A stretch of 50,558 bases of DNA from Deltaproteobacteria bacterium (GTDB lineage Bacteria; Myxococcota; JADLHZ01). Below the pieces are notes generated by a model. It worked only from the letters and a program-made list of their open reading frames with translations. It ran no database searches and was not told where the DNA came from. This document shows, piece by piece, positions 1 through 50,558 of the stretch. Each line of letters opens with the position of its first letter. Positions within the stretch are counted from its first letter, which is position 1. The stretch covers positions 1-50,558 of the forward strand of contig JADLHZ010000152.1 in the NCBI GenBank assembly GCA_020848545.1, in the 5' to 3' direction. The position numbers and the translations under genes are program-made.

Positions 1-314
1 GCACGGTCGCTTGCGAGCCATGCCTCGATGCTCGGTACTGCTCCGCGCAACGACGCTCGCCGCCGCGCTGATTCACCGGTCCATTCTTGGCGAGCACGAC
101 AGGGTCAGTTCTGGCGAGCGGCGAAGTTGGCTATGCCGCGAACGTATTTTCAGGGAGAGAATCGATGCCGAGACCGAAGAAAGCCGAGAGCACGCTGCGC
201 ACGGGAACTTTCCCGCGGACGCTAAACTTCGACCCCGATCAGTGTATAGCCTCGCCCTCTCCCTCCACGACATAGCCGCGCGGATCCCGCACAACGATCG
301 TCGAGGAGGAATCG
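1..314. other. left-edge region without a supported gene
   Basis: This stretch leads up to the IS66 genes. Several frames stay open because of the high GC, but none looks like a known protein. The only hint of translation is a 36-codon plus-strand ORF at 165-275 (begins MPRPKKAEST) with a GGGAGA purine run 7-8 nt before its ATG; it could be a leader peptide or the stump of an interrupted gene. I could not find the IS66 terminal inverted repeat here by eye. Confidence 0.4.
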
Positions 315-668
315 GTGATGGATGTGCGGATCGAGTTTGAGCGGCATCGGCAGCAGCGAGGCGAAGGGCAGCGGCACTACCCAGCAGGAATGCAGCGCAA
401 AGCGGTGGCGTATTTGCGCGCGCGGCGGGAGCACGGCGCGAGCATCGAGGAAGTGGCGAGAGAGATCGGAGTAACGAAGGGCTCGCTCTATCGCTGGCAG
501 CGCGAGCCGAAGCAGACGCGCGCGACGCAACCGGCACTGCGTCCTGTGCAGGTGATGGCGGCGCTGAAGCCGGCGGCAGCGATCGTGGTGCGCGGTCCAA
601 GAGGGATCTTGATCGAGGGGCTCGACATCGGCGGAATCGCCGAGCTGCTCGCGAAGGTCAGCACGTGA
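315..668 (+). CDS. tnpA: IS66 accessory protein TnpA
   Basis: IS66 elements need a small DNA-binding accessory protein of this type for transposition. The 117-residue product has a helix-turn-helix of the transposase-8 kind at about residues 38-60 (SIEEVAREIGVTKGSLYRW) and ends with the IS66 OrfA signature in which a GLDI-type motif precedes ELLAKV. The start is either GTG 315 or ATG 318; an AGGAGG sits 5-8 nt upstream. The stop overlaps the start of tnpB by 4 nt, which implies translational coupling. Length is normal for the family. Confidence 0.85.
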   Translation: MMDVRIEFERHRQQRGEGQRHYPAGMQRKAVAYLRARREHGASIEEVAREIGVTKGSLYRWQREPKQTRATQPALRPVQVMAALKPAAAIVVRGPRGILIEGLDIGGIAELLAKVST

Positions 669-1015
669 TCGGGTCGACGAGAGCAGTGAGCGTGTGGGCG
701 TGCGCGACGCCGGTCGACATGCGGTGGTCATTCGACCGGCTCTACTCGACGGTGGTGAATGATCTCGGCAAGCAGCCGCTGAGCGGTGACATGTTCGTGT
801 TCGTCGCGCGGAGCAGGAAGAGAGCGAAGGTCTTGTTCTGGGATGGCACCGGGCTGTGCATTTTCCAAAAGCGGCTCGAGAAGGGTCGGTTCTTCGCGCC
901 GTGGAGGACGCCGAACGCGGCGACGCTCAAGATGAGCATGACTGAGCTGTCGTTGTTTCTCGAAGGCAGCGAGCTCGAGGGTCGCTTGCCACTCACTCCG
1001 AGCGCGTACGCGTAA
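665..1015 (+). CDS. tnpB: IS66 accessory protein TnpB
   Basis: This is the second IS66 accessory protein, 116 residues, of the family once annotated as IS66 Orf2. Typical features are the ATPVDMRWSFDRL segment near the N terminus, the VFVARSRKRAKVLFWDGTG core at about residues 45-63, and the RLEKGRFFAPW segment after it. Its biochemical role is not known, but it is required together with TnpA for transposition in studied members. The ATG overlaps the tnpA stop. Length and motifs suggest an intact gene. Confidence 0.9.
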   Translation: MIGSTRAVSVWACATPVDMRWSFDRLYSTVVNDLGKQPLSGDMFVFVARSRKRAKVLFWDGTGLCIFQKRLEKGRFFAPWRTPNAATLKMSMTELSLFLEGSELEGRLPLTPSAYA

Positions 1016-1079
1016 AAAAGCGACGCGAAATCTGCATCGCGCTCTTGTAAAAGATTCTCTACATCGTAAAACAGCATGC

Positions 1080-2612
1080 GTGCTGAACATCGCCACCACC
1101 AACGACGCAGGGACGTTGAAGCAGGTGGCGCTGCTGCAAGAACAAGAGATCAATCGGCTGCGGCTCAGGGTGCGCGAGCAAGAGCGCGAGTTGCTGAAGC
1201 TCAAGGGGCTGACGCCAAGCGAGCTACAGATGCGGCTCGAGAAGATCGAGCTCGAGCTGCTTGCGCGAAACAAGGCGCTGTTCGGCACAAGCACCGAGAA
1301 GCGGCCGGCTCGCGGCGAAGAATCCCCAAAAGACAAAGAGCCGCAAACGGGCCACGGGCCGCGCGAACAGAAGCAACTCGAGCTGATCGAGGAGACGCAC
1401 GAGCTCAAGGGCAAGACCTGTTGCGAAAGCTGCAACAAGCCGCTCTGCGAGTGGGAAAACCAAGACGACGAGAGCGAGGAGATCACGCTCGTCGAGCGCC
1501 GCTTCGTGTTGGTGAAGCACAAGCGGAAGAAGTACCGCTGCGAGTGCCCGAAGCGGATCACGATGGCGCCGGTCGATCCTCGGCTCGTGCCCGGCGGCCG
1601 CTACAGCACGAAGTTCGCCGTCGAAGTGGCGGGAGCGAAGTACTTGGATCACATGCCGCTCGAGCGCCAGGTGGAGATCATGGCACGCGAGGGTCTCGCG
1701 ACCGACAGCCAGACATTGTGGGATCAGCTTTGGGCGCTGAGTCAGAAGCTGATGCCCACCTACGAGGCGGTGCTCAAGCGGGTGCTCGCGGCGCCGGTAA
1801 TTTTCGCCGACGAGACCACCTGGAACATGCTGCGCATGAAGAAGACCGACCCGAAGCCGCCCAAGCACTATGCGTGGGCAGTGGCGAGCCCGGATGCGGT
1901 GTTCATGAAGATCGTTGGCAGCCGTGCCGGCGCCGTCGCCGAGGAATTGATCGGCACCTACAGCGGCACGGTGATGGCGGACGGCTACGACGTCTATGAT
2001 GCGAGGGCGGCGGCGCGAAAAACCGGGCCGCCGCTGCGGATCGCTCATTGTTGGGCGCATGTTCGCCGAAAGTTCATCGAGTGCGAGCCGAAGTTCGGGC
2101 CCGAGTGCGCCGTGATCATCGAGCTCATCCGAAAGCTGTACGCGGTCGAGCGCCAGTTGCCTTCGATCTTCGATCCGATGACGCGCGCGACGAGAACGCT
2201 GCTCAAGAAGCGTCAGGCGCTTCGGCAACGCGAATCCAAGAAGATCATCGCTGACATCGAGGAGTGGGCGAAGGAAGCAGCAGCGGGGTGCCTGCCGCAA
2301 AGCGCGCTGCGCTTGGCGATCAACTACATGAACGGCCAATGGAAAGGGCTCACGCTCTTTCTCGACGATCCGAACCTGCCGCTCGATAACAACCACGCCG
2401 AGCGCGCGCTGCGGGCGCTGTGCGTCGGGAGAAAGAACCACTACGGCTCGCGCTCGCAGCGAGGGCTCGAAGTCGCCGCCGTGTTCTACACGCTCCTTGG
2501 AACGGCGAAGCTCGCGGGTGTCGAGCCGAAGAGCTACGTGCTCGAGGCGACGCGGCGCGCGCTCGCCGGCGAGCCGGTGCTCTTGCCGCACGAGATGAAC
2601 GCGGCGGCGTGA
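1080..2612 (+). CDS. tnpC: IS66 DDE transposase TnpC
   Basis: The catalytic transposase of the element, 510 residues, a normal length for IS66 TnpC. Order of parts: an N-terminal leucine-rich coiled coil (about 15-65), a zinc-binding segment (CCESC and later CEC, about 120-155), then the DDE nuclease domain. Candidate catalytic residues are the Asp in FADETTW, the Asp in MADGYDVY, and the Glu in DNNHAERALR, with the usual long insertion between the second Asp and the Glu. Translation probably starts at GTG 1080; an out-of-frame ATG lies at 1076. The stop codon overlaps the GTG of the recombinase gene that follows. Confidence 0.9.
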   Translation: MLNIATTNDAGTLKQVALLQEQEINRLRLRVREQERELLKLKGLTPSELQMRLEKIELELLARNKALFGTSTEKRPARGEESPKDKEPQTGHGPREQKQLELIEETHELKGKTCCESCNKPLCEWENQDDESEEITLVERRFVLVKHKRKKYRCECPKRITMAPVDPRLVPGGRYSTKFAVEVAGAKYLDHMPLERQVEIMAREGLATDSQTLWDQLWALSQKLMPTYEAVLKRVLAAPVIFADETTWNMLRMKKTDPKPPKHYAWAVASPDAVFMKIVGSRAGAVAEELIGTYSGTVMADGYDVYDARAAARKTGPPLRIAHCWAHVRRKFIECEPKFGPECAVIIELIRKLYAVERQLPSIFDPMTRATRTLLKKRQALRQRESKKIIADIEEWAKEAAAGCLPQSALRLAINYMNGQWKGLTLFLDDPNLPLDNNHAERALRALCVGRKNHYGSRSQRGLEVAAVFYTLLGTAKLAGVEPKSYVLEATRRALAGEPVLLPHEMNAAA

Positions 2613-3403
2613 AGATTTCGCAGAAGGGGCAAAAGGCGAAGCCGAAGGCCAGGGTAGCCGCCGCCGGACACTCGAAACCCACCCCGAAGCGCACCGAGTT
2701 CGTGCCGGCAAATGACAAGGCGAAATCAGCGATCGTCGCGAAGCTCGTTCGCCTCTCGCGCCGCGCGCGGCTCGACTACGACGAGTTCCTCTACGTCTGC
2801 CAACAAGCGCGGCGAAAGCTCGGGCTTCGCCGGCCGAAGAGGCAGCGCGCGCTGCCGAAGCTGCTGAGTCAGACCGAGCTCAAAAAGTTTTTCAAAGTGA
2901 TCGAGGCCTGCGGCGATCTCGAGCATGAGATCATGTTGAAGCTCCTGTTCTACACCGCCGTGCGCGTGAGCGAGCTCGTGCAGATCGCCGTCGCCGACGT
3001 CGACATCGAGCGCTCGAAGATTTTCATTCGCCGCGGCAAGGGAGCCAAGGATCGCTACATCCTTTTCCCGCGGAGCTTCCGCCTTGTGCTCAAGACGCAT
3101 CTCGCCGCGCATGCGCACAACCGCTTCTTGTTCGAGTCGCGGCGCTTCGGGCCGTACACCACGCGGCGCGTGCAGCAGATCGTTCAGCGATATCGCGAGG
3201 AGGCAGAGATCGCCGACAAGGTGCATCCGCATCTCTTCCGCCACCAGATGCTGACGTTCCTCACGTCACGCGGCCTCAGCGACGCGCAGCTGCAGCTGAT
3301 CTCCGGGCACGACAGCAAAAAGAGCCTCGAGGTCTACCAGCACCTGTCGCTCGCGCGCGTCGAGACTGGGTATCAAGCCGCCGTCGCCGACGTCGGCGTG
3401 TGA
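2609..3403 (+). CDS. tyrosine recombinase coupled to IS66
   Basis: A phage-integrase-type tyrosine recombinase of 264 residues. The N-terminal core-binding domain (about 45-85) is short; the catalytic domain follows. The active-site set is visible: Arg in TAVRVSEL, Lys in RGKGAKDR, the HLFRH box, the GHDS box, and the Tyr in the EVYQHL segment. I chose GTG 2609 because it overlaps the tnpC stop in a GTGA arrangement and the open frame upstream is antisense-like and unrelated. Such coupling means the recombinase is made with the transposase; it could resolve cointegrates or direct site-specific events. Why an IS66 element carries it is unknown. Confidence 0.85.
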   Translation: MKISQKGQKAKPKARVAAAGHSKPTPKRTEFVPANDKAKSAIVAKLVRLSRRARLDYDEFLYVCQQARRKLGLRRPKRQRALPKLLSQTELKKFFKVIEACGDLEHEIMLKLLFYTAVRVSELVQIAVADVDIERSKIFIRRGKGAKDRYILFPRSFRLVLKTHLAAHAHNRFLFESRRFGPYTTRRVQQIVQRYREEAEIADKVHPHLFRHQMLTFLTSRGLSDAQLQLISGHDSKKSLEVYQHLSLARVETGYQAAVADVGV

Positions 3404-3415
3404 TAGGCTGACGGG

Positions 3416-3673
3416 GTGCGGCGAGGATTTACCGATCAGTGGCACGAGTTCGACGAGAAGACGACGAAGGTCGGCATGTCGCCCGGCTCGCTGCTGCGCA
3501 AAGTCGTGATCGACTACAACCAGGGCCTCTTCGTGAACATGTCGCGCTGCAGCCCGGAGGTGATCGCCGAGCTCAAGAAGCGCCGCGATGAGGTCAAGGC
3601 GCTCGACATCGAGTCGGTGGTACTCACGGTGCTCGGCGAGTGGGCGGCGGATCGGCAAAAGAAGAAGCGCTAA
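3416..3673 (+). CDS. hypothetical protein, 85 aa
   Basis: A small unknown protein that begins with GTG 13 nt after the recombinase stop; an alternative ATG at 3476 (MSPGSLL) has a GAAGG upstream. The sequence is charged, probably helical, and ends in a lysine-rich tail. It may be the last gene of the IS66 unit. Its 3' end overlaps by 50 nt the 3' end of the glycosylase gene on the other strand, so one of the two termini may be the product of a junction created when the element inserted. No domain recognised. Confidence 0.45.
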   Translation: MRRGFTDQWHEFDEKTTKVGMSPGSLLRKVVIDYNQGLFVNMSRCSPEVIAELKKRRDEVKALDIESVVLTVLGEWAADRQKKKR

Positions 3674-4688
3674 AAGAGGCGCCAATCTTCAGGTCAGCGC
3701 ATTCATTCGCTCTCGGTGATTTTGTCCAACCGCCTATGAATGGGCACAGGGCGGATGTGCAGAGCGCGCAGGGCCCCGCGCGTTGCATACAGGGATCTTC
3801 ACGCGCTACGCGGTTGGACTTCGAGCAGAACGCGTAGAGCGCCTCCTGTACGAGTCTCGGAGAGTACGCCGGCAAGTCCGGCCGAAACACGCTCAGGTCG
3901 ATCAAGGCGGCTTGTTCGCGCACCCATCGCGCGCGCGCCTCATAGGTTCTCGGTGCGTCTGCCGCGCGGAGAGCATCGACGGCGCGTGCTACGTTCGTGT
4001 CGACGACTACGAGTTCGTTGCCGTCGATGTCGGGGGACCAGGGTGTAAGCCCCGGAGCGAGCGACGGGGTCGAAAGCGCACTAACGAACATGGTCGCGAG
4101 CTTGCGACCGACACGATGCACTGCCGCAAATCGCTCCACGAGGAGCGCAGCTCGTTTGGTTGGCGAAGGCTCTTCTTCGCAGACCTCAACCATACGCGCG
4201 CGTACTCCGCCATCTATCCAAAGCCGAAGCCATGCCGAGGTCGGCAGCTTGCCCATGTCGCCCATTCTTTTGAAGACGAGGGTTGCATCTTTCACGTGGC
4301 AGGTGAGGCCGGGATGGCTGCTACAGTCGACAATCCCGCCCTCTTTCGCCACGTCGCACCCCTCCTCGAAGGTCTGCACCGAGCGCAGTTTCGGGCAAAC
4401 GTGCCGCGAGATCGATCGCTTCACGGTCGCGATGTCGGCAACGACGCGCGTCGACTCTCGTGGCAGTGAATGCTGCTGACGCATGATCACGACATCACGC
4501 AGCGCCTGGTACATCGAGAGCGTGACGAAGAGCCGGAACACCGCTGCCTCGGTGCCGGCTGCGAGTTCGTCGGGTTCGACGGCGAAAGCGCCGATGCGGG
4601 CCGCGTCGCAGTAAAACGGTAGTTCATCCGTTTGCTGCCTGTCGACGTACCAGCGAACAACTGCCTTCACCGCCTTCGACACACCCAT
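3624..4688 (-). CDS. endonuclease III-like HhH/FeS DNA glycosylase
   Basis: The last gene of the nine-gene defence operon, 354 residues. I recognise three marks of the HhH-GPD glycosylase superfamily. First is a helix-hairpin-helix at about 188-205 (HRVGRKLATMF) with Lys196 at the place of the catalytic Lys of endonuclease III. Second is a VVDTN segment with Asp230 at the place of the catalytic Asp. Third is a C-terminal cysteine set C300-x6-C307-x2-C310-x4-C315, close to the C-x6-C-x2-C-x5-C 4Fe-4S loop of Nth and MutY. The Lys-Asp spacing is longer than in Nth, so it is a divergent member. It would excise a base and nick the strand. It starts 1 nt inside the stop of the protease gene (TGATG). 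The tail after residue 320 runs into the IS66-side ORF and may not be original. Substrate unknown. Confidence 0.7.
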   Translation of the reverse strand: MGVSKAVKAVVRWYVDRQQTDELPFYCDAARIGAFAVEPDELAAGTEAAVFRLFVTLSMYQALRDVVIMRQQHSLPRESTRVVADIATVKRSISRHVCPKLRSVQTFEEGCDVAKEGGIVDCSSHPGLTCHVKDATLVFKRMGDMGKLPTSAWLRLWIDGGVRARMVEVCEEEPSPTKRAALLVERFAAVHRVGRKLATMFVSALSTPSLAPGLTPWSPDIDGNELVVVDTNVARAVDALRAADAPRTYEARARWVREQAALIDLSVFRPDLPAYSPRLVQEALYAFCSKSNRVAREDPCMQRAGPCALCTSALCPFIGGWTKSPRANECADLKIGASFSASSFADPPPTRRAP

Positions 4689-7507
4689 CAGCCGGTCCGC
4701 TTGATGCGAGCGCGCTGCGTGGCCCTGGCTCTAATGCGCGACTGAAGTTCCTGGTGGAGGTCGACGTTAGCGTTCTCGTGCCAGAGCCGAACCGCGAGCC
4801 CGTACCACTGCTCGGGTGCCTCGCCGTGAGGGAAACGATTCTGACAGCACACAACGACGTGCAGCGTCGGCTCGGTCTCGCCGCCAACTACGATGAGCTG
4901 TGGTGCCCGTTTCCATTCGAGCCTGCGTACCTGCAGAGTCGACCAGACCAGGTCTCGCTTCGAAGGTCGCAGCCCGAGCTGGTTCTTCTGCGGAAGCGCT
5001 GGCCCCTGTTCGCCCGGAGTCTGGCGGCCACGGAACGCGGAGATCTGATTGACCGAGATGCCCTTGAGGACCTCGAGCCACATCGTGCGCGCCAAATAGT
5101 CCTTCCGCGACGCTCGAACGGGCGGATCGTACGCCAGCGACACGACCAGCCCCCGACGGCCCCTTCCGGTGAGGAACGCGGGCGGGACCTTCAGCGAGTA
5201 GACGTGCCAGTTGTCCTCGGCAACAACGTCCTCCGCGAGCAGCACAGCACTGTTGCGGCGTGAGTGCTCGACGAGGTCGGCATCGACCGCGCCGTAGCCG
5301 ACGAGACGGAGCTTCTCCCAGGTCTCGTCGCCTTCCGGGTCCAAGAGCCACTCTCGAGGACAAGGCGGCAAGTTCGTGCAGGCTCCGAGCAGCGCTCGAA
5401 CTGTGTTCGCCGACACCTGCGTATCAAGACTCGTTGAAGCGGTCTCGAGTGCGAGCGCGGCGGCATGGGTAATGTGGGGTGCCGCGAACGAGGTGCCGAG
5501 CACCGACGTCAGGTGTCTGCCCGTGTTGCCGGGCAGTCCTGTCGTCGGCTCTCCAAGCTGCGGGTCGGCAGCCACGTGCATGTTGGGCCGGAGGTCGGGC
5601 ACCCAAGTCAGCGGACCACCCGCAAAGGTCCGCAAGCCGAAGTTGCCCCCGTACGCCACAACATCGGGTTTCACGGCACGTTGGCTCTCCTTCGTCTCGT
5701 AGCCAGGGCCCACGCGCGAGAACGGTGCTGGCGCACCAACCGGTGCCGCGGCGAGCGCGCCCGTGGTGTGCGGCGCAGCGGAGCGGGCCAAGGCGCCTAC
5801 CGTGATCGCGATTCCGGCGGTGCCCGGGCTGCAAATTCGCGTCGTCGGCTCGCTGAGGCGTGCATCTCGAACGGCAGCCTGCAGTGCCTCGCGGCCCGAT
5901 GCGGAACCGTCTGGAAGCGGAGGCACCTCGACGTTACCCGCGCTCACGACCACGACGACGTCGAGTTCCCGCGAGAGTTGGTCGAGTACCTCTGCCCAGC
6001 CGAACTGTCGCCCTCCGGCATAGACCTGACTGGAATCGCCGACCGAGAGGTTGAAGACCCGACACTGATGATGTTCGTGCATGTGCCGGATGGCGGCCTC
6101 TACGAGCTTCTCGGGGCGGCGTCCCGCCGGGAAGACCGGGCGACCGTCCTGACCCCGTAGGAGAACCTTTCCGCTCGCGACCAAAACACGAGGCGTCCAC
6201 TCGCGCGTCGAAATGCAGCGGTGAACATCACCGTACACGATGAGGCCGGTCACCTGCGTTCCGTGCCCCTGTTGATCCGATGCTGAGCCATCACCGGAGA
6301 AGTCGACCTCGGCGAGCACCCAGTTCTGCAACAAGGGATGCCCGCTCAGTGTGCCGCTGTCGATCACGCCTACGCGCGGCTCGGAGCCCTTGGGTGTTGG
6401 CGGTGTCGGAAGCGTCTGGGTCGACTCGAACAGCTCCGTGTAGGCCGGCGACAAGACCGGCGGCAGGTCCACCTGGGCGACGAGGTCGAGGTCGAGGACC
6501 GCTTCTGCCAAGGCATGGCTGGCTTTGACACGAGCAAGCACCAAGCTCTGGGTTCGCAGCTCGTCGATGTACTCCCCTCGATGTCGAGAGCACAGCGCGC
6601 GCAGGGCGGTGATGACCTCGGTGGTGGATTGCCCACCCGAGTGCCAAAGATCGACATCAAGCTCAAACGGCGAGGTCGTGGGGAGCCCCTCTCGCGCCAG
6701 ACGAGGCCCCGTTCGATCTGCGCGGGTTCTCGCGCCCGACCACTCCAGCGCATCGAACAGACGCCGCCGCACGCCGGGAGGAATATCGCCCGTGCCCTCG
6801 TCGCCTCGGCGATACCGATCAAGCTCTCGCTGGAACGACTCGACCTCCTGTTGCGATGGGAACTGCACGGTCACGCGCGACACCTGCTGTTTCGCCGGCA
6901 GGGTCGCGACCTGGTTCACGGAGGCGACGCGCAACGCAGTCTCCACGGACGCCGGCCACGTCGCGCGCTCGAGAACGGCTAGCTTCGAGGCGTTCGCGTT
7001 TGAGAGGCTCGGAAGCGATCGGCTCGCCGCTTCGATGTCGTTCTTGGTTGCTTGCCGAATACGAAGCTGCTCCAGCGCCTCGTCAGCCTGGGGGAGGTGC
7101 GTCGAGATCGCAGCGGCGAGTGTGTCGACCGTCTGCCTCGGAGGGATCTCTACGAGGCGACGCTGCGTGGAACGGCTCTCCACCTGCTCGTCCACCACCG
7201 TTGCACGAAAGCGGCTCTCGATGACCTCGCGGATGGACGAATCCCAGCTCCGGAGCTCAAGCACGAGGAGGCGGTCAGGCGCGATGCCATGGGCCGCCCG
7301 GCTGGTCTGCGTCTGCGTGAGCGCATCCTGGACGCTGCCCGCCACGTGGGCACCGTGACCGCCGCGCCCGATGACCTTGGGCGGCTGCGGCGGCGGATTA
7401 CCCCGGCGACGTTCTCCGGTGATTTCGGGCTCCCTGTCGATGGCGAGGTGTCGAGCAGGCGGAGCGTTCCCACTCGGCAGCAACGACATCTGTTCCCCCG
7501 ATGTCAT
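4688..7507 (-). CDS. IetS-like S8 (subtilisin) serine protease
   Basis: A 939-residue cytoplasmic-type subtilase; there is no signal peptide. The catalytic triad is complete: Asp383 in GVIDSG, His415 in GHGTQV, Ser673 in GTSFAAP, with the oxyanion Asn525 in SAGN. About 370 residues precede the peptidase domain, including helical stretches, and about 200 residues follow it; neither extension is a recognisable domain. Paired with the ATPase gene upstream (ATGA overlap), this matches the IetA/IetS two-gene phage-defence arrangement, in which an AAA ATPase is encoded with a subtilase. The target of the protease is not known. Here it lies inside a larger operon and not alone. Confidence 0.85.
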   Translation of the reverse strand: MTSGEQMSLLPSGNAPPARHLAIDREPEITGERRRGNPPPQPPKVIGRGGHGAHVAGSVQDALTQTQTSRAAHGIAPDRLLVLELRSWDSSIREVIESRFRATVVDEQVESRSTQRRLVEIPPRQTVDTLAAAISTHLPQADEALEQLRIRQATKNDIEAASRSLPSLSNANASKLAVLERATWPASVETALRVASVNQVATLPAKQQVSRVTVQFPSQQEVESFQRELDRYRRGDEGTGDIPPGVRRRLFDALEWSGARTRADRTGPRLAREGLPTTSPFELDVDLWHSGGQSTTEVITALRALCSRHRGEYIDELRTQSLVLARVKASHALAEAVLDLDLVAQVDLPPVLSPAYTELFESTQTLPTPPTPKGSEPRVGVIDSGTLSGHPLLQNWVLAEVDFSGDGSASDQQGHGTQVTGLIVYGDVHRCISTREWTPRVLVASGKVLLRGQDGRPVFPAGRRPEKLVEAAIRHMHEHHQCRVFNLSVGDSSQVYAGGRQFGWAEVLDQLSRELDVVVVVSAGNVEVPPLPDGSASGREALQAAVRDARLSEPTTRICSPGTAGIAITVGALARSAAPHTTGALAAAPVGAPAPFSRVGPGYETKESQRAVKPDVVAYGGNFGLRTFAGGPLTWVPDLRPNMHVAADPQLGEPTTGLPGNTGRHLTSVLGTSFAAPHITHAAALALETASTSLDTQVSANTVRALLGACTNLPPCPREWLLDPEGDETWEKLRLVGYGAVDADLVEHSRRNSAVLLAEDVVAEDNWHVYSLKVPPAFLTGRGRRGLVVSLAYDPPVRASRKDYLARTMWLEVLKGISVNQISAFRGRQTPGEQGPALPQKNQLGLRPSKRDLVWSTLQVRRLEWKRAPQLIVVGGETEPTLHVVVCCQNRFPHGEAPEQWYGLAVRLWHENANVDLHQELQSRIRARATQRARIKRTG

Positions 7508-8538
7508 TTGCGGTCCACGAGTGGCGCCGCGTCCCTGGGGTCCGCCCGCCTGAGAACGGAGCGACGATACTCAAACCGATGCAACGCGGCCTCGACGTCA
7601 GGGGAACGCAGCGTCTGGCTGCCATCGAGAGCCGCGGCCTTCCGCGCGTCGAAGCACACACGCTCGGCGTCGGCGAACGTGGCTCCCGTTAGCTTGGCGA
7701 CGAGGCTATCGACTTGCTTTTTGGTCGTTCGGAGCGGTCGGAGACGCTTGTTTACGAGTGTCTTGATCGCCTCTTTGTTCGGGAGATCGAGTCGGAGCAC
7801 GTCGTCGAAGCGCCGCCAGATGGCCGGGTCGAGAGCCTGCTCGAAGTTGGTCGCCGCGATGATAAGCGATCGGCCCTTGAAGCCGTCTAGAAGTTGCAGG
7901 AACGAGTTCACGACTCGCTTGATCTCGCCGTGCTCCGTCGCGTCGTCGCGTGAGCGCCCGATGGCGTCGAACTCGTCGAAGAAAATCACCCACTGTCCGC
8001 GCGCGGCGTAGTCGAACAGCTTGCGAAGGTTCGCCGCCGTCTCACCTAGCAACGACGATACGACGCTGTCGAAGCGCACGTAGAGGAGCGGCAACGCCAG
8101 CTCGGCGGCGAGCGCTTCTGCCGAGGCCGTCTTGCCACACCCCGACGGACCACAAAAAAGCAGGCGCTGCGTCGGTGCGAGAGCGTTCGCCTCGAGGATT
8201 TCCCAGCCCCGGACCTCCTTGAGCACTCGGTCAAGCGACGCGCGGACGCCAGGAGCCAACACGAGATCCTCAAAGTACCGCTCGGGCGTGCGGACCGTGA
8301 GCAGTGGCGTCCTCCGCTCGCTGTCCATCGGCACCGGGTCGAACGTCGGCTTCGTGCCTCTTATGTCCTCCATCGATCGCACGCCGTTGGAGAGGATGCG
8401 CTGTAGCTCGTTTGCCACCACCGCGTGATGCTTCTTGCGCTCCTCATCGACGAGCTCGTTCGCAGCGAGGCGAAAGCCCTGGTCGTCACGTCGCTGGTAG
8501 GCCTCGAAGAGCCTCTTGAGCAGATCAGCGCGTGCCAT
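7504..8538 (-). CDS. IetA-like AAA ATPase
   Basis: A 344-residue AAA-family ATPase, the expected partner of the S8 protease encoded just downstream. Walker A is GPSGCGKT at 130-137, Walker B is FFDEFDAI with Asp188-Glu189, sensor-1 is AATNFE near 228-233, and WRRFDD near 241 supplies the Arg finger region. The N-terminal 90 residues are helical and may bind the protease or a trigger. ATG 8538 gives a sensible N terminus (MARADLLKRL); the longer open frame upstream only mirrors mcrC. The start lies 14 nt inside mcrC. The product probably controls or delivers substrate to the protease. Confidence 0.85.
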   Translation of the reverse strand: MARADLLKRLFEAYQRRDDQGFRLAANELVDEERKKHHAVVANELQRILSNGVRSMEDIRGTKPTFDPVPMDSERRTPLLTVRTPERYFEDLVLAPGVRASLDRVLKEVRGWEILEANALAPTQRLLFCGPSGCGKTASAEALAAELALPLLYVRFDSVVSSLLGETAANLRKLFDYAARGQWVIFFDEFDAIGRSRDDATEHGEIKRVVNSFLQLLDGFKGRSLIIAATNFEQALDPAIWRRFDDVLRLDLPNKEAIKTLVNKRLRPLRTTKKQVDSLVAKLTGATFADAERVCFDARKAAALDGSQTLRSPDVEAALHRFEYRRSVLRRADPRDAAPLVDRK

Positions 8539-9868
8539 CAGCGCGATCCAATCTGGCCGATGTCCGAGACGATCCGGGCCGCGCTGTCGTTGAGTTCCCA
8601 GCGTCGAGTGGCCACCATCGCCTGACCGTGCCGTCGAGCAAGTCATCGACCGGAACACCCACGAGGCGGATGCGCACCTGCTGGGCCGCCGCAGACGGCG
8701 CGAAGAGCAAGGTCGTCGCGCGCTCGAACTCGCCGCGCGCAAGCGGATGAAGGAGCAACACTTCGCGAGGCTCCGGTATCGAGTACGCCAAGCCGTAGGT
8801 CGTCAGCTGATACAGCTCGGCCGACAACGGCGGGTTCTCGTGGCGGTTCTTGTACTTCGCATCCGCAATAGCAACGACCTGGTTCCGCCGGTAGAAGACG
8901 AAATCGGGGCGTATCGTCGGCTGGTTCCAGCCCCCGGCGTTTTCGAGGTAGCTGAAGACGTCGGAACGCACGTCCTGCATCCCGATGCGTACGTCATCGG
9001 GGCTGTGCTCCGACAGGTAGCGCCCGAGGAAGCGCTCGAATACCATGTTCATGTTGAGCGTGAAGCTCGAGAGCGGCATCGCGCCCGCCTCGACGTGCTG
9101 CCCAAGCCGGGCACCGTGATGGATGAGCGCGATGAGAGTTAGCGCGGTCCGGTAGTGGCTCGAACGACGATCGAGCCCGGAGATCGTCGCTTCGAGCCAG
9201 TCTGCGCTGAGCGGGCGACGTTCGAGATCGCCGAAGAAACGGTCCGCAGCGCGCGCCAGATCGAGTCGCAGATCGCGCGATTCCATCACCGACGCTGCGA
9301 GGCGAAGGCCTGCGGCGAGGACCTGGTTAAGCTCGTGGTCGACGGTCAGGTCGTCGTAGGTGCAGCGCAGAGTTGCTCGGCGCGGGTGCGTCGCGATGTG
9401 GCGTAGGTCGAGACGTCCGCGCGGCGTGGCGAGCTCCTCATTGCGGGACTGGTACGTCGGCAGCAGGCCGCCTCGCACGATGCGCTCGCCGGCGCGGAGC
9501 AACGAAACGCCGAGGAGATCGATGAGCCCGTGTTTTGCTACTTCATAGGTCGTGCGCGTCTCGGTGACGAGCAGGTCCGCGAGGTCGAACGCGTACGCGA
9601 CCATGCGCATCAGGTTGTCGAGACGCAGCTTCGGCATGATGACGAGGCGCACCGAGCTGAGGTTCACGGTACCGATGTCCGGGCCGACCGAGATCGAGAG
9701 CCCAGAGCGAAGCTCGGTGAAGCGCAGGGTCGCGCGACCCTCCAGCTCCGCGATCAGTTCGCGGTCGGCAGAAGAGAGCCGCACGTCGCGCAGCAGCGCG
9801 CCGCCGCCCGGCGTGTCGGGCGTGGTGGTGCTCCATTCACGAACCTGCAGGACGGGAGGTGAGGTCAT
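8525..9868 (-). CDS. mcrC: McrC-family nuclease subunit
   Basis: The 447-residue cleavage subunit that works with McrB on modified DNA. The N-terminal two thirds have the McrC beta-rich and helical pattern (for example MPKLRLDNLMRMVAYA at about 78-93 and ATPRGRLDL at 147-155). The C-terminal PD-(D/E)XK nuclease centre is visible: Glu278 in FERF, Pro321-Asp322 in RPDFVFY, and Asp336-Ala-Lys338 in ADAKYK. All candidate metal and catalytic residues are kept, so it should be active. The ATG overlaps the mcrB stop (ATGA). Length is slightly above E. coli McrC, as in many stand-alone McrC proteins. Confidence 0.9.
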   Translation of the reverse strand: MTSPPVLQVREWSTTTPDTPGGGALLRDVRLSSADRELIAELEGRATLRFTELRSGLSISVGPDIGTVNLSSVRLVIMPKLRLDNLMRMVAYAFDLADLLVTETRTTYEVAKHGLIDLLGVSLLRAGERIVRGGLLPTYQSRNEELATPRGRLDLRHIATHPRRATLRCTYDDLTVDHELNQVLAAGLRLAASVMESRDLRLDLARAADRFFGDLERRPLSADWLEATISGLDRRSSHYRTALTLIALIHHGARLGQHVEAGAMPLSSFTLNMNMVFERFLGRYLSEHSPDDVRIGMQDVRSDVFSYLENAGGWNQPTIRPDFVFYRRNQVVAIADAKYKNRHENPPLSAELYQLTTYGLAYSIPEPREVLLLHPLARGEFERATTLLFAPSAAAQQVRIRLVGVPVDDLLDGTVRRWWPLDAGNSTTARPGSSRTSARLDRADGTR

Positions 9869-12243
9869 GCCTTTAGAACCTTGTCATCGTGCGGCTCCTC
9901 GACGTCCTCATCATCCGGGAGGTCCTCACCAAGGACGGCGTCATGCTTCTTGTCGTCCGGCGTGACGATCGCGGTGAGCGCCTGCGCGAGCGCGTCTTCA
10001 CGCCCTGGCTCGAACAGGTCGAAGCGCAGGCTCGCCGTGTCGCGATCGAACACGCCGCCCTTGTCGGCGGCGAGGATGTTGGCGAGTTTGTTCGGGTCCT
10101 CGTAGCAGTACTCCTGCAAGAGCGGCCAAAGCTCGTCGCGCACGATCTCGCCGATGCGGCTTATTGTGACCGCCGGCTTGCCACCCGGCATGAGGTACGC
10201 GTGGCCAACCTGCAGGTTGCGACCATCTCGGCCGAGCTGCTCGACGATGCGGCGGTTCAAGGCTCGCAGCCAGGTGCTGAGTGCGATATCGGCGATGCTG
10301 CCGGATCGGAGAAGATGCGGCTCGGGCAATAGCTCCTTGAACGCGAAGCGCCGACGAAGCGCTGTGTCGAGGAGTAGGATGGAACGGTCCGCCGTGTTCA
10401 TCGTGCCGATGACCAGCAGGTTATCGGTGACCGTGAACGGCTCCTTTGACAGCGGCAGCAATGCGCTCGTCGTTGCACGTTTCGAGGTCTCGATGAGCGT
10501 GATTAGCTCGCCGAAGATCTTGGGGATGTTTCCTCGATTGATCTCGTCAATGATGAGCACGAAGCGCTTGGCGGGCTGTGCCTGTGCGGCCGTGACCATG
10601 TTCTTGAAAATGCCGGGCTCGAGCTTGAAGCCTTCACCATCGGGCCGATACCCCTCGATGAAGTCTTCGTAGGAGTACATCGGGTGGAAGGTGCAGGTCG
10701 CGATGTACGGATCTGTGCCGCCGCGGCCGTAGACCATGTCGCGTTGCCGATCCGAGAGCTGCGACGGCAAGCAGTTGAAGTTGTGGCGCGCGATGACCTC
10801 GAGCGCGATGCGCTCCGCGTGATACGTTTTCCCCGTGCCGGGTGGGCCGTAGAGGATGACCTGCCGCTTTCGGTCGAGCATGTCGACGACTTGCCGCGCG
10901 ATGCCTTCGAGCGGCGGCGGCGGATCGACCTTCGCGCCGGAGGTGTGCGCGGCGCCGCTGACAACCGACCTCGGAGGCAGCACCGGGGGCGTATCCGCCA
11001 GCGCGTTGAAGTTCGGCCACGACGCAGGGCCGATGCCGTTCACCAACAGCGAGGCCTCGAGATCTGCGACCGCCGGATGTGTGGGTTCGAGCGAAACCAA
11101 GCCGGTCGTCAGCTCGCTGATGGGCGTTGACACTTCGAAGCTGCGGTTGTGGACCCACCGGATGGGAACCTGGTGCGGGCGCTTCGCTCCCTGCTTGAAG
11201 CGGTAGCTGCCGGTCACAATGCCGACCGCGACGACCGTGGACGCATCCGAGAGCAACGCGACGAGGCTGCCTTCCTTGAGGCGGTACACCAGCTCGATGA
11301 GGTTGCGCGCCTCGGTCGAATGGCCATCGAGCGAGGCGTCCTGGAACGCTGTTCTAACGGCGAGACTGATGTCACTCTTCTTGTTCAGCGCGATGGCCTC
11401 CGCAAGGCTGCCAACCTTCGTAGGCCCAAGCGCGAGTTGCTCGTGCGCGAGCATCTCCTTCCATGCATCAACCTCGCCGGCGAGGCCGAGACACCAGTGA
11501 TCGCGAGGACTGAACCCCTTTGCAACGCGATAGCGCAGTTGGACCGGCACGTCGGTCAGCGTTGGGATGCTGTTCCAAAAGCGGATGATCTGGATATCGA
11601 GAGCGTAGAGCCCTTGCCACTGCGGTTTCTCGCCGACGTAGTAGAGCGTCGCTTCGGACCAGGAGGTCGTCGCGTTCCATGTCACGAGGTCCGGAAAGAC
11701 CAGGTGCAGGTACTTATGCATCCACGCGCTCGAGCTCCAGCGCGGCGCCGCGTCATCGACAGATTGCTGGAACTTCTGCGGATCGATGTTCTTGGCTTCC
11801 TTGCCGTGGAAGGCTCTCACGGCCTCGACCGCGTTGAGCAGCTCGGTGCGTCGCTCTTCGAGTAGCTTCGTGGCCTCAGCCTCGCTGATGCTGGGAATCT
11901 CTCGGCCACCCTCCAGCTTCGAGCGCCACGATCCCGTCTTCTTGTCCTGCCAGGCTCCGAACTTCGCGGCCGAGCCGCCTGCGATGCTGCCAAACAGGGA
12001 GAAGTTGAACTCGCCGTCGTTCTTGAATTCCAGCCAGTAGTCCATCGGCTGCTCGTTGCTCACGTTGTACGGGAGCTGCCGCAGCAGGTCAGGGCCGCTC
12101 ATCTTAGCGAGCTGCTCCGGGCCGAAGTGCCCCATGAACGCCGAACGCTGGCGCGACAGCTCGGTGACGTCGGGCAAAACGAAGGACCGCCCAAGCTCCG
12201 CGGCGATGTAGCGATTGAGGATGTCGTGGACGTCCTTGTTCAT
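9865..12243 (-). CDS. mcrB: McrB-family AAA motor with EVE-like domain
   Basis: The motor subunit of a modification-dependent restriction system, 792 residues. The AAA module is clear: Walker A GPPGTGKT at about 466-473, Walker B LIIDEINRGN, the GTMNTADRS motif typical of McrB, and the RRRFAF arginine motif. The N-terminal half is different from E. coli McrB: residues about 40-250 match the pattern of N-terminal regions seen in other McrB proteins, and about 311-385 (VGIVTGSYRFK... PIRWVHN) looks like an EVE/PUA-type modified-base reader. The C terminus is acidic. The start has GGAG directly upstream; this is the only junction of the operon with a gap (8 nt). Confidence 0.88.
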   Translation of the reverse strand: MNKDVHDILNRYIAAELGRSFVLPDVTELSRQRSAFMGHFGPEQLAKMSGPDLLRQLPYNVSNEQPMDYWLEFKNDGEFNFSLFGSIAGGSAAKFGAWQDKKTGSWRSKLEGGREIPSISEAEATKLLEERRTELLNAVEAVRAFHGKEAKNIDPQKFQQSVDDAAPRWSSSAWMHKYLHLVFPDLVTWNATTSWSEATLYYVGEKPQWQGLYALDIQIIRFWNSIPTLTDVPVQLRYRVAKGFSPRDHWCLGLAGEVDAWKEMLAHEQLALGPTKVGSLAEAIALNKKSDISLAVRTAFQDASLDGHSTEARNLIELVYRLKEGSLVALLSDASTVVAVGIVTGSYRFKQGAKRPHQVPIRWVHNRSFEVSTPISELTTGLVSLEPTHPAVADLEASLLVNGIGPASWPNFNALADTPPVLPPRSVVSGAAHTSGAKVDPPPPLEGIARQVVDMLDRKRQVILYGPPGTGKTYHAERIALEVIARHNFNCLPSQLSDRQRDMVYGRGGTDPYIATCTFHPMYSYEDFIEGYRPDGEGFKLEPGIFKNMVTAAQAQPAKRFVLIIDEINRGNIPKIFGELITLIETSKRATTSALLPLSKEPFTVTDNLLVIGTMNTADRSILLLDTALRRRFAFKELLPEPHLLRSGSIADIALSTWLRALNRRIVEQLGRDGRNLQVGHAYLMPGGKPAVTISRIGEIVRDELWPLLQEYCYEDPNKLANILAADKGGVFDRDTASLRFDLFEPGREDALAQALTAIVTPDDKKHDAVLGEDLPDDEDVEEPHDDKVLKA

Positions 12244-12251
12244 GCGCGCTC

Positions 12252-15116
12252 CTACTCCTCGTCGATCTTCAGGAGATCATCTGAGCGGAATAGGTTGAAT
12301 AGCGTTTCCTTGACCGTGTCCTCGATGAGGGTCGGGCTGAACCCGTTCTCGGAGGAGGCCTCAAGCTTCACGGCGATCTTGATGTTGTCCGCGTTGCGAC
12401 CGAGCGCGTTGATGATGCCCGTGTAGAACGTGTGGAAGTCGGTGAAGGGAACCTCGACGTTGAGCGTGACGCGGCGTGCCTTGTTGTCGTTTCCGCCGCT
12501 CGGGGGCTTGGTGTTCGTTCCCGTCGTGGACACGACCGGCGTAGACCCAAGGCTCATGCCACCGGCAGATCCTCCGGGCTGCGCCACCACGGTGGCGCCA
12601 CTGATCGGGCCCGCACCGATGGCCGTTCCTCCAGCCTCCTTGGCCTTCTGCGCCGCCAGCTTCTCCTCAGCGAGCGGGCCTCGGATGAGCAGATGCCCGT
12701 CCTCAAGGGCAACGCCCGTGAGGGCGATCTTGTCCTTGTAATGAACGACCTTCGCGTCCTCTGCCGACGTGCCCTCGCAGAGCGCAAAGGTTCCCATGCT
12801 AACGCCGTCGATGATCGACTGCCTGAGCACATCATCGTCCTTGAGGATGGGCAGGTGGGTGAACTGCCGAAAGTAGTTCGGGAGCGCCTTCAGACTCAAT
12901 GCCTGTTCTCCCTCGGGCCACACCTGGAGCTTCTTCGCATGAACCAAGAGGATCGGCGCGATCTGCTCGAGGTACTTCTGCTTGTCTTTCAGGAAGGCGA
13001 CGACGAGGTCCGTAAGGTTCTGGTCCGTGGTCGCGGGGGGCTGCCCCATGTCGAGGGTCTTAAGCGGATCGCCGTTGCTGCCGCCCCATGCTGCGTGGCG
13101 GTACGCGCGGAGGATCTGCTGACGCACTCCCTTGGCTGCGTTCGTCTTCTCGGTCTGAAGTTGGGTGATCTGGGTCTTCGAGAGGTTGTGGCGCTCGCGG
13201 TTGGTATCGACGTTCTCGCTCGCCAGGAGACTTCGAACACGTTCCTTGAGAGCCGCGACCTCGCCCTCATCCGCCATGAGGAACACCAAGGTGTTGCGAC
13301 GAGTGCGCGTCGCCGTGCCGCTCTTGTTGAGGATATCCAGTACAGCAGCCTGCGTCTCAGTGCGGCTCGCCACACCGAGAGTGCGTTCGGGCGGCATCAC
13401 GACGAGTTTGTTGCTGGCACTATCGGCAATGTCCCCGGAGCTCTCGGGCCAAACGTACGGGGAGAGAGGCGCCGCGGAAAGCAGCTTGCGTAGCTCGGCC
13501 CCGAGACGCTCCCGCACCTGCTCATCGTCCACGCCGTTCTTCGCGTCGAGGAGGATTCGATTGAGGTTCGGCGTGGTCGAGAAACGGAAGCGCTCGCCCT
13601 CCGTATTGATGAAGTGGAAGCGCTCCTTTATCTGCAGCACGACGCCGGGGATTGTGCCGAAGTCGATTTCGGGACGCGCCGATGCGAGGTGAAGCTCCGC
13701 AGGCGTCGCGCCGCGCGAGCCGTTGCCTGCTTCGCACGTGAACAGGAACGTTGTGGTCGCGAGGCCCGCAGCCACACGCCACTGCGTCATCAGCGGGCTC
13801 TGCTTGTCGAGCTCAGTGGCGTTTGCGGTGGCGCCGATGATGTCGGCCTCAAGCGCCGACCGGAACTCGCGGTCGACGAGCTCCAGCAGCTCCGAACGCA
13901 GCTCCTCGTTCGTTAGGTCGATGTCGCTCGCCTGGATGAGACCTCCGATGTGGTTCTTTTTCAGCAAGTCCGCGACCAGGAGCGCGAGCACGCGGAGCAC
14001 ACCACGCGTCCGCTGGAGCTTGGGGTTCGCGCCAACGAGGTTGAGGGTGTCGAGCAGCGAGGGGTGGAACGGGTAGCTCTTCTTGAACCGCTCCGCGTAG
14101 TCGTGCTCTTTCGCGGAGTCGGGGATCTGAGGCCGCGCCTTGAGGTCCGCAACGTACGCGTGGATCGTCGCGTCTCGGTTGGTGGTCTTCTTCGTGCGGG
14201 TGCCCTTGTCGTCCGTGTCCTGCCCGAACGGCACGAAGAGGCGGCGACGGATGATCTCGTGGACCTCGTCGCCCTGCACCGGTTCGCGGACCTTCTGCAC
14301 CCGGCCAAACAGTTCCTGGAGCGCCTGCAGCACCTGCAACGAGGCCGTGCCGTGGGTCTGAGAACCGTCGCTGCGAGGGAGCGTCGCGACCACGATGACG
14401 CGGTCGTGCTGCCCCGCGCGTGTGGTGAGGCGTTGGAGGAAGGCGCGCGTCTGCGCAGCCAGGGTCGAATCATGAATGGGCACGGCCGCGGCCGTCTCGA
14501 CGTAGTTCGCGACTTCGTCGAGGATGATCAAGCCGCCGCCTGAGAGCTTGAGTAGCTTGTCAATGTCGTCGCCACCCGGTGCGATGCGGTCCGCATCGAA
14601 GTTGCGCACCAGCTCGTAGCCAGCTTTTTTCGCGAGCTGCCACGCGAGATGACCCCACATCGTTTGGACCGATACTCCGGGCGCGACCTCGACCGCGCCG
14701 ACGCCAACCTGGTTGCCGTCGAACGCAGCAACTGGAACGCTCGGCGGCACCTTCCAACCGCGCTCGATCCAGTATTCCTTGAGCGCAGGATGGTCGAAGC
14801 AGATCTGGCCGTTCTTCACGAGATGGTAGAGCGTGATGAGCGTGTGCGTCTTGCCGCCACCGAAGGGTGTCTGGATTTGCATGACGGCGTCGCCGTCACC
14901 CTGACCCGTCAGGCGCCCGACCACCTCGCCTGCGAGCTGGCGCAAGCCAACCGTTAGAAACGTGCGGTTGAAGAACCGGACCGGGTCGAAGTAGTCCGGG
15001 TTGCCGCCGCTGTTTAGCACGTCGGCAAGACTGGCGGCGAAGTCGTTCTGCTTCACCTTGCCTTGCCGGATGTTGTCGTGCGGCGTGACGACGTTCCGCC
15101 ATGGTGTTGTGGTCAT
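12252..15116 (-). CDS. DUF499 P-loop ATPase
   Basis: A 954-residue ATPase of the DUF499 (COG1483) family. The family's characteristic P-loop TPFGGGKTHTL is at 83-93 and a Walker B LIILDEVANY at about 196-205. The C-terminal half (after about 600) contains a low-complexity Gly/Ala/Thr linker at about 830-875 before a final domain. DUF499 proteins are repeatedly found beside DUF1156 methylases and large helicases in defence islands; their exact role is not known, and a motor or substrate-handling function is inferred. ATGA overlap with the methylase gene supports a joint complex. Confidence 0.85.
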   Translation of the reverse strand: MTTTPWRNVVTPHDNIRQGKVKQNDFAASLADVLNSGGNPDYFDPVRFFNRTFLTVGLRQLAGEVVGRLTGQGDGDAVMQIQTPFGGGKTHTLITLYHLVKNGQICFDHPALKEYWIERGWKVPPSVPVAAFDGNQVGVGAVEVAPGVSVQTMWGHLAWQLAKKAGYELVRNFDADRIAPGGDDIDKLLKLSGGGLIILDEVANYVETAAAVPIHDSTLAAQTRAFLQRLTTRAGQHDRVIVVATLPRSDGSQTHGTASLQVLQALQELFGRVQKVREPVQGDEVHEIIRRRLFVPFGQDTDDKGTRTKKTTNRDATIHAYVADLKARPQIPDSAKEHDYAERFKKSYPFHPSLLDTLNLVGANPKLQRTRGVLRVLALLVADLLKKNHIGGLIQASDIDLTNEELRSELLELVDREFRSALEADIIGATANATELDKQSPLMTQWRVAAGLATTTFLFTCEAGNGSRGATPAELHLASARPEIDFGTIPGVVLQIKERFHFINTEGERFRFSTTPNLNRILLDAKNGVDDEQVRERLGAELRKLLSAAPLSPYVWPESSGDIADSASNKLVVMPPERTLGVASRTETQAAVLDILNKSGTATRTRRNTLVFLMADEGEVAALKERVRSLLASENVDTNRERHNLSKTQITQLQTEKTNAAKGVRQQILRAYRHAAWGGSNGDPLKTLDMGQPPATTDQNLTDLVVAFLKDKQKYLEQIAPILLVHAKKLQVWPEGEQALSLKALPNYFRQFTHLPILKDDDVLRQSIIDGVSMGTFALCEGTSAEDAKVVHYKDKIALTGVALEDGHLLIRGPLAEEKLAAQKAKEAGGTAIGAGPISGATVVAQPGGSAGGMSLGSTPVVSTTGTNTKPPSGGNDNKARRVTLNVEVPFTDFHTFYTGIINALGRNADNIKIAVKLEASSENGFSPTLIEDTVKETLFNLFRSDDLLKIDEE

Positions 15117-17815
15117 CCCTTTTTCCCCAAATTTAGGTTCATCTGCTTTTCAGCGGAGTCGTCTCTCTTTGCTGGCGCGGGCAACGAACGCGCTCCGACC
15201 AGAAAGTTTTCGTAGAGGGCGCGCTCCTTGTCGCCGGGGGGCAGCACATCGACGATGCTCTGCGCCAGGCGTTGCATGCGGTCGACGCCACCCGGCGGCA
15301 GCGCGGTCGCGAGGAAGTCGGCGAGGTCTTGGCGCTCACCCGCACCCCAGAGGTTCGCTGCGCGATGGAGGACGTCGATGAGCGGGGCCAGCGTGCCAGC
15401 TAAGGCGGGCTCACCGAGCCCCTTCGTCTTCTTGCGCTCGACGGGGCCCTTGAGCGCGACCTTGTCGCCGGACTTCGTCAGGACGCCGTTGTCGGCGACG
15501 AGCTCTGAGAACTCGCAGCCCATCGACTGCGCCATATGGATAGCCTCACCACTCTCGACCTCAGAGGTGCCGTAGGCCCATCTCCAAATAACGTAAAACC
15601 GGCTCGACTCATCGACGTTGCCGGCGGCCTCACCAAGCACGATGCGCTGGAGCGCGTAGTCGGCGACGATGCCGCGCACCTTGTCGAGCAACTCGGCGAT
15701 GGTGACCTCCTCGCCGCTCAGCTTCAGCACGCGCTTGTGTCTCCCAAACACCTCGACGGCAGGGCCGATCGCCGACATGAAGAAGTCGGCGCCGCGAATG
15801 CCCTGGGACCAAAAGTAGTCGAGGCGCTCGTGGAGGCGGGACTTGAGGTCTGGTTCGACGTCGTCGAGGAATCCCTCGTCGTGGGCCGAGCGCTTGCGGC
15901 AGACGATGAAGACCGACGAAGCGAGTGCTGCACTGCCGATGGCGCGCGTGCGGCCGGGTTTCTCCGTCTCAATGGGCCACGAGGCGGTGACGACCAGGTT
16001 GTTGTCCAGCAGCGCCTTGAGCAGGGTCTCCCATGCTGACGTCGACTTGTGCGCGAACACCAGGACCATGATCCCATCGTCCTTGAGCGTGCGGTGCATC
16101 TCACCGAAGGCGCGGGACATCGCGGATTCGAAGAACTCAGCCGTCTTCTTGTACGCGGGGTTCTGCACCATCTCGGAACGCTTCGGTGTGACCTCGGTCG
16201 CTAGCGCTTCGGGATGAACCTCGCCGATGGCTCGGCGAAGCCAGATGTAGAAGTAGTCCGATAGATCGGAGTACGGAACGGCGTCATAGTACGGCGGGTC
16301 GGTGACGATCGCGTCGAACGATTTTGGGTCGAACGGGAGGTGGTCCGCAGATGCCCGCCGCACGTTCGACCTACCTGTGAACACAAGCAGTTCAATAGTG
16401 CCTGCAAGGTCCTCCACGATTTTGGGCCAACCTGCGGCCGCCTTGTTGAATGGGTTGGTCTCGGCGTAGTCCCAGGTCATCTGGACTGCTTGCATGCGAA
16501 ACGTGTTCTTCACACCGCGTCCGCCGGTGTAGTTGAGGATGCAGATCGTCGAACAGAAATCAGAGAGCTTGCTGACGCACAGTCCAAGGTACGTCGCCAC
16601 CGCTTGAGAGAACTCATCGGCCTCTGCGCCGAGATCGCTGTTGGCCTCGCGGATCTCCTTTACGATGGCGCGCACGTGCCGTGCGAAGGTCGCCATCGCG
16701 AGTGCCTGCCGGGGATTGTAGATGCTGCCCCAGGTCACAAATCCGTAGTTCTGCACGCGGAAGCCGAGCGTGCCCTTCGGCGGCAAGGGCTCGTGAGGGA
16801 TCGCAGGGATGTCGCCGAAAGCTTCGGGTTGAGGAACCCTCTCGGCGCGTTGGATCTCCGCACTGGTGGGAACGCGGTATCGCTTGCCCCTAGTGCCGTC
16901 GCGAACCGCGAGCGCTAACAATCGGTGGCCTAATCCGACGGACTTGCCTTTCATTTTGATGTAAGAGCCGGGCGAGATCTGCTGGCAACAAGGACACACC
17001 GCGTTTGCGCCCTTGATCGTACCAGCGTTGAGGTCGAGGTTTCCGGAAGGGTTCTCGACCACCTCGAAGTTGACGGACTTGCGGTCGCGCGCCGCTTTCG
17101 GAAGTAGCGCGACCACGAAGTCGTCCTTCTTGATGAGATAGCAGGAACCAATGAGAGGAATCTCGACGTTGCACGCTGGGTTGGAACACCGAACAGTGCG
17201 CGCCCAGATGTAGAACAGCGCCTCGTCCTTCTTGTCGGCTCGATAGTACTCTTCAATGTCGGCCGACGCTCGCTTCTGGACGATCTCGCCCCAGCGCTCG
17301 ATCTCCGAAACGAGCCGCGAGCGACCGAGAAGCGTGTCCTCGTTGGTGCGATTAGACCGGAGGTGCGCGAAACGCTGCGGATAGTAAAGCGTCGCAAGCT
17401 CGATGAGATACGCGACGGGATTCAGGTCGGTGGCGTAAGCTTCGGCGCCGAGTCGTTCAGCCTCGAGCGGCAAAGCCCCTCCTCCTGAGAACGGGTCCAG
17501 GGTCTTCGGGGCGTTGACGACGCCGTGATCCTTCATGATGGCGCGCAACCGGTCGACCTGCTTTTGCGGCTCCTTGCCAAGCTCCCACTCAAGGTTGTCC
17601 GTGATCAGTTTGTGGAACCGCTGCCGTTCTTCATCGTTGCGAGGCGCGGGCAAGAGCGCCGCCATCGTCGCTGCGCGCGCAGCCGCGAGCGGTCGACGTG
17701 CCCACCACAGGTGCAGCGTGCTGATGTGCCCGTGCCGAATGGACTTCTCCTTCGCGGAGTACTCGCTGATCTCCCCGATCGGAAGGCTGTCCTCAATGAG
17801 GCGCCGGTTGCTCAT
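15113..17815 (-). CDS. DUF1156 adenine-specific DNA methylase
   Basis: A 900-residue DNA methyltransferase of the DUF1156 (COG1743) family. The N terminus has the family signature EKSIRHGH and LHLWWARRPLAAARA at 23-48. The AdoMet-binding motif is LDPFSGGG at 106-113, and the catalytic DPPY is at 506-509, which marks an amino (N6-adenine or N4-cytosine) methylase; the family is assigned to adenine. A Zn-ribbon is suggested by C210-x4-C215 and the C274/C276/C277 group. The target-recognition part must lie in the long spacer or C terminus. It likely marks host DNA as self for this operon. ATGA overlaps join it to the helicase and ATPase genes. Confidence 0.9.
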   Translation of the reverse strand: MSNRRLIEDSLPIGEISEYSAKEKSIRHGHISTLHLWWARRPLAAARAATMAALLPAPRNDEERQRFHKLITDNLEWELGKEPQKQVDRLRAIMKDHGVVNAPKTLDPFSGGGALPLEAERLGAEAYATDLNPVAYLIELATLYYPQRFAHLRSNRTNEDTLLGRSRLVSEIERWGEIVQKRASADIEEYYRADKKDEALFYIWARTVRCSNPACNVEIPLIGSCYLIKKDDFVVALLPKAARDRKSVNFEVVENPSGNLDLNAGTIKGANAVCPCCQQISPGSYIKMKGKSVGLGHRLLALAVRDGTRGKRYRVPTSAEIQRAERVPQPEAFGDIPAIPHEPLPPKGTLGFRVQNYGFVTWGSIYNPRQALAMATFARHVRAIVKEIREANSDLGAEADEFSQAVATYLGLCVSKLSDFCSTICILNYTGGRGVKNTFRMQAVQMTWDYAETNPFNKAAAGWPKIVEDLAGTIELLVFTGRSNVRRASADHLPFDPKSFDAIVTDPPYYDAVPYSDLSDYFYIWLRRAIGEVHPEALATEVTPKRSEMVQNPAYKKTAEFFESAMSRAFGEMHRTLKDDGIMVLVFAHKSTSAWETLLKALLDNNLVVTASWPIETEKPGRTRAIGSAALASSVFIVCRKRSAHDEGFLDDVEPDLKSRLHERLDYFWSQGIRGADFFMSAIGPAVEVFGRHKRVLKLSGEEVTIAELLDKVRGIVADYALQRIVLGEAAGNVDESSRFYVIWRWAYGTSEVESGEAIHMAQSMGCEFSELVADNGVLTKSGDKVALKGPVERKKTKGLGEPALAGTLAPLIDVLHRAANLWGAGERQDLADFLATALPPGGVDRMQRLAQSIVDVLPPGDKERALYENFLVGARSLPAPAKRDDSAEKQMNLNLGKKG

Positions 17816-20800
17816 GCGTCATTCCTTGTCTGCGATGGCATCGCGAGCTGCAGCCCGTCGATGTCGATGGACACCCTGCGGGTGGTTTCATCGACCTGGG
17901 CTGTCGCCGCGTCTTTCGGCGCTAGCCGAAGAAGCTGGTCGTTCTTCGTGACGTACAGCGCGGCGTGGTTAGCGAGGTGCTGGAGCTGCGTCCACTCGGT
18001 GGACTTGAGCCACACCTTGCCGTCGCCATCGACGTCGCGCGCTACCAGGAAGTCCACCCCCTGGCCCTCGGCGTCGCTCGCCACGGCGTCGAAGCCGAGG
18101 CCTTCGAGACGCACGTCCTCGACGACGCGTCCTCGCGACGACTCGTACGCCCGCACCCGGTCCAGCACAACATCACTAGCCTTCGCCGCGCCGGCCCTGG
18201 CCGTAACGGGTAGGACTGTGACTACGCCGAGGAATTCGGGCGCGCGCGGGACGAGTTGCTGCTCGAGGCGAATCTCGGCGAGGCGCTCCTGTTGCCGCCG
18301 TTTGGCATCGTCCATGAGCCGCTGCTCGCGCCCGAGGGCGAGCGTCATGTCCTGGCCCGCACTCGACTTGCTCTCGAGGTCGAGGAGATGGTCGGAGTGA
18401 CGGCTGATCACAACGCGGAACGAGCGCTCGAGGTAACGCTCCTTCAATGCCAGCTCCTTGAGTCGTCCGCTCGCGACCTCCTCGACGAAGCGCGGGACAA
18501 GGTGTTCGAGGCAGAAGTGCGTCGCCGCGTGCTTGCGCACGTCGAAATCGGTGAGCGAAGGCGGCGGCGGGCCATCGATGCGCGGGCGCAGATCATGAAG
18601 ACGAATCGGGTGCGCGGGCTCGAAGGTGGGCGAGCCCGGCGCGCCGAACTCCCGCACGGCGAAGAGACGCTGCGAGAGCACGCGGCCCGTGCCATCGCCG
18701 ACGACGCCCCGAAAGAACCAGAGGAGCTCGGGCCCCTCCGCGTCGACGTCGAAGAACACCGCGCCACGCGTGAGAGCGTCCGCAGAGCTGGCTGACGCGG
18801 CCTGCAGCACCGACTCGAATAGTGGATGGCCCGGGCCAAGTAGCTCCGTGCGCCCATCATCGCCAACCGTCTTCTTATCGAAGGTGAGCGAGAGGTAGCT
18901 GCGCTCGACTGTGCCGAAACGACGGCGGAAATCGAGCTCCTGTTCGTGCCGCAGGTTCACAGGCACACGTTCGACGCGGAGCTTGCCGTCCGCGCGCCGC
19001 TCCCACCGCCCACGGTTTCGTTCCAGGGAGCGCGTAAAGAACGACTCGAGATGTGCCGGGATGAGCGCGTGGCGCTCGGAACGGGCAGCGTCTTGGCGAA
19101 GCTCCGGCAGGTTCAGGAAGCGACGCGCGAGGCCCTCCTCGCGGGCAGCGATCAGCGAGGCCTGGTGTGCCGGGCTCACTGCCTGCTCGATGCTCGAGAC
19201 GGCATCCTGCAGACGACGCCGGTTCGTGATGCACGAGATGATCAAGTCGGACAGTGAGATCTCGTGGTCGTCGAGCAAATCGCCAACGAGGTCGAACACG
19301 CGGTCGGAGCCGAGGCCCCGCCGCATCTCATCCATCTTGTTGAGCAGCGCGGCGAGCACAGCACCTTCGCGGGTGTCGGTCGCGACGAGGTTGAAGATGA
19401 AGACCTCGTTCTTCTGGCCGATGCGGTGGATACGACCCATTCGCTGCTCGAGCCGATTGGGGTTCCACGGGATGTCGTAGTTGACCATCTGGTTGCAGAA
19501 CTGGAGGTTGATGGACTCGCCGCCCGCCTCCGTCGCGACCATCACCTGCGCCGGTCCACGGAAGAGTTCCTGCTGCTTGCGTCGCTGCTCCATCGACAGC
19601 GAGCCAGCGATGACGGCCACCGTGAAACCTTGCCCGCGCAGCCGCTCGACGAGGAAGTCGAGCGTGTCCTTCGCTTCGGTGAAGATGAGGAGCTTCTCGC
19701 CACGCGCGGCGAGGCCCTCGTCGCGGAGGATCGCGTCGGTAAGCCTGATCAGCTTCGCCTCGATGCCGCTACCGAGAGCCGCGCGAGCGCGGCGCACGAG
19801 GCGTTCGAGGGCGAGCACCTCGGCCTGAAGCTCCTCAATCGACTCGGCATTAGTGAGGCGCTCGACCAACGAATCCTCGACCTTCCAGCGTTCCTCTTCG
19901 GCGAGGTCGTCGAGGTCGTCGACCTCCGCGCCATCGAGGAGGTCTTCGAGCACCGCATCGTTCTCCTCCGACTTCAGCGCGTTGCGAGCCTTGCTCGCAA
20001 CGAGAGCGCGAACCTGGTCGAGGAGCACCTGCAGCCGCTCGTGGCGCCGCGTGAGCGAGGCCGTGATCGCCGCGAGACTCGAGGTCAGGCGGCGCTGGAG
20101 AATGGTCATGGCGAAACCGACTGTGCGCTTCTCCTTTTGCATCGCCTTGTTGAAGTGCTCGGCGACGTATTCGGTGACTTCGTCGTAAAGTTCACGCTCG
20201 GCGCGGCTCAGGTCGAACGTGACCGTCTTGACCGTGCGCTGGGGAAAGAGCGGCGAGCCGTCGAACCGGCGCATCTCCTCCTTCAGACGACGCAAGATGA
20301 TGGGGTTGTCCGAGGAGCGCATCGCCTCTTCGAGGATCTGCCGGTCAGCGAAGAGGTCCTTGTCGAGCAGCTCGAGGAGCAGCCGGAAGTTTTCCGGGTC
20401 GCCCTTGTGCGGGGTGGCCGTGAGCAGCAGCAGGTGCTTCGTGCGCACCGACAGTTCCTCGCCGAGTCGGTAAAGCCGCGTCTTGCGCGTCTTCTGCGAG
20501 CGCACGCCCTGCTGGTACGCGGCCATCTTGTGAGCCTCATCAACGATGACAAGGTCCCAGTCGGCGTCCTTGAGCGGCTCGAGCACGTTGTCACGCGCGG
20601 CCCAGTACACCGAGGCTATGCAACGGTTGGTCTCGGTCCACGGGTTGCGGCCGACGTTGGCCTTCAGCATCCCGTTGTCGATGATCGTGAACTCCTCGGA
20701 GAACTTGCTCGCGAGTTCCTCCTGCCACTGCCGCGAGACCAGCGGCGGGACGACGATGAGCACGCGCTCAGCGAGCCCACGGAAGCGCAGCTCTTTGAGG

Positions 20801-21222
20801 AGCAGACCAGCCATGATGGTCTTGCCGGCGCCCGGGTCGTCCGCGAGCAGGAAGCGGACGAGCGGCGACTTCAACATGTAGCGGTAGACCGCATCGAGCT
20901 GATGCGGCAGCGGCGTGATCGTCGAGGCGTTCACCGCGAAATATGGGTCGTACTCGTAGGCCAGCCGAATCCGTGCGGCCTCGATGGCGAGGTGGAAGGC
21001 CTCCGGATCGCCGGAGAAATCCATCCCCTTCGCGCTGGAAAGCACCTTGAGCGCTTCGACCTGTGCGGCGGTGACAATGATGCCGGGGTAGAACTGCCGC
21101 GTGCGCGTACCAACGGCGTCGACCTGCAGCATCGTCCCAAAGTGGTCGACGCTCAGGACGCGCACGGGCTCGGGCCACAGCGGCCCCTCGACCACCATGT
21201 TCTTCTCGAGGAGCGCGCTCAC
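17812..21222 (-). CDS. SNF2-type helicase/translocase
   Basis: An 1136-residue superfamily 2 helicase of the SNF2/RapA kind, similar in plan to the DrmD helicase of class 1 DISARM. Motifs: Walker A DDPGAGKT (128-135), motif II DEAH (228-231), motif III TATPHKG (268-274), and motif VI MGRIHRIGQ in the C-lobe. The last ~100 residues (ESSRGRVVEDV, GLGFDAVAS, then STEWTQLQHL) match the outline of a DUF3883 domain, but the usual Glu-x-Lys is not evident, so nuclease activity there is doubtful. It starts with GTG overlapping the radC stop. It probably moves along DNA to bring methylase or nuclease to target. Confidence 0.88.
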   Translation of the reverse strand: MSALLEKNMVVEGPLWPEPVRVLSVDHFGTMLQVDAVGTRTRQFYPGIIVTAAQVEALKVLSSAKGMDFSGDPEAFHLAIEAARIRLAYEYDPYFAVNASTITPLPHQLDAVYRYMLKSPLVRFLLADDPGAGKTIMAGLLLKELRFRGLAERVLIVVPPLVSRQWQEELASKFSEEFTIIDNGMLKANVGRNPWTETNRCIASVYWAARDNVLEPLKDADWDLVIVDEAHKMAAYQQGVRSQKTRKTRLYRLGEELSVRTKHLLLLTATPHKGDPENFRLLLELLDKDLFADRQILEEAMRSSDNPIILRRLKEEMRRFDGSPLFPQRTVKTVTFDLSRAERELYDEVTEYVAEHFNKAMQKEKRTVGFAMTILQRRLTSSLAAITASLTRRHERLQVLLDQVRALVASKARNALKSEENDAVLEDLLDGAEVDDLDDLAEEERWKVEDSLVERLTNAESIEELQAEVLALERLVRRARAALGSGIEAKLIRLTDAILRDEGLAARGEKLLIFTEAKDTLDFLVERLRGQGFTVAVIAGSLSMEQRRKQQELFRGPAQVMVATEAGGESINLQFCNQMVNYDIPWNPNRLEQRMGRIHRIGQKNEVFIFNLVATDTREGAVLAALLNKMDEMRRGLGSDRVFDLVGDLLDDHEISLSDLIISCITNRRRLQDAVSSIEQAVSPAHQASLIAAREEGLARRFLNLPELRQDAARSERHALIPAHLESFFTRSLERNRGRWERRADGKLRVERVPVNLRHEQELDFRRRFGTVERSYLSLTFDKKTVGDDGRTELLGPGHPLFESVLQAASASSADALTRGAVFFDVDAEGPELLWFFRGVVGDGTGRVLSQRLFAVREFGAPGSPTFEPAHPIRLHDLRPRIDGPPPPSLTDFDVRKHAATHFCLEHLVPRFVEEVASGRLKELALKERYLERSFRVVISRHSDHLLDLESKSSAGQDMTLALGREQRLMDDAKRRQQERLAEIRLEQQLVPRAPEFLGVVTVLPVTARAGAAKASDVVLDRVRAYESSRGRVVEDVRLEGLGFDAVASDAEGQGVDFLVARDVDGDGKVWLKSTEWTQLQHLANHAALYVTKNDQLLRLAPKDAATAQVDETTRRVSIDIDGLQLAMPSQTRNDA

Positions 21223-21941
21223 GTCGCGTCGCCTACCGCAGGAGACGCCGCAATCTTCGACGAAGCGGGGCGCAAAAGCCCTGCGTCTGCCATGCTGAAG
21301 GTGCGCGGTCCGGCGACGACAAAGTGGTCGACTATGGGAATAGACAGTGCGTCGAACACCCTGACGAGGGTCTGCGTGATGCTGACGTCCTCGTCGGACG
21401 GCTGGGCCACGCCGCCCGGGTGGTTGTGCGCAAGGACGACCTTGGCCGCGTGGTGACGAAGCGCTGCTTCGACCACGAGTCGTGGATAAACGGGCGCGCT
21501 CGCGAGACTGCCCTCGTGCAGTGGCAGCGAGCGCAGCACGTGGTTCTCGTGGGTCAACAGGACGAGGAGGAACACCTCGTTGGTCGCCGTCGCCAGCTCG
21601 TCGACTGCGAAGCGCGCAAGGTCCTCCTTAGTGTTGAGCTGCGGCTTGTGGCCCCATCGGTCGCGCAGGTAGCGACGGGTCAGCGCGGGCATCATGTGCA
21701 GGAGCGTGGCACCCATCTCGCCGATGCCCTCGACCTTCGTGAGGTCGGCGACGGGCGCGTCGAGCACGTTGGAGAGCGAGCCAAACCTGTCGAGCAACGC
21801 ATGCGCGAGCGGCTTAACGTCCTTCCGCGGCACCGCATAAGTCAGCAGCAACTCGAGCACCTCATGGTCCTCGAACGCGCTGAGCCCGCTCGTGGCGAAG
21901 CGATCGCGAAGCCGCTGGCGGTGACCATCGAGGTAGGACAT
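21219..21941 (-). CDS. RadC/JAB (MPN) domain protein
   Basis: A 240-residue RadC-family protein and the first gene of the operon. It has an N-terminal helix-hairpin-helix-like region (VEGIGEMGATLL, about 69-80) and a C-terminal JAMM/MPN metal centre with the RadC box HNHPGG...SDED at about 170-183; the usual HNHPSG has Gly in place of Ser. RadC proteins are common on mobile elements and near defence genes, but their activity is not established and the old DNA-repair link is doubtful. The JAMM residues are kept, so a metal hydrolase (peptidase or nuclease) is possible. The ATG has only a weak GGCGAG upstream. Confidence 0.85.
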   Translation of the reverse strand: MSYLDGHRQRLRDRFATSGLSAFEDHEVLELLLTYAVPRKDVKPLAHALLDRFGSLSNVLDAPVADLTKVEGIGEMGATLLHMMPALTRRYLRDRWGHKPQLNTKEDLARFAVDELATATNEVFLLVLLTHENHVLRSLPLHEGSLASAPVYPRLVVEAALRHHAAKVVLAHNHPGGVAQPSDEDVSITQTLVRVFDALSIPIVDHFVVAGPRTFSMADAGLLRPASSKIAASPAVGDAT

Positions 21942-22319
21942 CTACTCGCCAAGCTCCATCGTGTTCTGCGTTGCCGCACCGCTCACTGCCGTTCTCGTCT
22001 CCGCGCAAGACGGCCTTCTGCCGCTCTAACCGCGCGTCGAGGTTTGCGCGCTTGAGCCGCCACGACATTTCGCCAAAGCACCCCACGGGGGTGTCGAGAT
22101 TTTCGTTGGCGGACAAGCGCGATCGACACAGGTCAGCTCCAAACCGTTTCGGTTCACGTGCTAGTTGGTTGATTCTATTGGGCGATAGCGTCAGCGTTGG
22201 TCGCCCACGATTTTCACGTTTTGCTGCCACGGAAGGGCACTGTGGTCCAGGCAGCGGTGGATTTTTGCTGGGGACTTAGCTTCGCTCGAGCCGGGGGAAC
22301 CACACGGACTCAATGACGT
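21942..22319. promoter_or_regulatory. likely promoter region of the defence operon
   Basis: This 378-nt gap is the only place large enough to hold the main promoter of the nine-gene minus-strand operon. It has two short inverted repeats: a 6-bp stem with 3-nt loop at 22079-22093 (CACCCC/GGGGTG) and a 5-bp stem at 22142-22154 (AACCG/CGGTT). These might be operators. A TAGAAT box on the minus strand near 22175 could be a -10 element but lacks a good -35. A 122-codon open frame (22230-21862, minus) runs through the region and into radC in another frame; I do not regard it as a gene. Confidence 0.4.
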
Positions 22320-23009
22320 TCAGCACCCGACGTTCGTCACCCAGCGCGGGTCGACCGTAATGTCATTGCCACGAAAATCGCGACAGAGAAGCAGAAGCTT
22401 GTCGCCCACCTGGGCCTTCTTATCGACGATAGCTCGCGCCGAGGACGCACTGTCCGGGAACTCTGGGCTGCGAAACACAATCAGGGAACCGGAATGAATG
22501 ATCTCAGAAAGCGGCGTCGCGTTGCTCGCCGGCCCCGCTCGGGTCCATGAAAGCTTCTCTTTTCGCCGCTTCTCGGCCTCGCGGGTGAGGACCAGCCGTT
22601 CGTAGCACTGCTCGGCCGCGAGCTGCTCGACCTGCGCCTGCTGTAGGCCGAACTCCGGGTCATCCGGTCCGAGTCGAACGCCGAGTATCGAGTGTCCCAT
22701 GCGGAAACGATCGAAGTGTATCGCATCGCGATCAACAGCTACCCGCACCGGCTTCGAATAGGTCTCGAGGAGTTCCTTCAGCTTTTGCTGACTGATGGAA
22801 AACCAACCTTCGCCGGCGCCATCGGCCACCACGGAAGCAGTCAACGATGGGAATACAAGGACGAGAACACCATCCACGAAGCCAACGAGCATACGTTCGT
22901 TCTTGTTGCGCCGGCGCCCCCGTGGACGCGACGTCTTCTCGATAGCAAGCTGCTGCTTGTACCAGGCCGGATCGACATCGAAATTGAACAGAGTAGCCGT
23001 CGTGGTCAT
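22320..23009 (-). CDS. hypothetical protein downstream of ardA
   Basis: An unknown 229-residue protein. The ATG at 23009 (MTTTATLFNF) is preferred; a GTG 21 nt further upstream would add 7 residues. The N-terminal half reads as alternating beta strands with a clear hydrophobic strand (MLVGFVDGVLVLVF) after a basic stretch (RPRGRRRNKNER); the middle is helical and charged. No catalytic motif is evident. It lies about 100 nt downstream of ardA on the same strand and may be co-transcribed with it, which would fit an accessory anti-defence or plasmid function, but this is only context. Confidence 0.65.
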   Translation of the reverse strand: MTTTATLFNFDVDPAWYKQQLAIEKTSRPRGRRRNKNERMLVGFVDGVLVLVFPSLTASVVADGAGEGWFSISQQKLKELLETYSKPVRVAVDRDAIHFDRFRMGHSILGVRLGPDDPEFGLQQAQVEQLAAEQCYERLVLTREAEKRRKEKLSWTRAGPASNATPLSEIIHSGSLIVFRSPEFPDSASSARAIVDKKAQVGDKLLLLCRDFRGNDITVDPRWVTNVGC

Positions 23010-23059
23010 GCGACAGTAGGTCGCGAACACGAACAGGGATCAAGCGACGCCGTAACACT

Positions 23060-23073
23060 CGCCCGATCGGGCG
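23060..23073. terminator. perfect 14-bp palindrome between ardA and next gene
   Basis: The sequence CGCCCGATCGGGCG is a perfect palindrome located 39 nt beyond the ardA stop and 51 nt before the start of the next gene on the same strand. With no run of T after it, it is not a standard intrinsic terminator. It could be a weak terminator, an RNA-processing hairpin, or a dimeric protein-binding site. Confidence 0.4.
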
Positions 23074-23111
23074 GGAGCCGAGCCGCCGGGTTCGGACCGG
23101 CGAGCCACGGT

Positions 23112-23645
23112 TCAGTGATGGTTTAGCACCCAGACATTCCCGTTCAACAACTGAACGAAGCTCAAGTCGCCGCTAAGCTCTGCGTCTCGCGCGAAGGATT
23201 CGTAGTCGAAGTAAGCCGCGAGGGTCCCGAGCATCTTGTCCAGGTCGTAGCAGCCGCTGATGTACTCTTCCGCCCAGTGCGTCGCCGACTGCCACTCGCC
23301 TCCATCGTGCTCGGCGATCGCCTCGCCGATGCTTTCGAGGTCGCTCGCGATGCCGTGGTCGATCGCGGCTTGCACCTTCTCGCAGCCCCACTCCTCGCAC
23401 GCCCGCGCGATGGCGATGATCGCATCGAGCGCCTCGTGCTCGCGGATCTTGATCCCCTCCGAGTCGTGCGCCGCGTGCTCGTGCTCAGGCGACAACATGA
23501 GCGCGGTGATCGCGGCCTGCAGCTCGCTCGCGTCGGCGTAATCGCTCGGGGTCAGCCACCCGCCCACGTGCCGGCCGGCGTTGAACTCGGCGAGATCGGC
23601 AAAATAGACTCGGAACTCGGCGGCATCGTTCTTTTTCGTGTTCAT
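23112..23645 (-). CDS. ardA: ArdA-type antirestriction protein
   Basis: ArdA is a DNA-mimic protein of mobile elements that blocks type I restriction enzymes. The 177-residue product has the family plan: an N-terminal beta segment with VYFADLAEFNAGRHVGGWL (about 13-31) followed by a DYADASEL turn, an acidic middle, the EEYISGCYDL region at about 128-137, and the conserved terminal part YFDYESFARDAEL (about 145-157). It is strongly acidic, as expected for a DNA mimic. The start has AAGGGAG about 8 nt upstream and follows a leader that is duplicated at 25231-25290. Confidence 0.85.
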   Translation of the reverse strand: MNTKKNDAAEFRVYFADLAEFNAGRHVGGWLTPSDYADASELQAAITALMLSPEHEHAAHDSEGIKIREHEALDAIIAIARACEEWGCEKVQAAIDHGIASDLESIGEAIAEHDGGEWQSATHWAEEYISGCYDLDKMLGTLAAYFDYESFARDAELSGDLSFVQLLNGNVWVLNHH

Positions 23646-23700
23646 CGTTCGCTCCCTTTCGCCGCTCGGCGGCGTTTCGTTTCGCCCGCAAAGCGACCGG
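23642..23700 (-). promoter_or_regulatory. ardA leader, copy 1 of a duplicated element
   Basis: The start codon, Shine-Dalgarno AAGGGAG and a GCCGCC-GA-GCGGC-type hairpin upstream of ardA are almost the same as those upstream of the gene at 24848-25234. About 30 of the first 32 positions agree, and similarity then weakens over another 20-25 nt. The shared part covers ribosome binding site, hairpin and probably the promoter, so both genes are likely to be regulated alike. Confidence 0.6.
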
Positions 23701-23937
23701 CGCGAGCTCGTGGGGTGGCAGCGACGGAATTTTGGGACCCACGCAGTGGGCGAGCGAGCGAAGCGAGGAAAATTCCAGAGCTGACGGGGACCCTACGCGC
23801 GAGGAGCGCGCAGCGCGGAAGCCGAGTCGCAGGGCGAATGAAACGACGACGAGTGGCACAGGGCCGCACGACCACGCGAAAGGCCGATGCCGCAGCCAGT
23901 TTGTCCCCGCGCCCTCGCCATGGCATTGCTCGCGGTC

Positions 23938-24843
23938 ATGGGGATTCCGACCTACGATCGATTCATCGAGCCGCTGCTCCGGCTGCTCGCGCAACACCCG
24001 GACGGCCTGTCGACCAAGAAGGTCTACGAAACGCTCGCCGACACGGTGGGCCTCTCGACCGAGGATCGCCAGGAGCTCCTTCCGAGCCAACGCCAGCTCG
24101 TGTTCCACAACCGCATCGGGTGGGCACAGGATCGACTCAAGCGCGCCGGGCTCGCTCAGTCGGCCGCGCGCGGCGTTTGGCAGATCACCGCGAAGGGTCG
24201 CGCATTCCTCGGTGGGCAGCGATCGCCCTTCGACGAAGCCGCGCTCGACGAGCTCACCTACGTTGAAGCCGGCAGCAAAGCGTCCGCTACCGAAGTCGAG
24301 TCGGCCACCGTGGCCACGGAGACGCTTCGCGGATCGCCGGACGAGCAGATCGAGCGAGCGCTAGCCGAGATTCGTGCCAGCGTCGCGCGCGAGCTGCTCG
24401 AGCAGATCGGCGCGTCGTCACCGCAGTTCTTCGAGGAGCTCGTCTTGGATCTGCTGCACGCGCTCGGCTACGGCATCAACCGGCAGGATCTGCAGCGCGT
24501 CGGACGCTCGGGCGATGGCGGGATCGACGGGATCATCTCGCTCGATCGGCTCGGACTCGAGAAGGTCTACGTTCAGGCGAAGCGCTGGCAGAACCGCGTC
24601 GGACGACCCGAGGTGCAAGGCTTCTTCGGCGCGCTAGCGGGTCGCCGCGCGAAGAAGGGCGTGTTCATCACGACGTCCGACTTCACTCACGACGCGCGCG
24701 AGTTCGCCGAGTCGGTGAGCGATCAAATGGTCATCATCGACGGAAAGCGCCTGACGAATCTCATGATCGAGTTCGGCGTGGGTGTGCAGCACAAGGCACT
24801 GCGCGTGCCGACGGTCGACGGCGACTACTTCGAGGAGCTGTAG
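23938..24843 (+). CDS. mrr: Mrr-type modified-DNA restriction endonuclease
   Basis: Mrr enzymes cut DNA with foreign methylation. The 301-residue product begins MGIPTYDRFIEPLL, which matches the N-terminal winged-helix start of E. coli Mrr (ATG 23938; the longer frame is not needed). Residues about 1-95 are the Mrr_N domain. The catalytic Mrr_cat domain lies at about 160-280: FFEELVLDLLHALGYG, then GRSGDGGIDGII with the metal-binding Asp, and VYVQAKRW with the Gln-x-Lys of the PD-(D/E)XK motif, and GVFITTSDFT. All key residues are kept. It is divergent from ardA and convergent with the next gene. Confidence 0.92.
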   Translation: MGIPTYDRFIEPLLRLLAQHPDGLSTKKVYETLADTVGLSTEDRQELLPSQRQLVFHNRIGWAQDRLKRAGLAQSAARGVWQITAKGRAFLGGQRSPFDEAALDELTYVEAGSKASATEVESATVATETLRGSPDEQIERALAEIRASVARELLEQIGASSPQFFEELVLDLLHALGYGINRQDLQRVGRSGDGGIDGIISLDRLGLEKVYVQAKRWQNRVGRPEVQGFFGALAGRRAKKGVFITTSDFTHDAREFAESVSDQMVIIDGKRLTNLMIEFGVGVQHKALRVPTVDGDYFEEL

Positions 24844-24847
24844 CGCG

Positions 24848-25234
24848 TTATCCGTAGCGGAGTGAGCGTTCGAGGCTGATTCGTTCTCCGTTTTCGGTTG
24901 CCCATCCGCGTTGCTCCGCGGTGTAGCCATCGAAGTAGTCACGGTCGGTATCTCCAGGCGCCATGCCGACAAGCGAGATCACCGCGTCGCGCGCCTCTCG
25001 GCCATCGAGGCCGTCGCGGAACCCGCGCACCGGGCTTCCGACCCAGAGCTGACCCCGTGCGAAGATCACGCGCCGGCCGTGCACGACCTCGACGGTGAGG
25101 TGATCCCGGGTCCGGTCCGGATGATCGAATAGCTCGAAGGCGCGGATCACGATTGCGGGCTTGTTCACGCCGTCGATGCGTAAAGTGAATAGCCAAGCTG
25201 GGTCGTCTCGGTAGGTGCTTCGTCGTGCTGTCAT
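24848..25234 (-). CDS. hypothetical protein sharing the ardA leader
   Basis: An unknown 128-residue protein. ATG 25234 is supported by AAGGGAG about 9 nt upstream and by the near-identity of this leader with that of ardA. The sequence is beta-rich in the first half (PAWLFTLRIDG, HLTVEVVHGRRVIFARGQLWVG) and acidic toward the C terminus (PGDTDRDYFDGYTAEQ). No family recognised. The shared leader and strand place it in the same regulon as ardA, so an anti-defence or early-transfer role is possible, but nothing in the protein itself proves this. Confidence 0.65.
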   Translation of the reverse strand: MTARRSTYRDDPAWLFTLRIDGVNKPAIVIRAFELFDHPDRTRDHLTVEVVHGRRVIFARGQLWVGSPVRGFRDGLDGREARDAVISLVGMAPGDTDRDYFDGYTAEQRGWATENGERISLERSLRYG

Positions 25235-25290
25235 CGTGCGCTCCCTTTCGCCGCGCGGCGGCTTCGTTGTTTCGCGCGCCCGAAGGGACA
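25231..25290 (-). promoter_or_regulatory. duplicated leader, copy 2
   Basis: This is the second copy of the leader described upstream of ardA, with AAGGGAG and a hairpin formed by GCCGCC and GCGGC arms directly before the start codon at 25234. The two copies are on the same strand and about 1.6 kb apart. Confidence 0.6.
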
Positions 25291-25498
25291 GGCGTTGGCC
25301 GGGACTCGGCGCATCCGTGGCAGCGTGCTTTGTGAGAGCGCCGCGAACCGACGCCACGCGGAGGGAACAGAAAGCGCGCTGACGCGAGCGACAGCGTGTG
25401 CGTCGCGCCCGAGCCAATCGCCGGAGCGAACAACGAAGGCGACGCGCGGGCATCGCAGCGCACGCGACAAAGGAGGAGCGCGCTGTGCGATCGTCTCG

Positions 25499-25672
25499 CT
25501 ATCGCTCGCCGAAGTGACAGCGGCACTGCGAGTTCTTCCACGCCGCAAACGCCGCGATTATCTCTGACGCAGCGAGGTCATCTCCGTTCGAAGGTGCTCG
25601 TGGTCGAGACTGGCTACGGTCGAAGTCGCGGCGGGTTGCTTCAGCGGGCTCGGGTTTTTCGTTCGAGCTCAT
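25499..25672 (-). CDS. possible 57-aa small protein
   Basis: A short open frame begins at ATG 25672, inside the 3' end of the HTH gene in another frame, and runs to 25499. The predicted product is charged in its first half and has a helical segment DDLAASEIIAAFAAWKNS in the second. Overlap with the upstream gene by 32 nt would allow translational coupling. It also occupies part of an otherwise empty 406-nt gap (25235-25640). I see no other gene in that gap. Low confidence, since random open frames are frequent at this GC content. Confidence 0.3.
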   Translation of the reverse strand: MSSNEKPEPAEATRRDFDRSQSRPRAPSNGDDLAASEIIAAFAAWKNSQCRCHFGER

Positions 25673-26945
25673 CGATTGTGTCACGGACCTCGGCCAACCT
25701 AGCGCGCAGCACGGCGTCGCACCCTTCCGCTGTTACCGACTCGTCCAGCACGCCGAGTTCGCAGGCGAGCTCGATGAGAGCCGACAATGGCGCCTTCGGC
25801 CGACCGATGCACAGCGTGCGCAACGTTGCGCCTGTGACCCGAAGCTCGCCCTTGAGCCGCGCGCGAAGCAGCGCCCAACGGACAACGCGGCGGCGGGTAG
25901 CGTCGTCAAGGTCTGCCAACATCTCGTGGGCGTTGGCAGCGAGTTCGCCTCGGGTGCGAAGGTTCTCGGCCTGCATGTCGAGGTCGGCGCTAAATGCCTC
26001 CCACGATGCGCGGTCGCCTTGCCACAATCGAGGAGGATATTGCCCGAGCAGCAGGCGCGCCTCGTCCTGCCAGCCGTCGTTCCTCTCTCTTGCGCCGCTT
26101 TCGCGGGCGACCTTCGCAAGCAGCACCTGGGTTTGACTCATAGCTACGTTGACCTGCTCGATCCATGGCGCGAGCACGACCCCGTATGCGCGTTGGGCCG
26201 TCAGCAACTCCGCTGCCAGGTGATCGTTCAACGCGGCCGCGATGCGCACGCGCAGCGGCTCGATGAACTCGGCAATGAGGAGCACGAGTAAAGTCCGCGG
26301 TCGCACTTTTTTGCTCTCGCTCCGTTTCGAGATTCCGCGCACCGCCCGCGCGCTGAGCTCTAGGAACATGAAGTGCGAGAGCTCAGCTTCGAGCAGCGCA
26401 AGAACTTGCGTGAGCACTGGCTCGAGCGCGCGCAGAAGACGTTCTACGGCGAGCGGAAGAAAGTCCTCGGCGCGGATCCCGGCTTCGCTTTCGGCGGAGA
26501 CGCCACCGACCTCAGCGAGGATGCACAACAACGCGCGACCGGTAACGGTGAGGCCCGAGATTTTTTCCAGCGCGTCTTTTCGCAGAAGCGCGCTGGCCGC
26601 CTGACGACCGCCTTTGGGCGCGTTTCGGTGCCGCCGTGAAGAATTGACGTACTTGTTGATTGTGCTCGGACCAACCCCAAAGAGCTTGGCGAGATGCTCG
26701 TTACTGAGCTGAAACTGCGCGCGTACCTCGCTCAACCAACCACCCACAAGCTCTTCGACTATGGTCGCGCTACGTTTGCCCGAGCTCAACAGCAAGGCAT
26801 CGGTTGCCGCGTCGAACCCGCGCAGCATGAACCGTAGCGCCTCGTCGAAGTGACTGATGGGAGGCGCGGCGGGGTTGCCGTCGCTTGTGGTGCCGAGCTG
26901 ATGTCGCAGGCTCGTCTTCGGGGAACCTCCGCGTCGTTGAGCCAT
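25641..26945 (-). CDS. unknown HTH-containing protein, 434 aa
   Basis: I do not recognise the family. A helix-turn-helix of the replication/regulator kind is visible at about residues 77-103 (FQLSNEHLAKLFGVGPSTINKYV). After it the protein is almost entirely helical and leucine-rich, with a basic patch SKRSESKKVRPR at about 210-221. The C terminus (ARLAEVRDTIDELERKTRAR) is a likely coiled coil. Two tiny membrane-peptide ORFs precede it on the same strand, the nearer one ending 10 nt before this ATG. A DNA-binding regulator or replication protein of the element is the best guess. Confidence 0.7.
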   Translation of the reverse strand: MAQRRGGSPKTSLRHQLGTTSDGNPAAPPISHFDEALRFMLRGFDAATDALLLSSGKRSATIVEELVGGWLSEVRAQFQLSNEHLAKLFGVGPSTINKYVNSSRRHRNAPKGGRQAASALLRKDALEKISGLTVTGRALLCILAEVGGVSAESEAGIRAEDFLPLAVERLLRALEPVLTQVLALLEAELSHFMFLELSARAVRGISKRSESKKVRPRTLLVLLIAEFIEPLRVRIAAALNDHLAAELLTAQRAYGVVLAPWIEQVNVAMSQTQVLLAKVARESGARERNDGWQDEARLLLGQYPPRLWQGDRASWEAFSADLDMQAENLRTRGELAANAHEMLADLDDATRRRVVRWALLRARLKGELRVTGATLRTLCIGRPKAPLSALIELACELGVLDESVTAEGCDAVLRARLAEVRDTIDELERKTRAR

Positions 26946-26955
26946 CCGCTTTGAC

Positions 26956-27024
26956 CTATTTGCTACGTCGCAAAAGTTCGAGGGCAGCGAAGATTAATGC
27001 GCTGACTATTCCAGAACCCCACAT
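26956..27024 (-). CDS. 22-aa small membrane-peptide ORF
   Basis: A 22-codon ORF with product MWGSGIVSALIFAALELLRRSK: a hydrophobic helix followed by a basic end. The ATG is preceded by AGGAG with a 5-7 nt gap. It lies 9 nt downstream of the 28-codon ORF and 10 nt before the HTH gene. The good ribosome binding site and the pairing with another small hydrophobic ORF argue that it is translated. Role unknown; toxin-like or membrane-anchor peptides have this shape. Confidence 0.5.
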   Translation of the reverse strand: MWGSGIVSALIFAALELLRRSK

Positions 27025-27033
27025 ACACAACTC

Positions 27034-27120
27034 CTACTTTTGTTTAACGACTTCAGCGAGATACGCGATGACCGCCCCGATGATTGTGACTGCAAGCTTC
27101 CGCATTATGTCCTTGTCCAT
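27034..27120 (-). CDS. 28-aa small membrane-peptide ORF
   Basis: A 28-codon ORF whose product has a charged start (MDKDIMRK), one hydrophobic segment (LAVTIIGAVIAYLAEVV) and a KQK end. The ribosome binding site GGAGG stands 6 nt before ATG 27120. The DNA here is richer in A+T than the surroundings. It is the first gene of a likely three-gene unit ending with the HTH protein. Its predicted single membrane helix and size are like small type I toxin peptides, but no antisense RNA could be shown from sequence alone. Confidence 0.55.
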   Translation of the reverse strand: MDKDIMRKLAVTIIGAVIAYLAEVVKQK

Positions 27121-27218
27121 GTGAACCTCCATGCCTTGTATAGCACGATAGTGATATTTCAGGTAGCATTTATTTGCTATTCATCAGATTCGCGGATGCC
27201 TCCAGTAAAGCCGGATGT

Positions 27219-28352
27219 TCAGCGCGATGCTTCCGGTCGGCGCAAGCGCCGGAGCTCCCCCACGAGCTCGGCGATCTTCGGGAGACTGTCGGGATCCTTC
27301 GGCGCCACGAGTCGCTCGCCCCGCTGCTCCGCGGTCCTCAGGTCGCGCAACACGCCGGTTGTCTCGCCGATGAAGCGCAGCACGACGTCTTCATATCGGG
27401 CGAGCACCCGGCCGACGTCGTCGGTCTTCACCGCCGGCGTCGCGCCGCACAGCTCCTGCCGCAGCCACGGTGCGATGCTCGCGAGCGTCCCGCATCGCCA
27501 CGCTGGGATGTTGAAGAACCGCTGCGTGCTGCGCTTCTCGATCCGACGCGCGACCTCGGCTGCACGATCCTCGCTCTCGAAGACGAGCACGAGGACCGGT
27601 TTGCGCGCGTCCGGATACTTTTCGACGTAGGGCGAGACGCCGCCGCCGAGCGCGCGTAACGGGGAGAAGAGCTTCGTGTACTTCTCCACTTTCCTCTCGA
27701 CGCCACGCTGGGTCTTCGTCGAGCGCTCGATCTCGACGAGGTAGCGCGCGGTCTCTGTCTCGATCGTAATGTCAGGGATGACCTTGCGCGAGACGCGCTG
27801 GCGTTCAGCGCCGTACTCTTCCCACGAAAACTGCGTGTGCTCGTTCGAAGAGAACCACGCGAACATGCTGGCGCGGTTGCGCACGTCGATCCAATCGCCG
27901 CAGCCCTCGGTCACGATGCGCAGGTAAAGCTCGGTGCCCATCATCAGATGGTCGATGAACTCGGCGTCGAGGTCGTCGTGAATCGACGGCGCGTAATCGC
28001 GGCCCAGCGCGGACGCCGCCTGCTGGCGCCCCATGTCCGTGAGGCGGAAGAGATCGATGGCTCGCGCTCGAACGTACGTTGTTTGCCGCCCGAAGAATCC
28101 GAGCCTCTCGATCCGGCGAGCCAAACGAATCGGCGCCCACGAGCCACCCGGGCATCGCAACAGCTCGCCGACCTGCTCCGCCGTCAATCGCCGCAGCTTG
28201 TACAGCTCCTGCACCAAGAACCGCCCGCGCTCAGGCAGCCGCGACCCTCGCCGCCGCGCCTTCCCCTTCTTTTTCTTCCTCTCTTCTCTCTCTTCAATAC
28301 TCACACACTTTTCACCTTCTACTTCCTCTGATCCTTTCTCCTCTTCACTCAT
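27219..28352 (-). CDS. replication-relaxation family protein
   Basis: Predicted plasmid replication-relaxation protein of 377 residues. ATG 28352 (MSEEEKGSEE) follows a strong GGAGGAGG and is preferred to a longer frame. The N terminus is a charged Glu/Lys region, followed by a winged-helix (about 60-130: LVQELYKLRRLTAEQVGELL). The core shows the family segment VIPDITIETETARYLVEIERSTKT (about 190-215), where Asp and Glu lie as in a PD-(D/E)XK-like fold, and LVLVFESEDRAAEVARRI. It acts in plasmid replication or mobilisation in known members. Its gene is next to the nested inverted repeat and iteron-like sites, and parB lies beyond them. Confidence 0.7.
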   Translation of the reverse strand: MSEEEKGSEEVEGEKCVSIEEREERKKKKGKARRRGSRLPERGRFLVQELYKLRRLTAEQVGELLRCPGGSWAPIRLARRIERLGFFGRQTTYVRARAIDLFRLTDMGRQQAASALGRDYAPSIHDDLDAEFIDHLMMGTELYLRIVTEGCGDWIDVRNRASMFAWFSSNEHTQFSWEEYGAERQRVSRKVIPDITIETETARYLVEIERSTKTQRGVERKVEKYTKLFSPLRALGGGVSPYVEKYPDARKPVLVLVFESEDRAAEVARRIEKRSTQRFFNIPAWRCGTLASIAPWLRQELCGATPAVKTDDVGRVLARYEDVVLRFIGETTGVLRDLRTAEQRGERLVAPKDPDSLPKIAELVGELRRLRRPEASR

Positions 28353-28388
28353 TAACCCTCCTCCCACCCCGCACCCCCGCTTTTCACC

Positions 28389-28490
28389 CACCCATGTCTC
28401 ACTCTTCAAAACTGGAGACCTCACCACCATGTCGTTGCGGGGGTGAGGTCTCCAGTTGCCCGCGAAGCGGTGAAGAGTGAGACATGGGTG
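28389..28490. repeat. nested perfect inverted repeats (candidate ori/oriT)
   Basis: A 20-bp arm at 28389-28408 is exactly inverted at 28471-28490, and inside it a 16-bp arm at 28410-28425 is exactly inverted at 28442-28457. The central loop is 16 nt, and 13 unpaired nt lie on the right side between the two stems. This can form a long bulged cruciform or hairpin. It stands 37 nt before the replication-relaxation start codon, a place typical of oriT or replication control sites. Confidence 0.8.
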
Positions 28491-28517
28491 TGTTTTCGTT
28501 CGGGTTTCGGGGCGGCG

Positions 28518-28575
28518 AACGTGGTCTTAACGTGGTCCGGCGCTGACCACGTTAAGACCAAGATAAGACCACGTT
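28518..28575. repeat. four-copy 9-mer cluster (iteron or parS-like)
   Basis: The 9-mer AACGTGGTC occurs at 28518-28526 and 28529-28537, and in inverted form (GACCACGTT) at 28545-28553 and 28567-28575. The two inner copies form part of a longer palindrome (28521-28560). The last copy overlaps the parB stop codon. The layout suggests a protein-binding cluster: parS/partition site for the adjacent ParB, or iterons for the replication protein. Confidence 0.75.
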
Positions 28576-29377
28576 ATGACCGCATCTCCGGCGCCGGAGA
28601 TTTTTCCATGAAGCGGTCGAGCACGTGCCCGGCGGCCTCGGCGATGCTTCGCAGCTGACCCTCCGCCACGTCGTCGAGCAGCCGATCGCACTGTACGCGA
28701 AGCTCGACGACGAACCCGGCGCCGCGCGCGTCGAAGCGCTTCGACCGAGGTTCGCCCGTTGCCTTCTTTGCATCGTCGGCCATGGCGCGCAGCTCGCGGC
28801 TCGATGCCTTCCCGTCGCGCACGAGGTTCGCGGCCGTCACGCCCTCCTTCACTGACGACTTGGCGATCCTGGCGACCTCCTCGGCCTGCGCGAAGCTGAG
28901 GCGTCCTTTGCGAATGGCTTTGACGACCTCCGGATCGAGCTTGAGCAACGCGAGGTGTCGGCGGACCCAGCTTCCGGCCTTGCTCACGCGTCGAGCGAGC
29001 GTTTCGGCGTTTTTCTCGTCGGCCATCATCTCGCGGAGCGCGTCGGCGATGTCGAGCGCGGGCAGATCCTCGCGCTGGATGTTCTCCACGAGCTGCACCG
29101 TGCGCGTCGAGGCCAGGTCGCCATCGACCACGATCGCGGTCAGCGCTTCGATGCCGGCCAGCCTCGCGGCGGCGAGCCGGCGGTGCCCGGCAACCACCCG
29201 ATAGGCCGCCTCGCCCGCGGCCGTCTTCGTGACGAGGATCGGCTGCAGCTGCCCCACCGTGTTCAGCGACTCGGCGAGCTCCTCGATCCCGGTGAGCTTC
29301 GATCGAACGTTGCCGTCGTCCTCGATCAGATCGGTGAGTGGAATACGAATCGCGGTCTCTGACTGTTGTGCGCCCAT
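28574..29377 (-). CDS. parB: ParB-family partition protein
   Basis: A 267-residue ParB/Noc-type protein. ATG 29377 is chosen because GGAGG stands 6 nt upstream. The N-terminal ParB domain has VVAGHRRLAAARLAG (62-76) with the GHRR CTP-binding box and QLVENIQREDL (95-105); a helix-turn-helix follows at about 125-150 (LARRVSKAGSWVRRHLALLKL). The C-terminal part lacks a strong dimerisation pattern. No parA is in the window; plasmid ParB-like proteins without ParA exist. The 9-mer cluster at its 3' end may be its binding site. Confidence 0.85.
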   Translation of the reverse strand: MGAQQSETAIRIPLTDLIEDDGNVRSKLTGIEELAESLNTVGQLQPILVTKTAAGEAAYRVVAGHRRLAAARLAGIEALTAIVVDGDLASTRTVQLVENIQREDLPALDIADALREMMADEKNAETLARRVSKAGSWVRRHLALLKLDPEVVKAIRKGRLSFAQAEEVARIAKSSVKEGVTAANLVRDGKASSRELRAMADDAKKATGEPRSKRFDARGAGFVVELRVQCDRLLDDVAEGQLRSIAEAAGHVLDRFMEKSPAPEMRS

Positions 29378-29551
29378 GGCGACCTCCTGAAAGCCGCGTA
29401 TATCAGCGCGATGCATAAAGCAACGTTTGTTATGTTGTTACACGAATAACTCTCTTTGTAGCTCGTTCGGTGACGACACGATCTGACGCACTGGCCGCGT
29501 AGGATTGTTTGCGTGCACCCACCCGACACGAGTCGTGCTAAAGGACGGTCG
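29378..29551. promoter_or_regulatory. A+T-rich divergent promoter region
   Basis: The gap between parB (minus) and the nuclease gene (plus) must hold promoters for both directions. It contains an A+T-rich core at about 29415-29450 with an inverted repeat GTTAT...ATAAC (arms 29430-29434 and 29447-29451, by eye). This may be an operator. No clear consensus -35/-10 pair can be assigned. Confidence 0.4.
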
Positions 29552-30070
29552 ATGCCGAAGCGAGCGGGCGGCCATTCAGCATTTTCCACGCTGCTCCTCG
29601 CCTGGTGCGTCGCGTTCAGCGCTGTCGACGCATCGGCCCGCGAGCGAAAGCCACCGCGGGCATCGGAGGCAGCGGTCGTGAAACGGGCCGTCGACGGCGA
29701 CACGCTCGAGCTCGAGGACGGCCGGAAGGTGCGCCTGCTCGGGGTCGATGCGCCGGAGCTGCGCCACCCAAAGGCACAAGTCGAGACCTTCGGTGCCGCC
29801 GCGCGCGACTTCACGCAGAAGCAAGTCGCGGGGCAGACGGTGCGGCTCGAGTTCGAATCCCGCACTACAGACAAGTACGGTCGCGTGCTCGCCTACGTCT
29901 ACGTCGCGAGCACCGGCTTCTTTCTCAACAGCGAGCTCGTCGCCCAGGGCTACGCCCACGTCGAAAGCCGATGGCCTTTTCGCCACCTCGACGAGTTCCG
30001 CGAGCTCGAACGCAACGCCCGAACGAAAGCCCTCGGCTTGTGGGGGCCGGTGAGTAACGACCAGCCCTGA
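29552..30070 (+). CDS. secreted thermonuclease-like protein
   Basis: A staphylococcal-nuclease (SNase) domain protein of 172 residues. ATG 29552 (MPKRAGGHSA) follows AAAGGA; it gives a signal peptide with a hydrophobic core (FSTLLLAWCVAFSA) and a likely cut after an ASA motif near 29. The SNase centre is visible: VDGDT (47-51), VRLLGVDAPE (60-69) with the catalytic Arg61 and Asp66/Glu69, and KYGRVLAYV (108-116) with Arg111. It would degrade DNA or RNA in the periplasm or outside. It heads the plus-strand cassette 29552-34317; the next gene starts 35 nt later. Confidence 0.9.
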   Translation: MPKRAGGHSAFSTLLLAWCVAFSAVDASARERKPPRASEAAVVKRAVDGDTLELEDGRKVRLLGVDAPELRHPKAQVETFGAAARDFTQKQVAGQTVRLEFESRTTDKYGRVLAYVYVASTGFFLNSELVAQGYAHVESRWPFRHLDEFRELERNARTKALGLWGPVSNDQP

Positions 30071-30105
30071 CGCGCGACCCTTGTACTTTGACGACCGGAG
30101 GTTCG

Positions 30106-31071
30106 ATGCGGCGTGACGTGACGATCGTAGTTCAGCGGGCGCAACGGGAGATCGACGGCTCGGCGCGGGACGGCGCGACTTGCATCGCTTACATCGTCGA
30201 CGTCGTGCCCGAACACGTGCGCCTCGAACGCGGCGCCCGGGACCTTATCGCCCGCACGAAGGACCGCGACGGCCTGCACTATGGGATCGTCGATCCCTCC
30301 GGGAACCTCGTCGCCCATGGCTCGATGCTCGCGCACGACAAGGTCGAGACCGTGTCGATCGGTCGGCACTCGCATGCGGATCTTCGCGGCACCGCCGAAG
30401 AGCTCGCGCTGCGCCACGCGCTACTCGTGCGACGCCCCGAGCGCGCCGACGAGCTCTTTGTGTTCGACCTTGGCAGCGGCGACGGGTCCGAGGATCTCCA
30501 AGGGCAACGAATCGGCGCCGCAACGCTCGACCTGCCGTGCGCGATTCGCCTCGGCTCACACTTGCTCGTTGCGTTCTCGGCGGACCAGGCGACGCTCGGC
30601 GGGCTCGGCATCGCGGAGCTCTGTCGCGCCTCGCTCGTGCGCGCGAACGCTCCGTCAGCAGCGGCGGCGCGGTTCGTCTACAAGATGGCGGACATGTCCC
30701 TGCGCGAATCGGGTGACGCGGCGGCGGTCGCGTCGCCGGCCCGGGCGGACGAGACGTTCGTCTCTCCGAACGCACGCGCGCGCTCAGTGCCGCTGGTCAT
30801 CTTTCGTCCGAACGCTGACGCACTTGCCCGGGGCTTCGCCCTCGGACGCTATGAACGCTGCGGCGCGCCGGGAACGCTCGAATGGGAGCAACGCATGTCG
30901 CGCGTGCATGCGTTGCTGTTCTCGATCGGCGACGCCACCTATATCGCTGACCTCGGCAGCACGAACGGCACCCGGCACGAGGCGCTCGGCGATGTTCGGC
31001 TCAAGCACCTGTGCGACGGCGACGTGCTCTGGCTCGGCGATACCCGGCTGACCATCGAGGCATGTGAATGA
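30106..31071 (+). CDS. tandem FHA-domain protein
   Basis: A 321-residue cytoplasmic protein that probably binds phosphothreonine peptides. The C-terminal FHA domain (about 245-315) is clear: FALGRYERCG, RMSRVHALLF, and ADLGSTNGT. An earlier segment (about 90-155) repeats the pattern with SIGRHSHAD, LRHALLVR, and FDLGSGDGS, so it is a second, more divergent FHA domain. ATG 30106 has GGAGG 5 nt upstream; the longer TTG start is unlikely. ATGA overlap links it to the ATPase gene. No kinase gene is seen nearby, so the phospho-partner is unknown. Confidence 0.8.
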   Translation: MRRDVTIVVQRAQREIDGSARDGATCIAYIVDVVPEHVRLERGARDLIARTKDRDGLHYGIVDPSGNLVAHGSMLAHDKVETVSIGRHSHADLRGTAEELALRHALLVRRPERADELFVFDLGSGDGSEDLQGQRIGAATLDLPCAIRLGSHLLVAFSADQATLGGLGIAELCRASLVRANAPSAAAARFVYKMADMSLRESGDAAAVASPARADETFVSPNARARSVPLVIFRPNADALARGFALGRYERCGAPGTLEWEQRMSRVHALLFSIGDATYIADLGSTNGTRHEALGDVRLKHLCDGDVLWLGDTRLTIEACE

Positions 31072-31643
31072 CTCGCAGGATTCCGCTGCCGAAACCAAGC
31101 TTGGGCGAGCAGACTTTCAAGTCGTTCACCGTGCGCAGTGCAAGCCGAGAGGCGTACGACTACCTCGTCTGGCTCTCCTCTCGAAGGCCCACGCGAGGCG
31201 CGACGATCCTCTGTGGTGCGTCCGGCTCGGGCAAGTCACATCTGCTGCGTGCGTGCGTCCACGAGTGGAAGAAACGAAACGAAGCCTTTGCAGTCGCCGC
31301 CATCCCAGCAACGGATCTGTTGCGCCGCTATGTGCTACCGGGAATAACGAAGGGCACCGCCGCGCAGCGACTGCCGCGCGAGCTGAGGGGGGACATTCTC
31401 ATCGTCGAGCACCTCGAATCGCTCGCAGCGCAACAGCGGAGCCTCGAAGCCGTGCTCGGACTTTGCGCTCGGGTGCTGCAAGCGGACGTCCGGGTGCTGC
31501 TGTCGATCACTGCGCCCGTTGTGAGCAAGAAACCGCTGCCGTTGGCGGTGGCAACGTCACAGGCTCTCCGCCCCAGCCGAGCGCTGCAGATTTCCGGGTT
31601 GCACTTCGGCGGTGAGGGCCAACCCAATAAGACCCGCGCGTAG
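31068..31643 (+). CDS. DnaA-like P-loop ATPase
   Basis: A 191-residue ATPase of DnaA/Hda/DnaC type. Walker A is CGASGSGKSHLL at 49-60; the Walker B position reads DILIVEHLESLA (109-120), where the usual DD is replaced by EH, so hydrolysis may be weak. The order of secondary structure fits the AAA core of DnaA, but the lid and the DNA-binding domain IV are missing. It is fully coupled to the FHA gene (ATGA). It may act as a switch or loader for the cassette rather than in chromosome initiation. Confidence 0.6.
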   Translation: MTRRIPLPKPSLGEQTFKSFTVRSASREAYDYLVWLSSRRPTRGATILCGASGSGKSHLLRACVHEWKKRNEAFAVAAIPATDLLRRYVLPGITKGTAAQRLPRELRGDILIVEHLESLAAQQRSLEAVLGLCARVLQADVRVLLSITAPVVSKKPLPLAVATSQALRPSRALQISGLHFGGEGQPNKTRA

Positions 31644-31665
31644 AGAGCCAACTTCAGGAGGAACC

Positions 31666-32106
31666 ATGAGCACCGACACATCCCAACGTCTCGACGCGCT
31701 CGAAGCCGCTTTCGCTGCGCTATCTAAAGACAGCCTGTTCGACATCGGCGCCATGCTGCTCGAGGTCGTCGACGACAATGGGACTTCACGAGCCCAGCTC
31801 AGCGGAACGGGCCTCCTGCTGTTCGACGAGGACGGCAAACCGGCGCTGATCGCGGGAGCGAACAACGGAGCGGCGCACATGACGCTATCCAATGATGAGC
31901 CTAGGCTCGTGATCGAGTCATCCGTAAACGATTGTCCGCGGATTCAGCTGATGGGCGCTAGGGGTATTCCGCGCCTCGATGCAGCAGTTGATCCGCGCGG
32001 CTCCCCGAGCCTCGGTGTGCTCGACGCCTCGGGGCGCGGACAGGCCGCCCTTCTCGTCAACCCGCGCGGCGACGGTCGGATCTTCATCAACGAAGGAGGC
32101 AAGTGA
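31666..32106 (+). CDS. 23-residue beta-repeat protein 1
   Basis: An unknown 146-residue protein. After an N-terminal helix (STDTSQRLDALEAAFAALS), which may be a coiled coil, it has beta repeats with a period of 23 residues, best seen from CPRIQLMGARG to SPSLGVLDASG and the final DGRIFI. The pattern (Pro-x-Ile/Leu, Asp, Gly, Arg) is like trimeric beta-prism or phage-tail-like stalks. ATG 31666 has AGGAGG upstream. It overlaps the next, related gene by 1 nt (TGATG). No signal peptide. Confidence 0.6.
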   Translation: MSTDTSQRLDALEAAFAALSKDSLFDIGAMLLEVVDDNGTSRAQLSGTGLLLFDEDGKPALIAGANNGAAHMTLSNDEPRLVIESSVNDCPRIQLMGARGIPRLDAAVDPRGSPSLGVLDASGRGQAALLVNPRGDGRIFINEGGK

Positions 32107-32564
32107 TGAGCAACGAGCTCGAGCGACTCGAACGGTTGGAGCACCTCGCCGAGGCACTGAAAGACGGATTCCTTGGCACAGATGTCATCAAGGCGAAGAG
32201 CTTTGTGCTCACTCGGCCGGACGGTCGCGTCGGCGCCGAGTTCTCGTGCGAAGAGGGCCAGGTCACGCTCCAGCAGCGAGACGAACAAGGCACAACGCGT
32301 CTGGCACTAGGCGTTTCGTCTTCTGGAATGCCGCAGATCCTGTTGACCGACACCGAGGGCAACGTGCGGCTGTCAGTTCAGCTTGGGCCGAAGAACACGC
32401 CGGCAATTCAACTGATGGACCGCCAAGGGCAGATGCGCTTGAACATCATGGTCGCTGCCGACGACACTCCAGCGATCACGCTCTTCGACTCCGGCGGAGC
32501 GCCACGCGCGATGTTCATGGTTGACGAACAGGGTAAGCCCGTCATTTCGAGTCGAGACGCTTAG
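32106..32564 (+). CDS. 23-residue beta-repeat protein 2
   Basis: A paralogue of the preceding protein, 152 residues. It also has an N-terminal helical region (NELERLERLEHLAEALKDG) and then exact 23-residue repeats: MPQILLTDTEG, TPAIQLMDRQG, TPAITLFDSGG, ending with KPVI. Conserved positions are Pro-x-Ile, Asp-x-x-Gly and a hydrophobic strand. The two proteins probably assemble together as an elongated homo- or hetero-trimer. GGAGG stands 6 nt before ATG 32106. Function unknown; a structural sensor or a scaffold is inferred only from shape. Confidence 0.6.
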   Translation: MSNELERLERLEHLAEALKDGFLGTDVIKAKSFVLTRPDGRVGAEFSCEEGQVTLQQRDEQGTTRLALGVSSSGMPQILLTDTEGNVRLSVQLGPKNTPAIQLMDRQGQMRLNIMVAADDTPAITLFDSGGAPRAMFMVDEQGKPVISSRDA

Positions 32565-32589
32565 CCTCGTGCGCGTCATCGAAGAGCCC

Positions 32590-34317
32590 ATGGGAGTGAT
32601 GCTGGCCATGGCAGCAGGGGACTCGGCGCCTTCTCGCGCGCCACTAGAAACGATCACCGCCTCTGACTGGCACCGATTGTGGATCGATCTCGAGAAGCTC
32701 TTCGAGCTCGGAGTCCACACAACGAGCTCGCTGGGAATTGGCGGGTCATGGGTGAAGGGCAACTTCTTTCAGATTCTCGCCCGCGTCTCCGCCAACCGAG
32801 GTTCACTCGGTCAGACCGCGATTGAAGGTACGCGCACGTTTCTGCGCTCGTCGAAAAGTGGGGTAACGGCGGCGGCGATGGAATCGCTCGTCTGCGATTG
32901 CGATACCATGTGCTACCGACAGTATGCGCATGCAGAGACTGCGATCGCGCTACTGCGCGGTCTTCTGTTTGCTGCGACGCAAGATCTCGCTCTCCGAACA
33001 GACATCGCGAACGCTGTGCAGTCGGCCGTCGGAGTAGGGCGTGAACCAGCAGGTCCTCCGCTGCACCCGAGCGCGAACGAAATGTTGCGCGACGCGACCA
33101 TCGACGAAAACGAACGAATTCGGCGAGCGCTCGACGGAGTATCGTCGCCAAGGCACATCCGGGCCCTGTTTCCGCCCGCAGCCGGTCGGCAATATGGCAG
33201 CGAGGAGGCAAGAGACACGCTCGTGCGAGTGCGGGCCGCGTTCAATGACGATCGTGTTCTCGCGTCTCGACTCGAAGCTCTCGGGCTACGCGCAAAAGGT
33301 AGCGTGCGCTGGCTCCTGAGCGAATGGCTGCGTCTTCTCGTCGAGCCCGCGCAACCTGGTCGCGTCAGGGTTCGTCAGGTCACCTCGAAAGAAATGGCTG
33401 AAGTTCTGTGCTCCACCGGCGTCGACCGTGTGCCGGGCGACATGGCGACCACTGCTTTCAAGCGTGCTGCCCGCGTGCATCAGGCGCGCTGGCGGCAGGC
33501 ACGCGGATTTCCCGTCGGAACGCTCGAGGTGCCGCATCATCCTCCGCGTCCGTTCGGATGCCGGTTGCCGCTCGCATTCGCGAAAGCCACTGGCGCCAAC
33601 TTCGTCGATGCACGGTCCGCCGACGCCGCGCGAGCTCGTGTCTCGGCGCCGCAGCACCACCAGATGCTCGACGAGGAGCGCCTGTTCTCTGACCTGCTGT
33701 CATCAATGCCGATGTGCTTCAACTTGTTCGGAACAATTGCCGAGCCGGAACTCGCGACGCGCGCGCTGAAGTCTTGGTTCCCCGACGTGCCCGGTCGAGT
33801 CGAGCGGGTCATCTTCGAGTGGTCGCCGGCGCGCAATGATCAATCGTACCTCGGCAACCGCACAGCCTTCGACGTGGCGTTCATTCTCGATCTCGGCGGC
33901 AACCAGCGCGGTGTGCTTGCGATCGAAACGAAGTACCACGAGCATCCGATCCGGGTGGGGATCAAACCGCGCAGCGTGCCGCGGTATCTCGAGGTGTCGC
34001 GTAGAAGCGGGTTGTTTGATGGCGTCGACCTTGATTCCCTGGTGCACGACGTTGCTTCGCAGCTTTGGCTAGATCACCTTTTGGCGTTGTCGATGCTCCA
34101 GCACCCGTCGAGACAATGGACCTGGGTTCGTTTCGTCGTGGTCTATGCGGACGGCAATCCCTCTTGGGAGCGACTGATCGCCCGCTATCGCTCGATGCTG
34201 TCCGACGCGAGCACGTTCGCCTCATGCACAATCGATGACCTGATCGACGCGCCGGTGCTCGAGCCTGCGGTTCGCGCGGCGCTGATCGAACGGTATCGCT
34301 GTTGGGAGCGCAGGTAA
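32590..34317 (+). CDS. PGN_0703-like PD-(D/E)XK nuclease
   Basis: A 575-residue putative restriction-type endonuclease. The C-terminal segment with SMPMCFNLFGTIAEP, then TAFDVAFIL and LAIETKYHEH (Asp428, Glu446-x-Lys448), matches the plan of PGN_0703-like PD-(D/E)XK enzymes. The first 380 residues are unknown and contain a small Cys cluster (CDCDTMC). The start is uncertain: ATG 32590 is used; GTG 32569 or TTG 32521 are possible. It ends the plus-strand cassette that begins with the SNase gene, and may be its effector. Confidence 0.65.
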   Translation: MGVMLAMAAGDSAPSRAPLETITASDWHRLWIDLEKLFELGVHTTSSLGIGGSWVKGNFFQILARVSANRGSLGQTAIEGTRTFLRSSKSGVTAAAMESLVCDCDTMCYRQYAHAETAIALLRGLLFAATQDLALRTDIANAVQSAVGVGREPAGPPLHPSANEMLRDATIDENERIRRALDGVSSPRHIRALFPPAAGRQYGSEEARDTLVRVRAAFNDDRVLASRLEALGLRAKGSVRWLLSEWLRLLVEPAQPGRVRVRQVTSKEMAEVLCSTGVDRVPGDMATTAFKRAARVHQARWRQARGFPVGTLEVPHHPPRPFGCRLPLAFAKATGANFVDARSADAARARVSAPQHHQMLDEERLFSDLLSSMPMCFNLFGTIAEPELATRALKSWFPDVPGRVERVIFEWSPARNDQSYLGNRTAFDVAFILDLGGNQRGVLAIETKYHEHPIRVGIKPRSVPRYLEVSRRSGLFDGVDLDSLVHDVASQLWLDHLLALSMLQHPSRQWTWVRFVVVYADGNPSWERLIARYRSMLSDASTFASCTIDDLIDAPVLEPAVRAALIERYRCWERR

Positions 34318-34388
34318 CGCCGAGCCTGGCATGCTGACGCAACGAAGGGGAACACGATCGCCGTGGGCGATCGCCGCCGCGCGCGAGC

Positions 34389-35054
34389 TCAGGGGCGTGG
34401 GATCCGCTTCCCGAACCGCGGCGTTTCGACTCGAAGTGTCTGGCGAAAGAAGTCGAGGTTCGCTGCGACCTCGCGCGCCTCGTCTTCGAAATCATCGATC
34501 GAGCTCCACATGGTCAGCTCCCAACCTTCGACACCCAGACAAGCGACCATTGTGTCGACGGTCGCTTGGAGCGGCACGAACTCGGAACGCGCGCACCCAT
34601 CGCCGTCCGTGAACAGGATCCCCGCATCCTGGCCGAGGGCGGCGTCACCGTTGGTGACAGACAAGAGCGACCAGTTGAGCTGGTCTTCGATTGGCGCGGG
34701 GCCCACGTCGAAGATCACGTCCTTCAGCGGCACGATCGCGATGTTGCAACTGATCGCGCCGTTCGCGTTCGCCACCGAGAAACGAAGGTCGATCCCGTCG
34801 ACGACCCTCACCAATGCTTCCACCTCGGGCGGGAGCTCGAGCGCCTCGTCGCCGTCGTCCGCGCGACGCGCATTGGCTCGCTTCAGCAGAGCTCTCGCTT
34901 TGGCCGAGGAGAGGCCGTCGCCCAACTCGAACGATTCGATCGTCACGGCAGGGTTTGCTGCAGGCGTGTCGTGGAGCGCGGTCAGGCGAACGACCAACTG
35001 CTCGGGCCACGACTGCTTCTTGGAATCGGCCCGTTGCTGGCTCTTCTTTGGCAT
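34389..35054 (-). CDS. hypothetical protein, possibly SUKH-like
   Basis: A 221-residue acidic protein. The middle (LPPEVEALVRVVDGIDLRFS... IVPLKDVIFD, about 75-115) resembles the start of SMI1/KNR4 (SUKH) domains, which include many immunity proteins, but the match is weak. The ATG follows GGAGAGG. It lies 27 nt downstream of the sigma-like gene and is probably co-transcribed with it. No toxin gene is next to it. Confidence 0.55.
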   Translation of the reverse strand: MPKKSQQRADSKKQSWPEQLVVRLTALHDTPAANPAVTIESFELGDGLSSAKARALLKRANARRADDGDEALELPPEVEALVRVVDGIDLRFSVANANGAISCNIAIVPLKDVIFDVGPAPIEDQLNWSLLSVTNGDAALGQDAGILFTDGDGCARSEFVPLQATVDTMVACLGVEGWELTMWSSIDDFEDEAREVAANLDFFRQTLRVETPRFGKRIPRP

Positions 35055-35081
35055 CGTTCCTCTCCGTGCTCATCACCACTA

Positions 35082-35909
35082 CTAAGCAGCCAACAACTCG
35101 AGCGCGTCGACGACGTTCTGCGGCGACGCTCCGAGCTCGCATCCCAGTTCGCGGACTATCGCCGTGGCGCGCTCCACACGGGAAAACGCCGTCGCGACCG
35201 AGATGTCCTCGCTCGCGGCGATCTCTTGATACCCGCGCCCGCGGTAACGAGCCACAAACGCACGCGAAAGCTCCTCGCCGCAGCTGCGCTCGATACCTCG
35301 ACGCAACGTCTCGCCCATGCGAGGGCGAATGAACTCTTCGTGCGAATCCTCACAATGATGCGTCGCCGTCTCGGCTTGTTCGCGTTGAAAGTACTCGCTC
35401 CACAGGCACGACAGGACGCGCTTCTCGTCGAAGCCGACGCCGTTTTTCGCTACTGCCCAGCGCACCGCGAGTCTCACCAACTCGCCGCACAGACGATCGC
35501 CGCTCGTGAGCGTCGTCGGTTTGTCCGCAACTGGAACGGACACGTCGCCTGCAAAAGCCGCCCGAACTTGATCGGCCAGCGCTCGTCTCTGATTCCACGT
35601 CGACGACTTCGCGTATGCCGCCTGCCGCAAGCGGGTGCGCAGGGCCGAGCGAAGCTCGCGACCGCCGAGGCTCGCCAGATCCTCCGCCACGCGCTGATTC
35701 AATCGCCGAGCGCGTTCGCAGATCTGAGCGAACAGCTCTTGAAGGAGATCTTCGGCTGCCACGACGTTCGCATCCGCGCGAACCGCCAGTCGCGCATGAC
35801 GCGCCAGCGCCAGGAGCTCCGACGGCAGACGGCGAATGACCTGCCCGCGAGCCAAGGTGGCGAAGAAATCATGAAGAGAATCACTGGTGTTCCTCGGTTC
35901 GTTTGCCAT
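35082..35909 (-). CDS. sigma-70-like factor (ECF type)
   Basis: A 275-residue protein resembling a region 2/region 4 sigma factor. The N-terminal part (about 45-85: ANVVAAEDLLQELFAQICERARRL) fits sigma region 2, and a C-terminal helix-turn-helix (about 225-255: GRGYQEIAASEDISVATAFSRVERA) fits region 4. A long linker with two Cys lies between them. Such unusual sigma-like proteins often control nearby genes; the Sel1 gene is divergent and may be a target. An anti-sigma factor is not seen. It could also be a non-sigma regulator with the same HTH fold. Confidence 0.6.
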   Translation of the reverse strand: MANEPRNTSDSLHDFFATLARGQVIRRLPSELLALARHARLAVRADANVVAAEDLLQELFAQICERARRLNQRVAEDLASLGGRELRSALRTRLRQAAYAKSSTWNQRRALADQVRAAFAGDVSVPVADKPTTLTSGDRLCGELVRLAVRWAVAKNGVGFDEKRVLSCLWSEYFQREQAETATHHCEDSHEEFIRPRMGETLRRGIERSCGEELSRAFVARYRGRGYQEIAASEDISVATAFSRVERATAIVRELGCELGASPQNVVDALELLAA

Positions 35910-36067
35910 GGTGGCCGCATCCTTTCGACGGAACCACCGTGCCCCGAGGGGTCGGTTGGTGGAGCATCACAGGCCGTCTCGCCTCCGCTCGCTCTTGATG
36001 AGTTATGTGAAGCATTTGTGACACGGCGCTTCGCCGGTCGTCAAAGCCTTTCTTCACTCCTATAGAT

Positions 36068-36165
36068 GACGCCTGCCGACCGCTTTTTCGGTCTGCCTCG
36101 GCGAAAAAACCGGCGGCGTCTGCCATCCACCCAGACGCGACCAGGAATGACGCTCTCTTGCGTCA
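36068..36165. promoter_or_regulatory. structured leader upstream of the Sel1 gene
   Basis: Two inverted-repeat structures lie in the 283-nt divergent gap. The first is a nested hairpin between 36068 and 36120: outer arms GACGCC and GGCGTC extended by partly matching bases, inner stem GACCG/CGGTC at 36078-36093. The second is a perfect TGACGC/GCGTCA repeat at 36148-36165. The latter stands 28 nt before the Sel1 start and could be an operator or a translational control element. Confidence 0.45.
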
Positions 36166-36192
36166 CTCTGCAATCAACCAAAGGAGACGCCA

Positions 36193-37179
36193 GTGAGCGT
36201 GGACTTCGACGAGCTGAAACGCCGCGCCGAGCGCAACGATTCGCAAGCCTGCTACGACCTCGGCTGCGCCCTGCACGATGGCGACGACGTGCTGAAACGC
36301 AACCGGCGTGCGGCCATCGCCTGGCTCGAGCACTCGGCCGAGCTCGGCCACGGCGCAGCTTGCCGCCGCCTCGCCTGGATCGCTTGCGAAGAGCACAGCG
36401 ATTGGAACGGCAGCGTCAGCTGGAACGAAAAAGGAGCGGTACACAAAGACGTCGGCTGCATGGTGAATCTCGGAAACCTCTACGCTCGCCGCGGACCGGT
36501 ACATTTGCGTACGGCCATCGACTGGTACGAGCGGGCGCTCTCTCATGGCGCGGACGTGGACATCGCGCTCGGCGGGCTTCTCTTGTCACGCGAGTGCACG
36601 CACGCCGAGAATCTGCGCGGCGCGGAGCTGATCACGCGAGGTTCGGCTGGCCACTACATGGATGCCCGCTGCGCGCTCCGCCACCTCGAGTCGTCGCGCA
36701 TCCGCTGCGTCGTGCACGAGCACTTGATCGACGAAGGCGCCTTTCCGTTCTTCCCGTCACGCGGTCGATATTTTCCGGCAACGCCGCGTGAAGAGCTGAC
36801 CACGTTAGCGGAAAGCGGCGACGCCCGTGCGCTGAGCGATCTCGGTCTCAGTCAGTACTGGGGCCCATTTCCCGACGAAGACGGTGCGGCGGGTTACCTC
36901 CACGCGGAGCGGCTCGAGGAAGCGATGCATTTGTTGGTCGCCGCGGCCGAGCAGCACGAACCGCAGGCCGCGTTTGCTCTCGGCTGCATCAAGTGCTCGA
37001 CACCCGGGTACCTGAGCCTGCGCGAAGCAGTGCAGCACTTCGAGGTGGCGGCCACGGGCCAAGTCAAAGATGCGCATGACGCGCTTTGCTGGCTGAACGC
37101 CAACGCCGCGATACGCATCGACGTCCTCGACGACGGACGCGTGAGCGAGCGCGCTTCCGTCGCGCTCTGCGAAGCGTAG
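36193..37179 (+). CDS. Sel1-repeat protein
   Basis: A 328-residue protein built of Sel1-like (TPR-related) repeats, which serve in protein-protein binding. Repeat units are seen as ACYDLGCALHDGD, GAACRRLAWIA, CMVNLGNLYARRG, ALSDLGLSQYW, and AAFALGCIKCS, each followed by an A-x-x-W/Y-x-x-x-A type helix. There is no signal peptide, so it is cytoplasmic. Translation starts at GTG with AAAGGAG 6-7 nt upstream. It is followed 88 nt later by metK on the same strand. Its partner is unknown; the divergent sigma-like gene is a candidate in the neighbourhood. Confidence 0.8.
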   Translation: MSVDFDELKRRAERNDSQACYDLGCALHDGDDVLKRNRRAAIAWLEHSAELGHGAACRRLAWIACEEHSDWNGSVSWNEKGAVHKDVGCMVNLGNLYARRGPVHLRTAIDWYERALSHGADVDIALGGLLLSRECTHAENLRGAELITRGSAGHYMDARCALRHLESSRIRCVVHEHLIDEGAFPFFPSRGRYFPATPREELTTLAESGDARALSDLGLSQYWGPFPDEDGAAGYLHAERLEEAMHLLVAAAEQHEPQAAFALGCIKCSTPGYLSLREAVQHFEVAATGQVKDAHDALCWLNANAAIRIDVLDDGRVSERASVALCEA

Positions 37180-37267
37180 TGCCGCCGCGCAGCGCACCGA
37201 AAATTCGCACCGTGGTCGCCATCTACTCCTTTGCGACAACAACCAACGCACCAAGGAGATCCGAACA

Positions 37268-38413
37268 ATGAGCCGTCTGTTTTCCAGCGAATCAGTTTCC
37301 GAAGGGCACCCAGACAAAGTGGCAGATCGAATCTCCGACGAAATCGTCGACGCGCTGCTGCGTAAGAACAAGGACGCGCGAGCGGCGATCGAAACGCTCG
37401 TCACCACGGACTATTGTCTCATCGCGGGGGAAGCGTCCGGCGCGAACGTGGACTTCGCCGCTGTCGCACGGAATGCGATCAAGTCGATCGGCTATGCGTC
37501 GCCGGGCTTTGATGCCGAGACGGTGAAAATCGACGTTCGCGTGCACGAGCAATCACCGGAGATCGCGGCCGCGGTGGCGAAGGGCTCAGAGCTCGGCGCC
37601 GGCGACCAGGGCCTCGTGTTCGGCTTCGCGTGCAAAGAAACGGAGGCGCTCGCACCGGCGGCCCTTCACTATTCCCACCGCTTGCTCGAACGTCTTGGCA
37701 GCTTGCGTCACTCGGGGCGAAGCGATCTCGGTCCGGACGCCAAGGCGCAGCTCACCCTCGAATACGACGGTCACACGCCCCGGCGCGCACATACCATCGT
37801 CGTCTCCTCGCAGCATTCCCGTTCCCTTTCGCAGGAGGACTTGAAGGCGCTGGTGCTCGACGAGGCCCGACACGTACTACCGGGCGGCTGGATCGATCAG
37901 GCTACGCGCGTGCTCGTCAATCCGTCCGGCGCGTTCACCATCGGCGGTCCGGCAGCAGACACGGGGCTCACCGGGCGCAAGATCATCGTCGACACGTACG
38001 GAGGCGCAGCTCCGCACGGAGGCGGCGCGTTCTCCGGTAAAGACGCGACAAAGGTAGATCGCTCTGCCGCATACGCCGCACGTTGGCTCGCGAAAAACAT
38101 CGTGGCCGCGGACCTGGCCGAGCGCTGCGTCATTCAAGTGGCGTACGCTATCGGCATCGCCGAGCCGGTATCGATCGCCATCGATTGCGCCGGCACCGCG
38201 CGCGTTTCGGAGCACAAGATCGAACGCGCAGCCCGCGAGTGCGTGTCGCTCACGCCGCGGAGCATTCGCGATCGCCTCCGGCTCGATCGCCCGATCTATG
38301 CTCGGACCGCCGCCTACGGACACTTCGGACGCGAGCCGGACTCAGACGACGGCTTTTCTTGGGAGCGCACGGACCTCGCCGCCGAGCTCACTCGCGCCGT
38401 GAAAGGAGCGTAA
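37268..38413 (+). CDS. metK: S-adenosylmethionine synthetase
   Basis: Complete methionine adenosyltransferase, 381 residues, which makes AdoMet from methionine and ATP. Family signatures are present: SEGHPDK near the N terminus, GAGDQGLVFGFA (about 115-126), DAKAQLTLEYDG, GGPAADTGLTGRKIIVDTYGG, and GGGAFSGKDATKVDRSAAY. AAGGAG stands upstream of the ATG. A metK gene on an accessory element is unusual because chromosomes always have one. It may supply AdoMet to the DUF1156 methylase or restore AdoMet after attack by phage AdoMet-degrading enzymes; both are inference. Confidence 0.95.
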   Translation: MSRLFSSESVSEGHPDKVADRISDEIVDALLRKNKDARAAIETLVTTDYCLIAGEASGANVDFAAVARNAIKSIGYASPGFDAETVKIDVRVHEQSPEIAAAVAKGSELGAGDQGLVFGFACKETEALAPAALHYSHRLLERLGSLRHSGRSDLGPDAKAQLTLEYDGHTPRRAHTIVVSSQHSRSLSQEDLKALVLDEARHVLPGGWIDQATRVLVNPSGAFTIGGPAADTGLTGRKIIVDTYGGAAPHGGGAFSGKDATKVDRSAAYAARWLAKNIVAADLAERCVIQVAYAIGIAEPVSIAIDCAGTARVSEHKIERAARECVSLTPRSIRDRLRLDRPIYARTAAYGHFGREPDSDDGFSWERTDLAAELTRAVKGA

Positions 38414-38415
38414 CC

Positions 38416-38784
38416 ATGACGCCGCCGCCGCTTGTCGTCGAAGACCCATACCCCTACGTCGTCGTTCGCCTCATGTCCGCTGCGTACGCGAGAAGATCGG
38501 TTCGCTTCATTGGGTCCGTCGAGCCGGTGATCGAAAGCTCGCGGAACGGGATCGTTCTCCAGGACGACGCCGCAGCAGAAACGAGCACCGTGGGTCCGAC
38601 GGCGCGGCAAAAGCTCATCGACCGCGTGCTTGCGGACGCAAAGGAGACCGGCTTTCGCATGTGCTGTGTCTTCGGGCCGAATGACTCGGCTTATTGCGAG
38701 CCAGACGGCAGCGTTGGTCTGACCGCCGAGGCACCGTCCGGCGGGGCTCGGCTCGACAACCTCACGATCGTTCGCTCAGGCTAG
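38416..38784 (+). CDS. hypothetical protein after metK
   Basis: An unknown 122-residue protein that begins 2 nt after the metK stop, with GAAAGGAG overlapping the metK end as its ribosome binding site. That spacing shows an operon with metK. The product is beta-rich near the N terminus (YPYVVVRLMSA, VRFIGSVEPVIES) and has no recognised motif. It overlaps the convergent gene on the other strand by 9 nt. Confidence 0.65.
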   Translation: MTPPPLVVEDPYPYVVVRLMSAAYARRSVRFIGSVEPVIESSRNGIVLQDDAAAETSTVGPTARQKLIDRVLADAKETGFRMCCVFGPNDSAYCEPDGSVGLTAEAPSGGARLDNLTIVRSG

Positions 38785-39600
38785 CCACTGCGCGAGCTCG
38801 GCCAATGCTTCCTTGAGCGATTTGTCGTCAAGGCTCATTGGCGCTCCCTCCCGCGGAGTCCACGTCCCTCGCGCTGCGCCCATGTTCCCCCACAGCTCGA
38901 GTCGGCCGAGCGACGGCGAATGCCTCGCGACGATGCGCTCGGCGCTGACGAGCACGGACACAACGCTGTCCGCGGCCTCCTCGGCGTCCATGTACACTCC
39001 GCCGAAAGGAAGACGCAGCCGGACGTCGAGCGCGTCGCGAACGATCGTCTCGTAAAAGGCGTAGCTGTTCGTGCCGTAGCCCCAATACCCGAGGACGCGA
39101 TACGGCCGATCGACCTTGGCGTTGAGGACGTGCGGCAACGTCCGCGGACCCTCCCGCGCCTCGGAGATGTCCGCCGGCGTCAGAAAGTCGGAGCCGAAGA
39201 AGTGATCGACGATGTGCTTGGTCTCGCTCGCCGGCAGATCGAGGGGAAACGGGCGGCCGATGAGATCGCTGAACCACGGCAGGAGCTCGAGCGCAGCCGC
39301 CGTCGCCTTCGGCTCGGAGGAGGCGATGTAGATCGATCCACCGCGCACAACAGCGAACACATCTGTCTGGCCGCCGACTTCGATGGCGATGACCAATTCA
39401 CCACGGCCCGGCCACGCCTCCAATTTCTCGAGAGCGGTGTCGTCCTTGATCAGCGCGGCCAACTCGGTGCGGGTGTTCTTCGCCGACGAGAAGGTGAGCA
39501 CGGAGCCGTCGTCGCGCGCGGTGAAGCTGCGGAGCTCGAGCGATGGTCGGGTTCGGGCTGCCACGGCGCGGACGTCTGCGAGCCATTGATCAATAGTCAT
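38776..39600 (-). CDS. hypothetical protein, 274 aa
   Basis: An unknown protein with mixed alpha/beta pattern, including ELVIAIEVGGQTDVFAVVRGGSIYIAS (about 70-96) and a YWGYGTNSYAFYETI segment (about 170-184). It may be a plasmid-type protein of the SMI1 or nuclease kind but no motif is decisive. Its ATG overlaps the stop of the DUF3293 gene (ATGA), so the two are coupled. Confidence 0.65.
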   Translation of the reverse strand: MTIDQWLADVRAVAARTRPSLELRSFTARDDGSVLTFSSAKNTRTELAALIKDDTALEKLEAWPGRGELVIAIEVGGQTDVFAVVRGGSIYIASSEPKATAAALELLPWFSDLIGRPFPLDLPASETKHIVDHFFGSDFLTPADISEAREGPRTLPHVLNAKVDRPYRVLGYWGYGTNSYAFYETIVRDALDVRLRLPFGGVYMDAEEAADSVVSVLVSAERIVARHSPSLGRLELWGNMGAARGTWTPREGAPMSLDDKSLKEALAELAQWLA

Positions 39601-40025
39601 TTGCTGCCCGTGCCTCGAAGGTCCAGCTCGACGAGCTCCGCCGGCTTGCCGCGTTCGCCGACGACGATGGCGTTCTGTTCAAAGAGGCGACCGATGAGGA
39701 GCGCACGTTCGCGCGAGACTCCGGCGGCGAAGCAGTGACGCTCGAACCATTTGCCGTTCTCAGACACGCCCCACCCCGGCAGCACGCGATGGCCGAGAGA
39801 CAGGAGCAGTTGTTCGAGCGCAGCTTGGCGTGCGTCGTTCTCGCGCTTCGAGAGCTTCTTCGAGCGGGGGTTCCACGCAGTGACATGGAGCCACGTGCGT
39901 TCGCGCTTGCCGAGAAGCGGTTCGATCTCCAAGGCCGTGACTCCGATGCGGATGGTCAGCGTCCGGCTGTGGTGGCAGACGCGGTAGGAAGTTCGTTCGT
40001 ACGCTTCGCGAAGACTCTTGTTCAT
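39597..40025 (-). CDS. DUF3293 family protein
   Basis: A 142-residue protein with the DUF3293 pattern: AYERTSYRV at the start, LTIRIGV, HVTAWNPRSKKLSKREND (about 46-63), and RERALLIGRLFEQNAIVV near the C terminus. The function of DUF3293 is not known. It starts 5 nt after the end of the DUF429-like gene and overlaps the following gene by 4 nt, so the three form a minus-strand operon. Confidence 0.75.
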   Translation of the reverse strand: MNKSLREAYERTSYRVCHHSRTLTIRIGVTALEIEPLLGKRERTWLHVTAWNPRSKKLSKRENDARQAALEQLLLSLGHRVLPGWGVSENGKWFERHCFAAGVSRERALLIGRLFEQNAIVVGERGKPAELVELDLRGTGSK

Positions 40026-40030
40026 CGCAG

Positions 40031-41224
40031 CTATTTCAACCTTACACGCAAGACGATCGGATGCTCATGCGAAAGCGGCGCCTGCCCGAATGCCTTCCCC
40101 AGTTCGGAGGTGGTCGGCATCGACTTCCACTGGCCAGACCTGTCGTTCTGGTCGGCGTGACTCAGTAGTATCTCGCTGCCGTCGCTGGCTGACAACTCGA
40201 CGGGCTCGGGCTCACCTCGAAGCCATCCGTTATGTGCGGCGTAGATTCCGCCACTATCGCAGATGTACAGATCCAAGAAATCCCCTCGATCTATCGATGG
40301 ATCGCCCTCTGCGTCGTCCGGCTTGCCGACGAAAGTGATGGGCACTGAGTCGGCACGCGTCACCAAAGGTTCGCGGTAGTGGCTGTCATCACCGCACACC
40401 GGCTGCCCAAAGATCACCCCAACGGCTTGCACCGCCTTGAACCATGACTGCGCGACCATGGATGAAACGACGTAGCCGCCGTGCTCATCGCCGAGCACCA
40501 TCGCACGCGTCTTGTTCTTCGCCTGCATCGCAAGCTGCTGGGCGACGGCCAGGCAATAGAGGCCGGCAACGAGCTCATGGTCGGTCTCTTCCTTCACCTC
40601 CTTAGATCCGAGAACATCAGCGACGAAGGCATTGCCGCCGATCGCCCAGTACCAATCCGATTTTGCTCGCACTGCTCGGTATGAATCGCCGCGCTGGGGA
40701 ATACGCAACGCTCTCTTGCGTGATGGCAGCTTCGCCGGGTCTTGTTTCGCGACAAGCAGACAAAGACCGACGGTAGGATTCGTCTCCGCGATGATCGTCC
40801 CATCGGGAAGGTGTCCGCCGATCCAAACGCGATCACGAGCTGCGCTGCCGCCCAGCGCGTCAACCACGCGATAGGTCGCGTCTACGTACTCCGCCGTCGA
40901 GGGATGAGAAATACGTACGGGCTGCGCTCGCAAGTTGAAGTCGTCGCAGCCGCACGCGGAGTCTATGTGTCGATCGGCACGAGGTGGCCCGCCCCGACCT
41001 AAAGGTCCGTCGAGAACGATGACCGCTTTCGCAACTTCTTCCGGGTATCGTTTCGTCCATTCTTCGAGCGCGCCGCACAGCTCGTCCAAGGTCGCGCGCT
41101 GAGCGTTGATGCCGTTTCCGTAGGCACGTTCTCGCCTCATGCGAATGTTCGCGCCGCTTGCGGCGATGGCACATGACCGACGCTTCTTGCTCCACCCCAC
41201 GTCAATACCGACAACGGGTCTCAT
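40031..41224 (-). CDS. DUF429-like RNase H-fold protein
   Basis: A 397-residue protein with an RNase H-like start: VVGIDVGWSKKRRSCAIA (4-21) with an Asp in the first strand and VIVLDGPLGRGG (about 68-79) with a second Asp, as in DUF429 predicted nucleases. Later segments include SDWYWAIGGNAFVADVLG and KNKTRAMVLGDEHGGYV. Some members are guessed to be nucleases, but this is not proven. It is the first gene of a three-gene unit; a 104-nt gap before it could hold a promoter. Confidence 0.65.
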   Translation of the reverse strand: MRPVVGIDVGWSKKRRSCAIAASGANIRMRRERAYGNGINAQRATLDELCGALEEWTKRYPEEVAKAVIVLDGPLGRGGPPRADRHIDSACGCDDFNLRAQPVRISHPSTAEYVDATYRVVDALGGSAARDRVWIGGHLPDGTIIAETNPTVGLCLLVAKQDPAKLPSRKRALRIPQRGDSYRAVRAKSDWYWAIGGNAFVADVLGSKEVKEETDHELVAGLYCLAVAQQLAMQAKNKTRAMVLGDEHGGYVVSSMVAQSWFKAVQAVGVIFGQPVCGDDSHYREPLVTRADSVPITFVGKPDDAEGDPSIDRGDFLDLYICDSGGIYAAHNGWLRGEPEPVELSASDGSEILLSHADQNDRSGQWKSMPTTSELGKAFGQAPLSHEHPIVLRVRLK

Positions 41225-41328
41225 TGGCCTGCCCCCATCCTCTCCACGATCATTTCGACGTGGAGGTTTGCATCACAGTCGCCATCGGCGCCCTGAATTC
41301 TCGAGAAGGGATGTCAAACAGCAGCCGC

Positions 41329-41640
41329 TCAGCATTCACCCCCGGACCTCCGCGGCCACACGACAACGACGTCGAGCTCGCCAAGGTCAATCCACGTCAG
41401 CACGAGCGGTGCGGCGTTGTAGCTGCTGAAATCCAGCAACAACCCAGGTCCGCGCGTCGCGATCGAGACGTCACCAACCTCTAGCGCGCGGGAGCGCCAC
41501 GACAGTCGCCTAAGTCCGAGCATCGTGAGATGATCTCCATCGATCGCGACACGGCCAGGGTGGTAGTCGACCGTCACCACCCGCAGCCCAACCGTAGTGA
41601 TCTGGAGCTCGACGTTTGCGAGCTCGAGTCGCCGAATCAC
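41329..41640 (-). CDS. hypothetical protein, 103 aa, GTG start
   Basis: An unknown beta-rich protein with many alternating hydrophobic strands (LELANVELQITTVGLRVVTVD). I chose GTG 41640 because it overlaps the stop of the Zn-finger gene in a GTGA arrangement; the open frame upstream overlaps that gene and is probably a shadow. It may form beta-helix or beta-barrel strands. No family recognised. Confidence 0.5.
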   Translation of the reverse strand: MIRRLELANVELQITTVGLRVVTVDYHPGRVAIDGDHLTMLGLRRLSWRSRALEVGDVSIATRGPGLLLDFSSYNAAPLVLTWIDLGELDVVVVWPRRSGGEC

Positions 41641-41828
41641 GACCCAGCGTCCGTCTGCTGCATTTGCCCGAATGCGCACTGGCTGCACTTGAACCCGCCG
41701 TTGCCGTGAGGACCTCGGTGACGATTCAAACAGCCACAGCAAACGCGAAAACTGCAGTCGCCGCAGATCCAAAATGTCCAACTCTTCGAAAACTCGGACC
41801 GACAACATTGGCAAGGGATCAGCGACAT
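41637..41828 (-). CDS. small zinc-finger protein, 63 aa
   Basis: A short protein with four metal-binding pairs: CQCC near residue 6-9, CGDC at about 23-26, CCGC with HRGPH at about 30-42, and CSQC at about 48-51. The spacing suggests one or two zinc sites of treble-clef or ribbon type. ATG 41828 has GGAGG about 6 nt upstream. It overlaps the next gene by GTGA. It was easily missed because a longer frame covers the same DNA. Function unknown; RNA or DNA binding is likely for such fingers. Confidence 0.6.
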   Translation of the reverse strand: MSLIPCQCCRSEFSKSWTFWICGDCSFRVCCGCLNRHRGPHGNGGFKCSQCAFGQMQQTDAGS

Positions 41829-41934
41829 GGGCGCCTCCAACCCGAAGCCTACGATCGCCGAGCGTCAAAGGTGGTCGTCACCGGCCTGCCGAGCGTCGTT
41901 TGCGCGGCGATGCTTGCGAGTCATGGCCGCTCGC

Positions 41935-42534
41935 CTACCTCCGCAACGACCACAGTGCGTAGTGAACGACGTACGGGTACTCGGGGTTGCGGTGCCGTAT
42001 CGTCTGAAATTTACCTGTCTTGTCCTTGATCGAAGTCATCGCGTGACCCACTCGTCCTCTGCCTGACGCTGGCTCGAGCTCGGTGCGGCTGCCGGAGGCG
42101 CTGACCAGCACCAGGCCGAACTTGTGCTCCGCCTCCACGGTGACCTTGCCCTTGCCCTTGCCATCGCCGACGTCCGACTCCAGACGCCCAGCATGCTCGA
42201 TCAACCGACCAACTTGCTCCTCCAGACTCCAGAGTTCGTAGGCATCGCCCCAGTAGCGCTTCGCTTCGCCAAGAAGGAGCGCCTTCCCTCTCTTGCCCTT
42301 GTGATACGCGACTAGGTCAATCCTGTTGCGAGGCGTGCTAAGATGTTTGGCGCTTCGCCCAACGGGCCACTCGGAGACAACGGAGAATCCCTCGTTCAAT
42401 AGCGCGTTGCTGACGTACAAGATGAGATTCGTTTCGTGGAGCTGCCACTGAGAAGGCGGCCACAGCGCGTCTGCGCACGCCATGTGCTTCTCGATACCCG
42501 CTTCGACGATAGATCGCATTTCCTCGAGCTTCAT
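41935..42534 (-). CDS. PD-(D/E)XK-like protein
   Basis: A 199-residue protein. ATG 42534 (MKLEEMRSIV) follows AAGGAT. A nuclease-like core is seen: Glu34 in HETNLILY, Asp73 in RNRIDLVAYHKG and Glu90-Ala-Lys92 in LLLGEAKRYW, the order expected for PD-(D/E)XK folds. The C-terminal part is basic. It might be a small restriction-type enzyme or a hydrolase of an unknown mobile system. Neighbours are unknown genes. Confidence 0.55.
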   Translation of the reverse strand: MKLEEMRSIVEAGIEKHMACADALWPPSQWQLHETNLILYVSNALLNEGFSVVSEWPVGRSAKHLSTPRNRIDLVAYHKGKRGKALLLGEAKRYWGDAYELWSLEEQVGRLIEHAGRLESDVGDGKGKGKVTVEAEHKFGLVLVSASGSRTELEPASGRGRVGHAMTSIKDKTGKFQTIRHRNPEYPYVVHYALWSLRR

Positions 42535-42695
42535 AGAGATCCTTATCCTCGGCCATCTTCGGCGTTTTGCACGCCGCGCGTTCAATCAGCCGTTTTTGGC
42601 TCTTCGGACCACCGGGAATGATGGTCTGGTTTCTTCGTGCATGGTCACCCTCTGTCGCGGCCGCTACCGCTCCGCCGGTCACTCGTAGATGCGAT

Positions 42696-44258
42696 TCACA
42701 CCGACCTCGCAGCTCTCATGCCGAGCGCGCCGAGCGCCTCTGATCGTTCGACGTCGCGCACCCACTCAGCGGGCAACGGCGCGGCGTTTGGGCGCGCCGC
42801 CACGAGCGCGCCAGCCAGCGTCGCCAAGCTGTCGCTATCGCCGGGCGTGTTCGCGCCCTCCAAGATTGCGGCCCGAGGGTCGTCTTCGTGCCGCGCGAAG
42901 ATATACAGTGTCGCAGCGACGGCTTCGTGCGCGGCGAAGCCACGCAGTCGGTCGAGCGTCACCGAGGGTGGCACGCGATTTACCGCGTCGGAAAACGCGT
43001 CGCCCATCATCGTAGAGGTCTGGCGGCTGTATCGATCCGCCGCGGCGATCATCGCACTGCAGATCGCGAGCGACGGCCGCCCGTTTACAGCTTGGGCCAC
43101 GCCGACGGCCATCGCGGCACACGCGGCGAGTGCGATCGGATCGCGATGCGTGAGCTTCGAGTGCTCCACAGCCCAGGTCTCAGCGCGATCGAGATCGTGT
43201 GAGAACATGAGCCCGAAGGGATAGGCGCGCATTACCGAACCGCAACCTCCTGCCGTCACGCCGCCTGCCTCGTTCCAACGCGCCCCGCTCGCGAGGTTCT
43301 CGGCACCGCTCAAGCACGCGTTGCCGGGCGCGCGATGACCTCCCTGCGGTTCTCTTCTCCAGACAACAAAGGCGCCGGCGAGTAGACGCATCGTCGAATC
43401 GAGGTCGAGGTTCCGCCGAGTCGCGAGGACGAGCGTGCGAAGGACTATCTCTGCCATCTGGGTGTCGTCCGTGTACGGCGCGAACCGCTGTGTGCCGCGC
43501 TCCCAGAAAAGCTCGAAGCGGGTGACCCCGCTCTCACCGTGCTGGCGTTGGATGTCCGCCATGGACATGAACTCCGTCGGGTGTCCCATGGCATCGCCGA
43601 TCGCGGCAGCGAGCACGACCTTGGAGAAAGCGTCTTCTTTCGACGAGCGTGCCTTCGCCGGCACACTCGGTGCGACCGCCGCAACCGACTCGGATTTCGT
43701 TTCTGAGTAGCGAGCGATGAAGTCCTTCTGGCCCTGCGTCTCGGGGCAGTTGGGCCCTCGCGCTGCGCGGAGCGCGCTCAATCCTTGTTCGACGCTGGGT
43801 CCGCACTCTGTCAGCAAGCATCCTACGATCGTGCCGGTGCGCCCGAGCCCACCGGCGCAGTGCACGACGACAGTGCGTCCGCGGTTGAGCGCGTCGATGA
43901 TCGTCCGCACCAGAGCGCGCGCCGGCTCGAGGGACGGCAACACGCCCGCGTCGGGGATCGGAAGGCGGTGCACCGTCATCCCTCGAAGCGCTGCTTCTGA
44001 CACGAGTGCATCGATCTTCAGCGCGGACAGCTCGCGATCTTCGAGGAGGCAGACGAGCTCGTCGACGCCGTAGACGGCCACGAGTCGATCGAGGTCAACG
44101 GCGAGGTCGCGGGCATGGCGACCACCGGACTTCGAGGTTTGGTGTTTCCCGGGGGCGAAGGTCATGCCCAGACGCCCGGTGAACGGGACCTCGACGAAGC
44201 TCACGCCTAAGGGATTGTCGTCCGAGGTACCCGCTCGCGGTCGTTTCGCTGTATCCAT
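42696..44258 (-). CDS. phosphatase-ADP-ribosylglycohydrolase fusion
   Basis: A 520-residue two-domain protein. Residues about 18-190 are a dual-specificity/tyrosine phosphatase: FAPGKHQ near 35 and the P-loop HCAGGLGRT with Cys134 and Arg140 (C-x5-R). Residues about 210-510 are an ADP-ribosylglycohydrolase (DraG-like): AIGDAMGHPTEF (219-230), YTDDTQM, GGCGSVMR and the NTPGDSDSLATLAGA metal box. It could remove both phosphate and ADP-ribose marks. ATG 44258 is preferred to earlier ATGs. It follows the WYL regulator by 63 nt on the same strand. Confidence 0.85.
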   Translation of the reverse strand: MDTAKRPRAGTSDDNPLGVSFVEVPFTGRLGMTFAPGKHQTSKSGGRHARDLAVDLDRLVAVYGVDELVCLLEDRELSALKIDALVSEAALRGMTVHRLPIPDAGVLPSLEPARALVRTIIDALNRGRTVVVHCAGGLGRTGTIVGCLLTECGPSVEQGLSALRAARGPNCPETQGQKDFIARYSETKSESVAAVAPSVPAKARSSKEDAFSKVVLAAAIGDAMGHPTEFMSMADIQRQHGESGVTRFELFWERGTQRFAPYTDDTQMAEIVLRTLVLATRRNLDLDSTMRLLAGAFVVWRREPQGGHRAPGNACLSGAENLASGARWNEAGGVTAGGCGSVMRAYPFGLMFSHDLDRAETWAVEHSKLTHRDPIALAACAAMAVGVAQAVNGRPSLAICSAMIAAADRYSRQTSTMMGDAFSDAVNRVPPSVTLDRLRGFAAHEAVAATLYIFARHEDDPRAAILEGANTPGDSDSLATLAGALVAARPNAAPLPAEWVRDVERSEALGALGMRAARSV

Positions 44259-44321
44259 GAGTGTCACCGTACCCGAGCACCACGTCATTTCTGGTCGCGC
44301 CCGGATGACGATTCGAACCAA

Positions 44322-45425
44322 TCACCGCTTCGGCAACATTCGCCGCATGAGGGGGCCAGGCAGCGCCGTCGGCTTCGGTTTCTTGGCGCGCGGTTTCTTC
44401 GCCGCCTTTGTCGCCGGCTGCGCAGCCAATCGCATAGCGAGACGCTCGCGGACAAATGCCTTCGCCTCCGCCGGCGCCTGCACCGAGACTCCGGGGCCGA
44501 GGGCGAAGGTCCACGCGACGAGCTCGTCCGAGAGCGGCACGTTCCAGTGGAGCACACCGCCGCCGTCAGGAGTCCGCACGAGCTTCGCGTCTCTGCTCGG
44601 TAGGCGCTCGCCCAAGCGGCGCACCGCCTCCGCGTCGAGCGCGAGCTCGAGATCGACCGGGCCATCGCCGACGAAGGCGTCGATCGCATGCTTGAAGTAG
44701 TCCGCGGGGTCGAAGTCGCTCTCGGGCGCGAACCTCGTTTCCGAGACGCTCGCCCAGCGAATGCGATCGAGAGCGAAGGTGCGAAGCGCGTCCTTTGCGC
44801 GATCGCGACCTACGAGATAGGTGCGCTTGCCGCCGACCCAAACGCCGAAGGGCTCGATGTCCCGTCGTTTTGGCCGTTGTTCACCCGGCGACACATACTC
44901 GATCGCAAGCACGCGGTGCTCGTCGAGCGCTTTGTGCGCCATCCGCGCGATCGGATTCGCGTTCGCCGGCCGCACGCTTGGCTTGCCTTGATAGAGCTTC
45001 GTGAACTTGTCGCAGATCGAGCGCTGCTCGCCTTTGAGCTGCTGCAGGAAGCGGTCGCACAGCTGCTCGAAGGCTTCGCCGATCATCGTGCCGTCGCCGC
45101 GCTCCCGCATCGACTCGCGCGCGACGACCAACGCAGCGACCTCGATGACATTGCTCGGCAGCGACACCTTCAACGAGTAGTCGCCAAGCAGCTTGATCCC
45201 GCCGCCCATGCCCGGCTTGTCGCGACGAATCGGCAGCGGGATCTCCTCGAGGACCTTGATGATCCGCTGGACGGTGCGTAGCTCGATGCCGAGCTTGTCT
45301 GAGATCTGCCGGGTGGTCATGGGCGCGCGTGCGTTTGCGAGCAGCAAGATCACCCGCAGGTCTTGGATCTGAAGGTCCCCTCGGTCCATACGGGGATTGT
45401 AGACGCGGCCCCGGCCGCTCGCCAT
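44322..45425 (-). CDS. WYL-domain transcription regulator
   Basis: A 367-residue HTH-WYL regulator. The N-terminal winged-helix (about 20-75: ARAPMTTRQISDKLGIELRTVQRIIKVLEE) binds DNA, the middle (about 155-240: VLAIEYVSPGE... RTYLVGRDR) is the WYL ligand-sensing domain, and a WCX-type domain follows. The C terminus is lysine-rich. ATG 45425 has AGGAGG just upstream; GTG 45440 would overlap the preceding stop (GTGA) and is also possible. WYL regulators often control defence or SOS genes; likely targets are itself and the phosphatase/ARH gene. Confidence 0.85.
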   Translation of the reverse strand: MASGRGRVYNPRMDRGDLQIQDLRVILLLANARAPMTTRQISDKLGIELRTVQRIIKVLEEIPLPIRRDKPGMGGGIKLLGDYSLKVSLPSNVIEVAALVVARESMRERGDGTMIGEAFEQLCDRFLQQLKGEQRSICDKFTKLYQGKPSVRPANANPIARMAHKALDEHRVLAIEYVSPGEQRPKRRDIEPFGVWVGGKRTYLVGRDRAKDALRTFALDRIRWASVSETRFAPESDFDPADYFKHAIDAFVGDGPVDLELALDAEAVRRLGERLPSRDAKLVRTPDGGGVLHWNVPLSDELVAWTFALGPGVSVQAPAEAKAFVRERLAMRLAAQPATKAAKKPRAKKPKPTALPGPLMRRMLPKR

Positions 45426-45436
45426 GTCCTCCTCGT

Positions 45437-45898
45437 TCACGCACCCACCGAGATCACGGTGAGCATTTCGGCGGGCACACGACGGATCGGAAGACGTTTC
45501 ACTTTCGCGGCGGCGCCGTCGAAGAACGGGCTTTCTTCAGCGAGGACGCAGCCCTCGGGCGACAGCACCGCCTGCACCCGCAATGACACCGGCGGCGTAA
45601 TCAGAGAGCGCGTTACAACGACCTTCTTGGATCCGCGAACGATCGCCCTGGCCAACGACTCGCAGTCGGCCTGCGAGCCACGGAGAACTACGATCGCGAG
45701 CTCCGCGGGGAGAAACGGCCCGGCGCCGGCGAAGATCGTCGCGTCGTCGCCGAGCGCTTCGTCGAGGAGCACGCTCATCGGCGAGGAAGGAAGGCGTTTT
45801 TCGGCCGCGCGCAGCACGAGCCGCGCGAGCTTCGTGGCGCCGTCGAGCGGGGATTTCTGCATGCAGGTGATCGCGTGGAGGTAGTTCGTCGTCCTCAT
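45437..45898 (-). CDS. hypothetical protein upstream of WYL regulator
   Basis: An unknown 153-residue protein. ATG 45898 (MRTTNYLHAITCMQ) is a plausible start; a longer frame exists. The sequence has a helical first half and beta segments later (AELAIVVLRGSQ, KKVVVTRSLITPPVSLRVQAV). No motif recognised. Its stop meets the WYL gene start, which suggests an operon of this gene, the WYL regulator and the phosphatase/ARH fusion. Confidence 0.6.
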   Translation of the reverse strand: MRTTNYLHAITCMQKSPLDGATKLARLVLRAAEKRLPSSPMSVLLDEALGDDATIFAGAGPFLPAELAIVVLRGSQADCESLARAIVRGSKKVVVTRSLITPPVSLRVQAVLSPEGCVLAEESPFFDGAAAKVKRLPIRRVPAEMLTVISVGA

Positions 45899-45989
45899 GT
45901 GGTCATGGTCACACGGGGAGGCGACAAAGCTGGTCGTCGTCCGGGGTTGGAAATATGGAAACGCGTCAAGGGGTGCGTAACATCCACGC

Positions 45990-46760
45990 ATGCGGAAGCT
46001 TCAGGCGCACTACGCCGTCACGCATGTTGGGGACGAACAGGATCCGCGCGACGCGTCGCGAGAATACTACTATTGGTCGGGATGGACGCGTTGGTTGTGG
46101 CCTGCGCAGATCCTGCGACCAGGTCTCAAATTCTATGCGTTCGACGTGACGCAACGTAAACTATGGGGCCTCTTCGAAGTCACACACGGCGGGGCATTCG
46201 AATACGCAAGCAAGCAAGAGTACGCAACGCACGTCAAGAGGTTGACCGGCTGGACTCCTGACCGGGCCGAGCCCAAGTGGCAGAGCATCCCGGTATCAGG
46301 AATCGGCATAACAATGCGGTGGAAGCATCTTGCAAAATCCAATATCTCGCTTGGTGGCCGTTTTCCGCGCACTGGATGGCTACGGCTAGATGAGGTGCCG
46401 GCTCCCACTCTCGACCTTGCGGATATCACGTTCCCGGAGGGCGACCGGCAGCTCAAGCAACACACGAAGATCGAACGAAACCCTTCGGCCCGCCAAGCAG
46501 CGATGACTTTCTGGCGCAAAAAGATGGGCGGAAAGCTGGCGTGTATCGCGTGTCGCTTCAATTTCGAAAGGCGCTATGGTCAACGCGGTGCGGACTTCGT
46601 CGAAATTCATCATCAGCGTCCCCTCGCAAGAAGCGGCCGGGTCGCCACGTCGGCAGAGAAGGATCTCGTTCCCGTATGCTCGAACTGTCATCGTATGATT
46701 CACCGGTATCGTGACGAGTGGCTTTCGATCGTCGAGCTTCGGCGAATCTTGCGGTCGTAG
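45990..46760 (+). CDS. HNH endonuclease with N-terminal reader-like domain
   Basis: A 256-residue McrA-type HNH enzyme. The C-terminal nuclease is clear: Cys185-x2-Cys188, VEIHHQRPL with His207/His208 (206-211), DLVPVCSNCHRMIH with Cys230-x2-Cys233, His234 and His238. The first 120 residues (HYAVTHVGDE, YYYWSGW, GLKFYAFDVTQRKLWGLFEVTHGG) resemble an EVE/PUA-like fold that could read modified bases. It is divergent from the WYL unit and has lower GC than its neighbours. An enzyme against modified DNA is likely. Confidence 0.8.
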   Translation: MRKLQAHYAVTHVGDEQDPRDASREYYYWSGWTRWLWPAQILRPGLKFYAFDVTQRKLWGLFEVTHGGAFEYASKQEYATHVKRLTGWTPDRAEPKWQSIPVSGIGITMRWKHLAKSNISLGGRFPRTGWLRLDEVPAPTLDLADITFPEGDRQLKQHTKIERNPSARQAAMTFWRKKMGGKLACIACRFNFERRYGQRGADFVEIHHQRPLARSGRVATSAEKDLVPVCSNCHRMIHRYRDEWLSIVELRRILRS

Positions 46761-46846
46761 GGCGGCCACGAAGGGAACGCATGCCTTTCCTGGTTGCGCC
46801 GGACAGAGCGCGCACTTGCGGAAACACTCGATGAGCGGCGGGCGCA

Positions 46847-47437
46847 ATGAACGAACTTGAGAAATTCGTCGAGATAATCCTCATTGAGATGTCTCAGTAC
46901 TATTGCGGTACGTCGTCAAAGCCACGTGATTTCAGGGAACCCGGGCGCGGCAACGCGGCGGGATGGACCAGTGCTGAAATCGACTTCTTTAGGACGAGAT
47001 TACGTAAAGCCGGCTACCGAGTCAGTGCCGAACATGAAGCAGGTTTGCGTCTTCCCCCCGATCTCGTTGCATGCAATCCGACCGACGACACGCTTCAACT
47101 TCACCTGGAGCGCGAGACCCGCGGATGGGAATGGAACCATGTGTTCGGCGCTCTGTTGAAGTTGTTGTTCGTGAATGACACGCCGGCGCCCATCACGGTC
47201 ATGATCCTTGATTCGTTTGGAAGCACCAACGATCCAGAATCCCGCTTCGATCTACTACGACGCACAGCGCAAAAACTGCTCGACGCAACAGAGGCCGTGC
47301 AAACGCTCTTCATTGCAACGTGGTCATGCACACAAGGCGGCGAGGCAACCGTGCTTCGCTTCGTGCGCGCCGGAAGAGGAAGGAGATTCAAGGCAATCCA
47401 GGTCTATCCGACCAATAAGACGCTTCGCTCGAGGTAA
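46847..47437 (+). CDS. hypothetical protein after HNH gene
   Basis: An unknown 196-residue protein 86 nt after the HNH gene. A segment PDLVACNPTDDTLQLHLERET (about 71-91) has Asp and Glu as in nuclease cores but no Lys, so I do not assign one. The base composition is also lower in GC than the genes on either side, like the HNH gene, which suggests both were acquired together. Its 3' end overlaps the convergent nuclease/helicase gene by 34 nt. Confidence 0.6.
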   Translation: MNELEKFVEIILIEMSQYYCGTSSKPRDFREPGRGNAAGWTSAEIDFFRTRLRKAGYRVSAEHEAGLRLPPDLVACNPTDDTLQLHLERETRGWEWNHVFGALLKLLFVNDTPAPITVMILDSFGSTNDPESRFDLLRRTAQKLLDATEAVQTLFIATWSCTQGGEATVLRFVRAGRGRRFKAIQVYPTNKTLRSR

Positions 47438-50400
47438 CGACAAAACGCATTCACCAGCTGCATCTGCCGCGGCGACTTGCACTCGACGTCGAACAACGCC
47501 GGGCTCGCGACCAAGATCGCCACGCACTTTGCGCGGGAGATCGCTACGTTGAGCCGGTTCGGACTGTAGAGAAACTCCATCCCGCGCGGGGCATCTGCCG
47601 GCGTCGACGAAGCCATCGTATAGATCACGACGGCCGCCTCTTTGCCCTGGAACTTGTCGACGGTGCCAATCTGCGCGCCAGCGGGCAGGGTCTCCGAGAG
47701 GCGCCCGAGCTGCGCGTTGTACGGCGTCACGATCAGTACGTCGGCGAGCGTCAGTGGCTTGGTCTTGCCCTTCTCGTTTACCCACGTCGCTCCGTTCCTC
47801 GTGAGCTGGGAGAGCAGCCGTTTCACTGCCGCCGCTTCCTCCTCGGACTCCGAGCGATTTCCTTCATGCTGCACCGGCACAAAGCGAAGCCCCGTCCCGC
47901 CGAGCGGACCCGCGCCATCGAGCCGTTGCTTGTGCGTTGAGGCGTGCGCGTCGAGTCGGCTGGCGTAGAATGCCTCCGATATGAATGTGCAAACGTTCGG
48001 GTGCATGCGCCGCGTCTCGGCGAGAAAGAGCCCCTGGTCTGCCGACAGCGTGGATTGCTCACCGAGCACATGCCCGAGCGCAGACACGCCGACGCCGTCC
48101 GGGTGTATGCCTTTCGTCGGCTGGTTCAGCTGCTGTGGATCGCCGAGCAGCACGAGGTTCTTCGCTCCCTGCGCAGCGGCAACAGTGTTCGCCAGAGAGA
48201 GCTGCCCCGCCTCGTCGACGAACAAGACGTCGACTCGCTCACGCATCGCCGGATCTGAAAAGAGCCAGGCGGTGCCACCGACCACGTCGATCTCTCCATC
48301 TTCGAGCATTTGCGCGATGGCTCCGCCCGACGTGTTGCCAAGCTGCACCACGCTGTCACGACTGCTCTCCTCGCCCTCTGCCGCCTTCTGATGGATTCGA
48401 ATCTTCGCGCCCTGACCCTTCGCTTCGTCGGCCAAGGCTTCGAGGAAGTTCACGATGACGCGATGACTGTTCGCCGTGACTCCGACGCGCAGCTTCTTTT
48501 TCACGCACGCGAGCACCATCTGCGTCCCGGTATAGGTCTTGCCGGCGCCGGGCGGGCCCTGAATCGGGAGGACGCCGCCGTTGAGCGCGAGGCCCACGCG
48601 AATCGCCTGGTCGACTGGCAGCTCTTTCGGCAACGGATCGATCGTTGCACCAGCGGCGAGCCGCGGCGGACGACGCATCAAAAGATCACGTGTCGCGCGA
48701 GAGAATCCTCGTGAGTCGACGTCGTGATCGCGCACCCACTCGCCGAGCCGTTTGATGCTCGCCACGAGCGGACCCGCGGATACCTTCTTGAACGGAAAGA
48801 GCCCTACCGGGTGCGGTACTTGGCTCTTCTTTCCTCGCTTGAGCTCGATCACGCCGTTGTCCTCATCGATGGCGACGATCGTGCCCGCGGATTTCCCCGT
48901 CGCCGGGTCGCGGTTCTCCACTTCGACCTTGAATCCATGGTCCTGCGGAGGGAAGCGATAGCGATGCACGAAGGAGCGATCCACCGTGCCGACGATGCCC
49001 TCGTAGACGAGCCCCCCGAGCGTGACGTTGTCTTCGATGAGCTCGACCGGGTCGAGGTCCTTCATGCGGAAGAACTCCCACCAGAGCGACTTCTCCTCCC
49101 GACGATGAAACTCGAGCAGCTGGGCGAGCACCCACTTGGCGTTCTCGGCCGCCGACCGCGCCGCTGCGTCTGCGGAGATGTCCTTCGTGAGCGCGTCGAA
49201 GAGCGCTTGCATCTCCGCGTCACGTTCGGCTTTCTCCTCGCTCGCCTTTCCATCTTGAAGCTCGGGCCTCGCAAGCGAGCGACCGAGCTGCGCCTCTCGC
49301 TCCTTTCGACGCTCTTCGAGCCAGTCGCGCAAGCGCAGCGTCGAGACGCAATCGTCCTCATTGTAGCCGGCGATAGGATCGAGGAGCGCGCGGTCTTGCT
49401 TGCGATCACCGCCGAGCGCGAGCCACGTCTCGAACGCCGCGAGGCTGGCGTTCGCGTCGCGCAGATCGACGGTTCGGACGAAGCCGTAGAGCGCCTCGAT
49501 CTTCTTGATCGAATAACTCTCCACCGACGCACGCAGCGCCCGCTTCACCACCTGATACAGGTCGACGAAGAGCCCCGCCCGCATCCACGTATCGACTTCC
49601 TCGACGCGCGTGTTGTGGCGACCGGCAAGGCGCTTCACCGCACCCGTCTCGTACGCGGCGTAGTGATAGACGTGCATCGCCGGGTGTTCCTTGCGCCGCG
49701 CCTCGATGAAGTCGACGAAGCGTTCGAACGCCTGCTTCTCTTCGTCGCGATCGAGCGCCCAGATCGGCGTGTACTCTGGCGCACGCGCGTCGACCGTGAC
49801 GTAGCCGAGCAGATACTCGAGGCCGATCGTGTCTGCATAGGGATCGGCCTCGATGTCGAAGAAGACGTCGCCGGGTGACGGCTCGGGGAGGGCTTCGAGG
49901 CCTTTGCCATCTTCGACCTCGTCGATGAGCTCGTAGAGGAGCGTCTTCTTATCGCGGCCCTCGACTTGGATACGCGCCTGCTCACGAACGCGTGCAAGTG
50001 GAGCGGGACTCAGCTCGTCCACCTTTGGCGTGAGCGGCAGGGAGAGCCGACCGAGCTTCTTCATCGTATCGACGCCGACCGTGGGCAGGGCTTGGCGCTG
50101 CGTGCGACTGATCCCCGCGACGAGCGAAAGGTGGTCGTCGTCGTGCCAGCGTTTGTCGCAGACGGAGTACCAATCGCAGACCGCGCAGCGCTCGACCGGC
50201 TCGGGATAGGTCGACTGCAGCGTCGCCTTCGGCGCCTGCGCCTCGAAGTCGGCTTTGACCTTTCGGTAGTAGGCAGAGAAATCGTTGACGCGAAACGTCT
50301 CGCGCCCCTCGCCGCCGCCGAGCTCGACGTGCATCTCGTCCGGCGGCTCGCCGGTGGTGCGTTCGATGTGCTCCGAGTAGAAGCAGAGCTGGAGCAACGC

Positions 50401-50558
50401 CGACGCCTTGGTCGAGCGCGCGAGCTTCGTGTCGACCGCCTCGTAGGACCACTCGCCGAGCTTGCTCTTCTTGTTCACGCGCACGAGGAAGTCGGCGCGC
50501 CCGAGATACGGCGGCTGAAAGAACGTCGCCTGATAGATGACAGAGGCCCCACTCTTCA
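47404..50558 (-). CDS. TM0106-type RecB-like nuclease/helicase, partial
   Basis: A large protein whose 5' end lies beyond the right edge; at least 1050 residues are present. The N-terminal part is a TM0106-family RecB-like nuclease: EAVDTKLARSTK (Asp, x, Lys), and a Cys cluster CAVCDWYSVCDKRW of the 4Fe-4S nuclease kind, followed by a ribonuclease H-like part (FFDIEADPY, HYAAYE). The C-terminal half is a DNA2/UPF1-like SF1 helicase: Walker A GPPGAGKT, DVLFVDEAGQ, GDPQQLNQP, and the SRAK-containing motif VI near the end. It can unwind and trim DNA; roles in repair or defence are both plausible. Confidence 0.85.
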   Translation of the reverse strand, partial: KSGASVIYQATFFQPPYLGRADFLVRVNKKSKLGEWSYEAVDTKLARSTKASALLQLCFYSEHIERTTGEPPDEMHVELGGGEGRETFRVNDFSAYYRKVKADFEAQAPKATLQSTYPEPVERCAVCDWYSVCDKRWHDDDHLSLVAGISRTQRQALPTVGVDTMKKLGRLSLPLTPKVDELSPAPLARVREQARIQVEGRDKKTLLYELIDEVEDGKGLEALPEPSPGDVFFDIEADPYADTIGLEYLLGYVTVDARAPEYTPIWALDRDEEKQAFERFVDFIEARRKEHPAMHVYHYAAYETGAVKRLAGRHNTRVEEVDTWMRAGLFVDLYQVVKRALRASVESYSIKKIEALYGFVRTVDLRDANASLAAFETWLALGGDRKQDRALLDPIAGYNEDDCVSTLRLRDWLEERRKEREAQLGRSLARPELQDGKASEEKAERDAEMQALFDALTKDISADAAARSAAENAKWVLAQLLEFHRREEKSLWWEFFRMKDLDPVELIEDNVTLGGLVYEGIVGTVDRSFVHRYRFPPQDHGFKVEVENRDPATGKSAGTIVAIDEDNGVIELKRGKKSQVPHPVGLFPFKKVSAGPLVASIKRLGEWVRDHDVDSRGFSRATRDLLMRRPPRLAAGATIDPLPKELPVDQAIRVGLALNGGVLPIQGPPGAGKTYTGTQMVLACVKKKLRVGVTANSHRVIVNFLEALADEAKGQGAKIRIHQKAAEGEESSRDSVVQLGNTSGGAIAQMLEDGEIDVVGGTAWLFSDPAMRERVDVLFVDEAGQLSLANTVAAAQGAKNLVLLGDPQQLNQPTKGIHPDGVGVSALGHVLGEQSTLSADQGLFLAETRRMHPNVCTFISEAFYASRLDAHASTHKQRLDGAGPLGGTGLRFVPVQHEGNRSESEEEAAAVKRLLSQLTRNGATWVNEKGKTKPLTLADVLIVTPYNAQLGRLSETLPAGAQIGTVDKFQGKEAAVVIYTMASSTPADAPRGMEFLYSPNRLNVAISRAKCVAILVASPALFDVECKSPRQMQLVNAFCRYLERSVLLVG

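Follow-up and report, generated by a model that had tools for sequence, protein, structure and literature searches.

A divergent endonuclease III-like glycosylase candidate linked to many different bacterial defence systems

Here, we describe P0001, a protein encoded by the last gene of a defence operon in the window (the whole stretch of 50,558 nucleotides analysed, contig JADLHZ010000152.1). With a little better than even confidence we read it as a bifunctional glycosylase/AP lyase of the HhH-GPD superfamily and the endonuclease III (EndoIII) type, which was recruited to immunity and acts as a detachable accessory to larger defence systems, most likely as their effector. In biological terms, an enzyme of DNA repair has probably become an add-on weapon with which bacteria attack invading DNA. 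Established computationally are the open reading frame, the conservation of Lys, Asp and Cys residues, an HhH-GPD-like predicted fold, the operon, and the linkage of the family to many defence systems. More tentatively, and with somewhat less than even confidence, we propose that there is a third class of immune glycosylases which is independent in structure, EndoIII-like with an additional Cys4 metal module. Its members would be interchangeable base-excision effectors that pass between Hma/BREX, IetAS-McrBC, GmrSD-HEPN, methyltransferase-helicase and Druantia systems, and one Druantia variant would have HATPase-DruA-HhH as its core unit.

Until now, the only known cases of immunity by base excision have been the Brig enzymes with a UDG fold and the HALFPIPE restriction enzymes. 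No description of an HhH-GPD protein in anti-phage defence was found in the open-access literature, and a survey of DISARM, ARMADA and Druantia helicase systems makes no mention of a glycosylase or HhH (PMC12458937). If our reading is true, the commonest repair-glycosylase fold has also been recruited to immunity, and an effector candidate is available for systems with an unclear killing step (BREX/Hma, Druantia I). The family may yield enzymes specific for unusual modified bases. The proposal is directly testable, as it concerns one gene and two predicted catalytic residues.

Predicted fold and conserved residues

Searches with the single protein and with profiles in Pfam, PADLOC, NCBIfam and PDB sequences gave no significant match to P0001 or its family. 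None of the 39 members matched a PADLOC model at E <= 1, and the Pfam HhH-GPD model (PF00730) matched 1 out of 12 members, below cut-off (E = 0.04), and not the window protein. An AF2 model of P0001 based on the family alignment, which comprises 39 sequences assembled around this protein, is confident (pLDDT 88.2, pTM 0.86), while 12 sequences gave a poor model (pLDDT 65.5). All but two of the best 50 Foldseek matches in the PDB are HhH-GPD glycosylases (MUTYH, OGG1, Clostridium Ogg, AlkA), the best being MUTYH 3n5n (probability 1.00, E = 0.013). Nothing was found at E < 1e-3, and the TM-scores are low (0.3-0.46), so the fold match has to be called divergent. A six-helix barrel with an HhH element is in agreement with both the AF2 model and the leading Foldseek matches, though these have E-values of 0.013 or higher. 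When the family was aligned by hhalign to 13 Myxococcota EndoIII sequences, a score of 33.5 was obtained (P = 7e-4), with Lys on Lys, Asp on Asp and the Cys loops in register; this score was not reached by any of 300 shuffled profiles (27.5 at most) or by the reversed profile (15.6). The AF2 model, the Foldseek leaders and hhalign agree on the divergent HhH-GPD fold proposed in a preliminary description of this DNA, and the outcome which it had named beforehand as a refutation, a fold unlike HhH-GPD, did not occur in the AF2 and Foldseek results.

Predicted helices 176-188 and 194-206 lie on either side of the HRVG hairpin; Lys196 therefore opens the second HhH helix. Asp230 is placed directly before predicted helix 231-240, as in EndoIII. 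K196, D230, N232, Q61, D65, C98, C111, C122, C130, C300 and C315 are invariant in the 39-member alignment, C307 and C310 are kept in at least 90%, and the invariance of K196 and D230 reaches homologs of only ~30% identity. Lys196 is part of VHRVGRKLA and Asp230 of VVDTN (from 228); the preliminary description had located both of them and C300-x6-C307-x2-C310-x4-C315 correctly. Their conservation in the alignment supports the bifunctional EndoIII-type residue set it had suggested, while the invariant C98/C111/C122/C130 and Q61..D65 had been overlooked.

The C-terminal loop reads C-x6-C-x2-C-x4-C in clade 1 and mostly C-x7-C-x2-C-x7-C in clade 2, with one member (L032) one Cys short; the EndoIII loop is C-x6-C-x2-C-x5-C. 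The second Cys4 set (C98-x12-C111-x10-C122-x7-C130) lies in the barrel domain and is probably a binding site for Zn or for a second Fe-S cluster. Textbook EndoIII is devoid of such a set. The N-terminal Cys pattern of this set also occurs in a distant sister family (L091/L092), which has the textbook HhH motif IDGVGPK and the Asp in IDTLVHN.

The gene and its operon

The gene starts with ATG and encodes 354 amino acids (Table 1). It closes a nine-gene operon on the minus strand in which adjacent genes overlap or nearly touch, in the order RadC-like, HmaA/DrmD-like, HmaB, HmaC, McrB, McrC, IetA, IetS and glycosylase-like gene. Its start codon and the stop codon of the preceding gene, which encodes the IetS-like subtilase, share letters at a TGATG junction. 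This overlap, together with the matches of the neighbours to IetAS, McrBC and Hma models, bears out the earlier view of the gene as the last one of a defence operon.

Table 1. Positions in the window of the glycosylase-like gene, its predicted functional residues and the other genes of the operon.
Feature	Position	Strand	Evidence or remark
Defence-associated HhH-GPD glycosylase-like gene P0001	3624..4688	-	354 aa; closes operon
C300-x6-C307-x2-C310-x4-C315, EndoIII-like putative [4Fe-4S] loop	3744..3791	-	Motif, alignment, hhalign
Asp230 codon, GPD-element Asp predicted to be catalytic	3999..4001	-	39/39 invariant; pairs with VDTH Asp
Lys196 codon, HhH lysine, predicted Schiff-base nucleophile	4101..4103	-	39/39 invariant; hhalign pairs it with EndoIII GVGRK Lys
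Second Cys4 set C98/C111/C122/C130, predicted beta-hairpin at residues 114-121	4299..4397	-	39/39; AF2 secondary structure
Q61...D65 past barrel helix, resembling EndoIII LSAQATD	4494..4508	-	Invariant; putative equivalence, by eye
IetS-like subtilase (S8 peptidase)	4688..7507	-	PADLOC IetS 2e-102; PF00082
IetA-like AAA ATPase, start inferred	7504..8538	-	PADLOC IetA 4e-91
McrC-like protein	8525..9868	-	PF10117 6.5e-33
McrB-like AAA GTPase	9865..12243	-	NCBIfam McrB (PRK11331) 6e-44, under its cut-off
HmaC/DUF499 ATPase	12252..15116	-	PADLOC HmaC 5e-144
HmaB/DUF1156 DNA methyltransferase	15113..17815	-	PADLOC HmaB 1e-131; PF06634
HmaA/DrmD-like SNF2 helicase	17812..21222	-	PADLOC DrmD 2e-211, HmaA 1e-210
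RadC-like JAB-domain protein, opens operon	21219..21941	-	PF04002 2.7e-33

The gene shows dN/dS values of ~0.15-0.24 against four homologs of ~73% identity, and thus purifying selection maintains the protein. The C-terminal ~37 residues (318-354) are non-conserved and mostly predicted to be disordered (pLDDT < 50), and this tail partly overlaps an ORF on the opposite strand (3416-3673); the functional protein therefore probably ends near CPF-317. The DNA similarity of the homologs stops shortly past the CPF codons. Two ordinary HhH-GPD proteins are encoded elsewhere in the host genome.

Just upstream of the operon, the window carries a gene for an ArdA anti-restriction protein (23112-23645, minus strand). 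Together with a Replic_Relax gene (27219-28430) and a ParB-like gene (28574-29416), it makes a mobile element the probable carrier of the operon. Beside the 3' end of the glycosylase-like gene, the region 315-3403 (plus strand) contains a tyrosine recombinase (PF00589) as well as genes that by eye are of the IS66 transposase type. The contig that carries the methyltransferase system also encodes an S-adenosylmethionine synthetase (37268-38413, plus strand) and a PDDEXK_13/REase-ARP nuclease (32521-34317, plus strand). Further downstream in the numbering, a phosphatase-ADP-ribosylglycohydrolase fusion adjoins a WYL regulator (42696-44321 and 44322-45440, both minus strand); the neighbours of brig1, too, include ADP-ribosyl glycohydrolases (PMC11078745).

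Partner systems across relatives

Most relatives have defence genes beside them. The partners of the gene vary widely, and every partner named here was independently identified as a defence-type gene by Pfam or PADLOC. Hma/BREX-type partners are found in the window and in L019, L022, L023, L025, L026 and L031, with BrxL in L094. A methyltransferase together with GmrSD-HEPN accompanies the gene in L018, L024 and L034, GmrSD-HEPN in L030, and HEPN in L020. D12 methyltransferase-ResIII-SMC partners occur in L028 and L093, and in Citreicoccus (L044) the gene is located between a D12 and an SPPY methyltransferase, with these two methyltransferases alone. HATPase-DruA partners characterise L033, L035, L038, L040, L045, L046, L050 and L051, some of which have further Druantia genes, while DruA/SspG/DndH-like partners are present in L036, L037 and L039 and a similar set in L049. 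Contexts are short or ill-defined at L021, L027, L032 and L047. As a background, 60 probe points were placed in three related genomes, on 20 stretches of 20 kb each, and none fell within 2.5 kb of the partner families, the reference set of this neighbour test being drawn partly from the relatives' own neighbourhoods.

The family tree separates a Druantia clade, which includes the methyltransferase-flanked L044, from a clade with the other systems (support 100/100). At least 11 partner changes are needed on this tree, and the gene thus moves between systems like a plug-in module. Each of the four sampled Myxococcota genomes with this type of DruA has the HhH gene on the DruA contig, at a distance of at most 50 bp in three of them; the genomes of two other IetS homologs are without the HhH gene. 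The coupling to McrBC assumed in the preliminary description is not supported in that form, as McrBC-IetAS partners are restricted to the window and L017, where the gene stands beside IetS, and many different systems take their place elsewhere. A special tie to McrBC was therefore rejected as incidental.

Several arrangements deserve a description of their own. The triad of HATPase (MzaB-like), DruA and HhH (L033 4510-9424, L035 4874-9788, L038, L040, L045, L046, L050, L051) is a possible Druantia variant; in L033 and L035, HATPase and DruA as well as DruA and HhH overlap by 4 bp. In L037 and L039, a DruA-AAA/SspF-like fusion is followed by SspG-like, DndH-like and HhH genes, giving a Druantia/Ssp/Dnd hybrid. 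Two large defence-linked proteins (L018 6567-9986, 1139 aa; L040 11014-14001, 995 aa), neither with a Pfam or PADLOC match, each recur beside the HhH gene.

Proposed function and alternative explanations

Lys196 and Asp230 correspond to the residues of bifunctional glycosylases and are invariant, which argues for catalysis. In the proposed mechanism, the six-helix barrel and the HhH would grip DNA and bring about base flipping. Asp230 would activate Lys196 for attack on C1' of the flipped nucleotide, the base would leave via a Schiff-base intermediate, and beta-elimination would then nick the strand. Abasic sites and single-strand breaks on the invading DNA would block its replication. The target may be a modified phage base, the excision of which is our hypothesis, or an ordinary base exposed by a partner helicase or ATPase. 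We infer all of these elements, namely catalysis, the AP-lyase step, attack on the invader and not on self, the substrate, and the coupling to partner proteins.

The protein could also be a restriction glycosylase, cutting an unmodified base at a specific site while a partner methyltransferase shields the host, i.e., the logic of R.PabI in an HhH-GPD fold. Restriction glycosylases are known (PMC10273834), and layouts reminiscent of R-M systems exist in Citreicoccus (L044, D12 plus SPPY), in L028 and L093 (D12MT-ResIII-SMC-HhH) and with the Hma/BREX methyltransferases of clade 1. We nevertheless consider this unlikely: no methyltransferase partner is obvious in the Druantia clade or in L020 with its HEPN alone, and the partner methyltransferases vary in class, which is hard to fit to one recognition specificity. 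Slightly less likely still is a self-protection or repair accessory that clears host lesions or mismatches made by the defence system or the methyltransferase, in the manner of Mig.MthI, an HhH glycosylase which takes T out of T/G mismatches once 5mC has been deaminated (PMC2714593). Methyltransferases are among many clade 1 partners, and genomic linkage alone is compatible with effector and self-repair alike. However, the partner methyltransferases resemble m6A/m4C enzymes and not 5mC enzymes, the Druantia, IetAS and HEPN partners create no obvious methylation damage needing repair, and the family has its invariant Lys and no motif-equivalent Glu where Mig.MthI combines a Tyr at the Lys position with a catalytic Glu (PMC2714593). 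Because the gene moves between systems that are not related to each other, whether or not they include methyltransferases, an add-on attacking invader DNA fits better than a repair helper of one methyltransferase.

Two further readings question the chemistry or the fold itself. DNA binding by HhH domains is not sequence-specific and the partners are mostly helicases and ATPases, as would suit a non-catalytic DNA-binding or sensing subunit with HhH-GPD fold that loads the partner complex; Lys196 and Asp230 being invariant in 39 out of 39 members is expected of a catalyst and not of a mere binder, and makes this improbable. An unrelated helical metal-binding DNA protein would explain why no Foldseek E-value is below 1e-3 and why the window protein is without a Pfam match. 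It is the most improbable of these readings, as the Foldseek matches converge on one superfamily, the hhalign score tops all shuffles, and the sister family carries a textbook motif. The EndoIII-type glycosylase/AP lyase acting in defence is our preferred reading.

Comparison with known glycosylases

The family shares with EndoIII (Nth) and other HhH-GPD proteins the predicted fold, the HhH Lys, the Asp that opens the next helix, a C-terminal Cys4 loop, whose last spacer is x4 in the window protein and x5 in EndoIII, and, as judged by eye, a Q/D pair close to a barrel helix. It differs from EndoIII by the absence of a significant sequence match, by the extra Cys4 module of the barrel, by its location in defence operons in place of a housekeeping locus, and by a Lys196-Asp230 spacing of 34 residues instead of 18; in OGG1 the spacing is 19 (K249/D268). 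A similarly long spacing of 32 (K140/D172) is found in AGOG, an HhH-GPD enzyme with proven catalysis (PMC9638937). Unlike our family, AGOG is an archaeal repair enzyme, and no sequence match to it was found.

Brig1, Brig2 and Brig3 are glycosylases encoded in defence islands of bacteria (PMC11078745, PMC13160076), as are the candidate glycosylases described here. Brig1 is similar in structure to uracil-DNA glycosylases, and Brig3 has an alpha/beta fold (PMC11078745, PMC13160076); membership in Brig1-3 was rejected, since P0001, with its Lys and its Cys clusters, has an all-helical core apart from a short hairpin, and no UDG is among the best 50 Foldseek matches. With R.PabI, which has the HALFPIPE fold (PMC10273834), it has in common base excision with an AP-lyase step, predicted here, and the position of some relatives beside methyltransferase genes; unlike R.PabI, it forms no fixed two-gene R-M unit. 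Assignment to HALFPIPE was discarded because AF2 and Foldseek show a different fold, not the HALFPIPE beta fold. Mig.MthI likewise has the HhH-GPD fold, with Tyr126 at the Lys position and Glu42 as catalytic residue (PMC2714593). Membership was rejected here as well, as K196 is invariant and position 56 of the family, equivalent by motif to the Glu, is not Glu.

Distribution of the family

Of 195 Myxococcota genomes searched, 12 carry a homolog, which in one case is weak and partial, and full-length homologs were found in 2 of 398 Pseudomonadota genomes, with the window genome counted among them. GTDB genomes yielded 35 loci, mostly from Myxococcota, plus Aromatoleum and MAGs of Planctomycetota, Nitrospirota, Binatota and others, the MAG assignments possibly being wrong in part. 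The gene is mainly a chromosomal or defence-island one, since plasmid and phage records contain no match and IMG/VR a single matching contig (L082). Cultured carriers belong to Myxococcus, Corallococcus, Citreicoccus, Plesiocystis, Nannocystis and Aromatoleum. Locus L025 (BNCN01000029.1), labelled Comamonas sp. KCTC 72670, agrees with G152, a genome of ~9 Mb from the same phylum as the window, in its HhH ORF and near-identical contig position; the Comamonas label is probably wrong. A sister-family HhH member (L097 9701-10708) is located a few kb from a CRISPR-like array with Cas2- and Cas1-like ORFs (13000-20000, recognised by eye).

What the first reader, a model, noticed from the sequence alone, without database searches (positions are those of the whole stretch)
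23642..25290. Same leader in front of ardA and an unknown gene: possible single-strand promoter pair
The leaders at 23642-23700 and 25231-25290 share about 30 of 32 first positions, including AAGGGAG and a GCCGCC/GCGGC hairpin, on the same strand. In conjugative plasmids, repeated hairpin promoters active on single-stranded DNA drive anti-defence genes in the leading region. This pair fits that logic.
Basis: partly seen in the sequence, partly recalled or inferred. Interest (0 to 1): 0.72.

Follow-up and report, generated by a model that had tools for sequence, protein, structure and literature searches.

The report
Repeated hairpin leaders before establishment genes
In front of two genes of a mobile DNA element, and of eight more such genes elsewhere in the same genome, sits a shared folded leader that probably controls when genes protecting the element in a new host are switched on, though how it works is not yet shown.

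Summary
The 30-of-32 match is real and far above chance. Both genes are on the minus strand, so the block is hairpin P3, AAGGGAG, spacer, ATG: the end of a larger leader. A covariance model finds 10 copies in the 8-Mb genome with a clear gap to noise: before ardA (3, one a remnant), two DUF932 genes, the unknown gene and its paralogue, two 64/65-aa genes and a 119-aa gene. All 10 have a second hairpin (P1) starting 82-98 nt before the ATG, whose arms differ in sequence but stay complementary, also in a leader found blind. Six of 10 lie downstream of a Replic_Relax (MOB_C relaxase) gene on the same strand, preceded by an oriT-like hairpin. So repeated hairpin leaders on establishment genes near transfer functions: supported. 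Frpo-type ssDNA promoter: not supported (no -35/-10, arms unconserved, genes point away from the candidate oriT), though mismatches favour folding of the template strand, so action in ssDNA stays open. Closest known: EGeRS1 of pLS20, then Frpo.

The parts
23643..23786 (-). Class I leader of ardA (P1 hairpin, linker, A-rich stretch, P3, SD, ATG)
   Evidence: CM R1 own-genome match E 3.5e-30, a training member; CM R2 match 23643-23689 E 4.6e-9, also training
23726..23776 (-). P1 hairpin of the ardA leader; arms GGAATTTT / AAAATTCC around CCTCGCTTCGCTCGCTCGCCCACTGCGTGGGTCCC
   Evidence: inverted-repeat scan; coordinates
23660..23674 (-). P3 hairpin CGCCGC-CGA-GCGGCG just upstream of the SD
   Evidence: listed as terminator-like on the + strand
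23652..23658 (-). Shine-Dalgarno AAGGGAG of ardA
   Evidence: sequence
23112..23645 (-). ardA, antirestriction protein, 177 aa
   Evidence: PF07275 E 5.8e-24
25232..25435 (-). Class II leader of the unknown gene; about 204 nt conserved (83%) with the leader of its paralogue on contig C54
   Evidence: blastn; CM R2 match 25232-25279 E 8.5e-9
25323..25379 (-). P1 hairpin of the unknown gene's leader; arms GCGCGCTTT / AAAGCACGC with one A.C mismatch (sense)
25250..25262 (-). P3 hairpin GCCGC-CGC-GCGGC
25241..25247 (-). Shine-Dalgarno AAGGGAG of the unknown gene
   Evidence: sequence
24848..25234 (-). Unknown gene, 128 aa (P0001); one paralogue, C54:503-880
   Evidence: paralogue 68% by search, 66% in the alignment; no Pfam match
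23887..24843 (+). Mrr-type restriction endonuclease gene lying between the two leader genes on the other strand
   Evidence: PF04471 E 1.9e-38
28410..28457 (-). Candidate oriT hairpin: AACTGGAGACCTCACC-CCCGCAACGACATGGT-GGTGAGGTCTCCAGTT, 16-bp perfect arms, apex CAACGAC
   Evidence: same architecture at other Replic_Relax loci; its role as oriT is inference
27219..28430 (-). Replic_Relax (MOB_C-type relaxase) gene; true start probably near 28265, after the hairpin (inference from the homology match ending at 28250)
   Evidence: PF13814 E 9.7e-7; homology range
28574..29416 (-). ParB-family gene upstream of Replic_Relax
   Evidence: PF02195 E 1.7e-13
21219..21941 (-). RadC-like gene downstream of ardA
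   Evidence: PF04002 E 2.7e-33

Best explanation
The pair belongs to a family of about ten two-part leaders that mark the establishment (anti-defence) genes of MOB_C-type conjugative elements in this genome. P3 plus the Shine-Dalgarno is a fixed translation-start module. P1, whose right arm starts 82-98 nt upstream of the ATG, is a hairpin kept by selection on single-strand folding, not on arm sequence. Shown: copies, placement, spacing, arm complementarity, neighbourhood. Inferred: that the leader times expression, keeping these genes low in a resident element and letting them be expressed on entry, as proposed for EGeRS1. Whether P1 acts in nascent RNA as an insulator or attenuator (I give this about 0.35), in single-stranded DNA (about 0.30, of which a true Frpo-like promoter 0.20), as a double-strand regulatory site (about 0.15) or not at all (about 0.20) is open.
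For: 10 own-genome matches at E <= 1.8e-5, next 0.26 (8 of the 10 were training rows, C23 and C154:14545 were not). All 10 sit before an SD and an ORF start. P1 right arm begins 82-98 nt before the ATG in 10 of 10. Arm covariation: positions 4-8 of ten stems, 48 of 50 Watson-Crick against shuffled mean 18.5, maximum 43 in 20,000 shuffles. The blind member C23 has a new arm pair: 8 Watson-Crick pairs, two A.C, four more. Gene identities: ardA, DUF932. Six of 10 are downstream of Replic_Relax on the same strand. F plasmid's leading region also holds antirestriction, ParB and DUF932 genes. EGeRS1 is likewise repeated, rich in inverted repeats and directly upstream of the RBS.
Against: No expression data. 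The leaders were found in one genome only. P3 is invariant, so its pairing is unproven. The ardA P1 alone is weak (DNA z -1.8 sense, -1.3 antisense; 8-bp arms of that kind occur elsewhere in the window by chance). Mismatches fit template-strand folding, which does not suit a plain mRNA leader. Four of 10 leaders (two on C42, C54, C23) have no Replic_Relax gene in the stretches read; the genome-wide search lists none on those contigs.
Confidence: 0.6

Rival explanations
1. Frpo-like single-stranded promoter: P1 folds on the incoming template strand and RNA polymerase starts there.
For: Helix extension allowing template-strand G.T pairs is 22 nt against a permuted mean of 7.7 (P 0.001); allowing mRNA-strand G.U adds 1 nt against 2.4. 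The antisense strand folds more stably in 11 of 11 P1 regions with DNA and with RNA parameters. F plasmid Frpo1 and Frpo2 show the same sign. Placement and gene content fit.
Against: No -35/-10 in 10 leaders or the window stretch. Arms vary freely. pLS20 EGeRS1, whose transferred strand is reported as non-template, shows the same fold asymmetry in 5 of 5 copies, so the energy sign is not diagnostic. By z-score the antisense is better in only 7 of 11, worse in 3, equal in 1. Genes point away from the candidate oriT.
Confidence: 0.2
2. Double-strand regulon like the IncN CUP elements: a conserved promoter/operator bound by an element-encoded repressor gives a burst on entry.
For: Repeated conserved upstream sequence before ardA-type genes; a gene with weak HTH_3 similarity (E 0.00053, below the Pfam cut-off) lies at 25641-26945.
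Against: No promoter-like pair in the leaders; the inverted-repeat arms, the natural operator candidate, differ in sequence from leader to leader.
Confidence: 0.15
3. Copied start regions and incidental palindromes: P3-SD is a duplicated start site and the P1 hairpins are intergenic palindromes without regulatory role.
For: P3 does not vary; the P1 core word CCCRCTKCGYGGGTCCC also occurs in unrelated viral contigs; GCCGC hairpins also precede SDs of rplJ-like and rplP-like genes (gene names read by eye).
Against: Fixed spacing in 10 of 10, covarying arms also in a blind member, restriction to element genes. A stem of 5 bp or more before an SD is not common here (13 of 135 starts, 5 of them leaders, against 6.3% of random positions).
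Confidence: 0.2

Closest known systems
EGeRS1 of the pLS20 plasmid family (PMC8708921; passages and sections 11, 13, 20 read)
   Same: Several copies, directly upstream of the RBS of establishment operons including an anti-restriction gene, rich in inverted repeats, no sigma promoter found; antisense strand folds better in the five copies folded here
   Different: EGeRS1 is 420-751 bp and 62-95% identical; here about 140-200 nt with two classes and unconserved arms; different phylum, ArdA in place of ArdC; read-through blocking not tested
Frpo1/Frpo2 of plasmid F (PMC9849209 and PMC11541004, passages read)
   Same: Repeated folded leaders before leading-region genes, with a DUF932 gene and an antirestriction gene in that region; template strand folds better
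   Different: Frpo rebuilds -10/-35 boxes and F genes point towards oriT (oriT position recalled); neither is seen here; no sequence match to any plasmid of the collection
CUP elements of IncN plasmids (recalled; one search gave listings only)
   Same: Conserved upstream sequence before ardA and other leading-region genes
   Different: CUPs carry ordinary promoters with repressor sites (recalled); no promoter seen here
MOB_C relaxase family, Rel_PF13814 (PMC5357655, one passage read)
   Same: Replic_Relax domain in the gene beside the leaders
   Different: Mobilisation was not tested; the hairpin as oriT is my inference

Membership tests
Frpo single-stranded promoters | Repeated leader before leading-region/anti-restriction genes | tested here: met
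   10 copies, gene identities
Frpo single-stranded promoters | Stem-loop carries canonical -35 and -10 boxes | tested here: not met
   0 pairs in 23000-26000 and in 10 of 10 leaders, both strands; host promoter rules may differ
Frpo single-stranded promoters | Fold present on the transferred strand, which is the template | tested here: inconclusive
   template strand favoured by the wobble test, but the transferred strand is unknown and geometry argues against
Frpo single-stranded promoters | Sequence relation to known Frpo | tested here: not met
   no blastn match in 72,556 plasmids for two leaders of 10, one of each class
Frpo single-stranded promoters | Transcription from single-stranded DNA | not testable with these tools
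   needs in vitro or mating experiment
[quoted passage not shown]
   10 of 10
EGeRS1 | Multiple inverted repeats | tested here: met
   P1 in 10 of 10; P3 in 10 of 10, shifted in the C42 DUF932 leader and only 4 bp in C23 (C23 read by eye)
EGeRS1 | Length 400-750 bp and sequence identity to EGeRS1 | tested here: not met
   about 140-200 nt; no plasmid match
EGeRS1 | Blocks read-through from upstream promoters | not testable with these tools
   needs reporter fusions
CUP elements | Ordinary promoter under an element repressor | tested here: not met
   no promoter-like pair found; repressor binding not testable; definition recalled
MOB_C relaxase (neighbour gene) | Replic_Relax domain PF13814 | tested here: met
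   window, C1, C154, C21
Rfam families | Match to a curated RNA family | tested here: not met
   no leader match at gathering scores in the window or at E <= 1 in five leader loci (its one match is a microRNA model elsewhere in L039)

The most novel reading that the evidence does not exclude
A new class of entry-timed control element: leaders whose hairpin is conserved purely as a fold of the single-stranded template DNA, with free arm sequence, so that anti-restriction genes of MOB_C elements are expressed only while the element is single-stranded, without rebuilding a -35/-10 promoter.
Probability: 0.2. Interest if true: 0.82.

Novelty: new variant of a known kind. Interest (0 to 1): 0.6.

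Why it matters
How conjugative elements switch on protective genes before host defences act is known in detail for few plasmids. A compact, repeated leader of this kind outside the enterobacterial and Bacillus systems gives a handle to list establishment genes, including unknown ones such as the 128-aa protein, and to test whether the fold works in DNA or RNA. The linked hairpin before Replic_Relax genes is a ready candidate oriT for a poorly studied relaxase family.

Tried and rejected
The loose descriptors alone are not enriched. GCGAAN{5,9}GCCGCN{2,6}GCGGC gave 28 hits against 52 for the reversed control, and GCCGCN{2,6}GCGGCN{0,5}AGGRG gave 18 against 33. I picked family members among them by eye, then replaced this by the covariance model R2, which separates them. 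Because the model was built from 8 of the 10, only C23 and C154:14545 are unseen rows, and the second is a near copy of the C21 leader. In the own-genome scan only 150 of 10,788 first-look candidates were scored, so weak copies may be missed.

Other genomes: R1 matched 3 other genomes of 195, all in similar coding-like sequence. R2 matched 4 others at E 0.002-0.008, which is chance level for 195 genomes; the best one, read out, lies at what looks like the end of a coding region and shows no P1. Only 16 or 31 candidates per genome were scored, so absence is weak evidence. Exact patterns gave nothing in genome contigs or viral contigs; two looser viral patterns gave 26 and 9 contigs, none of the 9 a leader by eye. 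P0001 has no relative by pattern and tblastn in genome contigs and no tblastn match in plasmids or phages.

P3 as a structure supported by covariation: rejected, invariant. Fold-energy asymmetry as proof of Frpo: rejected, since EGeRS1 shows it too. Structure of P0001: pLDDT 54, too low to use; its only good fold match is a 123-aa phage protein at 38% identity. The P1-like hairpin before the 142-aa C54 gene lacks the standard P3 and is not counted among the 10 leaders, though it is one of the stems. In the shuffle counts the C154 class II stem was left out because its arms equal those of C21.

Full report
What is there. The reported pair is real. Both genes are on the minus strand, so the shared block is the end of a leader: A-rich stretch, hairpin P3, AAGGGAG, about five bases, ATG. 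ardA (23112-23645) is a true ArdA. The other gene (24848-25234, 128 aa) matches no Pfam family, has one paralogue in the genome and no tblastn relative in the plasmid or phage collections. A plus-strand mrr gene lies between them. By blastn the two leaders share only the last 63 nt, at 81%.

A family, not a pair. Upstream sequences of paralogues, motif scans and patterns pointed to more leaders. A covariance model of the 3' part (A6, R2) finds ten matches in the own genome with E from 2.9e-9 to 1.8e-5, then 0.26. They are two in the window, two on C154, two on C42, and one each on C1, C21, C23 and C54. Over 264,759 bases of fetched stretches (18 sources, C23 not among them) the nine leaders there scored 5.7e-7 or better and the next match 0.11. 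The genes are ardA in the window, ardA on C21, an early-broken ardA on C154, the unknown gene and its C54 paralogue, DUF932 genes on C42 and C23, 64- and 65-aa genes on C42 and C1, and a 119-aa gene on C154.

The second hairpin. An inverted-repeat scan and inspection show that every one of the ten leaders has a larger hairpin, P1. Its right arm begins 82-98 nt before the ATG in all ten. Class I (ardA window, C1, C154, C42) has a conserved core ending in CCCRCTKCGYGGGTCCC. Class II has CTGTYCC...CTCTCAC or a relaxed form of it. Next to the core the arms are mostly TTT/AAA; further out they differ wholly between leaders yet pair. With nine non-redundant stems (the C54 142-aa gene's included), 50 of 54 pairs beyond the third are Watson-Crick against a shuffled mean of 18.0 and maximum 46 in 20,000 shuffles. 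With the blind C23 stem added, positions 4-8 give 48 of 50 against 18.5, maximum 43. The register was set by me at the core edge and stems were partly recognised by their pairing, so C23, found by a model that does not include P1, is the cleanest test. The small P3 hairpin does not vary and is neither supported nor contradicted by covariation; the C42 DUF932 leader has it shifted.

Which strand folds? Where P1 helices are interrupted, the mismatch is often A.C on the coding strand, which is G.T on the template strand. Allowing these lengthens ten helices by 22 nt in all (null 7.7, P 0.001); allowing coding-strand G.T adds 1 nt (null 2.4). This test was thought of after seeing the data. Template-strand folds are more stable in 11 of 11 P1 regions, but after allowing for composition only in 7 of 11. 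As yardsticks, F Frpo1 and Frpo2 fold better on the template strand, and so do all five pLS20 EGeRS1 copies, although the paper reports that pLS20 transfers the non-template strand. The asymmetry is therefore interesting but does not prove a single-stranded promoter.

The element. In the window the order on the minus strand is ParB, Replic_Relax, a gene with weak HTH similarity, unknown gene with leader, ardA with leader, a gene without Pfam match, RadC-like gene, then a defence island. C1 has T4SS and coupling-protein genes, ParA/ParB, a tyrosine integrase, then ParB, Replic_Relax, leader gene, DUF2958, Prim-Pol and PrlF/YhaV. C154 and C21 repeat Replic_Relax followed by leader genes on the same strand. 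Replic_Relax is listed as the MOB_C relaxase superfamily in one survey (PMC5357655, passage) and used as a relaxase model in another (PMC11104534, passages). No other relaxase appeared among the 39 C1 proteins scanned; other C1 frames and its first 2 kb were not scanned. Directly upstream of Replic_Relax lies a long inverted repeat with variable, nearly always perfect arms and an apex around CAACGAC. I see it at 6 of 7 own-genome loci (not C120; on C1 with one mismatch and CAACGAT) and, with CAACGAC or CAACCAC, at 4 of 4 loci in four other genomes of the phylum (C1 read by eye). I read it as a candidate oriT. If so, the six linked leader genes all point away from it. A gene transcribed from the incoming strand and entering early must point towards oriT, as F leading genes do (oriT position recalled). 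This counts against a plain Frpo role.

Promoters. The window stretch holds no sigma-70-like pair, nor does any of ten 200-nt leaders on either strand; TAnnnT occurs in 2 of 10. Promoter rules of this host are not known to me. The phylum is probably Myxococcota; that is an inference from genome sizes and no call names it.

What it most likely is. A repeated structured leader of establishment genes, closest in layout to EGeRS1 (PMC8708921), for which the authors report no constitutive promoter, blocking of read-through, and an unknown mechanism. Frpo (PMC9849209, PMC11541004, passages) is the second comparison. Searches for print on such leaders in these bacteria, or on structured leaders in integrative elements, returned nothing on this element in the listings seen; that covers only the open-licence library.

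Noticed in passing
28410-28457; L119:2310-2355; L121:4896-4935; L122:1706-1757; L123:7182-7233; L124:4090-4133; L125:5563-5624: Long perfect inverted repeat (10-23 bp arms, sequence variable) with apex CTCCCAACGACnnGAT-like directly upstream of Replic_Relax genes across several genomes: candidate oriT of MOB_C-type elements.
   Followed up: partly
3624-21222: Minus-strand defence island: proteins matching HmaA/HmaB/HmaC, McrBC and IetA/IetS models sit downstream of ardA and RadC in the same element.
   Followed up: no
L077, L082, L089, L093 (viral contigs): The word CCCRCTKCGYGGGTCCC sits inside long outer inverted repeats of changing sequence in unrelated viral contigs, the same plan as class I P1 (partly read by eye).
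   Followed up: no
35889-36006: SAM-I/IV riboswitch on the minus strand, near a plus-strand S-adenosylmethionine synthetase gene at 37268-38413.
   Followed up: no
L168:4009-14446 (pLS20): All five EGeRS1 copies fold better on the antisense strand with DNA and RNA parameters, not noted in the passages I read.
   Followed up: partly
1080-3403: IS66-type transposase followed by a tyrosine recombinase gene at the left end of the window.
   Followed up: no
23660-23674 and 25250-25262: Read on the plus strand P3 is a hairpin followed by a T-rich stretch (TTTCGTTTCG), listed as terminator-like; antisense transcripts might stop there.
   Followed up: no
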